DNA from: Watersipora subatra
Taxonomy: Eukaryota > Bryozoa > Gymnolaemata > Cheilostomatida > Watersiporidae
Length of the DNA stretch: 64,000 nt
NCBI RefSeq assembly: GCF_963576615.1
Contig: NC_088708.1
Location: 29,953,191 to 30,017,190 of the forward strand
Reading direction: 5' to 3'
Position 1 is the first letter of the stretch. The number at the start of each line of letters is the position of its first letter. The position numbers and the translations under genes are program-made. A model generated the notes under the pieces. It saw only the letters and a program-made list of their open reading frames with translations. It had not been told where the DNA came from and did not search any database. This document shows, piece by piece, positions 1-64,000 of this stretch.

Positions 1-297
1 TCAAGATATTTGGCTATCTTTCATCTTAGGAGCCACAAATATGTTCCATAGCTTGGCCAGAATTTTATTTGAACTTTCAGTTCCTAAGTACTAAATAAAA
101 CCTTAAATATTTTTCCTGCTCTTGCAGACTAACCTTTTTCTAATAATAAAACTGTAAACATGGGAGTTGTCAGCGCTTTTTAAAAAATTTAGAAAACTTT
201 ATGTTAATTTTAGACATCTAGTTCAGTACAGATACAAAGCTATTTCTTCCACAAGTTGTAAAATTGCTTTTAAAACTTAACTTGTGGTTATTCATAG

Positions 298-492
298 ACA
301 CTCAAGACTACATTGCGAGAAGCAGCAGTAATGATGAGAGGCTGAATTCACAAGCTAAAGGAACTTTCAGCACCTCACTAGATTTAGATCTTACAATCAC
401 AAAATCTCTTATTGGCGCTATTTATGTCTGTGAGGTTACTTTAGAGGGAGTATCTTGGAATCTCTCAAAATCTCACACAGTCAATATAAACA
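298..492 (+). CDS. Ig domain 1 (V-like, C-terminal half)
   Basis: Phase-1 exon after TTCATAG and before GTAAGT. It encodes the D-to-G strand part of a V-type Ig domain, with a Leu-rich D/E strand pattern and the F-strand motif YVCEV. The partner exon with the first cysteine lies before the window. Confidence 0.8.
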
Positions 493-3400
493 GTAAGTTA
501 AAGAAAATATATTGATTCCTGTTGCGATTTGATGTTTGAGTATTTAGTTCTCTTATAAGCCTTTATCATGGTGACAAAAAAATTTTCCAGTACAGTTTCT
601 TGTAATTAGTACTAATTTTTAGTAATCAGAACAATGTTTTTAGTAATTTTAAGTAAGGTTTAGGTTTCATGATTTTCAGGTCTACCATCGACACCTGTTG
701 TGGAGTTGAATGCCGGTCTGAAGACCGTTGGAACTCAATATACTGCTATTTGTAGGACTAGTGGAGGACGTCCCGCACCTAATGTAACTTGGTAAGTCTA
801 GTATTACTCAGCTAACCCAGTAAGAATTACACACGGAATGAATTTTGGATGTAGAATTTCATTATGGATAGTTTATGTCAGCCAGACATAGATAATACTT
901 TTACAGCAATTTATTACTAAAATTGTGGCGCAATGTTGACACCATTTGTTCAATAGTTTCTTTAGTCACAATAAATACTGTGATTTATATCTCTGAGTTG
1001 CAACCTGTGCTAGTTGACAAATTACTTTGAGACACATCAAGCAGTTTGTTTGCCAAGTTTTTAAAAATAAATTTTATGCGTTTGAGCAAAGATTAATGTA
1101 GCGTCCTTTCTGTGTGTTGATTGAGTCAGTTTTTCATTGGTCTTCAATGCTTGATTGTAACCTGGAATAAATGGAATCACTAAGCTGTAGTGACGTTCAT
1201 GATATCAGAGATCTGACAGAAAAGGAACTAAGCTAGCACCCATACAAAGTCGCTTTATGACTACATGTATATAGAAAGTCTACTTCTAGAAGGATCATTA
1301 TGTGTATACGTATGTATGTACATACGTACGCATGTATACACATAACATATACACATAACATATACACATACACATGTACACATAGCGTATACAGAAACAC
1401 GCGTGCGTGCATGCGCATACATACGTCAGAAATCATTGGGGGAAATCTCTTCAGAATGATTTTTCTTTGAATTGCAATCAAATGCCTTATTAATAAATAC
1501 TACCACTGACAATGCTACTAGCTGGTACTGCCTAGGAGAATCTATGCTCTCTGTTTGAACCATAGAGTGACAAATACATGTGATTCGATGACTAGGTCAT
1601 GGTAAACCTTGCTGTTGTGGTTAGGTACTTTGGGCCAGAGTTGGAAAGCACCCAGACAATACTAACAGGCACTGAGACCACCCAGATGAATGTGGATAAA
1701 ACGTACAACGTGACCAGCATTGTAACCTACAGCGCACGAAGAGAGCACAATGGTTGGCAACTAACCTGCTCTGTCACTAACAGACCACTTGCGTCTGCTG
1801 GCTGGGAGCCCAGGAAGTCTCATGTTCTGCTTGATATACTGTGTACGGGCCCTTATTAATCTTTCAGCGATTAGTGTTAACTATTATTACTATCATTATT
1901 ATTATTGTCCTTGTTGATTTCCTCAGCTCTTCAGCCGGTGAATCATTGGTATCGGTCTAGGGCCCCTTACCTGGGATATCAAACACCTTTCTCAGTATCC
2001 TCGCTGATCCTAGTAGGGCAGAAAATTGTACTCTATCTACTTTCTTCTTTTCTATGTCCAGCAGCCGCAGTTGCTCGTACAGGTTTGCCACTATTCCCAG
2101 TGCTCCCACTAACATTGGTACTACCGTCGCTGATGTTTTTCATATTCTTCTTATCTCTCTTGCTAGGTCTTGATACCTCTCCACTTTCTCTTTTTCTGTT
2201 ATCTATGCCTCTTCTGGCACGGCTATTTCAATGATCTATGTGTGGTCGATCTCTTTGTCTTGCACAATGATGTCTAGTCTGTGGGCTGGTATTATGAGTT
2301 GGTCTGTGTGTATAGAAAAGTCCCACAGTATCTTTGCTTAGGTTTTTTCTATAATAAATGGGACTTTTTGGGACTGCTTGCTTATAGCAGTGATAGTAAT
2401 AATAATAATTATTATTACTATTATCATTACTATTATTATTACTACATATTATTACTATTATTGTGCTAGGTTTTCATCACAACCTTTATGATTGGTTGCA
2501 AGGAAGCCGGGCTGTATTTAAGGGTTAGACCATTAGAGGGTTGTCACTGTCTTCTTCTACTGTAGAGCCTTTCTCAAAATGTGTGCTGCCCCCATAGTCC
2601 GCTTAACTATGCTGTATAGTAATAGGTCTATGGCTGTCACCAAAATTGTCGTTTCTCTATTGTTTCGAGAGACGCTTCTGCTCCTACTTCTGCCAGGTAG
2701 GAGGTCATTCTGCAGCTTATGTTTTGAGAGCTCCAATGATAATTAGTAGCACTTCTGAACTTACATCCCTACATTGTCCGAGTTCGATTCCCAGTTCTCT
2801 GTACTTTTCCATCTTATCTCGCAATAATCTGGCACACCTTTCTCTCTTTATCAACTAAGATCAAGACTGGCCTTCGTGCTTCGATCAATTGATCTGTTTG
2901 CGCACTGAAATCCTAGAGTGGCTAGAACTTCTCACTCACTCACCAAGATAGTTGTGCCATTTTTTAAAATGTAGTAGCCAGTGTTTCATGCATATGCTCC
3001 AATGCCCTGCCACTGCTACTTTGTCATGACATCGCTTGTACTCTCTGACCAAGTGACTCCCTGTTTTATCCTTCTTTAAACAATAGTAATAATATTAATA
3101 ATTATTATCATCAATTAGATTAGTATTAATAGCCATTTACATGTGCTGTCTACAATGCTATTGAGTAAATATGAGAACTGTCTCCTATGTTTTTGTGTAA
3201 ATGTGGTAGTTGTTTCCTCTCATTTTAGAGCTATATTCCTGTCTGAGCCCATCAGACACTATATACAGCGACTCTGTTTTACAGCAAGATCTATAATAAT
3301 TGTGATAAAACTGATAGTTGGTACTACCCATGATACATCTATCTTTAACCACCCAGTTTTTCAGTTAACATCAGCGAGCAGTATATTCAGAGCTGGAACC

Positions 3401-6400
3401 ATTAAATGTTATAACTACAGTAGAACTGTCTTTCAAGACACACTGATTTTTACTAAACAAGTAAATAATTACTTTATTGCTAAGAAGGAAGCTGGCTATA
3501 ATGTAATGTTGTTTGTATGGATATTCCAAACACTTTGGAGCCTGAGAGACAAGTGCATCTACTATAATTTGTAGATAAACCAATTGTGGAGTCTTCAAAT
3601 GGTAAGATAGAAATCAGTGAAGGAAGCGAGCTCATCTTGGAGTGTCTCGTAGATGCCAACCCTCTGGCTGTCATCACTTGGTATCACGATAGCCTGAGGT
3701 TGAATGTTTCTGATCACAGATATTTGTATGGTTCGTAGATTACACACTGCCTCATTTAATCTTTTTCATGTTCCCTGAGATATGGCTAAGTTCCATCTAG
3801 CTGCCCCTGCTTTATCTTACAATGAGGTTAGAGTAACTACCATACATCTTTCAGGATTTGTTTTTGTTGTGCAAACACTTTTACAAAGTTTATATACAGT
3901 GACAGTGTAGCGACGCCTGCATGCGTCCGATGCCTGTGTGTGCCAGGGCTGAAGTACTACGCTGGGCTGACAAGCAGATCATGTTTTTATAGTTCACTAT
4001 AGCAGGGCGATGGTTGTGCGATGCCTTATGTCAAGGTTGTATCTTTGACAGGTCAAAAACAAGGCAAGTCATCGATGATAAAAAAAACTGCTACTTGTGG
4101 TATTTTTTGTTATACACTTGACACTAGTTAATCCACAGCTGTTGTTACTATTGCCACGATTCATACAAGTACAAGTGTGATGCTGTTGGTCGCTATAGCC
4201 ATTTTCCTGGCAGAAAGATGTAGCATCTTACGGGTGTTTCGTTTTTAAACAGCGACACTGAATCACAACAGAATGAAAGTGTTATGACTGTTTCCATAAT
4301 GGCATTGCAGCGCTATATAGGGCGCGTCGCTATGTTATCGCTGTATGAAAACTTGACAATTGTTTCAGGCTGTTAAAAGATATTTACACTGGTCTGTAGA
4401 AGACATCTGCTATACTTGGAGCATTTCACTATGGCGGATAAGCGGTATTGCATTCTTATCAATACTGAGTTTGTGGAAACACAAAACCATGCTAAATAAT
4501 AGACTAAGTTTGGTCAATTGTTATGCTAACGTTTCAACGTAAAACGTTTTAAAAGTGCAGACATACAATTGTTCCTAAGCAATGATAATTGAGGCGTTAT
4601 CAAGGAATGACCACGCCATTGTTAGTCTACAATAAATAGTATGATCATTGACCAATCAGTGAACATAAAGGATTAGTGGTAGACTGTCACCATATGATTT
4701 TTGTTTGGTATTTGCTAGTAATAATATTTATTATTGATTGGTGTTTGATTACCAGTTATATTAAATGAAATGTTTCTCGAATTAATTTTAATAAATAAAT
4801 TATTTATTCAAAAATATTGTTTAAAAATACTTTTTGTGATTATGGTTCGTGATTGATGACATCAGCAGATTTAGAAGTCAGTCAATGGTTAGATTTCTTG
4901 CTTGATTTATTGAATTAAGAGTAAATGAGGAGTTATCTACCTCCAAAGCAGAATACTGAATATTTGTTTACTTGTTGGAACTCAGTGGCCTCATTCTACT
5001 TCTCATTTGGTTTTTCAAAAGTTTGTGATTGGCTGGTTGCACATATAAGCTTTTATTCCTAATCAACCATTTGTTACGAGGGCCTCAGCGATTGCAAATA
5101 AGCAGGCTACTCACAATGGTTAGTGATTTACCTGGGAGATAGCAGGCAATGACTCATCACATAGGGTGCATATGCTGGTACATTGTTCAGTACAAAATCA
5201 CGAATGAAATGAAAGCATACATGAACAAAGTTTCAAGAAATAGCTTCAACAACTGAATATTTATCTTCCAATCATAACCCTCCTAAAATTCTTTGATCTC
5301 TTCAGTTGTTTATCTAAAAAGGTATATTAGTTAACTAAACAAACTGATTTTGCTGGAAATACTGCATGTCAAGTTAAATGTTGGCTACTTTGAACTAAAA
5401 TTCATTTTAGTTTATTTTTCCAACAATCATTTTGTAAATACCATTGCTAACTGTTTTAACAGAGAAAATTATTTTAACCGCTATATGTCAAACTATTTAT
5501 ATAATTTTAATGGCTAGCTATCGCCCTTTTTTGTTTTGTTTTATGATTCTTGTATATCATAATTTGAAAAACCTTTCTGTTTAAAATGAACTTATTGAAG
5601 ATAAAGTAATAAATAATATATGTATTATATATTTGAACAATTCTATGATTAAGTTAGCTTTAGCTTTTACATCATGATACTATTTCAGTTATTTTTCGTG
5701 TGCCCTCATCACTCTGTTTGTAAAACTACCTCTTTTCTAGAAAGAGAGAGTTATGTATTTCATATTGCTAGATTATATATCATAAACAATGTCAGAACCT
5801 GTAATTACAGGCAACAGTAGTACCCCAGATCTAACCATCCTATCGGTTGACCACTTGGATGAGGGCAACTGGCACTGCGAAGCAACCAACTCTCTAGGTG
5901 CTGCTACCGGCAGCCCAAGCTCTGTTGATGTAAAACGTTAGTATGGCCTGATGTTTAAATTGCTTGGAGCATGGTACTTTCTTCAGTAGCGTCTGACATG
6001 CAAGTAATTCTTGGTCGCTCCAACTCCGACCATCCGCTGAAGAAAAAACACTCTGAGCTAGATTTTTGTACTTTATGACTCATTATTTTACGCTTTATTT
6101 TAATTTCTACCAGCTTCTTCCATATTTTCTACAAAGCTGTAAGCCTTTGAAAATTTTTTAATGTTTTTATTCTTGAAACTGCTTTTTAGGTGGAGATAAA
6201 CATGTGTTCAAAATTTATAATTTCCACTTCAAAAACTGTGCATGCAATGGTGAATTGAGGATTGATGATTCTTTAACTTTTGAAGACCTAAAATATTTAG
6301 AAAGAATTAGAAAGAAGATTTAAACCTTCAACAAAATTTGCGAATTACACTGCAATTAATTAATACATTGAATATAAATAGATACTTTTGGAGAAACAGT

Positions 6401-9400
6401 GTATTATACATATATGTCGTCTCTCCAAATAAACAGTCCGTCAACTTATGTGTACTACCCGTTGCCATAGTTACAAAAATACTGTAAAGTGTATCACATA
6501 TGACTACTTATCTGCACCTGTATGTAATTACATACATTCTATTGAAAATGTCTAAATGAACTTCTGCCTAAAATAAAGTGGGCTGAAATATGTTGGCATT
6601 ACAATTATGTTTATGTTATGCATTATCTTTTTATATTTTGCGTACGCTTTTCTCTTCTCTGAACTCTGTTTTCACTCAAAAATAATTCCTATTATAGATG
6701 CACCAGTATTCAGTATGGGCCCGACATCACCGTTGGTGGGTGTAGTTGAGAACAGTGATGTTACATTGGTTTGCAAGGTCAAGGCTGATCCTGTTGAGTT
6801 GGAGCACCTATATTGGTACAGTGATGCTACAGGGAAGATAGATAGAAACACATCTCAGTATTACTGTAGGTATATAATCCTCCAGTTGGCTGTTCTGACT
6901 ATACTCTCTAACAAGTTTATTTTGAACTATTAAATTAGCCACATAGACTCATAGGTACTGACTATGATAAAGGGTTTAAATAGAAAACAACTGCGTGTCA
7001 TCTGCTCGATGATCACAGGCTATGCTATTGCCTTCTTATCTCTGGGCATGTTCAGTTATGCATTGTATGGATTAAACTAAACTATGTTTGTGACAGTTGT
7101 CACAGCTCTGTTGGGATAAAGAATCTTTAAGCTTGGTCCACACCATAGATATAGTAAACCCTAGATATGCGAATAATCAAAACAAGTGAGGCCTATAATT
7201 AGCATGACGCAACGTCATGGTGATGTGCAAAGCGAATCAGTTGATCTATTAACTCCTATTGACTTAGCACTAAAAACTGCTCCATTTTTCCATAGTTTGT
7301 GCATCTGAGACTGCATATTTTATTGAAAATATGTAAAACTTATATGCAGTAATACTTCAACTTATGAGTGCTCTAACGTACAAGAAACTTGAGGTACGAG
7401 CCAGCTTTTAAGCAAGTTTTAGCACTAACATACGAGCCATGTTTGAGATACGAGCACATGAGTCAGTTGCCAAGTATGTCGGAGGTGTTTTATGAGAACA
7501 GCATCACTTTGTATTTTTCAACTGCTCAGATTATACTTTTGTACCATGTTTTTTGTGCGCGATTTTCAGTGCAGAATTATGTGAATTAAAAGTACTGTGC
7601 GTAGACCAAAAGTTTGCCAGTAAAAAGATAGATAATGCAAAGAAAAAGCGAATGATAACAATTGATATTAAACGGAAAATTATTGAAAAATATGCAAAAG
7701 CTGTATGCGTGATTGAGCTAGCTCAGCAATATGACAGAAATACATCCACAATTATCAAACACAAGGATTATATTCAAGGCATTTAGTCTGCAAAAGGACT
7801 AACCATAGTTTCTAAACAATGCAGCGATCTTCACGAACACTGATGGAGAGACTGCTCAGGCTTTGGATAAAAGACAAACAAATGGCTGGTGACTGCGTAA
7901 CTGAAACGATGCTACGTAAAAAGGCCGGTGCTATCTATCAAAACTATAAAAAATAGACATTCGGACAAGTTGGCTAGTGGTCGTGCATTAACCCTTGGTG
8001 ACGACACCTGTGTTCATCCTGATCGCAACATGTTGAAAGGGCGACAAAGGCAAACGTCCTTAGATAGGTTTCTCTTAAAATGGCCGGCTGGTCGTGAGAG
8101 CGAAACGAAAGAAAAATTAGCTAACAAGCGAGAAACTTAAAACTATGAACGCCGAAGAAATTTTAATTACGTTAAGTTAAAGATTAAAGTTTGCTTTTAG
8201 GATTGCCTTTAAGTTTGTCTTTTAAGACTTGGATAAAATCTAAATTTATCAGAGTCAACTGTTGTAATGAAGGATAACTTATCTCTCCCTCTCTGGCAAA
8301 TGCTAGCGTTAGCTGCTGTTGTATGTATTTAATTTTACATTTTAATTAATCACATTTTCTTGCATTATTTTTATTTGTTGCTTTTTGAAAGCATGTGGTA
8401 AGTTAGGACAATAACCAACATGTTCTTTCTGTTACAATATATTGTTTTGAGTGTTTTATTTGCATTTTTAGAGTATGGAAAACAATCAATATATATTTAA
8501 TTGTTCTATATATAAATAAATTGCACCAACATGCAAATAAATTGACATACGAGCTCAGTCCCTGAACGCATTAAGCTCGTAAGTCGAAGTATGACTGTAA
8601 TGACTTTGGATGAGAAAGGCAAGAATCTTAAACACATGGTAATGGATAATACCAATGATTTAGAAGCTTCTATATCATTGATAATACAAAGAGTGACCAA
8701 ATAGAAATTAAACTAATAATGAACTAATGAATCAAATGATATTTAGAAGCAGTTACGCTGGACCACTGTATTAAACACCCTTTAGACATGACTGAAAATA
8801 ACTAGACGAGATAGTTTTTGTCTAAGGTTGGTTGAACTAGATTCCTGCTTTGAAGCGACATAGTGTATTCTGATTTTAGTATAGCGATTTACTATAGTTT
8901 TGAGTGGACTGTTGGCATGCACTGTACATGTAAAACCCTGATGGAGGTTATGCAATAAGACATATATGTTACTGTCTGTGATGTTACTTGTTTAAAAGCT
9001 CCCTGTATGATACCACAGCTCTCCATGTGTGAATGTAAGCACTTTTCTGCAGCAATACATATTCGGCCTATCAATCTGGTCACAAATCCTCCTCTGTTTT
9101 TAACTGAGATTAATTAGGGTTATGTCATCACTATTTCTACTTCCCACTACTTCGACATCGTCAAGAACTTGATACACTCATCACATTTGAGTTAGAAAAA
9201 AATCCTCATCACCGAACGCCTCATCTTCACCTTCCTCAGCTTTTGTCTCTTCTTTTTCTTTCTAGCCAGAGAATGTAGCAGGAGTTGGCCAGTTTTTTCA
9301 GCCCTGCTCACATCCAGATCAATACAGTTAACATTGGGACTTGGTGTGATATCTGCTTTTATGAACAGTGCTCGAAGTGCAGATCTAAAGCACTGCACAT

Positions 9401-12400
9401 CCGGATTATTGTTATAGCCACCCTTAGATCGTATTGTGGAAAACAGAATCTCAATGTGATCCTGGTTGATCTTAAAGGTTAGGAAGTAGTTGATGTAAGG
9501 GTAGTTGCTGAAAAGATATTGAGCAATGCCATGTACAGATTTGGCTGCTGACTCAAAACCAATGACGAAATGATGATGATTTTCCTATTATTTTCCACTA
9601 GCAGCTTCCAGCTTGGTGTCTTTAATCGGCATAGATAGCTTATGATATTGTTGAGAACTTCTTGTTTTGAGTTGAAGTTCTGTTTTGTTATGGGCAATTC
9701 AGGATATACCTGGGGTGTTGTGGCTCTTCTGATGACATTTCACTAAGAATTTGGTCTTATTGTTACGATTATGACTTAAAAACTAGCATGCCAAGGGTGC
9801 TTTCACTACTAAACTCATTGCTCAATAGAAGGCTCTGTTGCTGTGATGCACATCACTACGACGTAACGTCGTGAAAACAACAGCCAATTATTATATAGGC
9901 CTCACTTTTGCTTCATTGTAATGATAGCTATTCGGCAATCTAGGGTTTACTATATCTATGGTCCACACTATAGCGCCCTATCTCGGCGTTGATGCCACAA
10001 TACTTCGGTGATCATCGATGATAACAATGTTAACACGATCACCAACCCATCAGCATTTGCATAACCAAATGACAATAGAGTTCTCACTTTTCTTTTTACT
10101 TTTTCATGAGGAAACCTCTCTGTTTTTGTGCGCTCGAATCAAATAATAGTCCTGCAGTGACATTCATAAACAAAAAAAGTCACGATATCCGCGGCTGCAA
10201 ATTACTATCGCCAAAACAGTTCACATTGCACAGGTTGTCGTTGATGCTCTGCGAAATATCGGGATAGTTTGACAGCTGCAAACATTGCCAACATATCTGC
10301 GTTGCTTCATTGATGCTATCAGTATCCGGTGCACATTGTCGACCATGAACGCCGAAAGGACAGCTCCGAAATACGGCGATATAGTGTGACCCAGGCACTA
10401 GACTTGTCAGGTAAAGGAAGACAATTTTGAAATATGATAAGAATGAAAAGTATCCATGTTCATGAAGAGGGTACTTTTGCCGCTGATGTTTATGCAAACT
10501 TATTACCTGTATTTAGTATTTATAAGGAATGTATTACCTGCTGCACCTAGTTGCAAAGTATTGTGTTATTAGGTTTGCTAATACATGTATTTGGAAAAAA
10601 ATTATTACCTGCTGCAATAAAGAAACAGGCAATGTGTTACCTGTTGCTAATATTTATGAAGCAGGTAATACCTGCTAGTAGTATTTATGAAGCAGGTAAT
10701 ACCTACTGGTAGTATTTAAAAAGAAGACATTACCTGCTACCCTTGTCTGAGAGAAATTTAATATCTGTCGATTGTGTTAATAAAAAATGTACTACCTGCT
10801 GCTGATATCTCTGGTAAGACCACGACTAGTAATTGATCGTTCTCTGAAGGGTTTTTATATACTGCTTATTTTAGACTAAATATTTATTACGTTCTTGTGA
10901 CATGGCTAGCTCTCTAGCTAATATAAGAAAACCAGACATAGCTGTTTAGCAAAACTTATTGATAAATATGCTATTTTGTGGTTACGTTGTATTATAAGCT
11001 TATAATATTCTGCGCTCTATACAAGATTTTAGTCAAGTTGTGTATATAAGGGCCCTATTTGTCTTGTAGTCTGGTTCTGTCCAAGCGAGGAAGGTTAGAA
11101 CTGCAACCTTTCCAAGTTTTCATGAAGTTATTTATATAGTTGTAACTACTGTCAGGTCACTGCACAGCTGTTAGTCATTATTACACATATGAAGGAGGTC
11201 TTCAACCTTTCTACATGCTTCGCTGATCTTGGTGATGCTTTCTGGCAGTGTTATCATTCTCTGCTTCAGCCTTGAAAATGAGACTTTCTTTTATAGTAGG
11301 CGCAGGAAATGAAACGCTGACTTTTACCAAGGTGTCTAGGAGTTTCGCAGACGGTTACTACTGCTCAGCTAAAAATAGCCTTGGTACCAAAGTTAGCTCT
11401 ACCTTGGAGCTGCAGGTTCAGTGTAAGTCTATATATGGTATCCTTTAGTCTTGGCTATAGTAAAAAACTATTTTGATCATATTTGTATTGTTGCGAGTGT
11501 TAGCACACAAATAGTATTTGTTGATTGCTGGAGTTTCAAAACAGCTAATAGAAGTCTGTGATATCGATATCTTTGGTTCTGAATAAAAATGTTTCGTTAG
11601 GCTGTCCGATAACTCAGTAAGCCGGCTATAACTTACATGAATCTATAGAGCTGATGTTCTCACTGATAGCGTGTCACTTAGGCTATTATACAGAATTACA
11701 TTGCTATAGAAAATCACAATGCAAAATAACAATTTATTTCTTTGAGCTACTTGGTTCAGTATAGACTCTCTTTATATTCTAACTTGATTCAAAGTGTCAG
11801 CTGATTCAATATGTAGTAGCTGGTAGTTTACTGGTATTCAGAAAATATAAATACAATTTAGTCTGTAAATCTAGAAATGAGTTTGACATGAGGATGCATG
11901 GAGACATTTTGTTGTTTCAGACCATCCTGAGAGGATAAGTGTGACCACTTCTAGTAGGAAATATACTGAAGGAACAGTTATGTCTAACATCACCTGCACT
12001 GCCAATGGACAGCCAAATCCCCAGTTTTCTTGGACTAAAGATGGTAGGTAGACCAGTCCCTCCTTTTCTTTCAGAATTAAATTGCAAGGCTGTTCATAGA
12101 GAACCGCACCATTATTTACTAAATTTTTTGCCTGAATGGCTTGCACTCCAACTTACACTCCATTCTACTCGCAAGTTTTTTGCATTTAACACAAAATTGA
12201 AGCAAATATCTCAAAGTACAAAATGATTTTTGTTATGAATTATTTCTAAAGTATTTTGAAACATTATGCTTTTGTGATTTAAAATAAAATAGTTAGTAGC
12301 TACAGTATGACAAATCAAATATAGATAAAATAATAATAATATACCATATAATAAACATATATTGTAAAGGAATTTGCCGGCCTTTACTTTGCACAATCTA

Positions 12401-15400
12401 GATTATTACATAAAGAGAAGAGCTCAGTTTCGTCCAATTTTTATTGCAGAAGGAAATTTCACTAGTCGAGGAGCGTACGGCTATCTGGTCTGCCCAACTG
12501 AGTGAGCGCACTCCTTTAAATACAATAAATTCACCCGTTCCGGCTAACGGAACTGAGTAAAAATCGTATAAAATTAGTAATAAACAGAATCGCTAATCCG
12601 CTGGCATGGTTATAATACAGCGATAAACGAAGACATAATAGCGATATTGTATATGGACAAAATAATAACGATATAATAAAAAGAACAACACAGCATGCAA
12701 GATATAACATATAAAAATATTTACACGAATTATGAAGTCATGGCCCAGTGTCCACCACAATATTAACCAAGATAATTGAAACTATATTCACTGTAGGTTA
12801 GAGTAAGTTACTTCAAGTATTTCCATCACTCACTCTACCACAAAACCTATAAACTTTCTAATTTTTATATACAGTCACCTCTACCAGAAGTAAATGAATG
12901 ACAACAACCTTTTATTACAACCAATTACTTTATTTATTTAGTTTTAAAAACAATTTATCTTTTTATTTAATACGTTTATTCTAATGCTATATTTGACTGC
13001 ATAAAAATATTTATTCTTGCTTTTGGTCTCTAAAAAACTAGTCAAATTGAAACATATTTTCCTAAGAAAAGTTGCTCTGACATTTGATGGTTTGAACATA
13101 CAAAGCATTATGGGAATGGAATCACTTTGAATGTTGAGGTTTGATTGTATTGACTGACCCTTTTAAGCTTGCCTTTAGGAGCATCATCACATGATGGGTG
13201 TATTTTGTACAGGGCTACCCTATGGCAGCGATGATTCTGTCATCTATTTCAATGACTTTGCCAAAGCTGATTACCAGGGAAACTACATCTGCAAAGCTTC
13301 TAATTATCTTGGAACCCTCACAGCAGATGTATCAATTGAGGTCTTATGTATGTGGTGTTGTCTCCTCTAATCAGCTTTAGAAAAACAATAAATTTTTTGG
13401 CCCAAGTGATAAAATTAAAAAGGCTTATCTAGGAGGTTAAAACTAAACCAAAAATTTCTACCAGAACAACCAGAAATTGAGCTGAATCGAAAATACCTTT
13501 ATGGTAAAAAAGATTGAAAACACTGTACAGTAATAGTAATAAAGTATTTTAAAAAAGCTTCAGATATTTTCTGTTTTCTTTTTGCATTATTCCATTTTTA
13601 GCAAGGGATCAAGTAGAATGAGCCAGGAGTAATGGCATCATGTAGAAATTCCATTCGCCAACTTTAGCCACTTCCATTCAATTGAAGGTTTTGTTGCAGC
13701 TGGAAAAGTCAAAGTTAATATGAACAAACATTTTACTTTTTAAAATTTTCAGATTTGATTGCGATGTAGCCGCTCAATGATTTCACTTCTAGCTACTTAA
13801 ACACAAGTCACTGTGAAACTGCTGTGCTACTTTTCTTTTCATGATTGCACAGAATAACCTTTGACCTATACGTAACTTTTTATCCAAAGTTGCGTTTACA
13901 CTACTGAAAGTAATTTGGTGATGAGTCATATTGAACGGCATACTGAAACCTCAAGTTTTGGTATTTTATCATTTTTGTGATAAGTCTTGACAAATGAAAA
14001 CTTAACACAGTTGATTATCTACTGCCAGAAATGTTAAATATTTTACTAATATTGTTGGATTCAAAATACTGAATGGTTAAACTCCTTCATACATCACTGA
14101 TATGTTTCAATTCTAAAGAACCCGATATCCATAGTGTGATGATTGTATTTGGTACTTACCAAAAGATACACTCATCAATTGTATTGCTAGTTTTTAATCT
14201 TTTGTCAAGAGAGATAAGATGGATACTTTAACTTAGCAGTTTTACGTCTTGTGTAAATTTTTGTTTTGTATTTATGACACCACATAGCAATACCTTTCTT
14301 TTTATTTATTATTTGTGGCACCATATGTAAAAAATTTTTTTATAAAAGCAATAATAGACTTTCCAATGAAAGTCCATGTATATATCTGCAATAACTAGAA
14401 AATAGTTTGATTCGAATAGAACTACAGGCTCCATATTCAAGTGTTGGGCTACTTTTTGACAAACCCTTATTAAAGTTCGGGATACGGTTTTGTGAATCCT
14501 TATATTTTACTTCCAACTTGCAGATAAACCTGAGTGTGCACAAGGTCAAACACTAAAATATGGAGTGACCCTCGGTGGTACCGTTGATGTTGCGTGCAGA
14601 GTCAGAGCAAACCCGCGACAAAACACCAGAGTTGTCTTCTCCTACAGAGAAAATGAGCAAATTTTAAATGGAACAGCTGATCCATCAGACAGGACCACCT
14701 GCTATGCCAGTGTAAAGCATACAGTTAAGTAGGTATTCAAAAGAATAAAATCCTTTATAATTTTTGTTTGGCAGAGGATAGTGGTCTACAGATATGGTGT
14801 CATTATGATACTTGTATAAAATATCTACCTGCTAAAAATGCATACTCTAGCTCAAAAACAGCCACTGATGTTAGATGTTTGACGATTATTTGATTTTTTA
14901 ATTTTTGCTAGTCATAAAACTTTTTAAGATGAGATTTCTGTGTTAAAAGTAGATACTTACTGTATTAATATAAAGTAAACTGTCAAAAAGCTTTCCAAAC
15001 TAATGGTAACGCCCTGGAACTGGCATCACTGCCACCATTCAGAAGCCTGAATCTAGCATGTCAGTCACCACATCAGTGAGACAAATTTACCTGTATAGCT
15101 GACAGAGTGTCTGTGATCATCTCTAGTACAGTGACTAAATTCATTAAGGATTAAAAATCTGTAACTGAGCATGCACTAACTCTGTATATGAAATAATAGT
15201 ATTGAAACACAGTAGGAGTTATCTGCACCGTTCATAATATTATCTATATAAGTTATAGGTTATATATATTATCTATACTGGCTATAGTACCTCCGTTTTC
15301 CTAAATGTTTAAATTATGATAATTTTACTAGCTTACTTGCATGAGTTAGTTTTGTATTCCAAAGGAATTATGGGTAAGCTGTAAATCGTTGTATTTAACA

Positions 15401-17418
15401 AATCTCAAAACTTTATTATTTGCCGAAAGTATACAATCAGGCCTATTAATATATTTCTCGACCCATAAGTGTTAACCGCTCCTGCACTTTAGCATGTCAT
15501 TGCTTATTTTATATCTTGTATATTTATATGTAGCTCACCTGCAGACTATGGACAGTACAAGTGCAATGCATCCAACACCATGGGTTGGATGAAGGAGCCT
15601 TGTATTATAGAAATTGTCCCCTCATGTAAGTTATTAGTCACATCTACATACTGTAGTTTAGCATAGGCTGCAGCCTCACCTTTTTTGGCAATTTTAATTT
15701 GTAAGGTTTGTCTGCTCTATCAACAGATTTATCTCTAAAATAAATGCATAAGTAGCTCAATGGCTCAAGTAGCTCAGTTTTGTTAATAGTCTGAATTGAC
15801 ATGACTGTGAATATAGGGTAAGATAACTCCAGGTACACTTTATATGCCAGATTATCATTATAATGTAGCTGGTTATTTCCTGTTACTTGTTACCTGTTGC
15901 CTAACATACCTTGTTTTCTCTTGAGGATAGATAATTACACATAACAGATGCAAGACAGGTTTTGTACTAAACGCTTTTGGTAATAAAAATAGATGTAGCC
16001 AACCAAGGCTATTTTGCTAGTCTTGTTATTTTGCTATATTTGCTATATTGCTGATAAATTTGTTATTAGATCAAAAGTGCAGAAGAAGGCATTCAAAGTT
16101 TACTTTTTAAAAATATTTGCGATTTGAGGTTACAGACACATCATTCACTTGCTTGTTAGTATTTGGATATAAAAAAGGAAAGCACTTCATGTAATAGTAT
16201 TATAGTAACTAACCAATTTATACTTATAATAGTATGGCTACTTAATAGTATGGATACTTATAATAGTATGGTATACTTGACAACGTCAATTTTGAAGAAT
16301 GTTTATTGCTGTAATTTGGATCATGCGCACAAGCTAGCTAGATTAGTTTTGATAGTCATAGAGGGTGGCCTCATAAGCGTCCCGTTATAATGCCACTATA
16401 GTGATAACTTACTAATACTAGTACAATGAAGCTTGAAATTACAACCAAAATTTTGCAGTTGCTAGCAACGGCTCAGTTTGCAGTATTGGCAGCAAAGTTC
16501 AAGGTGGCAGCGATGCAGCAACTAGCATAAATGCACTTACACTTGGATGAACTATGTGCGGCAGCACAATTACAATTATCAGCACAGGCAACAATGTCCA
16601 AGTTGGCAGCAATGTCACTCATACTTGGCTATGCTGGCAGTGATGCCATAACTGACAGCAATACCATAGTTTTCTATGATGTCACACCAACCAGTAATAA
16701 TAGCGATGTGGCTAGTTCCCTGCAACAGATGAGTCCAACTCTTGTAAAGGTTGCAAAATGTTCAATTTCTTACTGTAAGACTTTTCCTAACAGCTCAGCT
16801 GAGAATTTTTAGTCATGTCACATGTCATTTACTGCATGGGATGTCATTCAACCTTGTGCTTCTGGCATCACTACTAACTGCATTCATAGACAAACACAAT
16901 TTTTAGTTTTGTTGCTGTCTTGTTGCAGCTAAACCGGATCCACCTACCGATTGTTATACAGACAATATCACGGATACCGGATTTGATGTTTTCTGTGTTG
17001 GAGGATTTTCTGGAGGTTCGACAGTAACTTACACCTTAGAGATTGCTGCGGATGGCTACCATCCTATCAGAGAGTCATCCTCCCCTTCCTTGCACCTCAC
17101 AGAGCAGAGACCTGATACTTTCTATTTGATGAGACTTTGTGCATCCAACCAAGAGTTTCCAACTGAGACATCTTGCTCAACTCTGTTCAACACTACCACA
17201 TCTGGTGAGCAACTAAAAATGGTTGATATTTGGAGTTATCATCTACTTATAGTTGCTCATTAAATGAAACTTTACGATTCACAGGAACTGGAGGTGTGGT
17301 GAAAAGGTGGAGGCCTTTGGAGCAGGTCAGATCATCTAGTGAAAGACTGAGTACGTACACCAGCGCCCTGATTTCTATTCATTTCTTACTCATCTCACTG
17401 GCTTGCCTGCTTGGCTAG
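298..17418 (+). CDS. Ig/FN3 cell-surface adhesion protein, 3' part of gene (13 exons visible)
   Basis: Thirteen exons join in frame: 298-492, 680-791, 1625-1842, 3575-3730, 5811-5936, 6698-6865, 11297-11422, 11921-12043, 13213-13347, 14524-14728, 15534-15625, 16929-17204 and 17285-17418 (TAG). Domain borders fall on phase-1 introns, as is usual for Ig modules. The order is V-like Ig (C-terminal half), CD80-like C2-set Ig, four I-set Ig domains each split over two exons, one FN3 domain, then a hydrophobic tail. Function is probably extracellular recognition or adhesion at the cell surface. The six-Ig-plus-FN3 layout with a CD80-like second domain recalls sidestep/nephrin-type receptors; I cannot name an orthologue. 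The signal peptide and first half-domain lie outside the window. Uncertain: the exon 6 to 7 join, where a phase-1 donor at 6866 fits best (a phase-2 donor at 6870 does not). A possible AATAAA lies at 17679-17684. Confidence 0.88.
680..1842 (+). CDS. Ig domain 2 (CD80-like C2-set), exons 680-791 and 1625-1842
   Basis: The first exon carries the B-strand cysteine (AICRT), the GGRPAP motif and the C-strand NVTW typical of CD80-like C2 domains in nectins, SynCAMs and sidestep proteins. The split Trp codon (phase 2) is completed in the second exon, which has the WQLTCSV F-strand. The intron between (792-1624) holds only a purine/pyrimidine-alternating tract. Confidence 0.8.
1300..1425. repeat. Alternating purine-pyrimidine tract
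   Basis: An irregular run of TGTA, CATA, CGCG and TGCATGCG steps in the intron of Ig domain 2. No unit of fixed length; the composition is of the Z-DNA-prone kind. Confidence 0.6.
1870..2390 (-). pseudogene. Non-LTR retrotransposon reverse-transcriptase C-terminus, copy A (dead)
   Basis: The reverse strand reads, across several stops and shifts, the conserved C-terminal block of a LINE family common in invertebrates: a WDFSIHTDQLI-like start, LDIIVQDKE, RYQDLAREIRR, VVPMLVGALG and ARILRKVFDIPG. It ends in a (TAA)n-like tract near 1875-1910, as these elements do. It lies inside the intron of Ig domain 2-3. Confidence 0.6.
2395..3065 (-). pseudogene. Non-LTR retrotransposon reverse-transcriptase C-terminus, copy B (dead)
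   Basis: Same orientation and family as copy A: HWSICMKHW, LWDFSVQTDQLIEARRP, KYRELGIELGQCRDVSS and IIIGALKT are recognisable, with many stops. Its own (TAA)n-like tail is at 2395-2465. A further AAT-rich tract follows at 3080-3115. Confidence 0.6.
3575..5936 (+). CDS. Ig domain 3 (I-set), exons 3575-3730 and 5811-5936
   Basis: Exon 3575-3730 has LILECLVDANP and the ITWYHD C-strand. Exon 5811-5936 has the DEGNWHCEATNSLG F-G signature of I-set domains. Both joins are phase 1. The intron holds a TA-flanked MITE at 3897-4343; I recognise nothing in 4346-5810. Confidence 0.82.
3897..4343. mobile_element. MITE with TA target duplication (Tc1/mariner-like)
   Basis: The ends are imperfect inverted repeats: CAGTGACAGTGTAGCGACGC on the left, and CAGCGATAACATAGCGACGC read inward from the right. 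Both sides are flanked by TA (3895-3896 and 4344-4345). There is no coding capacity. TA duplication and CAGT ends suggest the Tc1/mariner group. Confidence 0.7.
6698..11422 (+). CDS. Ig domain 4 (I-set), exons 6698-6865 and about 11297-11422
   Basis: The first exon has TLVCKVKADP and LYWYSD; the second has LTFTKV and DGYYCSAKNSLG. The acceptor at 11296 follows a pyrimidine tract, but AGs at 11299 and 11305 are alternatives. The last one would give an in-frame TGA when joined to the phase-1 donor. The 4.4-kb intron is filled by the P-like/Tigger nest. Confidence 0.72.
7347..8597 (+). mobile_element. Tigger/pogo-type transposon, internally deleted
   Basis: The left end CAGTAATACTTCAACTTATG and the right end, read inward as CAGTCATACTTCGACTTACG, are diverged inverted repeats of the pogo/Tigger kind. 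The right flank is TA; the left is TG, apparently a mutated TA. Coding remnants of the transposase N- and C-terminus are kept, but the DDE core is gone. It inserted into the P-like element. Confidence 0.82.
7553..8140 (+). pseudogene. Tigger transposase remnant: CENP-B-type HTH plus C-terminal PIP-box-like end
   Basis: The frame at 7553-7786 holds the pogo/CENP-B helix-turn-helix (RMITIDIKRKIIEKYAK, then LAQQYDRNTSTII). The next stretch (about 7790-7930) still reads like the second CENP-B domain (MERLLRLWIKDKQMAGD). The frame at 7928-8140 ends the protein with RQRQTSLDRFL, matching the QxxLxxF PCNA-binding box common at Tigger C-termini. The catalytic DDE region between them is deleted. Confidence 0.75.
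9192..9741 (-). pseudogene. P-element/THAP9-type transposase C-terminal fragment
   Basis: Two overlapping reverse-strand frames carry the P-transposase C-terminal block: LPITKQNFNSKQEVLN, then LTFKINQDHIEILFSTIRSK, GGYNNNPDV and FRSALRALFIKADI. This is the conserved segment shared with THAP9. A frame break lies near 9480-9500. The THAP DNA-binding and catalytic N-terminal parts are missing. Confidence 0.8.
10500..10805. repeat. Degenerate tandem repeat containing GTAATACCTGCT
   Basis: About seven imperfect units of 40-55 bp, each with a TATTTATGAAGCAGGTAATACCTGCT-like core (partly palindromic), in the long intron of Ig domain 4. The best pair is near 10655-10720. Confidence 0.55.
11921..13347 (+). 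CDS. Ig domain 5 (I-set), exons 11921-12043 and 13213-13347
   Basis: The first exon reads SNITCTANGQPNPQFSWTKD; the second has ADYQGNYICKASNYLG. This is a textbook I-set domain with phase-1 borders (GTAGGT and GTATGT donors). A probable solo LTR (12363-12759) sits in the intron. Confidence 0.84.
12363..12759 (-). mobile_element. Probable solo LTR
   Basis: A block of about 397 bp begins TGTAAAGG and ends CACCACA (TGT...ACA ends). It is flanked on both sides by ATAT, a weak 4-bp duplication in AT-rich DNA. On the reverse strand an AATAAA lies about 70 bp before the end, as in an R/U5 region. Its base composition differs from the surrounding intron. No internal region is attached. Confidence 0.45.
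13348..16928. other. Introns of the 3' half of the Ig gene: no recognised feature
   Basis: The stretches 13348-14523, 14729-15533 and 15626-16928 are AT-rich intron. Near 16440-16800 there is an irregular GGCAGCAATG-like repetition with a 93-codon open frame. I see no coding or transposon signature in it. Confidence 0.5.
14524..15625 (+). CDS. Ig domain 6 (I-set-like), exons 14524-14728 and 15534-15625
   Basis: The B-strand cysteine is in VACRVRANP; the usual C-strand Trp is replaced (VVFSYR). The second exon gives PADYGQYKCNASNTMG. Donor GTAGGT at 14729 ends in phase 2 and matches the phase-2 acceptor at 15533. Donors at 14710 and 14712 give other frames, so this join is inferred from domain continuity. 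Confidence 0.72.
16929..17204 (+). CDS. Fibronectin type III domain exon
   Basis: A single phase 1-1 exon opens with KPDPPTDC and carries the FDVFCVGGFSGG strand-B/C pattern, YTLEIA, and a YLMRLCASN F-strand, which together indicate FN3. Extra cysteines are present. It ends at a GTGAGC donor. Confidence 0.75.
17285..17418 (+). CDS. Terminal exon with hydrophobic C-terminal tail (GPI-signal or short TM)
   Basis: It encodes about 44 residues. A basic/polar stretch (VKRWRPLEQ, then a Ser-rich segment) is followed by about 18 hydrophobic residues reaching the stop codon (ISIHFLLISLACLLG). With no cytoplasmic segment after it, this looks more like a GPI-attachment signal than a normal membrane anchor. 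Confidence 0.7.
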
Positions 17419-18415
17419 TGTATAACTCTTCTTTGAATCATTTGTCAATATAAGCTTTCGTTGTTGTCAAAACAGCTTTCAGCCTGTTTATATCTCATCA
17501 AGTTTGACACAAGTTGAGGTTCCCTGACAGTTCTTTTGAGACTCTTTATGTTCTGATAGATTGCATAGACTCTCTATGTTCTGATAGGTTGCATAGCCAT
17601 GTTTTAGATCCAAAGCAACTATGATTGGATGTATTTTGTATACATGTTCTCTGTATACAGTTATACATGTATACAGTAAATAAAAAATACAATAACAATA
17701 AGACTCATTGATGAATAAAGAGTAGGCTACAAAAACTTTTCTTGACCTTCAGAACTTAGTCTAACAATTGCTTAGAAAGTCCATATTAATAAATAGTACT
17801 TTTCCATTGTGTGTGTCTGGTAGTCTGCGTATACGCTATGCGTTTCCACAGACTAACTAATTAATTATATGAGTAAGTGTACCTTTAAGGCGTGGTCACA
17901 CGAGCACCGAACCGACGTAAGATCGGTTCGGAGGTTGGTTCGGTTCGTGGCACATGTCACACGGCCACCGAAGTAACTTCGCTTTTTAGATACCATACGT
18001 ATAGAGACAGGACACGGTTTCATTAGTAGTTTTTATGTATTTGAGTTAAGTATTTCTATTGTAAACAAAAACTTTGAAGAACAATTATAAATTATAATTA
18101 CACAGCAGATTTATCAGAAGATCGTTCAGCTGCTCAAAATAAATCACTCGATACAAAGATTTTGCCAACCCTTCCCATCAACATAATTATATTTTTTTAT
18201 TAACATATGAATGTTTTTCTATGCTGAGTACATAACAAACAAAAACAGTCTTTATCATAGTACTGTGGTTTTACATAAATAAATCAGTCAACGATACTTC
18301 ATCAGGACGAATATGACACATTACTTATATTCTACACGAAAGAAAATCACCACCATTCTCTTACATTTATGCAAAACTTAAGTGCAATATCTTACATTTA
18401 TGCAACAATCATAAG

Positions 18416-18650
18416 TGTGGTTAAACTGCTGGCACTTTAATATACATAAGCAATCAGCTAACTTGTCGTTATTATTTTATTGCACTCTCAATAATCCAAT
18501 TAGTTCACAGCCAAAACGTGTACAATACTAAAGAAATGTGCTCGCTAGATTGTGTCCCATGCGCATGTCTCCACAGGTCAAGGTTAGCAGCACTTAGTTA
18601 GCATGACAGCCTTACGTAAAGTTACATGTATAAAACAACACTTCACCACA
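18416..18650 (-). repeat. 3' LTR of the Ty3/gypsy element
   Basis: 235 bp with TGTGG...CCACA inverted ends (+ strand). It differs from the other LTR at nine positions: seven transitions, plus two adjacent transversions at the polypurine-tract end. Identity is about 96 percent. Confidence 0.9.
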
Positions 18651-18682
18651 TTCCCCCTTGATCTCAAGATCACTTAACAATA

Positions 18683-19765
18683 TCAAAAAAGATGATAATC
18701 TGCCAGGTTTGGGGGAGGCCTTCCATCCCGAACTGGTCTCATGTGATTGTCATTGTCAATATCATCTACATCTGCTACCGGATTGTCAACATGGAACTCC
18801 ATCTCAATGCCTCCAGCACCACACTGCGTCTGCACCACATCATTTTCGGAGCTACATCTCTCACTATCAGCGCATCTTACATCAGCGACATGTCGATTCA
18901 CACCATTCACTTCCAGAGTATGTTCACTGACAATATTTGTGACATGTCCAATCTTCCATGGAGAGTCACATCTAGCATTTCTAGGTTTGACAAAAACCAT
19001 GTCTCCCACTTTGAAAGGGTTATATTTTGCGCTCCTTGATCCCACATCCTTCTTGCTCGCACCTGGTAGCTTGGTCTCATACTGAAACAGGGCTTGCATC
19101 GGCTCCGTGCCGTCTGAATTAGGAGAGACATTGTACCAATATACCATGGCTTCTACCGATCCTCCAGAGCGCGCAACCATCCGTTTGATTGTTCGATGAT
19201 TTCTTTCTACGATACCATTCCTTGAGTGCCTGTATGCACAGCAATACACTGGCGTGACTCCCCACCTCTGTAGGAACTCTTTAGTCCGAGTGCTTGAGAA
19301 GCATGGCCCGTTATCCATCAATAACTCTTCAGGCGCTCCTCTCTCATGAAACACTCTCATTAGCTGCTTTGTCACTGCATCTGCTGTCTCATTCTGCAGT
19401 GGCATCCATGTGGCATATCGACTGGGACCGCAATCAACAAGTGTTAAATAAGATCTTCCTGCCACAAAGGCAACATCTACTGCCAGCCGAAACCATACTG
19501 TGCTCACAGACAGCTGTCCATGTTCTCAGCGCACTGGGTGTGGATCAATACTTCTACATTTCTGACATGCGTTAACCACTTGTTCTACTACATCACACGT
19601 GATCGCAACTCCTGTCATTTTCTGTACCAAGTACAGAGTTCGGTCAATCTCGAGGTGATGTCGTTCATGATTTTTAATCACCACTGACTTCATATCTCTT
19701 CCCTCACTGTCATCAGACAACACACTCAGACACACCTTTGACTCTTTCAGCCACTTCAGTGGCAC
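18683..19765 (-). pseudogene. pol: Retrotransposon integrase, split by one stop
   Basis: The zinc-binding part is at 19526-19765 (HERHHLEIDR, then CQKCRSIDP). The core is at 18683-19507 with all three acidic residues: LTLVDCG, MDNGPCFSS and NGIVERNHRTIKRM. A TGA at 19526-19528 separates the two parts in the same frame. The C-terminal basic module (GDMVFVKPRNARCDSPWKIG) is also kept. No chromodomain is seen. Confidence 0.87.
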
Positions 19766-19825
19766 CCGTGTTAGTTTGTCTGCTAAGTTCCTCTCTGAGG
19801 GAACCAGAGTTACATGAACATCCAG

Positions 19826-20980
19826 CTAATAATCAGCAATGATCTGTGCAATGGTCCCGAGCCTTCTCTTAATAACCATTTCACTTAATCCACTAACCTT
19901 TGAACGCTTGGTGCCTTCTAGTATTGACTTCACCCACGCATGCACACTAGCAGAGTCAGTAACTACTTCGGCTCTCCTCAGCCCCCAGTGCAGTATCAAA
20001 TTTATACCTTTAATCACAGCTTCTAATTCTGCAATGTTAATGTGGGACACATCATCATCCTTCCGTAGCCATGATGCATCTTCAACTATATCCTTATCTA
20101 TCTGCAGTGCACACCCTATAGCTGTGCTACTGGCATCACACCATATCACAGCTTCTTTGTCACACATCACACTCCATGTTCCCTTCACAGGATCATGATT
20201 GTCAAGTCTCTGAGCCAAGTCTTCAACTAGTGATGTAACGTAAAAGGGCAATACATCATTCCACTGAATTGCATTCGTCTGGCGTTTTATGTAACTGCAG
20301 GCCACTCGTAACCAGCCTGCTACAGGATAATGGCCGGTTAGCTTGCCGCAAACAGAGAACAATTTTCTCTTGGTAGATGCTTTCTTCGGATCAGGTAACA
20401 GCCCGTCTCGCTTCCATTCTAACTTTGCTGTAGGCCCAGATACAACACAAAGACCGAGCACTCGAGTGTTTACGAGATTCTCTGGGTTTTTGGTCACCAG
20501 TCCATAACTGAGCAGGTGTTTCTGCACCCTCTTTGGTGATACCACTTCCTCATTAACCCATATATCATCAATGTAGTGATCTGTCCCCTCCTTCACTTCT
20601 TTGTCCAAAGCAAGGACTGCACTCACTATTCTCGACATGATCTTGAGGGCAACATTCAGTCCAAAACCCATCCTAGTCATCACATATAACCTCCCCTTGT
20701 ACTTCACAGCTTGAAACCTTCTTAGCTTATCTGCGATGTGAACCTGGAGATAGGTTTTTTTCAGATCTAGAATAGAAGCCTTGCCTATTCCCTTTCTCCC
20801 AGCTCTCAGCTTTTCCTGGCACACAGCAGTGTCTTGACCTGGAAAACTCCTAACATGCTGGTTAAGTTCTCGATAGTCCATCACTGGTCGCACTTTTTTT
20901 GGTTTATTAGGCTGTGTCGCCGCCATCAGAGGTATTATGCCGCTAATATTTCCATGCACACTACTATCATACGCCCGCAA
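19826..20980 (-). pseudogene. pol: Retrotransposon reverse transcriptase and RNase H
   Basis: RT motifs in order: VRPVMDYRELNQH, ASILDLKKTYLQVHI, MTRMGFGLNVALKIM and the catalytic HYIDDIWV (YIDD). RNase H follows with the catalytic IWCDASSTAIG, NIAELEAV and VVTDSASV. The normal VDYR...FGL...YxDD spacing places it in Ty3/gypsy. The frame ends at a TAG (19826-19828), after which the coding sense continues in frame (PSERNLADKLTRVP). Confidence 0.88.
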
Positions 20981-21025
20981 CCAACCATCTACTATCCATC
21001 GCTCTACCTCGTTACAGAACTCCTC

Positions 21026-21640
21026 TCACGGTTCTTTGGAAACGGAATATTCTGGACACGTATTTCTCAACTTTAGTTCTCCATCCTTCCATTTCCACTC
21101 TGCGACCCACTTTCCACCATCAAATACAGCTGTAAAATCATTGTCTTCAACTCTCAGAGCTCCGTCTCTACCTGAGGTCACCATTCCAGCTGCACAACAT
21201 TGATAGCCCCAGGTCACGCTGCTGTCTTTACCAATCAACACGCCTCCCATCTTAGTGATAATATCCATTCCCAAGATAACATGAGCGCTACACACCAGTG
21301 CTGGTGCTACCAGGCACCTATTTGTTACCTCCAGTCTATCAACAAATAGGTCTACATCTGCCTCACCAATGCACAGTGTCTTCTCGCCATTTAGCATTGT
21401 CACAATTCGTGGTGGTCCTAATGCAACAATGTCATTATCTGCACACATCTTTTTAGTAACCACCGATTTCTGACACCCCGAATCAGCTAAAGCTTTTAGT
21501 GGCCTTTGATTTTTTGATATGATAGTGATAAATGGTAACACCTCGTCAGCTATTGTTGACTGGGGGAAGCATCTGGTGCTGATGCTCCCCCTTCCATGTT
21601 TTCCGTCTGACCCTGTTTTGACACAAGTTTCTGGGGGCAA
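21026..21640 (-). pseudogene. pol: Retrotransposon aspartic protease (start of Pol)
   Basis: Frame -1 relative to Gag. The aspartic protease motif is ALADSGCQKSVV (DSG in place of DTG, acceptable in this family), followed by VILGMDIITKMGG, the ILG flap-adjacent motif. The frame is stopped by a TGA at 21026-21028 and then resumes in the same frame into the reverse transcriptase, so the stop is a point mutation or a readthrough site. Confidence 0.82.
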
Positions 21641-22329
21641 CTTCTCACTATGTGGGACTGATCACCACAGATATAGCATGCTCGGAATTTTCGGGGATTA
21701 GCACCACTATTCGGTTTCACCCCCCTTTTCTGTGAACAGTCTCGGGCGAGATGAGACACTCCACATATATAACAACTTAATTTTGGTTTGTGTCCATATT
21801 GGCTGTAGCCCACAGCACAGGCTTGACTACCTGATCTACTGGACAACATCAGTCTGGCGCGCGCGACCAAATCAGTCAACTCCAGGGTTTCTACCGAAGC
21901 CATCGATTTCAGTTGAACAGATATGTCCAATGGAAGGCCAGTCATAAATGCACATTTCAGCAAGGAGTCAGCGTCTGTCTGTCCAATTAGATTAACCAGC
22001 TTTCTTAAATCAGATAGATATACATCTACCGTCTCCCCTTCTTGTAGGACGCGTCTCTGAAGCTGGTCGTAAGCAGCATAGCAGTTGACACCAAACGCCT
22101 GGAGCATCGCAGGCTTCAGCTTCGCGTAATCATTTTTAGTTTCATCTCTCAGCTGCTTATAAACAGCAAATGCTGGCCCATTCAGAAACAAAGACAAGAA
22201 TGCTGTTAAATCGTCGATTTTCTGTATCCTTACTACCAGTTCAACTTTCTCTAGCCAGTCAGCAAAATCTCCACTCGTTTGTGAATCCTCATATCTTGAA
22301 ATTACATCCGATAACTTCAGTTTCGCCAT
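21550..22329 (-). CDS. gag: Retrotransposon Gag (capsid/nucleocapsid)
   Basis: An open 259-codon frame beginning 20 nt inside the 5' LTR. The N-terminal part resembles retrotransposon capsid (a YEDSQTSGDFADWLEKVE helix, later GETVDVYLSDLRKLVNL). The C-terminus has two zinc knuckles: CYICGVSHLARDC, spaced CX2CX3HX4C and so one residue short, and CYICGDQSHIVRSC, the standard CX2CX4HX4C. The frame is intact. The protease frame overlaps its 3' end in the -1 frame, so Pol is probably made by -1 ribosomal frameshifting between about 21658 and 21550. Confidence 0.85.
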   Translation of the reverse strand: MAKLKLSDVISRYEDSQTSGDFADWLEKVELVVRIQKIDDLTAFLSLFLNGPAFAVYKQLRDETKNDYAKLKPAMLQAFGVNCYAAYDQLQRRVLQEGETVDVYLSDLRKLVNLIGQTDADSLLKCAFMTGLPLDISVQLKSMASVETLELTDLVARARLMLSSRSGSQACAVGYSQYGHKPKLSCYICGVSHLARDCSQKRGVKPNSGANPRKFRACYICGDQSHIVRSCPQKLVSKQGQTENMEGGASAPDASPSQQ

Positions 22330-22348
22330 TTTTATTGCCGAAATAGCT

Positions 22349-22583
22349 TGTGGTTAAACTGTTGGCACTTTAATATACATAAGCAATCAGCTAACTCGTC
22401 GTTATTATTTTATTGCACTCTCAATAATCCAATTAGTTCACAGCCAAAACGTGTACAATACTAAAGAAACGTGTTCGCTAGATCGTGTCCCATACGCATG
22501 TCTCCACAGGTCAAGGTTAGCAGCACTTAGTTAGCATGACAGCTTTACGTAAAGTTACATGTATAAAACAACACTTCAAAACA
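22349..22583 (-). repeat. 5' LTR of the Ty3/gypsy element
   Basis: The partner LTR, also 235 bp. On the reverse strand it starts TGTTTTGAAGTG and ends TTTAACCACA. It adjoins the ATAAG duplication at 22584. Confidence 0.9.
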
Positions 22584-22802
22584 ATAAGTTCGGGTGAACC
22601 TTGTAAATTGCTTCATGTTGTTTATTTAACGAAATAAAAGTATCGTGCCATTTCTTTTTTAACTTTACTCACACGCACGTAAGGAGAAATGTGACGCGTG
22701 CTCGCTAGAATTCTAGAATTTTAACCAGCCAATAAGAGCAAGTGTTCGGCCACGAAATTTTGAGCAGTACCGAAATGGTTTGTTTCGGCTAGAAATGTCT
22801 TC

Positions 22803-23624
22803 AGGCGTTGTCACACGAGCACCGAACCGACGTAGGTTCGGTTCGGAGGCTGGTTCGGTTCGTGGCACATGTCACACGGCATCCGAAGTCACTTCGCTTT
22901 TTAGATACCATTTGTATAGAGACAGGACACGGTTTCATTAGTAGTTGTTATGTATTTGAGTTAAATATTTCTATTGTAAACAAAAAATTTGAGGAACAAT
23001 TATAAATTACAATTACACAGCAGATTTATCAGAAGATCGTTCAGCTGCTCAAAATAAATCACTCGATACAAAGATTTTGCTAACCCTTCCCATCAACATA
23101 ATTATATTTTTTTATTAACATATGAATGTTTTTCTATGCTGAGTACATAACAAACAAAAACAGTCTTTATCATAGTACTGTGGTTTTACATAAATAAATC
23201 AGTCAACGATACTTCATCAGGATGAATATGACACATTACTTATATTCTACACGAAAGAAAATCACAACCATTCCCTTACATTTATGCAAAACTTAAGTGC
23301 AACATCTTACATTTATGCAACCCAATCACAAGTCCGGGTGAACCTTGTCGTAAATTGCTTCATGTTGTTTATTTAACGAAATAAAAGTATCGTCCCATTT
23401 CTTTTTTAACTTTACTCACACGCATGTAAGGAGAAATGTGACGCGTGCTCGCTAGAATTCTAGAATTTTAACCAGCCAATAAGAGCAAGGGTTCGGCACG
23501 AATTTTCGAGCAGTACCGAAATAGTTCGTTTCGGCTAGAAATGTCTTCGGCCGAACTTTTTACAGCTGAGAGCAACGTCGTTTTGCGTCATTTAGTTCGG
23601 TTCGGTGCTCGTGTGACCACGCCT
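22803..23624. mobile_element. Inverted-repeat DNA transposon, inner copy
   Basis: An uninterrupted 822-bp copy of the same family, inserted in the outer copy near its right end. It is flanked by a 3-bp duplication, TTC (22800-22802 and 23625-23627). Its own sequence shows the unoccupied site (GTCTTCGGCCG), proving the boundaries. It also shows the empty site of the Ty3 insertion, near 23325-23340. Confidence 0.85.
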
Positions 23625-23703
23625 TTCGGCCGAACTTTTTACAGCTGAGAGGAACGTCTTTTTGCGTCATTTAGTTCGGTTCGGTGCTCGTGTGACCCCG
23701 CCT

Positions 23704-24312
23704 TAAGCCTGCATGTGTACATGTGTACCTTTAGCCTGCATGTGTTTATGTGTACCTTTAGCCTGCATGTGTACATGTGTACCTTTAGCCTGCATGTGTA
23801 CAAGTGTACCTTTAGCCTGCATGTGTACATGTGTACCTTTAGACTGCATGTGTACATGTGTACATTTAGAGTGTATGTGTACATTTAGAGTGTATGTGTA
23901 CATGTGTACATTTAAACTGTATGTGTGCGTGTGTACATTTAGCCTGTATGTGTACATATGTACATTTAGACTGTATGTGTGCATGTGTACATTCAGCCTG
24001 TATGTGTACTTATGTACATTTAGCCTGTATGTGTACATGTGTACATTTAGACTGTATGTGCATGTGTACATTTAGCCTGTATGTGTGTATGTACATTTAG
24101 ACTGTATGTGTGCATGTGCACATTTAGCCTGCATGTGTACACGTGTACATTTAGCCTGCTTGTGTACATTTGTACATTTAGCCTGTATGTGTACATGTGT
24201 ACATTTAGCCTGCATGTGTACATGTGCACATTTAGCCTGCATGTGTACATGTGTACACTTAGCCTGCATGTGCGCACGTGTACATTTAGCCTGCATGTGT
24301 ACATTTAGCTTG
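23704..24312. repeat. 27-bp minisatellite
   Basis: About 22 units of GCCTGCATGTGTACATGTGT plus ACCTTTA (27 bp), some shortened by 6-8 bp. Left units have ACCTTTA and right units ACATTTA. Because 27 is divisible by three, long meaningless open frames occur on both strands. One partial unit lies on the far side of the nested transposons, at 17877-17887. Confidence 0.9.
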
Positions 24313-24601
24313 ATAGTTTTAATTAATGCATGTAGAAACAGTAACAACATTTAAACATCAGTGTCAGTAGTCTTTTTTATTATAAAATTTGAAAAATTTA
24401 AAACTTGCTGCATGTATGATGTTGATATGACAGAAATGTTTTAACACATGAGCTACTCTTGTAAAACATTGTGACTTTGTTGCCCTAGAGTGTCTGGTCT
24501 GCACAATGTGCCAGAGAGATGGAAGCCAACATAAAAATGAGCAAAAATAATTGAAACATTCTCAATGATGAGTACACTTAAGAACGGAGCTGAAACAAAA
24601 A

Positions 24602-27600
24602 TCATGCAAACATAATAGGAGAAATTAAGATGGTTAGTAGAGACATCAATAGTGCATTGTAAGAGATGGAACTGGCATCACTTGCTAAAGTGACGTTCAA
24701 CTTTGTTGTTGTTAAATTTACTTTTGAAACAGTCGATGTAGTAGTACTCAGAGAGGCAATGACTGCTGGTTTATCAAATGATGTTGAAATATTTAGAAAT
24801 TCACTATTAGTTGTCTCCTCTTGTTCTATGAAACAATTTTGCTTGGTTTGCTCTATCATATCCTCTATATCTTCATTTTCACAGGCTGGACGGGAATAAT
24901 TAGCTGTGCGTCTGCAAATGGGAAAGCGGTGTAAGCGCTTGTAATATATACAATGTATATGTAAATTACACTGCAATCACTTACACGCTTTTTTAGCCTA
25001 TGTTTTAACACCTAAATGTAGGTTGTATCTATTATACTTCAAGCAATGGTAAGTAGTCAAACAATACAAACACCTTTTTTAGCCTATGTTTTTAGCACCT
25101 AGCTTGTATCTATTATGCTTCATACCAAGATAGGTAGTCAAAAATTATGACGTTATAAATTATTTTTACCTTAAATGGCCCACTGTACAAAATATTTAAA
25201 AACACTATTGCGTAAAATCACTTTAACATCCGGATCACAGTCTAGTAGCCTAATAGGAGTTGTCTTACCTACACGGTTGCTCTTCTTTAACACCTACACA
25301 GTCCGCTTTGTATAGCCTCTTGTACTGATTTACACAAAGACTAAAGTCATAGTCACACGTACAGAGCTTATATTTACATTCATCTTGGTCCTCCACTGCA
25401 AAATTTCATGATTTTATGACAGCAATTTCTCTTAACAAATAGACATACTCGGCATCTTCTGAAACTTGCATGAAAGAGACTTTTACCTCAAAATGTAGAG
25501 TATAAATTTTCATGTTCGACATGAAATAAAACCATGGTGGTATGTAACATTTAATGATGTGTATGACATGAGATACATGGACAGCCAGATTGAGCAAATT
25601 CAAAAACGTTTTGTAATCCAAAAGATAAACACTCAAAAATCTGACAAGGTAGGACCAAACTTAGTGATTTAACAAAAACTGATCTACCAAAAATGCATTA
25701 ATGAATTTAATCTATGGCATGAAAAAATGGTTTAAGCATTTGCCTTGGACTACTTACCACATGCATAGTTGGTGTCATTAAGTGTGTAGCGTGAGATAGA
25801 ATAGAATGAGTACTCATAGAAGCAAGGAGTCTTTAGGGCAGCGTAGCAGTTGTCATGATGGAAGCAGCATCTACACCACAGAGTAGAACAGTGACTACAG
25901 TGGCTATAACAAGATAAGTAACAGCTAATCAAACATATCTGACCTATATATTGTGATAGAGGGGGCTAGTAACAACTGTAAAAATTTACTTGCCTTTTAG
26001 TTCACATTTAAGAAAAACGTTAACCAGGCGTTATGAATTCCTAACATTGTTACCCGATGAAAATGGTCGTAGTTACAATCATATATTACTTATATTACAA
26101 TCATATATTACAATCATATATTACAATCATATATTACAATCATGTATTACATATATTACAATCATATATTGCTTATATTACAATTATGTATTACTTATAT
26201 TACAATCATATATTACATATATTACAATCATATATTACAATCATATATTACAATCATATTTTACATATATTACAATCATGTATTACATATATTATTATAT
26301 TGCAATCGTATACTAGAAATGTCCCAGTCATACAGCCCAGGACCAAAGTGATAATGGAAAAAAGAAATGGTACTGCTGGTTGAGAAATGCAATATTAGCA
26401 GTCAAATGGTACTGCTAAAGGCGAACTGCAAAGAGATTGGCTGGCAAGGCAGGTTGGTCAACACGTCAACGAAGGACAATGATGTCAATTTGTTGTATTT
26501 GGCGAGGTAAATTTATAACAAAGTCATTTATGTTCCGAGGGAAATTGATGACATGACCTCTGAACCCAAATTGGCCACCACGCGGAAGACGGAATATTGA
26601 CCTTGTAGGATAAACCTTAGCAATGAGTAACTGTGAGTAACTGTTCTATAAGTGTAAAAGAAGATAACAATTCAACAGATGGACCTGGATCCACATTGTT
26701 GGCTGCACTGAATTTATTAACAGTGTCAGGTCTAACTTGTTGGCACGTATGACATAGTTGTATTTGAGTATCGTATGTCATGACATGTTTTTCATTACAT
26801 CCAGTACATGTGAGCTGTGATATGTTGTTGTCAAGTCTGCCTAGAAAGTTGTTACGCAGTTCTTAAAAATCAAGACTATCTAAAGATTGAAAATGAGGAA
26901 TGTGATGAAGAGGGGCAGCATTGGGAGGAGCAATATTGTTTTGTGCAATATTTTCATAGTCAATGATGTCTATAAAATCATGATCATCATCTGGAAACAA
27001 AGGGGCTGCCAAGTCCATGTCATTTACATCGCTTACAACATCTACTAAAGAATTCTCTGAACCAGATGAGTTGTTGTTATTAATTTGAGTAGTGTGTTGT
27101 TGAACATTAGCATTAAGTTTTGATGTTGATGGTTGCTGTGAGGACCTTCTATTTATCCTCCTATTGAGCTGTAATAATTGAGAGATACGCGGACGGCAAC
27201 TGCGTTGGCGACGGCCACGACGTGGTGTCCTGGGAAGTTGTATGTCCATGGTAGTTGTCAAGTTGTTTTGAAATTAAATTCAAAAAGTTAACTATGCAAA
27301 ACAAAAGGTTGTATAAAAATCACACCTAATCTACTACTACCTCAAACCTATGTTTTACAACAATAAAATAAATATTAATTAAAGCTGTAGGCCTTACCTA
27401 CTGTACGATATGTAATTTAACAACAGCAATAATGAAATATTTTTATTATATCTTGAAATGTAATATTAGAAGTAAAATGGCAAGCTGTTGTGTAATATAC
27501 ACAGTTTGAAAGTTGGTTGTGTTGAATGTAGTATGGTTTTGATAGCGATCTGTTATAGAAAGCGAGCATCAGCATTCACGCGTCTGGAAGTTTTCTGCAA

Positions 27601-30600
27601 ACTGGAGCAAAATAAAAAAATGTTCTCGTCATAAGAGGGCATTGTAGTTCGGCCTTAGCTTGTACATAAGATGTAAAGAATTTTGGCTAACGTTCTAAAT
27701 AATTTAATGAAACCTTTGGTAATTGGACAAAAAAACAGGCTGATAAACTGTGTACCACAATTTTGTACCTGTAAATAAGTCTACGCCTCAAACGGTCTAT
27801 GCTTATTACAGAAACCTTCGGATAAATAAATTCAAATGATTATTCTTATAATTAAGTCTTTTAATAATTTTATAAAATCAAATAATTATTCTTATAATTA
27901 AATATTTTTGCAAGATATTAAAAACGGAAAGATATTAGAAACCTTTGGCAATTGGACAATGCCATAGACAAGCCATCGTGAAATGCGCACAACTTAATGG
28001 TTCTACTCTCTGTCGCACGGCCTTGTCGGCGTTTCGTCAGCCAGTCTTAATTTGGTTAAAAAAGGCTTGTCATGGTTTTAATGGTGATTTTAGGCCAAAT
28101 TAATCTGTCTGTTTATGTATAATCCGATCAGATGGGTTAGTTTTAGGATATTGTCTACAAATTTCAAAAACTTGGTAACATATTTAAACAGGTTTATATG
28201 CGTTTTGTGTCGTTATTATACTTAAACGACTTCATAGAAAAATGATTAAATTTGTTGATAAGATTTCGGTACAAGGGTTTGCGATGGCCGCTCATGAATA
28301 ATTTTCGTGAGTTGTGTGCACATATGCATTTATCATAAAGCTCTCAAACAATCGCTTCGCTCGTGATTGGTCATGGGATTACTTATATTATAATCATATA
28401 TTACTTATATTACAATTATGTATGACATATATTAGGCTACATTCATATACTACATATATTACAATCATATATTAGTTATATTACAAATATGTATGACATA
28501 TATTACATTCATATATTGCAACAGCATATTATTTAGATATTGAAATTTGAAAAACAAGAGCAAATGATCCTGAAAAATTGTTTTTTGAAGAAAATTTGAC
28601 CAAAAATTCACTTTGTAATAAAAACGAAGATCATGCTGTCAAAAAGCATCGAAACTGGCTCAAAATATCTCTCATAATCAATCAGTCAGCTGTGCCAACT
28701 CCTACACTACTCTCCCGACAGCAATCCATAAACATGTCTTATTGTCCTATTGTCTTTAAAGCACGCGAAGGTATATTCTTGATTTTCTAGTCAGATCGCA
28801 GTGCATTTATATGTAAAGCGAAAGCTTTAAACTGCCAATTGAGCCTTACATTACTCCGAGTGAGTCTGTTTTTTACATTAAATAAACTGTAGGCAACATG
28901 TCGAGCTTGGGCAGTCCACTCTTATAACCTTTTCCTCACGTGGGAATCTTTTACCGTCACGGAACACCACTCCTATTATAGTACAAATTATTTTACGACT
29001 TCAAATTCCAAATTAGTGCAGTTGGCAGAGCGACTGCCCGCCTACTTGAATGTTAGGAGATTGAAACCTGTACAAAACATTTCAATTTTTATGAAGTATT
29101 TTAATTATTGCTTGTATCATTTATTTGATGTGACAGTTTCATACAAGCTTAGAAGATCAATGTTATATATGTAGTTGAATATTATTACCATTGGCTGTTT
29201 TGACTATATGACATATTGTACATCCATGAATACAAAAAGTAACCAGAAAATGCTGACTACGCAACAAATTTGTTTATGAATACACTTACAGTTAACTATA
29301 ATATCTTAAAATCTATGATTGATTCAAACATAAAAACTTACTACAGTAGATGAGATATATGTACAAAAGAAGGATTGTTGATATATCTCATTGTTGGGCT
29401 AGAATAATCTTTCTGGAATGTGACTATTACTCATCGCTTCAAGTTCTATCAACTGTAAACTATAACATAGTTGTCTTCTCTTTAAACTCACTTATCTAGA
29501 CAATCAATTACTTTTCCATTCGCAGAGCTGCCCAGTCCACAATAACATCCATACTGAGTGAGAGTTAGTGGATCAATTCCTCCGAGGTTTCTTATCAGCT
29601 GATAGAACTGCAGCAGGTCACCTGCGTACCGCATAATAATATTGAACTTTGTTTTAAAAGGTAACACGTGTTAACAGAAACATATCTTGCTAATGTACCA
29701 ATGCATGAGCTCCCAATTAGGTTTGCTGGTTTCCCCCTTCCAGACTACAAAAACTCCATTCTCCCCTATTCTATCAGGCTTCGCTTTCAATCTGCATACG
29801 TCTTTATATTTTGTCATTTTTGCATTCCACAGCACCAAATATTAAGTATCACAGCATGTAGTAGTTCAACTATCTTTATAAAGGTCAGGTCAGCATCTTA
29901 TTGGTGACCAGAGCCGTATAGTTTCACAGAGTCCCGCGACTAACAGAAGCGTATACGGGAGCTCGCTCGATTCCAAACAAACAGGCCACGCCTACTATTT
30001 TTATATAAGTTATAATGGAGAGGTCGCAACATTAATCAACAAAAACTACTCCCATTAGCAGTCACTTTAAAATTGATTGTTGTATCATGAACCATTTGAA
30101 AGAAAACAAAATTTCCTACAAAAAGCTGCTAATAACGTTTTTGTAAAAACGTAAAGTAAATGCAAAAAAGAGCGGTATTGAGAGCGAGGTATGAATATTC
30201 CATTAGAGATCAGTATGTCGATCGGGTTGGTTTGGAATCCGACGTTTTTGTTTCCGGTTTTAGTCGTGAGACTTTTTAAAGCTATATGACTCTGCCAGTA
30301 CAGAGCTGTATAACTTCACAGAGTTTCGCTGCTAACGGATGCGCATATCGGAGCTCGCACGGCTCCAAACAAATAAGCCGCGCCCACTATTGTTTTATAT
30401 AAGTTATAATGGAGAGGCCGCAACACTAACCAACAAAAATTACTCCCATTGGCAGTCGCTATGAAATTGATTGTTGTATTATACACCATTTGAAACAAGA
30501 CAAAATTCTCTACAAGAAACTATCAGTGATTTTTTGTAATAAAGTAAAGTAAATGCAAAAGAGTGAGATGTTGAGAGCGAGGTAAGAATATTCCATTAGA

Positions 30601-32118
30601 GATCAGTATGTCGATCGGGTTTGTTTGGAATCAAGCGTTTTTGTTTCCGGCTCTTGGTCACGGGACTCTGTGAAACTATACGACACTGTTGGTGACAAGG
30701 AAGTGGAAAATCCCCAGTTATAAAAAGTATGATAAAACTATGAATCACAAGATAGTACACAATGTAATAAACACTCAGTTTATTAACAACAAACAACGAT
30801 ATGCAGCATGTAGGGAACTATTATGCCCAGCTTTACAAATACGATGTATCAGCAAAAATTTATAAATAAAGGCCAGAATTCTCCTAAAAATGAAAATTTC
30901 TCCCTTGGGGGAATTCCCCACCATTTGGGAACCACTGTACTAATGAGTTAGCAAACTAATAAAAGTGTGTGTGATCCCTCGAACATCGAGTACGATGTCT
31001 GCTTAGGTTATTGCAAGCAAAGGCTGTGGACAGGTTTTTAAGAGCATTGTTGTACAAACAATGTCTCAATAGCAAGGAAACCTTGAGGACTGGAGACACG
31101 CCCAGTTGCCTAGAGAAAATTAAGGTTGGATGCCACTTTTGTCACCACCTATGGCCTTTTTAGAGACTCAAACCACAACATGTTGTTAACAGGCCGGACA
31201 CTCTGAACCAGTAGAACCTGACATCTATTTAACTACACAGGTATAGTACAGTACTAGTGCAAGGATATGCAAACTCACTATAAACAAGCATAATAATATA
31301 TTAATATACTAATATACTACCAGTGAACCAATAAATGACTGTTCTTAAATTCATTGCAACTCAATATAATCACACTTGATTCAAATTATTATTGAACTCT
31401 CTATAGATATTCCTTTATCTCTACTAAAGTACAGTTTAGTCCATAATGTTTCTAGAACTTTGTAAGTTTATTTTTGTCATGCGAGGTCAAGTGAAGTGAC
31501 CAGTGATAATAAATTGTAGGCCTACAATGATCTCTATTGGTTATTGTTTGCTCAGTGGTAAGAAAGAAGAGCCCATGTTCAAAATCTGTAGTGAAATACG
31601 ACTATATAGGTTGTCTTTTTTTCTGCATTCAACAACTTTAGGATACAAGAAAAAATTACTTTTTCTGGCAGCATAGAAAGCGTATTTTGTAATTTTTTGA
31701 CATATAGTCTCACTATAACTGCTTGTTTACTGACAGCATAGAAACTGGCAGCGTGTGTCTCAGAATACTGCTGATACTTAACATAGAGGTAACAAATCTG
31801 ACACTTAACATAGAGGTAACAGACCTGCTTGATTATAAACCATTTGTTTTATATGTAAAGCAGTCATCACTATGTTTATGGAATCGTAAATTTTTTCAGA
31901 TTGGTCAGTGCAACTATCATTGAACAAGCTCACACTGTATATTACTTCGTGGTAGAATGACTCCATTACCTCACCTTTACATGCTTTCCTACTAGAGCCT
32001 ATTGCTACTTACGATCTTTCTAGTGATCACGAGGAAGAAGAGGGTAGAGACATCCCTTACCGCTAACTAGTAGGAGAAAACTCAGCATCAGCAAAGGTGT
32101 CCATAGTTGTCCAGTCAT
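24602..32118 (-). CDS. Secretory phospholipase A2 with Ser/Thr-rich stalk and GPI-signal-like tail
   Basis: Five coding exons on the reverse strand: 32061-32118, 29492-29621, 25758-25870, 25269-25395 and 24602-24911. They join in phases 1, 2, 1, 2 into 245 codons plus stop. Residues 1-20 are a signal peptide. The Ca2+ loop is YGCYCGLG (43-50), followed by a loop two residues longer than usual. The active site is CCFHHDNCY with catalytic H68 and Ca2+ ligand D69; the second catalytic Asp is D115 in LCTCD. The cysteine pattern fits group I-like enzymes, which hydrolyse the sn-2 ester of phospholipids outside the cell. Residues about 160-224 are an added Ser/Thr-rich stretch with NIS, NLT and NVT glycosylation sites. 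Residues 227-245 are hydrophobic to the stop. A possible polyA signal is at 24376-24381 (reverse strand). Confidence 0.93.
26075..26312. repeat. AT-rich TATATTACAATCA repeat, left half
   Basis: About 20 imperfect units built from ATATATTAC and AATCAT. It continues beyond the Helitron at 28379-28530, so it is one array cut by the insertion. Confidence 0.8.
26313..28378 (-). mobile_element. Helitron, truncated replicase-bearing copy
   Basis: On the reverse strand the element begins TCCCATGACC after an A and ends TTTCTAG before a T, the TC...CTAG ends and A/T insertion site of Helitrons. It split an AT-rich TATATTACAATCA repeat array, found at 26075-26312 and again at 28379-28530. An inverted related copy with the same ends lies at 59591-61101. 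It occupies the intron between phospholipase exons 2 and 3. Confidence 0.82.
26430..27261 (-). pseudogene. Helitron replicase N-terminal remnant
   Basis: It opens with a 132-codon Arg-rich frame (26863-27261), then a TAA, then continues in frame with two Cys pairs (CTGC, CHTC) and the DUF6570-like block FSAANNVDPGP. A frame shift near 26620 leads to FRLPRGGQFGFRGHVINFP and IDIIVLR in other frames. These are the conserved upstream segments of Helitron Rep/helicase proteins. The Rep and helicase catalytic parts are absent. Confidence 0.75.
28379..28530. repeat. AT-rich TATATTACAATCA repeat, right half
   Basis: Same units as 26075-26312, in the same orientation, starting directly at the Helitron end. 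Confidence 0.75.
28985..29065 (+). repeat. tRNA-derived SINE-like head
   Basis: The stretch GTTGGCAGAGCGACTGC and a following GATTGAAACC resemble the A and B promoter boxes of a tRNA-derived SINE. No cloverleaf closes, so it is not a tRNA gene. Confidence 0.35.
29909..30688. mobile_element. hAT-like MITE, tandem dimer
   Basis: Two copies (29909-30294 and 30301-30688) lie head to tail with a 6-bp spacer. Ends are CAGAGCCGTATAGTTTCACA and, read inward from the right, CAGTGTCGTATAGTTTCACA. The pair is flanked once by an exact 8-bp duplication, TTGGTGAC (29901-29908 and 30689-30696). CAG-starting ends with 8-bp duplications are hAT features. There is no coding capacity. It lies in intron 1 of the phospholipase gene. 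Confidence 0.85.
30850..30937 (-). mobile_element. hAT-type end fragment
   Basis: The reverse strand starts CAGTGGTTCCCAAATGGTGG, a form common at hAT element ends, then a CCCCCAAGGG stretch. I find no matching second end, so only a fragment can be claimed; its left limit is arbitrary. Confidence 0.4.
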
Positions 32119-33073
32119 GAGCAAATTGACACTTTGCCTCGTCAGCCTTTCATTCTATCGCTATGCTCTGGGGGGATCGTTTAGTCTCTCCTTTCAGACT
32201 ACGATTACTATGGACTAAAACTTCAGGTCCCCCTTTGTAGCGCTCTATGAGTACAAAAGGTCTGTTCATTCAGTACAAGTAAGCGAATGCGCGTTACACA
32301 ATAAGCCTTATCGATCCTTTGAAACAGTTCAAATATTACATGACGTTAGGCTCAATGGCGCAAACTACATTGATATTTTTAGACCAGGTAGGACAACTCT
32401 AGAATATAAATGACAAAAAGTGAACTTTCGAAATGTACAAATCTGTTTCTTTTGGTTTCTGAATAAGTTTAAAACATAAAAACTTTATAAACAGCACTCA
32501 AAAATTTGAAAATTTTATTTATTGTGGCTTATCCAGATTGTTGCAGTTTTGGCTGACACATTCACATATCGATTAAACAGCACGACTCAGAGTATGTAAG
32601 TAGGCTTAATACCAAATGAGTTCATAAAGGTTTTAGTTTCTACAACACGACTTGAAACTTGAAACTTGTATGACTTGAACTTTAGAGATAAACCTAAATT
32701 ATTTAGTTAGTTGGTTAGACTAAAATCGAATGATGGAATGCCTGTACACAGACTCCAACAGCGAATACTAAATCGATAACTTACTAAACTGAGGTCTTTG
32801 TCTGTGAGAGGTCTTTGTCTGCCAAATTAAATAACTTAGAATAACTAATAAATCACCACGATATTCACCACAACTTTTTTTAAAAACTTATTCGCTAAAA
32901 GCTGTAATTTAAAATACAGTCACTAATATAAGCAAACAATGCAAGAGGACATCGTGTTGTTCCTCAAAGAATGTCGCTCCGTCGCCCTTAACTACATAAT
33001 GGTTGAATTCCATGTGAGACGGATTAGGAACTAAAACAGGAGCTACAAACTTGCCTACCTTTGCTTAATTGCC
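32119..33073. promoter_or_regulatory. Divergent intergenic region between phospholipase A2 and CATSPER3
   Basis: 955 bp separates the two start codons, which point away from each other. It must hold at least the 5' UTR and core promoter of both genes unless undetected upstream exons exist. I see no TATA box or CpG island that decides the start sites. Confidence 0.5.
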
Positions 33074-36000
33074 ATGGCTCTTCATCGTCACAAACAAAGT
33101 ATTAAGAAACCAAGAGCTGACTACCACTTCCACCAGTTCATCAAACATATAACGGAGTCGAGACAATTTGATGTAGCAATAATGCTGGTCATATTCATGA
33201 ACACCCTCTCTATGACGTTGGATACTAGCTACTACTACAGGGAAAAACTTAAATATGTAATTTTTATTGCTGATGAAGTTTTTCTAGGTGAGTTTCTTCC
33301 GTTTTAGATGCACCAACAAAAAGTACATGTTAATTTGTTGGCTTTTTATGAACACTGCAAATATGGCATCAATATATTTAGACTAACTGTGTGAATGTAG
33401 AAACTCGGTTTACACTGCCACTGTATTTAGCAATCTTCAAACAACTTCTCTGATTAGATGAGTCACTGAAACTTGTCAGTACACTGTGTTATATTCTACT
33501 ATATAATATTAAACTTATGACATGCTATATATAATGCTAACATATAATATGCTAACATTATGCTTATATGTTAATGTTAACATTATATTATACGTCTATT
33601 ATGCTATATTATTTTATTATATATAAATGTATATATAAATTCGTGAAGCCAAGTGTGTACATACAATAACACCATGTAGAGAGCCTGTGCTAGCTTTGCT
33701 GAACAATAATGAATGCTCTTCTTCTTTTATAGCGATGGTTTTATAGTGATGGTTTTATAGCGATGGTTTTTACGTTAGTTTCGGCCCCTTTTTTGTTCAT
33801 CGATCGGTTGAACAATGAACCAGTTTGCTCACTGGTAAATATAAAACCCGTGAATGGTGACCGAGCCTTCTTCTATGTTAAAAAGGCTCGGTCCAATGAT
33901 GCCGGTGGCCGTAAGGTCGGTCTCTCTGGCTCTGATAACCATGCTGTGTCATAATAAAATTATATTATATGACATTAGATTCATCCTATTTTATTATACT
34001 CCTTATATTACACGTTAGCATCTTATATTACAATATAGTATATTATGTTATTAATTTGCAATATAATCTTTATAATACTTTGTTAATTTATTCTGCATGA
34101 AAATGAGTGATTTTATAACATAGATGACACTGCTGATGAAATAGGTGCCTTTACTGTTTAACAATCCAGTATTACTGTATTACACTGTTTTGCCTTCATA
34201 AAATATATATCTTATTTAATAAATGTTGGGGTATAATTTCAGCTGTTTACTGTTTGGAGTTTTTGATGAAGCTCTACGCTGAGCCTATCTGCTACTGGAA
34301 AAGCTGGTTCAACTTGTTTGACCTATTTGTTCTGACAATAACTCTCGTGGCAAACATACTGAGAGCTCAGAACTCCATCGACATACCAAAACTACATGGA
34401 CTCCGAGTGCTGCGTGCACTGACAGCATTTCGGACCCTGCGAACTGTATCATTTATTAAAGGGTTGCAGGTGAGCGTACATGCATTCCACATACAGCTGA
34501 AAAAGGAAGGACCTTGGTTATTTAGCCTACTTTTTCCTTCCATCTCATACTATGAATGATTGACATTCAAAATAGAAGCCCATAACCATTGTCAAAAAAG
34601 CCTGAAAGATTAGCAAATAACTTGCAGTTTATCCCTATGAGATCAAGCTATGTTCAGACAGGTTCACTACAGAGCTGTATTTCAGATAAAATATGTCTAT
34701 AAATCAACTGATGCACAATTCAGCTATCTTGGTCATGTGAAGTTCCTTGTATTCATGGCTTACATCAAAGCTTTTTTCTGAGACTTTTTTGCTGATACGC
34801 ACCGCTGTAAATCCTTGTCACTGCTCTGCAGTGTAAATCCTTGTCACTGCTATATATGCTATATATCATTGTAGGTCCTTGTCACAGCTCTGCTAGATAC
34901 GATTCGCAAGTCCTTCATCAACATGGTCTTCCTGATGGCACTGCTTATCTTCATCTTTGGTATTCTCGGTTTCTATTTATTTGGGACTGGAGAATTGGGA
35001 GACAAAGAGAATTGGGGAACTCTGGGCAGCGCTATGCTGACTCTATTTGCTTTCGTCACTGTAAGTCAGTATGCTTGACTTATCCTCAAAAATAAACATT
35101 GTAAAACGGATAGGCTAGAACTATCTATACTACACACTTCCAAAGGCCTTTGAAAGTTATATCTGACATCATGACTTTATGCTTTTATCACTGACATCAT
35201 TGTAATATTTACTTTGTACAATATCATAATCATATGCATTATGTATGGTATTATGAGCATACATGCCTTATTGATGTCATACAAAAGAATCTTAAATTAA
35301 AAAAAATATATAAGTTTTATTTATAGTCAGACCTCTAGATAGAAAGTAAATTTGTTTAGAGATCAGCTGCAGATGTTGAATCCGATATTTCTAAAAGAAC
35401 ATATGTTGCTTTGTTAACTCCAAGCATCTATGATATTTCGTTAATAAACACTGCTGATAATTAATTACCTAAAGTGTCTAAGCAAACTGCATGTAAAAAA
35501 CAAAACTATTAAAGTATTGACAAATAAAAAGATGTTACTATTACTGCAATATTTTAGTACAATGCAAAAGAAACTGTAACCTTGGTGATGCACAATCTTT
35601 GAGGTAAAGGTAGTGACAGAGATATTCACCTAAATCTACTCAATCTTAGACTAGATGAAGTTTGAACTGGATTTGTTTATTAACACCCTGGCTGTCCAGT
35701 GTGTTGCAAAATATTGTCAGGTGTACCAAGAAAGCACAGAGAATAAGTATATGTACAACCTATATACATGTATATAAATCTCAGAGTTTGTCGTCGTCGT
35801 TGTCATCGTCGTCGCCGTCATCATCAGATTTGTTATCGTGTCTGTTCAGATATCTGTCTGTCCAGTCTTTATTATATTATTATATTATATTTATACTAGT
35901 AAAAGTTATGTCTGTTTATCCGTTTGTCTGAAGACACGCTAAAAGAGTTGGAAAAAAAGAATACATCACACAGGAATTGAACCTGAATGTTCATCTAAGT

Positions 36001-39000
36001 ATGATACTATCTGTACCAATCAACCCCCTTCACACATTTAAGAATAATTTTGCGTATACTTATTACACGTGATGATCTCTTTTGGCGCACGAGGCTGCCA
36101 GCATACTAGCAATTGTAAAATGTGGAAACTGGATGATTGGTGCAGGTGGTCGCATGCTGGGTGATGAAGCGCGCGCGTTGTCATGGTTTCAAAATTTGTG
36201 CCGTGCGGTCCTTTTTCCTAATCACCAACCATGGTTTTAGTCAAACAGTTAGACAGGCGCGGCTCTTATTATAGCAAAGAAAGTCTTCCTTTCATTGTTT
36301 GATATTCCCTATTTAATTTTCGTCAGTGCCTTCATTTTTAATTATAAAACAAAAATGCTTGAAAAACCTTTGAATGCCAGGTATAAAATATTGTTTTTGG
36401 TGACAGTGCCAATATGTGTCAGAATTTTACTTTTTGTCTTTGAAATTTGTATATTAAGGCAACTTTTTAGGTATACAAAATTAATTTGCATTACTATAAG
36501 CTATAAAATTTACTATTTTAACTAACATCTAAGGTTTTTATTACTAGGAAGTCGTTATGCGCTGTTTATCGATACAATAGAGCAACTTACAATATATTAC
36601 CAATTACCATCATTGGCTTTACCTGCTGCTCGCTGAAAGCCACTTGCTATTTTGTTTAGGTTGAGGGTTGGACTGACCTACAGGCAGAGTTAGATAAGAG
36701 AGACCAGACTGGTAGTCGCTTGTTCACAGTCGCCTTCATATTTGTGGGCCACTTCATCTTTACAAATGTGTTCATTGGACTCGTTATAATGAACATAAAT
36801 GAGGCAACTGATGAATATAAGGTAAGCTAAAAGCAAACACAAATCTAAATTCTTGCTGTGACAAAAAGATAAGAACAATTTACTTGCCTTAAGAATATTT
36901 TGATTCAACAAAAACCATCTGGTATCAGAAAAAGCATATAAAAATTAGTTTACTCTAAACGTTTTGCAAGCATCTCTCTCCATTTTCATTCTTTCACTTT
37001 GGTTGATGTTAATCTTGATGGAATGTCGCCTCTAGATCACAATGCTGTTCTATACCTTGTGGCTGTCAGCACTGCACAAGCACATTAAAATTAAAAAAAG
37101 CACCAAATGTTTTGTTAGAGACCAAAAAGAACTGGGTAGCAAGCATCCATCATGGCACTATACACATGATGCTAACTTGAATGCTAGAATCCAAACTTGT
37201 AATTTGGAGTTGTCTTCTTAACGGGCATAGAGCGAAATAAAGCACTCTTGTAACTATTACTAATCTTTCAACTGGCAGCAATGACCAGTATGAGCAACCT
37301 GAGTTACACACTCAATGAAGAACTAGCCATTAATATTAAAATCAACTTTTGATGTTTTTGAATAAGCTAAAGTTGTCTTACCACAACAAGGCGTTAGATA
37401 TAGCCACATACTTGAGCAAGATTGGGCCAGTTCAACAATTGCTAATTCACAACAAAATACTGACAACAGAAATATTTAGCAATATTTTGAAATTCTATTT
37501 TAAGTTTACATGTAAGTGAAAAACTTATCATGAAAAAGTTCTTGATTGGCTGCATACAATCATCAACTTTCACAAAGTGACTGTCAAAGTGAAACGGTCA
37601 CAGCAGAAGCTGGCAGATAGCAATGCAGGTCTGTACTTTCATGCCAACTCTGTTTGACAAAACAATAATATTAAACTAACAGTGCTGGTAATGAGACATT
37701 TAGTAATGCTATATCAGCATCGTTTTGGAACAATACTTGATGCTGTAGAAACAACAAGACGCGGAGAGGGAGGCTATCATAAAGAACAAGAAAGAATTTA
37801 TGATGAAAAGGCAACAGGGAGATGTTAAAAGAATGTTGGAAAGACAGGTAAATTTTGAACTTATGTGATAAGTTAAGTTCATTGACTACAAATATGGTAA
37901 TGATTTAATTGGAGTTGTCTCCTCAGAAATTCTAAGCCTAAAAAAGGAACACAACTTTTCTAGTAGGTGGTAAGTCAAAGATCGCTTAGGGAGTTTAAAA
38001 AGACAAATTTGGAGAATTATTTTTGTAAACAATTTTATTACTTGCAGAAAATGGGCAACTTTTCTAACTTCCATGATATGCTGCAAGATTTTCAGAAGAC
38101 CCTCAGACACGATGATTATGTACAGATGACAGATTTGTGCACAAACCTAATATGGATTGAGACAATGGTGACATCTCTTGATCACATGGATAACACGCTG
38201 TTCAGGTTGGTGCTTACAAGCCTGATGTTATTGCATAAGCAGTATCGTTAAAATCACTAGTTTCATAAAAAATAAGAAAGGAGCGATCAACGCACTAAGT
38301 GCAAAATGATTTATATTATAATATAAAATATAAGAAGCATTAATTATTAGCTATTAGTTAATCACTATAAATCTGTTTCAAACAGATATAGATCTGTTCT
38401 CATCAAGTGATTGCATGATGCTAACTGATAACTAACAGCTAACTGCTCTTTATATATGCACTATATATACACTATACCATAGTATATATATTACAGTATA
38501 TAACATAGCATATATATTATAGTATATATTGTTATAGTATATTTAATAGTATATAATTTATTATAATACATATAATACACATAATAGTTTATATTATTAT
38601 AGTATATATACTATAGTATATATTAATAGCAAATACTATTATAGTACATATATTTTAGTACATATATATTCTGATATAAGTTTATAATATATTATAATAA
38701 ATGCTTATAAATATTATAAAATTTATTTAAATAAAGTTGTTTCTTCACCACAGTTAACCCAAGTAGGTAGTGATATCTAATTTAGCTCACGTTTCCGACC
38801 AGAGACCTGAGAGTTTGAGCACTTGACTCAAAATCTTAGTCATTCTTGATAGCGTGCTTTCTGCAACTCACTTCTGTTGACTGTTGCCTGTATTTGGGCA
38901 AGCCATATTTGATGTGCAGTTGTTATTGCCCCCAAGTGCCACTGGAATTATGATTGTTTCTATGTGCCAGCACTTTAAATCTTCTCTCCAAGTAGAGGTT

Positions 39001-41855
39001 GGACATTTTCATATAATTATATTTTTCAAAGTTGATATGTGTCTGTCCAGCTACAGTTATTAAAATCTTGGAATTTAAAATTCCGCAGTATGATGGATTT
39101 GAACTCATGGAGATTGCACCCGAGCTTTTGAATTTTAAATCCCCGCACTTAACCACTGAGCTATACAAGACGTATTGGCCAAAGACACTATCATATACCA
39201 TATACCGTATGCACACGATTGATGACGTATTATTTTACACTCGTTGAATGATATTAACTATATGAAACACGATGCTTTTTATGTTTTTTGAACTTTTGTT
39301 TTTAGTTTTTCATAAGGTTGAATTGCTATATTCGTGGTCAAGGCCAATTCATTTCACACAGAAAATTGTACTACCTCCGCAGGAAGCGCCTCGACATTCT
39401 CTCTCCAGTATCTCATTTTTGCATTTGTACCAGTATCGAGAAGTATTAGTATCGTTGTATTCAGAGTTTTGATAGATAGCTTCTGCTGGAACATAAACCT
39501 TTTTTGTACATTCACACTTTTATGCAAGAATTATTATTATTAATTCAACATTATCAGGATTTTTACTTTGTTTTGTCAGTTTGTTTTAATTGTATCATTA
39601 CCGAATCATTTTACTTAGACTTAATATAACTACTACTTGCTAATTATTTCACATTTACATTTAAACCCTTTTATAGTTGTTTTATATTTTTTTAAACATA
39701 TTTGACCTGCAAAAAATGTTTTCCTCATGATATAAAGTTTGAAAGTTAAGGTGGCAAATGTTGTTATATGTTAAATACAAATAAATCTTTTGTCCAAAGA
39801 CTTTTTTATTACCCGGGCAATGCCAGGTAGTACAGCTAGTATATATATAATACATATATAATATATACATAATATATAATATATATTATAAATATAAATA
39901 TATAAACATATAAAAATATAAATATAATATATAAATAAATATAAATATATTATAAAAATAATATATATAATATATATTATACATGTATATACACACATAG
40001 CTTTCACATGGCTATGCGCAATATTAACTCAAGTTGAGTTTATTTTCTAAAGTTTTTAAGCTAGATGCACTTCAACAGCAAAGATACACCAGTAAATATT
40101 TAATGATCACCTGCGCAGGTTACAGCAGCTGCACTTTGAAATGGGCACAGCTTTGGCTGATCAATTGGAGAAACAATTGGCTAATCAGAACACCCCTGCT
40201 GCTCCTCAAGGAAACTTACTCACTAACCAACCCGACCTGCCAAAAAATAATCTCTTAACAGTTCAGCAAACCAAAACGCAGACACAGTTAAACGAATCAC
40301 GTAAGTTGTACAATGGGTAGGAAGAACTTAGTGCGTGTAACAAGTTGCAGAGACAAGCAATATGTTATGGCTAGTGTAGGCCTGGTAAGGCCTGCTCAGG
40401 TAAATAATTGCAAAGCAGGGTAAACTAATAGAATTTGCTAAAGCTTATACCAGTAACATAAGTTGAGTCAGAACCAATTCTCTTTAAAATAGAGTTAGTT
40501 ATTTTATCACAATTTTGATTCTCATCCGTTATTGATGTCTATGAGCAAAATATAAAGCTCTATTCAACAATTGAAGTTTATGCTATAATACTTGGAATTG
40601 CCTGACCACGTTTGCCACGTGTTTTATGCTACTTTACAGCTAAAAGACAGCTACAGAATTTGTGGTTTCATTAATTCACCCTGTTCAGAGATAACAACAA
40701 AAGCTGTAGCCAAAGGAATTAACCATTGCTTCATGTCAAAATATTCAAGCTAGCAAATAGAAAAGTTTATGTACAATGTCAGATCTTACTGGCTCCACTC
40801 ATTATTTTCTTTTAACTATATTCTGCTTATAAAACTACTTATAATGGCATAACTTTTAAAAATTTAATACCTGCAAGCAAATTTCCAAAATCCTTAATAT
40901 TTTACACCTACAAAGAAAACAGTAAACAATCATAGCGCTCAATGACAGCTGCGTTTTAGGAACAGCAAAAATTTTAAGAGCATCTCTGGAAACACTACAA
41001 AAAAATTTGTTACTGCTTGGCAACTCATGGGAAAATGCATGGGAAAATCTGAGAGTAATATTAATTACAATAAAAGCTGCGTTCATCCATCTATCTCAAG
41101 CCACGGTTAGATGTGGGCAGCAGAAACCTGCCTTGCTCCGGTTAAACATCAGATATATGTCTTAGCAGACGGGCACCTTGTCATCTGCACCACTAGACCA
41201 CCTTGCTGTGTTTGGGAATAATTGTGCAGATACTTATTAGGCCTACACCTGATGATTTCTCACCGTGAACCGAACTGCCAGAGTATTAGTCACACTTGAA
41301 AGAACAGAGTCAGGTTTGAAAAATCAACTTTTTTAAAAATTTCAAGCACGGCTTTATACTAGTATCCTGTATGTAAAAAGCTTCACAAAACCCAAATTGA
41401 CGAACAACACAGCAAATTACACCCTTTTTCTAACTTAGCTAATGACATGTTTCACTCTCTGTAAAACTTTGATTTGCCTTTTCAGTCTATCTTGATAACA
41501 AGCATATGACTCTCTGTGACTCACAAATAGATTTTCTTAGCTAAATATATACATAGAAGTACAAATCTATAGATTGGCAAAAAGCCTTAATATTTCTATC
41601 TTACAGACCAGCTTTTCTAATTTTGATTGTGGTATTTTAGAATATTAAAGCTGCAATCAAATTTTTGCTAAAACTTCTGTGCAGTTGGCTACAGCCTTTA
41701 AAGTCGTAGACAATATAAAATGAAACTAGGCTATTAAACGTACATAGAAATTCCTTTGTTTATTTCAGCTAGTAAGTGAACTTCTCAAGTCATCTGATGC
41801 TCTCATTGGTGAAAAAGAGAAAGATCTTGGATTTATAGAGTTTGCTAGCGCCTGA
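33074..41855 (+). CDS. CATSPER3: CATSPER3-like sperm cation channel subunit
   Basis: Eight exons: 33074-33287, 34243-34469, 34875-35060, 36660-36821, 37749-37847, 38048-38205, 40119-40300 and 41773-41855. They join in frame into 436 codons plus TGA. It is a single six-helix voltage-gated domain: S1 about 32-51, S2 about 61-80, S3 about 94-111, and S4 with R126, R129, R135, R138 and K144. The pore motif is TVEGW (209-213), matching the [T/S]x[D/E]xW filter of CatSper Ca2+ channels, and S6 is about 231-255. The long charged C-terminus (exons 5-8) resembles CATSPER3. In other animals four such subunits form the flagellar Ca2+ channel. The last acceptor is inferred: AG at 41772 keeps the frame, while AG at 41768 gives an early stop. 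Confidence 0.92.
34806..34897 (+). repeat. Three-fold repeat spanning the CATSPER3 exon 3 acceptor
   Basis: The motif TGTAAATCCTTGTCACTGCT occurs at 34806 and 34832. A near copy (TGTAGGTCCTTGTCACAGCT) at 34870-34889 contains the real acceptor and the first codons of exon 3. The first copy ends in CTCTGCAG, a possible cryptic acceptor. Confidence 0.75.
35885..36250. mobile_element. Possible Helitron 5' portion with tRNA-like segment
   Basis: The sequence TACTAGTAAAAGTTATGTCT, then CTGTTTATCC-type pyrimidine steps, looks like 5' ends of a Helitron family. At 35970-36020 there is a reverse-strand tRNA-like box (GGTTCAATTCC-type). The end is not defined; low confidence. Confidence 0.3.
38455..38720. 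repeat. AT repeat (TATAGTATATA-rich)
   Basis: Simple-sequence stretch in CATSPER3 intron 6, almost only A and T with many short palindromes. Confidence 0.7.
39085..39180 (-). repeat. tRNA-derived SINE-like segment
   Basis: On the reverse strand, TATAGCTCAGTGGTTAAGTG (A-box-like) is followed about 50 bp later by GAGTTCAAATCC (B-box-like). The spacing suits a tRNA-derived promoter. No intact tRNA fold. Confidence 0.45.
39800..39839 (+). mobile_element. Helitron 3' terminus
   Basis: It ends with an imperfect hairpin, ACCCGGGCAATGCCAGGTAG, then TACAGCTAG followed by T. This hairpin-plus-CTAG arrangement is the standard Helitron 3' end and differs from the family at 26313-28378. AT-rich repeat follows at once (39841-39990). 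The 5' end is not located. Confidence 0.65.
41090..41215 (-). repeat. tRNA-like SINE fragment
   Basis: On the reverse strand, GGTGGTCTAGTGGTGCAGAT resembles an A box; the downstream part is GC-richer than the surrounding CATSPER3 intron. No clear B box. Confidence 0.3.
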
Positions 41856-41880
41856 GACTGTCTCCAAGCAGGACCCCTAT

Positions 41881-41886
41881 AATAAA
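41881..41886 (+). terminator. CATSPER3 polyadenylation signal
   Basis: AATAAA 26 nt after the CATSPER3 stop codon, supporting the chosen last exon. Confidence 0.65.
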
Positions 41887-42151
41887 CAAGTGTACTGATT
41901 TAACTTTGTATGAAATTGATTGTTAGTACAATAGCAGATATTATGATGTAAGGACTACTTTTTCCTTTCGGTGTTATTACTGCGATGCACAATGAACATA
42001 ATTGACTGATTCCTAGCATAAGTTTTCAATAGCTTAACTTTTTATTACCTGCAACATATATCTACATGTATGTCTTCTCTATTTTTATGGAAGGGAATCA
42101 GCATTCCGTAGAATAGCTTGGTCGCATTCTGCTTAGCTAACAAACTCATGA

Positions 42152-42341
42152 TCTGGTTGTGGTACAGTACCGGCAGCGGATAGATGGTTGTGGTACAGTA
42201 CCGACAGCGGATATACGGTTGTGGTACAGTACCGGCAGCGGATATACGGTTGTGGTACAGTACCGGCAGTGGATATACGGTTGTGGTACAGTACCGGCAG
42301 TAGATATACGGTTGTGGTACAGTACCGGCAGTGGATATACA
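42152..42341. repeat. 31-bp minisatellite
   Basis: About six units of GGTTGTGGTACAGTACCGGC plus AGCGGATATAC. Each unit holds the palindrome GGTACAGTACC. Units vary at a single AGCGG/AGTGG/AGTAG position. Open frames across it are repeat artefacts. Confidence 0.9.
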
Positions 42342-42568
42342 GTATGTTTGGATAGTAAGCTTGTTAAAGGCCCGGTTGAATTTGAATTTACTGAAATGCT
42401 GTATTGGGGATGCAACTCCAGTAATAGATGATTCATACACGTGTAATGAAAACTTTAGATAAATTTTTTTCCGACAACAATTCACTTGGGTGTGAAATAA
42501 TAAACAGAACAAAGAATTTTTAAACTTTGATTACAAAAATTGCTTTATTGTAGCCTTTTCCTTGAAAG

Positions 42569-43486
42569 GTTGACTTGCAACAAAATTCAAATTACAGATA
42601 CATGTATTTGGTATCAAAAGATTCACCTTGTCTTACTCTGCTGTGTTGTAGGTGCAAAATATGTGGAAATGTGATTACAAGCTCTTAAAAGCTCAAAAAC
42701 GAACAGTTAACTGCCGCCATCACGAGACCGCTGTAGAGTAGAATCTCTTTCCAAAACGGCTCAAATGGAACGTAGTTGTACATGATGGCTTCTGTTTAAA
42801 GTTTCACGCAACCTCATTTGTCGAAATATTTTCACAAATATACTTCACGCATTCAACAAAACCATGTCTATTGTCCTTACGAATCTATTTCATAATCATG
42901 GTAGTGCTGTCACTTTGAGTGCTGATATCTTGAAACCTACTGCGAGAATTCATTTAATTTTTTAACCTTAGCTCGAAGGAGTGCATATCATCCTCTGATA
43001 AACATGACAAGCCTGTTGGTCACCTGTGATAGTGGAAAAATGCTACAGAAATTACTCGTGCTGTTTGGCAGGAAGTATGGGTCACATGATCAGATAACGA
43101 CTAGACGATTAGACCAAGCCGAAACAAAACAGTAAAGTAGTGAGCATCTATATTGGATACGGGATCTTCGGTAAAACCCGAAGCATTTGTCATAAACTTG
43201 AGCTATGACAAGTTTTATACTGAGTCTTTGACTGGCCTTTCAATTTACGTGAGAACATTACGTGACAAAACAATAACCAAATGTAATGACTACGTCAGAG
43301 AAATAAACTGATTTTAATCTACGGCGGTTTCGTGATGGCGACGATTAACTGTTCGTTTTTGAGCTTTTAAGAGCTTGTAATCACATTTCCACGTATTTTG
43401 CACCTACACGTACAACACAGTAGAGTAAGACAGGGTGAATTTTTTGCTACCAAATAACTGTAATGTGAATTTTGTTGCAAGTCAAC
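42569..43486. mobile_element. Foldback-type element with long inverted repeats
   Basis: The arms (about 42569-42731 and 43323-43486, roughly 163 bp) are inverted copies beginning GTTGACTTGCAACAAAATTC. The middle, about 590 bp, has no open frame. A third copy of one arm is cut by the window end at 63859-64000, which fixes the outer boundary. No target duplication could be identified. Confidence 0.8.
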
Positions 43487-46400
43487 TTTTAAGCAAAAAT
43501 CGATAGAGGTTTCATTTATTCTATTCCTTTAGAGTTGTCTATCATTGCACAACTCAATGATTCTAGTTATGCATACTTTGTTAGCATGGCATATTTATAA
43601 ACATATTGCTAATAATATGTCCAACCTATTAATAAGAAAATTACATATACTTCACCACTTGCAAGTTATAAAGGCACAGCACATGGTTATTGTTTTAAGA
43701 AGTCCAGTGTGACATGCCATGTTATTGTCTCAGTTTGTATTCTGAGTTGCCTTATCATGCAATGAAGCCAGGCTTTATGGCATGCTGCCAGAAACAAAGA
43801 ATGCATATCCTCACTGCACGGTGTAGCATTTTATTTTTGCCTGGTAGTATTTTTTCATACCAAACTAAATTACTAAACACAATTTACATCTGAAAAAGAT
43901 TCACTTAAATTAAAATTAACTTTGTTAAAACTTCTTCAAAGCAAAGCAAAATTCTCCGATTGCTTACACTAATAAATAAGACAGTTTTAAAAATGTGTAA
44001 GCAGTTTGTTGATGATTGAAGTGGATGATTTGGCATAAGTGAATTACGAGTAGTAGCTAGGAATTACTGGAGGTAATATGATTAGAACACAATGACAGTT
44101 CCTAGAGAAGGCCTGTACAATGACAATTATGAGTGAGTGCCTCGTCGCGCCATCTGTTCCTATCTGGGCCCTAGCTCAACATTCTAAGGAACAAGGCTAA
44201 AGGCTGTACGGCCCGTCTTAATGCTATCAATTGACATATGTTCATATTTTATGTTAATAAATGAAATTGGAGCTAATTCGTGGCACACTTTTGGACTGAC
44301 TGTCACGAGTCGAGTGAGGATAGAGGCTGCGAACAATAAGCAGGCATGCTCGACAGCGAACTTGGTCATAATCCGACACATATGCTGTCTTACTCAGGAA
44401 TGCGCATCAATTGACGATAATAGCTCTTTATGTTACATTGTATCTTAGTATATGAGTATCACAGTCAACATATCTGCTGATCACTAGCATAATTATGGAA
44501 ATTTATTTTTTTGACAACATTGTCAACAATAAAATTGTTGCCAATAATACATTGTCAAAAAGAACAGCCATGTCCAAATTTGGAATAAATAAAAACGGAA
44601 AAAGTTTAGAACAGCTTTAGAAGTTTTGAACCTGAATCAAATAGAAATATTTTCAATTTTCCTTTTAAATCCTCCAAACTTGGTGTTTAAACTTCTTTAT
44701 TGATTTTTACTTATTGGAACATGTTAAAATTCTTCTCTCTTCTCTTTTACTCAAATACTCCTGAATACCTCTCACATTTTTACATAATTTGCACTCTTTT
44801 TATACCAAACGATTAGCGGATGAAACTTTACATTCTGTTATAAAAATATACAAATATTGGTAAGATAAAAAAAGGAAAATATATACGACTTGACTCACTG
44901 TAGATACATTATCACCAATGTTATTTAGCTATCGCTGTCTTAAAACATGCATAAAATATTCTCTGTAATAAAAACAAGTCATCTCAAAATTACTGAGATA
45001 GCAATTAGTTTAAAAGTACATTTATAAATTTTGAATCTATAAATCTATAATTTTTTTTAAAACATTGTACTGACTTTGGAAAAGTATGATTGTCATTCCA
45101 TTTGTTAGATCCTAATTTCTCAAACAAAATTATGAACTGTCTCCCTTTATTGTTACGGAACATTTCAGTTGATGGGGGCGCAATGAAAATATTTTGTTTC
45201 AGAATTTACTAGATAGCAGAATAGTGGTTTAAAAACCATCTAGGTGGTAATCTTGTGAAATCATTAAAATAATTTCCATGATAATTTATTTTATCTTTAT
45301 CAGCATAACAATGTAGCTCGTTGACCTAGCTAGTCAAGTTACCTAGCTGATTGACCGATCTAGCTGTTTACCTAGCCTGACTAGCTTAAATTTATTTGAT
45401 CATGGTTCGATAAATTTGTTCAATTAAATTTATTCGATGATTGAATAAATTTCACAACAGTTGAATCATACGACATATATAGTAAAAAGTAAAAAATATA
45501 AGAAAATACACAAGCGATGATGTAAGAGTTGTTAAAATATACCTGCCAATAAAAACTGTTTTGCGGTCTTTGGCAATATTCCAAGGTTTCTAGTTGTTCC
45601 AGACCCTTTGAAGTTGTTAGCTTTTGAAGAATTTTGAAAGGAGAAAGATCTAAATTTGGAGTTACATAATGTTATTGAAGTACTTATAGTAGTGAGGACA
45701 AATCCCTATCGCTTCAATGTACAGCGCTATATGACTATCGAAAGGGTCTGTACTTGTATCTGATCTCATAATGGTGATACGATGAAGAATTTCGAAATCT
45801 GTCCGTCTTAAGAAGATTAAAAGCAATATCCATGTAAATGCTTTCAGATCCTTTGTGTTTCAAGAGGGAGGTAATTGCCTATTACAAAGTTAGAAAAGAG
45901 ATCAGATTGTATAATTACCGTCTGGCTGTGGAACATATTGATTGTAAGCGTTCTCTTACACTTGAGTGGCGTTACGCGTACGAGATATAGGACGAGTGTA
46001 ACTTACCGAACATTTATTCAAGTGGCCTTAATAAACTTTTACATTGAAGTCATTTGTAACAGTTGCTTAAATTTATGATATATTTGGAATTAAACTTTGG
46101 TTGCTACACCTGATGTAGAATCAATAGCAGCCGGTGGATGGAGGTGTAATCCATTACTTTTGCAATGCCGTTGGTTTGAATTCTTCGCAAACAAATGTGT
46201 GCAGATAATTAATGAAATTTTAGAAAACATTCATTTTACTAGATTGATTTAGTTGTTTACGTGATTGAAATTTGTCGGCGTGTTTCTCTCGCATGCGCAT
46301 AATTGGCTCAATGTGGATTACAGCCATACAAGCGTGGACACGATTTCATTCTCGCGAAGTTCTTCAATGAACCCATTAACACTTTTCTCGTAACACTCCG

Positions 46401-49400
46401 TTTGATCTTGCCTACAAACACCCGTTTCTCAACTCTAATTGAAATTACTTTGAGACGGACTCTGAGTAGCACCTAATTTTCACTCAATTCGTAGACCGAT
46501 TCCAACATACAAAGAAGCGTGTATGTTATTACTTGTTTTACAATAAGCTGAGCAGTGTATAAATGATTGTATTAGCTGCTATTATCTCTATTCCTATGCC
46601 GCTGTTATTGTCATCTCTCAATCTCGCTTATTGTAATGCTGCTGCAGGTAGATCGAAAAGAGGAGACCTTACGAAAACCCGTTAATTAGCATAATTACAC
46701 AAAGGCGCAAACAAATCATCACTCCACCCGAAATTATCTACAACGACAGTTTTAGAGCTGGCTTTCTCCCATGTCAGCATATATTTGTTTAATTTATTAT
46801 TAGGAAGCTCTCGAGTGTGAGTAGGCCGTGAAGATATGATGAGCCCATTAAACAAGGAGACTCATAGCCCGGCAAGTATTTCAGGTTGAATGCTCTCACT
46901 CGCGGCTATTTGATATCGTGACATGTACACCGTGTTAAGTATATTGAATTGTTATGGTACTCCAGACTGTCACTTGTTGCCAACTGCCTTGAGCCATCGG
47001 CCTATTGCTACACTGACTGCAAGAGTGTCAAGTCATCATGGCCTTTCTAGAGCTTTCTCAACACTCTTCACAGCTCTTGCAGGTTATGCTTACTTACTTA
47101 CCGGCCAGTCTTGTCGCCTCATCGCCCTTCGTGCTGCTGTGGGAATTATTTTGAAGAATATTTCTGTGATTGAACGCGAATAGTAGATTAAGCTTGGCAC
47201 TTAATGAGTGTGTAATTTTATATAAATGAATTATATTTTATGCCTGCAAAGCCAATGCAAGAAGAAAGGCAATAAGATTTAGAAACAAATACTTTTTTTT
47301 TAAATTTTGGCCAATTTAAAATTTTTAAAATTTAGCACAACTTCCAAAAAATTGCAAATTATTTTTTAAACCAATAACTTGTTTTATGAAAGCACACAAA
47401 ATTTTCTTTAAAATTATGTATCAGTTTGTTGCCATGAAAAAGTAATTTTTCCTAACCAGTTTTTTAAAGAAAACTAAATGAAATGAGTTTCAACATGCGG
47501 AATCCAGTAGATTAAATAACTAAATATATTGTTAAACCAACAATATGTTCTTGTTCATAAAGATTGTTTTGTGTTATACAAGGGGGATAAATCTTAATTT
47601 CACAAACAATGCTAGCTGCGATATCTCCATGATAGCTTGTCACTGATATTCTTGCAGTTGCCTCTGGCGTAAGGTGAATCAGCCAGCAGTACAAGCAATA
47701 ATGCTTTACCTATTATTTGAGACTCTTCCAAGTGTTTTGCTTATAATCTCAGGTGACACTACGCGAACACAATATCTGTACAATTCTATTGATCATCAAC
47801 GGATTCAATTGTTAAAATTTGAAAATCAAGGATTATCCAAAGAAATTCAAAGTAACTATAGGAGACCTCTCCGTGACACTAATGCATATGGCTGCCTCTC
47901 CGTGCCATGAGTTTGACAATACTCCATGACCTTAGGCCTTTATTATCAAGAGATAAACACAATTGCCAGGTGAACAGCTAAAGCTTAAATCGTAGGAAAC
48001 GAAGAGTGTCAGATATTGCTCGCATTAATGTCTTGTTATTCTAAGTTGGATATTATACAAACATATTGTTGCATTTATTATTGCTGGTTTGCAAGCGCGT
48101 GGCCCCTTTGGGTTACGCAAGTAATAATCAGGAGATGATTTGTTGGAGACGAACACGCTCCCAACAAATATCCAATTAGTCACCCTTGCACTCTGGTGCC
48201 AGGGACTGACTCCTGTCTCCTCCTAATTACAACTGGCTGACAAAAACGATGAAGTCTGTGTCGTAATTATTGTTTTCAATAATCCCAGACTATATATTCT
48301 GGACATATGGTTTAGCAGTAAAAATTGACACAATAGAGCTGGGCTTCAGTGACATTCCAAGAAAGTATTTTTCTATCTATGCGCAGGAAACTTCCTTTTT
48401 TGCAAAAGCTGCTAAATATGTTTAATTGAATAGCAACATGTATTTTTATTTTTTATACCAGAAGTTTTGTTTACAGTAAATATCTGACAATATCAATGTC
48501 AATATCAATGTCAATATCAGTCAATATCAGTCAATGTCAGTCAATAAATGCAGTGACATATGATGACAATATTCTTATAGTTGTGCAGCAAGTCTTAACA
48601 GACAGCTTCCAATTTTGCCTTTTGGAAAAAGTTGAGTGAGTTTACATTTATGTAGTTACTCAGACTGCTTCAAAGACTGTACATACGACAGACAGCGCTG
48701 CCAAGTTCAAATGAATCACCATATTGCGACACTTAGCTAATCAATTACAGTCTTACATCATTTCTAGTTGAATAAAGAATGTGTGGCAAGCAATGTGGTA
48801 TTTTTTTTTATTTATGTTAATATTATCTACTTTTCAATAGATTCTTTAGCATGCAAAATTAACAGCATTAAATTAGCCAAAACATCAACTCAGGCTATTA
48901 ATTTTGGTACAAAAGTTTTTATTCAAGGTTAAAACATCAGAGGGTAGTTATGAATTATAAACACGTGAAGAAATGTTATTGTTTTTCCACTAAACCTTTG
49001 TATGCTTTAGCTAATTGATGCCTGCCAGTTTTGGCAGCGTAACTTTGGACAAAATGAACTTGAGTGTTTAAATGAAAAGTAAAATAATGAAAAGAAAAAA
49101 ATAATTTAGCAAAATTCTGTGAAATACCAGTAGAAGATTTTTTGTACAATTGTTGATTATTTTAGCATTGAAATGAGCATGGACTTTCCTACGTCAGAGA
49201 GAGGCACGAGGCATGGCGCACTTTGTTTTAGCAAAGAAATGAACCTTTTTGACCTGTAGCTGCTAGGTTCATTATATTTAAAACATGTAAGACCCGCTGA
49301 TACTGTATCTAGATTGTGTTGAAGAAAACAAGAAACATGCTGGGCAAGCAATCATCTCTGTATTTGAAGTTAGGTATGCGTGGCTGCACACAGCGTGATA

Positions 49401-52190
49401 GCAACGCGAGTCGCTGCCTCTTTCGGCAGCAATCAGTTTGAGTCTATTAGATTAGAGTACAAAACTGATAAGCTGTCCTTGGCTGTTGCTCTTCAGGTAT
49501 AATCTCTTTGTGACTGAAACAATTAGAAGCTTCTTGCTCCAAGTCACTTACGCTCTCTAATGAAATCATCGGCAAATGCCGATGCATTTCTGCACAGGGA
49601 AACACCCGAGAAGCCCCGAGTAACAGCGACAATCTTTGATCTTTACAATCTCTATACATAAGCAGCACATTATAAACTCCACCAATTAAAATAACTTCGT
49701 TAAGAGTTTGAAAAGAACTAAATAATAAATTCATAACACAATAATAATATACTCAGACTTTGACTTTAACCACCTCAAAAAATGAAGTTTCCAAAACGCG
49801 AGGTGAAATTTGAACAAATATTTAAGTCTACACTCAAAGTTACTTTTAACACCTGGCATGCGGAACTGTTATACAAATGGAAGTAAAAATACTTATTTGC
49901 ATAAAGTGTGTTCAAAAGTACAAAATAATGAAGGAAATAAAAAATAAATTAAAAAAATAAAATAAATGAATTTAATTTTTTTTAGTCTTATTAAAGTTAC
50001 AATCCATATTTTTATCATTCCCTTCACCTTCAAACCTGCGCAACATCCTATACTTCCATTTACGAACCTCTGGTAAAATACCAAGGAAGAACTCATTTTA
50101 TTGTTTATTATTTTATTATTTTAGTTTTACACTTTGTCTTTTACATAGTTTTAAACAATGACCTTATGTTAATGCTATGTATACTTACCCGCAGTTTCTA
50201 TTCAAAGCATATTGCAAATTCAGATACATGAAAATAAATTAATTGAATTACTGGGGAATATCTTAAAATGATTTGCTTCAACACGCAGTAGTTTACTGTA
50301 TAATGTAGATCTTAACATAAATAGAATTTGTATGTAGAGATATGACTGCAGGCCTTGTAGCATTTGAAAATATTACAAAAAATAGCTAACAACTTTTTGC
50401 AAACTAACTGCCTGTATTTAAAAGAACAGTGAGATGATGAAAAGCTACACTTTTCGTAGTGAAATAATTTGTTAAACTGCTTCTTAACTGAGAGAAATGA
50501 AAAACACCAGCCTAGCGACTGATTGTTTTACAAACAGTGAGTTTGTTTAGATCAGGCTCTGCTTTTGTCAGTTCTAAAGAGGATGTCGGAGCCAAAACTA
50601 GAATCGAGGGAATAGGAAGGGAATGCGTATCTGTTTGTTTGCACCCGCTACTCACTCAACTATAGGAAGTTAGATACAAGCTCTAGATGACAAAGAGGAG
50701 TATTTTTCACTACGTTTCTAACGCTAATAATAGAATCAATAATTTATGCTTGAAATCTCTATCAAAGTATCTAATCTGCTTACCATAGCTTTGCTTCAGC
50801 TACTCTGACTAATATCGTATTGATTGGCAGCAGACAAACATGCCTCTCTGGGATATGACTCATAGCCGCTGACTATGTACTGAACACGAATGACATCAGC
50901 GAAGATGTATTCACCTCGAGATGATTCTACAGGCGCATTGTCAGTCTGTGATGGAGTAACGTTATTTTAAACTCTGTTAATGCAGGATTGAGAGAAGCTT
51001 GTTGTTGCCTTACTTTCTCAAAAGTAACATTGGGGAAAGGAAAAATGGTTTGAACAGATTTGCTCAACTTTCTGACCCTTTTATGAGCTGTAACTACACT
51101 TTTCCATTTCTTTTTATGCCTTGTGTATATGTGACCGCAACCTACAAACTACTGTTGAAACAAGTTGTTGAACAGTGTGTTCTAGCCTTAGTTCTTTAAC
51201 ACCGCCTATATCTATAAAACAACTATGACACAACTATAACTGCTGCAGCCTTATTCCAATGTAGTCTTAAATCTAAAAATGATTCATGGTTTTACCAACA
51301 CTTCATAAAACACAGTAATGACTTTTTGAGTGCGGACTACTTTCATAAAGTTACCTAAAAGCGTTCATGCTTCTATAGACCGGTAAAATATCAACCATCA
51401 GTCCAAAGCTGTAAAGATTTTGATGAAATTTCGCTATTAATTGACAGAAATGAGGTGGAAGCGAATCAGGAAAGAGTTAGCCTGAGATCCCCTCCATAAC
51501 TCGCTCAACTGCGAAGCTTATTCTGTGCAACCCGCATTGTCCTATTTAGTCTAACAAAAAACTCTCATGAAAGTGACTTAGTTAACGACCACATAAAAGT
51601 TTTACAAACCATATAGGAAATAAATTACTAACTGCATTCCGGTCAATGAATGTTTATTCTTAAAATGCAGATACTGCTATAACATTAATTAGTACCTGCT
51701 AATGTTAAATCAGCTAGCTAGTCAATCAGAGTTTTATACTGGCATCGCAGGAAGATCACATTGCTTCAAAACCTTAATGATAATAAAAAATGATATAGAT
51801 TTGACGCCTGAATCTATGTATAATGAATGACCCTAAACACCTGCTGACGGCGGGTACGTACATGTATGTAGTAATAATGACTTGAAAGTAAAAAGCTTTC
51901 TGTCTTGAACTAATCTCCTGAGACGAAGACTGCTCATAGAATAACTCTATCAGCCATTACTAAAGATATTTCTGCTCTGAGTTGTGAGAAAAAATGAGGA
52001 AATTGACTGATTGATACATAACAATCATCATTAAATTCATAAAAGTTTCCTTGCTTGAAAGCTCAGTCTTTTCCTTTGATGATGAACAAGGTATCGACTC
52101 ATAATCGTGTTTGAAGGGACTGCAAAGGGACTTCACAAAGGTGAAGGTGTAATTACATCGTATAATCATAATCATAATGTTTAAATTAAG
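43487..52190. other. Intergenic region between CATSPER3 and neurogenin
   Basis: No gene recognised. It contains a CTAG-rich repeat of TAGCTGATTGACC type (45310-45390), a tRNA-like segment near 46120-46195, a (TCAATATCAATG)n tract (48482-48546), and several higher-complexity, less AT-rich islands (about 46250-46780, 48090-48240 and 50810-50960) that stand out from the AT-rich background. Confidence 0.5.
48482..48546. repeat. TCAATATCAATG short tandem repeat
   Basis: Interleaved TCAATATCA and TCAATGTCA units of 6-12 bp, about seven copies. Confidence 0.7.
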
Positions 52191-52496
52191 GCTATTGTTT
52201 TATTTCATAAACAATAATAATAAATTGTGAGTAGATAGTGTTTGGTCATCAGGGGGAATGTGAAATAATAGCAACTGATAACCATAACAATAAATATGTA
52301 GTCAGCTGTAACAAACACAACAAAGCAATCTCTGTAAAAACTGAAGCCATTGCAGTCGAGTAAAAAAGTGCGCATAGTTGCAAATAATATTATAAATAAT
52401 TTGGTCTGAAACCATTGCATCCCAGCATACAATTGCACAGGCTCACCATAGACACAATAAATACACAATACGTATGAAATAAAAATGATCTCCGTG

Positions 52497-53630
52497 TCAA
52501 TGACAGTGCGATAAAGCTGTACTGATTGCAGGGATAACAACTGACTGAGGAGTGTACTGGTACACATTGTGAGTTGCGTATTTCATAGGTGATTCTTCTT
52601 GCTCGCTTGTTACCGAGTTCCAGTCTATAGACTGAGGGCTATAAGATGTTTCGCTAAAATAGTCGGGGCAGTCTACACTAGCAGGAGAAGAATACTGAGC
52701 ACATTGGCTAGGATTGTACTGCCAAACCGGTTCAGGCTTAATATTAGCGTAGTTTTCACTGATGGGTGGAGGGCTGTAGGTGGAGTAGGGTGGGCTGCAC
52801 TGCTCTTCCACACTGCTGGTTGACTCTGAGTCTTCATTCATGCTATCCATAATCTTTACTGCTTCGGACAGTGCTAGAATGTAGTTGTATGCGTACCTGT
52901 GAGAAAAAATTACATGTTAGTAGAACTAGACTAGTAAAAGTGAATTTATCGATTTTTGAGTAACTGTTAAATCTTTAAAAGACAGATACCTGTATCAAAA
53001 ATACCAATGCATCTAAATATCCAGTCACCTAAATTATTACTATGAGAATATTCTACAGCAGTTGTGGAAAAAGAGCAAACTTGCTTATACATAGCACGAG
53101 CTTTTATGCCAGTTTTGTGATAAACGAGAAGGACATATATTGTTTAGTTGAGTTTTTAAATAAACAAATACATAGAATGAGATTTATGTCAAAACAGAAA
53201 ATGCCTTGATAACCTTTTTATTAACTAGCAAGAAAAACAAGCTCGCTGTATTACTATAGCCTACTACTCAATATCGAATGGGCTTTTTATGATTGTGACT
53301 TGAAAATCAATTTTCCTACCTGAGGGTTTCGATCTTAGTGAGCTTCGTCTCTTCATCTGTTTGCGGCAGCATCAGCCTTAACTCATCTAGTGCGCTGTTC
53401 AAATCATGCATTCTGTTTCGCTCTCTGTTGTTTGCTTTATTGCGCCTTGTCTTTTTAATTTTATGCAGAGTATCAGGACTTCTGGCTCGCGTTCGTTTCG
53501 CTCTTTTCTTTGGCTTCTCAGACCCGTCAACGCTTGAATCAGTAGAAGCAATCCTTTCAGTGCTGTTCAAAGATTTCACATCCATGCTCGCCGCTTGCTC
53601 ACTCTCCAAGGAGTTCAGCTGCTCACTCAT
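52497..53630 (-). CDS. neurog: Neurogenin-family proneural bHLH transcription factor
   Basis: Two exons on the reverse strand, 53320-53630 and 52497-52896, join in phase 2 into 236 codons plus TGA. The bHLH spans about residues 62-115: basic region [17 protein letters not shown], helix 1 [11 protein letters not shown], then [19 protein letters not shown]. The NRERNRMH basic region and KLTKIETLR are diagnostic of neurogenins as opposed to NeuroD, Atonal or Olig. A Lys/Arg-rich segment before it (39-50) looks like a nuclear signal. The C-terminus is Ser/Pro/Tyr-rich (repeated YSP), a probable activation region. Neurogenins bind E-boxes with E proteins and commit cells to neural fate. The first ATG follows a 5' region with no closer in-frame start. 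Confidence 0.95.
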
Positions 53631-53718
53631 TGTTTTTGTCTCTGTTTGTACTGATGGATCAGTTATGAATCGATTGAATGGCGTGTGCCTGTTAAATACG
53701 GATTCAGAGGCGGACAGC

Positions 53719-53733
53719 TATTAAATGGGCGGG
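53719..53733 (-). promoter_or_regulatory. Possible neurogenin core promoter
   Basis: On the reverse strand a CCCGCCC GC box (53727-53733) is followed by a TTTAATA TATA-like box (53719-53725), about 90 nt before the start codon. The order is GC box then TATA-like box. Weak evidence. Confidence 0.3.
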
Positions 53734-53982
53734 ACTTATTAGTAACCAAAGCGTGTCAGCTAATTTACAGCATTTGCTACATGTTTGCCTCTCCATTTTG
53801 CATTTTGATTGGCAAAAGTGTCTCTTGATATGGTATTCTGATTGGCTAGAAATAAAATTTTGAATTCAATTTTCTCATTAGATAGTTTTAACATACGCTT
53901 ATGAGTGGTTACAAGTAAAAATATGACATCACAATTTCATCAAATATAGCCAAAAACGTTTGTAAGTTTGCATAATGCAAAA

Positions 53983-54065
53983 TAAACTGTATGTATGTAT
54001 ATACATACAGTTTATATATACCTAGGCATATATATGTATATATATATATATGCCTAGGTATATAC
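53983..54065. repeat. Two adjacent palindromes
   Basis: The first pairs AAACTGTATGTAT with ATACATACAGTTT around a 4-bp centre. The second pairs TATATACCTAGGCATATATA with its mirror about 54038-54065. Both could extrude as hairpins. Confidence 0.8.
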
Positions 54066-55344
54066 TAATATAGCTGTACCTTGCTCTGACCTCCTTGATA
54101 AGTGATACAAACCAAAACTGAAATAGAAAAATCCGTTTTTTTTTTACATTTTTAGCTAAAAATCTAAATGTTATAACTAGAAATGTACTTCTCCTTGATG
54201 CTATGTCAGAGGGATGCCCTAAGGCAAAGGCAGCACGTGTGCCACACGACATGACAGTAGCACTCCAATAATATTTGGACTAGAAAAGAGACTTCAACCC
54301 CATGTCACTGATTCCAGAAACATAATTAGGTGTACTACATATAATTGCCCTTGTTCCCTCTCCCATTAACTTGGCAATGATTGACAAGATAGTGACAACA
54401 AAAAACACTTGCGATGACTCGTCGTAACTTATTTACGCAAAACTGTTTTATTAGGCTGGAATTAGCTGCTGTATGTGTCATGTAGCACCTTCAGACTACC
54501 GGAAGACGAATTTAAACAAAAGGTTAAAGTTCTTATGTCTGATGTGTTTCGAAAATAAGCCGTTGAAGAGTACAACTAATCATCTAACAAATCAGAAAGA
54601 CAAAAGCAGGCCGGAAGCAAGAATGCGTTGTATCAAAAATGAAATGTTACATACAGTTCAGTCTAAAGTTTGGTTTAAGTTATAGCGCCAAATGACGCAA
54701 ATAAGTGTGCAAAACTTGATTTACTTGATCTAGTGCCTTGATAAAACCCATCAAATCAAAAAATGTCAGGCTTTTGAAAAATTTACAAACTTTATATACA
54801 GTGTGACCCAGTGAAACGGAATACAGCAAATTATGTACATACTGGCTGCTTTGTTGTATCAAGTGTATTTAGAATGTATAGCTAAGAGGAATAGAAGTAT
54901 ATCTATAGAAACTAACAGCTCTGAATATGTTATTCCTTTTATTATTATTTATCATTTTGTTTTCATTATTTTTACAGTTTTTATATTTATAACAAATTCA
55001 GACTATATTTATAACATACAGCATTGCTTTAAGAAGCTATGATTCTAAAATTCATGCGCTAAAATTAATTATATTTTTACTGTCTTCACAGTCGGCCTCG
55101 GCTTTTTCAAACTTCAATTCTCTGAACTTTTAATTAATTGAACAGTGTCCGAGGTCTAAACAATTGTCCGAGGTGACCCGATGTCTGCCCAAACATGACA
55201 ACATTGACCAATAGGTGGCTCTAGCGACAGATGACGCAAGCGACGCATGCACATTAGTTTTTCGCCAAAGAGTTATACTATAATTTTTGGTTGTTGCTAC
55301 TCCTATTAATATTATACTGTACTTTATTGTACGTATAACCATAT

Positions 55345-55768
55345 ATTACTATCTCATGTGTGTTGTATATGCATATATTACTATCTCATGTGTGTTGTAT
55401 ATGTATATATTACTATCTCATGTGTGTTGTATATGCATATATTACTATCTCATGTGTGTTGTATATGCATATATTACTATCTCATGTGTGTTGTATATGC
55501 ATATATTACTATCTCATGTGTGTTGTATATGCATATATTACTATCTCATGTGTGTTGTATATGCATATATTACTATCTCATGTGTGTTGTATATGCATAT
55601 ATTACTATCTCATGTGTGTTGTATATGCATATATTACTATCTCATGTGTGTTGTATATGCATATATTACTATCTCATGTGTGTTGTATATGCATATATTA
55701 CTATCTCATGTGTGTTGTATATGCATATATTACTATCTCATGTGTGTTGTATATGCATATTTTGCTAT
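55345..55768. repeat. 32-bp minisatellite, about 13 nearly identical copies
   Basis: The unit is ATTACTATCTCATGTGTGTT plus GTATATGCATAT. Copies are essentially identical except for one ATGTATAT variant in the second unit and a diverged last unit. Open frames of 140-190 codons across it are artefacts of the repetition. Confidence 0.93.
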
Positions 55769-58700
55769 GTAATAGCCTAGGGGGTGTGTATGGGAAACAT
55801 TATAGGCTGTTTATATATACAGAATATTACTCAATTTTCAATTTCCTGGTTTTTTCCATGTCCGGACATAGCCCTGTTTATATTAGAGCAAACAAACAAG
55901 GGTCAGTATATAGGCATATCCTACGGCTATAAGACAATTCCTGTTATTTTGAATGAGATTTATAAATATATATTGTTTAAAGTTATATTACTGAGTGATA
56001 CTGAGTTTTCTAAAGAGTCAAATTATCTCACAATAGCACGACAATATTTTAGTTAGCCACGTTCTTTCACATTGATGTGAAATCTCCAAGCTTTACTGGG
56101 TGCTTTTTCTCTATTTTACTATTTGTTAAATATCTTCCATTAAAAGAAGCCGACTAACTTCTAATCCAGAAATTAGGGCACGCGTGTTCAAGGCCCGACT
56201 ACAAATGAAAAGATGCGCAATCCTGTTACAAACTTAAAATTTTCTTCTTTGATGTGACCGTTATGGTAATGTTATATTGTGCCTTTTAACGTATCTTTTG
56301 TGAAAGAGCGCGGATATGATGGGATTCAAAGGTACTGATACCCATGAGGCCATCAAAGAGAACATTCTAATCGCTCTATTTAAACCATTGCGTTTGTTTT
56401 CACCAATAGTTGCGCAAGAATCGCATAGGCGGCTCCTTCATGCTCTGTTGTTACTCGTTTTAATCCCATAATTGGCCTAAAATAGAAAACATCTTGTTGG
56501 GTGTACTTCTATTGTGTTTCTCCTAGGTGAAGAACTGAAATACCACAAAATCATATTTGGTTCAAGCTATGACTCAGCGTCATTGGACTAGTTATAAGCC
56601 TGGTACCGTATAACCGCACCAGATATTTAGGTTGTCCTATGCTTGCATTGATTTGTTCAGATTAACTTTGCTGCTGCATATAGGAATATTTGTCTAACGC
56701 TCCAATTAAAAACTATATAACATTGAATATTGAAATGTTGGAAGTATAGTATAACATTGAATACTGAAATGTTGGAAGCATATAACAAGCACGTCTATAA
56801 AATGAATCAAGTGAGTACACTAAAATTATACTACAAAAGACACTAGTAATTTCACTTATGAAAACAGCATACTACTGTGAAATTGACCAAGTCTGACCTA
56901 ATTGGCTACATAAAAACTATATTAGCAGAAAAAACAAACCGTTAAAACAAAAAACGTTTTTTATTTATACGTTTGAAATGGTCTCACAAGCAGAGATTGT
57001 TACAGCGAATTGTTTCACTGATATTCGGAACTGAGAAACTCCATGCTATGATGTGCATACAGATAAAATACATTATTATTTGAACTTTGTAAAGAGACGA
57101 GTTTTCGTTACTCGAACCAAAGAACTCAACGAAAATGATTTAAGTAAAAAAGTAGAAAACAAATTACAAATTAGGCCTTTTACATCTCATCACAAACCAT
57201 GAACACTCTAAAAGCATGCGTTGAGTTTTTATCCGTAAGGTTTTTATGGAGCTCAAGAGAGATGTACTTTTCAAACCTAAATGTTCAGGAACAGATGAAC
57301 GCTAAAACTAGAGCCCGCTTTATAGCTAATGCATTCAGGCGTGCATGGGAAGTAGAGAAGACGAGGCGAGTCACATGGCATTGCATGCAGGAGAGCAATC
57401 ATGCTTAACTCTATTGATTGACAGGAAACTATAGACATGACAAGCTGACTAGGGTAAACACGCAAAAACAATAAACTTAATTCACTAACGAATTACATTA
57501 ATTGCTCGATAATTCTGATGGTATCTCATGATAAGCGAAGCAATAGCCTTAGATCTTCAGCAGTGGCTGAGTGAACAAACAGGGGCATTATGACACCGTC
57601 TCAATCTTGACTAAAAAGCTCATACTGTAACGAGTGTTGTGATTCAGATGATTGTTGATAATGCTCTATTTACATACAAGTGCTGAAACATTTATCATGT
57701 CACTCAGCTGTCAATCAAATCTTGCTGTTTTACAAACTTCTGCTGCTGATAGTTGTTCTTGCTGCACGCACATCATAAACCTCTTTCAGTCTTCCCTATG
57801 AAATTGTTTAGTAAAATATTGTCTTGCGAATGCAGTGTTTATGGAACACAGTCTAGTTGAAGCTCATGCAGCAAAATAACCTAAATGGGATTATCAATGT
57901 TTTATTTTTGATAAAGACTCGTTACTTGACAAAAAAGTTAAATTAAAAAACAACTTTAAAGCTAACCAGATCACCAAGTTAACGTACTTACCCCACAGAA
58001 TGTAGGAGCAAAGGCTAAGTTCATATAACTGATTATTTGCCTATTCCTAATGCTTGTAGATTTATCTGGCTTGTGTGAGGTTTTCATTTACTACATGTGC
58101 TGGCTGAAGACTCACTTTAAAAATGGTTGATGTTAAACAGGGCATGTTTAGATGTCAAGTAATATGCTGTCATGAGGAGAGCTCCAATTTATAATCAACA
58201 ATGAGTATGTTTGTAAAATGACTAGAAAAAATTATGAACACACGTGTTGGATACATGGTTCTCATGAATCATCAGATGACAATGTTTTGCACTAAAACAC
58301 AAAAGTTTATAGAATTCTATGACAGATGAAATATTCTTTTACCAGCCTTTTTGCTACTTTTATGTTTTTACTTGTCTTTTTTCCTAATTAAAAAAGACAA
58401 AACACTGAAAGGCAAGAATACGATATTCTTAGTTTCACTTTAAATATTTTTGTACGTTTAAAAGTCAATCGCAGCAGTCGATAGCATAGCGTTGCAGAGA
58501 CGATCTTGCTGTTATTTATAAACATCTAAAAGTTGATTAAAAAGCTCAAATGATAAATATAATAATAAAGTTTATTATTCAAATAATAAAGTGAGCTTAT
58601 TTAGAAAACTCTGGGTGCAATAAAGAAAGTATATATACATAAGAATTTTTGTATAAAAATCTTCATGAGAAAACGACTCCAAGTCAATTAATGGATGGAA

Positions 58701-59590
58701 AAAATATTAAGCTGTGTGCACAAAGCTAACTATATAAAAGCATGTTGTAAAGCCTGAATATATTTCTCAGACACAAATAGCAATGTACTTTAGAGACAAC
58801 CAACATAATGGTATTTATAAATACTGTATCTGTATAAATACTATTGATTACCATATCTTGTTAAAATGAATACTTGCTCTTGGTCAGCCGGCATCAATGG
58901 TCAGTATCATCTTATTAGCAGAACTAGTTAACATCTCAATACTAGAACTGCTTTAACATTCAGTACTTCATTACTTATTTTCAACCAGGATTATTGCAGC
59001 AACATGCAGGACAAATTGTAGCTATCTAACATGTCATGGACAGCAAATCGATAATTGCATCTATAAATAATTTTTACTATAATAAGAACGGTGCTTGTCC
59101 AAAAACTAAGCAGTTTAAAATAAATGACCTCAAGTTGTATTCCAAAATACTTGTAAAGTTAAGTAGTGAGATCTCTGGCTGCCATAAATATTAACTAAAC
59201 GAGTAACAATATTATCTAGTTCGCTTGTAAACTAGGTGATGAGTGTTTAAAAAAAAAGTTATAAGATTCTTTTCATACTCGAGTAAATAGATGCTTTTCA
59301 GTTTAGAGTTTTAGCTGAAGGTCTCGTAAACTGAAACACAACAAAGATAAGGAAGCTATTCCATATTTTGACGAACATTTTAAACTTTTCTGGCTGATGG
59401 AATGATTAGCTTACATAATAACATCAATTTTTAATTCAATCTGATCAGGTTAGACAACTTCTAATTGAGCTGATCATAAAAAAGTCTGAGGTTCCAAGAA
59501 TTGAGGACCTCTACTTTGAAACGGAAAAAGCTAGTTAGCAAATAGACTTTTAGCATATTACATACAGTATTATCATTATTATTATTATTA

Positions 59591-61101
59591 TCCCACGACC
59601 AAACACGAGCAAAGCGATTGTTTGGGAGTTTTATGATAAATGCATATGTGCACACAACTCACAAAATTATTCATCATCAACCGTAACCAAACCCTTGTAC
59701 CAAAATCCCATCAAACAATTTAACCATTTTTGTGTAGAGTCGTTTAAGTATAATAATGATACAAAACACATATAAACCTATTTACATATGTTACCAAGTC
59801 TTTGAATAGTTGAGACAATATCCTAAAACTTACCCATCTGACCGGATAATACATTACTAGACAGATTAATTTGGCCTAAAATCGCAACTAAAACCTGACA
59901 AGTCTTTTTTAATCAAAATTAAGACTGGCAAGCAAAACGCCAATAAAGCCGTGCGACAGATAATAGAACTATTAAGCCGTGCGCGTTTCACGAGAAAAAT
60001 GTGCACATTTCACCAGTCTATGGCATTGTCCAATTGCCGAAGGTTTATGTAATGAACGTAGAAATACTGAAAGGTAATTGTTTCATTTTTGCCGATTTTA
60101 TTATTCGATTTAGTTATTCGATTTTATAAGATTATTATAAGATTTAATTATAAGAATAATCATTCGAACTTACAAGATCAAAGTATATAGTGACCGATGG
60201 TGTGCAATATGTTACTGTTATTATTTTTCTAAAGATTTTGTTAATGATATTACGGCTGTGCCCAATATCGTGGTACTGCCAAGCCATTTTTAATATCTGC
60301 AAAATTAAGTAATAGGCCTACATTTTCTTATAGATATACAGCTATTTCTATGACAACCAACTAAAATCTGTTTAAATTTTTAATTTCAACATAATATTTT
60401 GGATATATATTCAGAAATCTAAATAAATATCACAACTTCTTGATATTGGTTGCTATGACGTTTTGAAATGTAAACAAAATTGTTTAACATTTCATTGGTT
60501 TTCATTTCTCAAACTTTAACACCAGTTTTCTCAGACCTATGTTTTTGCAGAAAGGGTAAACACACATTCAGTTTATTGACCATAAAGTCTGCTGTAATTA
60601 AGCTGGAATCAAATTTTTTTTAAAATGACTGAGAATTTTCTCCTTCTGCTAGTGTATATAACTCTAAATCTCACACACCTGACTTAACCATGGTTTTTGT
60701 AACATGACCCATTTCTTTATTTTGCTCTAGTTTGGAAAAAACTTCCAGACACACGTAAATGCTAATGCTTGCTTTCTGTTACAGATACTGTCAAAACCAT
60801 TCTACATTCAACACAACCAACTTTCAAACTGTGTATATTACACAGCAGCTTGCCATTTTGCTTCTAATATTGCATTTCTCCTATTGCAGGGGAGAGATAT
60901 AAACATATAATCTTTTTTTTTCATTATTGCTGTTTGTTGTACATAATAACACCCAGTGCATTACAGCTACCATTGCAGCTACCATTGCAGTTCTCCTATT
61001 GCACTGCAGTGTCATTTGACTGCTAATATTGCATTTCTCAACCAGCAGTACCCTTTCATTTTTCCAATATCACTTTGGCTGTATGACAGGAGAATTTCTA
61101 G
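59591..61101 (+). mobile_element. Helitron, non-autonomous copy
   Basis: It begins TCCCACGACC after A and ends TTTCTAG before T. Blocks along its length match, in reverse orientation, the Helitron at 26313-28378 (for example near 59620-59700, 59930-60050, 60800-60870 and 61000-61060). The replicase remnant of the other copy is absent. It is inserted in an (ATT)n array, seen at 59568-59590 and from 61102 on. Confidence 0.8.
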
Positions 61102-61163
61102 TTGTTGTTATTATTATGATTATTATTATTATTATTATTATTATGATTATTATGATTATTATG

Positions 61164-61201
<38 letters not shown>
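61102..61201. repeat. (ATT)n microsatellite
   Basis: About 27 trinucleotide units with scattered ATG interruptions; the continuation of the array broken by the Helitron. Confidence 0.9.
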
Positions 61202-61202
<1 letters not shown>

Positions 61203-61269
61203 CATACATGTACATGCATGATGATGACTGGTCGAAGTTGACTTCTTTTATAATTATCAGGAGTCAAAA

Positions 61270-61446
61270 AGACAACGCTGTATGTCAAGACCTACGCTTT
61301 ATGTAAAGACTAACACTGTATGTCAAGACCAACACTGTATGTCAAGACTAACACTGTATGTCAAAACCAACACTGTATGTCAAGACTGACACTGTATGTC
61401 AAAACCAACACTGTATGTAAATACCAACACTGTATGTCAAGACCAA
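61270..61446. repeat. 19-bp minisatellite
   Basis: About nine units of AACACTGTATGTCAAGACC with CAAGAC/CAAAAC variants, starting 70 bp after the microsatellite. Confidence 0.88.
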
Positions 61447-63512
61447 TGCACAACAATAGTTGTTAAGAAGTCAACCTTGTTATTACCAGAAAGCCCAGCA
61501 ATATAATGATATGATTAGCTGCTATTAAAAATTGAATTATAAGGATTGACTTGTGAAACAGTAGAATTCAAGAAAGTACAGTATTATTGAGCTTTTTTTG
61601 TAAGTTATACATAATAAAGTTTTATGTGATAATCTAATTTTTACATTACAAAATAATTACAGTATTGTAGATTGTACATTTGCATTCTACGTTATGACCT
61701 CAACTATTACTGTGCCAGATTGTTTTCAAAAATAGGGGTTGTTTATAGTCTTCACAAGTAACAAGTCAAGAGAAGACAACACTTTAATTTATCAATCAAG
61801 CGATTCATGACTTGGGTTCTCTATGAAAGGTCTTAAAAGGCCACATAGGCAAATTTCACAAAGCTTTTAATTTTGTTAACCTTATTAATTTTATATTTTA
61901 GTTAAAAATTAACTGTCTTTTAGCCTGATAAAAATAATTTAGATAATAGCAAACTAAACATTTAACAGCTTAGCTTTTTTATAATACTATATTATTATGC
62001 AAAGCGATTCTTCAGAAATCTTATGTAATGTATAATTATTAGAAACTGCTTTAAGGCTTATGTTGACATAAAATCTTTGCTAAAGAAAGTAATAACAATG
62101 AATTTAACAACAAGATTACCTCTAAATTGTCTTTATGAGATATTCGAAATGAATGCTGTTGTCTTTACAGATGAAAAGCAATCTCAAGTTGCATCTGCTA
62201 GTAAAGTTTGTGAAATAGTTACTGTGCTTTTTACAACCACTTGTTGATATCACTATTTTACTTCCATGAAGGTTAATTAATTTGACTTATTGTTCTTAAA
62301 GTTGTTAAAATGCTGCAACGCATACTCAGTACTCCCGTCCTTGACCTCACATGTTTTCCTTGACCTCACATGCTGTTGACAATGCAGAAGTGTTTGATAA
62401 GTCATCATTTCAACACAGTGACAGCGTGTTAGTATAAATCAAATTGACTTTCTAGTTTTTGATTTGAACCTTTGCGCGCTCAAGTCTTGTACAAATCTTT
62501 GATAGCTGCCTTCAACACCTCCTTCCAGAACCTTCAACACCTCCTTCCAGAACCTTCTGTTTTTGAGTGAATGCTCAACTTAAAACTTGTTCGAGTGGTA
62601 TTTGGTCGAACGGTAAATGGCTTTTTTCCAAAAGTTTTATCCAATGCAACTGCTAAAAAATTTAAAAAGTCAACAATCTTGTTGAAGCAACACAAGAGGC
62701 TAATAAAAAGACTTAAATTTAGTTTGAAAGGTATTCATTCTTATATTTGAAGCAGAAGACATTGCGCAACTTTTGATAAATAAATAAATTTTGATCTATA
62801 GGTAATTTTAAGTTTTAGTTTTTATCTGAATTTTTCAGTTTTGGCTGAAGGCATGGTTGTTTTTTGTATTAAACAGTTAAGTTTTTATCAAATAGTGCTT
62901 TAGTCAGAGAAGTTGACTTTTACTAAAATTTGGGTACATGTTGTTGTGGCTGATTTTTTATGAGCAGCAAACTTATTCCTATCGGATGTATTTGCAATCA
63001 AGATATGGTTTATTATCAAATGCTTCTGTTTATGCAAACTTCTATCTTTCAGTCAGAACTTTTACTGCATATCAACAATCTCTACTGTCTTCTATTCTGT
63101 GGGAATGTTTTAGCTGTATATGTGTCTACGCCTAGTTTTTCAATGTCTCGTTTGATGTTTTTTCTCTGATGTGATCTTATGGGATCCGCATGAATTTTCA
63201 TCGATCACTCGAACTCACTTATTGTTTGATGTACTGGTGTTTTTGTAAGTAGACACATGTTGTGGCCATACAGATTAATAAAATATACTGTGCAAATTCA
63301 GTTGCTCTTCTAATTGTAATTTGTGGAAATACAATTAGTGACAACTGACACGAGTTCAACATAGTGGAGATTATCACAGAATGGGGCATATGCAGCTGAT
63401 AGCATAGCCACTACGAGTGGTACCAAAATGTGTAGGCAATTTAATTAAGTACTAAACTCAGGGATTAGATACAAATTAAATTGATATGAAATAATTCAAA
63501 TAATTACCAACA
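61447..63512. other. Intergenic, nothing recognised
   Basis: AT-rich, with no gene or transposon signature. A 22-bp direct duplication (CTTCAACACCTCCTTCCAGA...) lies at about 62511-62560. Confidence 0.5.
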
Positions 63513-63514
63513 TA

Positions 63515-63858
63515 CAGTCATACCTCGACATAGGTACATGCCTCAATATACATGCCTCAATGTACATGCCTCAATGTACGAAAAAATTGAGATACAAGCA
63601 GCATTTTGAGCAGGCTTCATCTTTGAGATGGCCAAGTATGCGAGAGACCGACTTCAAAAACAGCATCGCTCGATCTTTCTTCTAAAATCAGTTTGAAAAA
63701 ATTTGAAAGGTCGGCTAAACGTTATTGCGAGCGTGAGGCAAAAAAGTGACAAACCGGAAACAGATAATTAAAATGAGTATGATAAAATTGAAAAATATTT
63801 TGAAATAGATTAAAACTTAGCTTTGAGTGTGGGTTAAGTAAGATAAATTCATTTAGGA
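63515..63858 (+). mobile_element. Tigger/pogo-type 5' end, truncated by window
   Basis: TA, then CAGTCATACCTCGACATAGG, followed by a short CATGCCTCAATGTA triplication and blocks (GCCAAGTATG, ACAGCATC) shared with the element at 7347. It runs into the foldback arm at 63859, which may be inserted in it. Confidence 0.6.
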
Positions 63859-64000
63859 GTTGACTTGCAACAAAACCCACATTACAGTTAATTGGTATCA
63901 AAAGGTTCACCATGTCTTAGTCGGCTGTGTTGTATGTGCAAAATATGTGGAAATGTGATTACAAGCTTTTAAAAGCTCAAAAACTAATAGTTAATCGCAG
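63859..64000. mobile_element. Foldback element arm, cut by window end
   Basis: Matches the arm at 42569-42710 from GTTGACTTGCAACAAAA onward, with about 15 percent differences. Confidence 0.75.

Follow-up and report, generated by a model that had tools for sequence, protein, structure and literature searches.

A secreted-type phospholipase A2 gene whose last exon encodes a tail with the layout of a GPI-attachment signal

Secreted phospholipases A2 (sPLA2s) have been studied mainly as free enzymes. One described protein, oikosin 44 (oik44) of Oikopleura, has a PLA2 domain and, in the available part of its publication, is called secreted and predicted to be GPI-anchored (PMC3390340). The same authors suggest that oik44 serves as a membrane link in house building, and that the PLA2 oikosins act in innate defence or pre-digestion. 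In mammals, sPLA2s can bind GPI-anchored glypican, according to an excerpt of PMC8741859; no anchored sPLA2 appears in the available portions of that paper or of PMC7603386, and the PLA2s of PMC11083476, PMC5465252 and PMC11452194 are soluble or unspecified in the text available for each. Within the open-licence PMC literature, which lacks most subscription journals, GPI- or membrane-anchored PLA2 as an exact phrase returned no paper. Among the matches listed there, as far as titles and the starts of abstracts reveal, no GPI-anchored animal PLA2 was recognisable besides that of PMC3390340.

The gene described here lies in a stretch of 64,000 nucleotides (the window, to which the coordinates below refer). 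It would make a conventional calcium-dependent secreted-type PLA2 that a GPI anchor tethers to the outside of the plasma membrane, a reading to which we assign a probability of roughly 0.7. The gene has five exons on the minus strand (32118–24602), with GT..AG introns in matching phases. Its splicing, which we infer from the sequence, gives a product of 245 residues, open throughout, in which a signal peptide is followed by a complete secreted phospholipase A2 and then by a tail encoded by exon 5. The putative exon 1 (32061–32118) contains the start codon and the predicted signal peptide (MTGQLWTPLLMLSFLLLVS plus the first base of Gly20), and ends at the donor GCG/gtaagg. It is the least certain exon: stricter donor rules yield no candidates and wider rules yield 17, and the exon chosen, on hydrophobicity, phase and donor, is the most hydrophobic of the 17 listed first-exon candidates in the right phase. 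The N-terminal signal peptide looked for in a GPI protein is thus predicted from these three properties.

Exons 2 and 3 both lie within the match to the PLA2 family PF00068. Exon 2 (29492–29621) encodes the N-terminal helix and the calcium-binding loop (YGCYCGLGSS), while exon 3 (25758–25870) encodes the catalytic helix DKCCFHHDNCY and shares K63 with exon 2. Exon 4 (25269–25395) supplies the remainder of the core (CTCDYDFSLC ... ADC ... EEQPCR), and a stop codon stands in frame immediately across its donor. Exon 5 (24602–24911) encodes the entire C-terminal tail and the stop codon. It is preceded by the acceptor gctttcccatttgcag, the first base after which is 24911, and is joined in phase 2, without a stop, to the exon 4 donor TAG/gtaaga; its stop codon, TGA, occupies 24604–24602. 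The length of the product, 245 residues, is the one given in the earlier note. An AATAAA polyadenylation-type signal is found on the same strand at 24376–24381, about 220 bases past the stop. Some 70 bases beyond this signal lies a 27-base tandem repeat of 22.6 copies (23706–24304), which is adjoined by a 79-base duplication at 23546–23704.

The stop codon across the exon 4 donor bears on whether both soluble and anchored enzyme are made, an idea compatible with the GPI explanation and one that we consider possible, if unlikely. Were intron 4 kept, translation would halt directly after exon 4 and give a precursor of 143 residues whose core is complete; exon 5 splicing would then act as a switch between a soluble and an anchored form. 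Reading through the donor does give EEQPCR followed by a stop, albeit this is weak evidence, since any GTAA donor at a phase 2 junction creates such a stop. The number of cysteines left without exon 5 is even (14), consistent with a soluble form, but intron 4 has none of ten polyadenylation-type hexamers.

The core of the proposed GPI-anchored enzyme is supported by searches. PF00068 matches the product of exons 2–5 with an E-value of 1.5e-17 and 64.5 bits against a curated cut-off of 32.1, over residues 2–106 of this 225-aa product. In the PDB, 151 distinct sequences were matched at E <= 0.001, the best of them being 1ozy (4.9e-14, residues 2–103 of the same product). NCBIfam, a prokaryote-oriented library, gave no match to the whole product. 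The catalytic motif DKCCFHHD at residues 62–69 fits DXCCXXHD, and the calcium loop YCGLGS matches XCGXGG except that the last Gly is replaced by Ser (both motifs as given in the available part of PMC3111613). The catalytic residues H68, D69 and D115 are all present, and the 12 conserved cysteines of the six-disulfide set were found at their assigned places, in agreement with the PDB alignments. We take H68, D69 and D115 to be positions 48, 49 and 99 in the usual sPLA2 numbering, and positions 11, 77, 50 and 73 are likewise placed on the product by our own presumed mapping; Tyr73 is placed differently by two of the PDB alignments. The PF00068 match, the three catalytic residues and the 12 cysteines agree with the earlier description of the catalytic enzyme as intact, and with its catalytic residues in place the enzyme would be expected to be active.

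The same description had called the enzyme group I-like, and here the cysteines do not agree. The group I pair Cys11–Cys77 is absent, cysteine being missing from DLLQFYQLIRNLGG and from the stretch that separates C79 from C100. The group II Cys50, the partner of a C-terminal cysteine in that group, is absent as well, the residue after His-Asp being Asn70; therefore neither group fits. The core appears to be a conventional sPLA2 of no clean group, with a cysteine pattern nearest to that of group V and with additional cysteines. There are four of these, C60, C142, C153 and C169, which probably form two more disulfides.

Exon 5 codes for residues 143 (shared with exon 4) to 245, and thus adds a tail of about 102 residues, where about 85 had first been counted. 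The part up to residue 169 holds two cysteines. Residues 170–219 (24683–24832, minus strand) form a Ser/Thr-rich stalk in which Ser and Thr make up 36% of residues, compared to 9.8% of residues 21–143, and which contains the N-glycosylation sequons N183, N208 and N215; a fourth sequon of the tail is N147. A Ser/Thr-rich, potentially glycosylated stalk had been proposed, and is borne out by these figures. The stalk is followed, in order, by the small residues ASDAS, a spacer, 16 hydrophobic residues and the stop codon. The hydrophobic run, LLMSLLTILISPIMFA (residues 230–245, 24605–24652, minus strand), has nothing after it; it reaches the stop as the earlier note had said, although it is shorter than the 19 or so residues given there.

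This arrangement corresponds to the published layout of a GPI-attachment signal, with a predicted attachment site at S220 or D221 within ASDAS (24677–24682, minus strand). The PredGPI scheme, as set out in the available part of PMC2571997, comprises small residues from -1 to +2 around the site, a spacer and a hydrophobic run. If S220 is the site, residues -1 to +2 read ASDA, all of them small, SSISYNA fills +3 to +9, and the run begins at +10, which matches this scheme. The spacer of 9 residues and the run of 16 also fall inside the ranges of 8–12 and 15–20 found in the accessible text of PMC9098846. The small residues, spacer and hydrophobic run to the stop that were looked for in a GPI protein are therefore all found, with thresholds set in this analysis. 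The mean hydropathy of the last 20 residues is 1.66, a value that 6 of 199 frame ends reach or surpass, the tail's own included. Pfam and the PDB held no match to the tail. That other frame ends reach this hydropathy counts against the GPI reading, as does the linker just before the site, LTTTKLNVTLA, which is mildly hydrophobic (mean 0.65). Taken together, a GPI signal is the likely reading of the tail, albeit unproven.

A hydrophobic C-terminus of 16 residues could also span or dip into the membrane, and the run might then be retained as a short transmembrane segment that anchors the PLA2 to the membrane in the absence of GPI. The run is short, however, contains Pro241 and is followed by no residue, notably no basic one, while the small residues and the spacer occupy the places that a GPI signal demands. 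We therefore regard a transmembrane anchor as distinctly improbable.

The GPI reading also depends on exon 5 being the real last exon. If the gene ended after exon 4 or elsewhere, the tail would be a chance frame. Markov simulations built from three sources leave an equally long frame open in 0.065%, 0.105% and 0.06% of cases, and the phase match, the good acceptor and the AATAAA in its place likewise argue against chance. Nevertheless, 27 of 2039 YAG sites on the same strand, and 12 of the 1905 on the opposite strand, precede stretches of at least 101 codons that are open in that phase, so that an open frame alone is no proof of exon 5, which is predicted from genomic sequence. The rarity of the GPI layout among frame ends and shuffled sequences is a further argument. 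A loose GPI rule is passed by 3 of the window's 199 frame ends with 60 aa or more, by 9 of the 580 with 40 aa or more, and by 1.25% of 20,000 sequences obtained by shuffling the last 97 residues. A stricter rule, derived from published layout descriptions, is passed by 2 of the 580 frame ends (the same two among the 199), namely the PLA2 tail and a low-complexity poly-Asn/Tyr frame, as well as by 17 of 50,000 sequences in which the last 102 residues were shuffled and by 0 of 5,000 Markov ends; the thresholds of these rules were set after the tail had been seen, and the pass rates are accordingly descriptive. On balance, a chance frame is very unlikely.

Among the three longer frame ends that pass the loose rule, one is that of the frame at 17286–17419 (plus strand), which resembles the terminal exon of a further gene. 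Frames that appear FN3-like by eye (16929–17419) run into this exon, which has a GPI-like end (...RLSTYTSALISIHFLLISLACLLG, stop codon at 17417–17419); Pfam gave no match at 16907–17260. With a second exon ending in a GPI-like signal, a second gene of the window may encode a GPI-anchored protein.

Least probable by our estimate is removal of the tail on secretion as a C-terminal propeptide to leave a soluble mature enzyme: group IIF sPLA2 does carry a C-terminal extension of 30 residues that includes a cysteine, and the available part of PMC3111613 mentions no anchor for it, but the hydrophobic run to the stop found here has no counterpart mentioned there.

The GPI-tethered PLA2 thus remains the preferred reading, because of the PF00068 and PDB matches, the matching exon phases, the AATAAA, the rarely open frame, the GPI layout and the precedent of oik44. 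In this model, the signal peptide would take the chain into the ER, and the PLA2 core would fold with its six usual disulfides and probably the two more drawn from the extra cysteines. GPI transamidase would then cut after S220 or D221, and GPI would replace the hydrophobic end. The glycosylated stalk of about 50 residues would keep the enzyme at a distance from the membrane. There it could act by contact and not by diffusion, hydrolysing phospholipids of bacteria, food particles or neighbouring membranes.

Elsewhere in the window, a bHLH frame (PF00010), an ion-transport frame (PF00520) and a weak Ig match below the cut-off (6577–6930) point to an animal. GH6 (PF01341), a domain fused to cellulose synthase in tunicates, had 0 matches in the animal's genome and likewise 0 in 14 control genomes, and so does not discriminate. 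The bHLH gene (52500–53717, minus strand; PF00010 at 53319–53717) looks neurogenin-like, and its domain is apparently split by an intron, since the second helix seems by eye to continue in the frame 52500–52916, which has no Pfam match. A retroelement in separate open frames occupies 18683–22353 (minus strand). It comprises a gag-like frame with a zinc knuckle (PF00098 over and PF03732 under the cut-off), a reverse transcriptase/RNase H (PF23088 and PF13456 over, PF00078 under) and a frame that is integrase-like by eye. Beyond it lie two similar stretches (ggtgaaccttg...taaattgcttcatgttgtttatttaacgaaataaaagtatcg..., 22588–22760 and 23333–23540), which by eye are possibly repeat- or LTR-like. 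The RNase H C-terminal domain of a TNP-like transposase (PF21789 over the cut-off) is found at 9195–9584 (minus strand), and a 32-base tandem repeat of 13.6 copies with 98% match at 55333–55768. Rfam and tRNA searches of the window gave no match.

Related genes were sought in the animal's own genome (784 Mb, 239 contigs). The tail found only itself at E <= 10, with five candidates scored, a lack of relatives that counts against the GPI reading. PF00068 gave two matches, both below the cut-off: exon 2 of the PLA2 gene (E 0.29) and a locus, L003 (E 8.7), which was rejected as a paralogue, its frame being without a PLA2 motif. This search missed the known exons 3 and 4 and was positive in 0 of 14 control genomes, and is thus not sensitive to genes split into pieces. 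For the motif CCxxHDxCY there were 7 matches, compared to 2 for a reversed control. One is exon 3 of the PLA2 gene, one is a group XII-like exon, and five were judged to be chance, two by a stop inside the motif and three by their frames. The group XII-like exon (L011, G000:C2:4712095-4712278) owes this label to a frame with QCCNDHDVCYAICGKDKAQCDVELQRCAQRVC, which resembles group XII PLA2. No neighbouring PLA2 motif was found within about 30 kb at the four CCxxHDxCY loci scanned; the group XII-like locus is among these, and the neighbour check therefore does not separate loci. The calcium-loop pattern YGC[YF]CGxG matched once, in the PLA2 gene itself, with 0 matches for the control.

Such patterns miss variants, as well as motifs split by introns. 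With this qualification, the single occurrence of the calcium-loop motif suggests that the animal may have no other conventional secreted PLA2 with standard motifs. Among prokaryote and viral contigs, 20 and 10 stretches, respectively, matched a pattern for relatives of the 245-aa product and none was confirmed, which says little, as prokaryotes and viruses were the collections searched. A further suggestion, tentative and on present evidence rather doubtful, is that the animal's only conventional secreted PLA2 is GPI-tethered, a diffusible class having been turned into a contact-acting ectoenzyme, perhaps with a soluble form obtained by intron 4 retention.

A PLA2 that brings its own anchor would be active only at its own cell, a point relevant to how a membrane-digesting enzyme is confined in an animal. 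If tethered, the present enzyme would be the second case after oik44 in the literature searched, and would suggest that tethered sPLA2s are overlooked because their tails lie in an exon of their own at the end of the gene. Of the earlier interpretation as a whole, the sPLA2 core and the GPI layout are retained, while the group I label and the supposed lack of precedent are not.

Compared with known enzymes, group I sPLA2s, pancreatic and elapid (group labels that we assume for these entries), are among the PDB matches of the core, which is missing their Cys11 and Cys77. Group V sPLA2, according to the available part of PMC3111613, has a conventional core that lacks both the group I and the group II disulfide, as does the present protein by our own mapping. 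It is described there as the simplest, without a C-terminal extension, whereas the PLA2 reported here has four extra cysteines and a tail. Group IIF sPLA2 of mammals, as described in the same part of PMC3111613, also combines a conventional core with a C-terminal extension holding a cysteine; that extension has 30 residues and no anchor is mentioned for it, whereas the tail here has about 102 residues and a GPI-type end. With oik44 the protein has in common both a PLA2 domain and a predicted GPI anchor, a likeness drawn from the published description of oik44 in the available part of PMC3390340, and one that makes it the precedent which the earlier note, knowing of no standard family description with such a tail, had not named.
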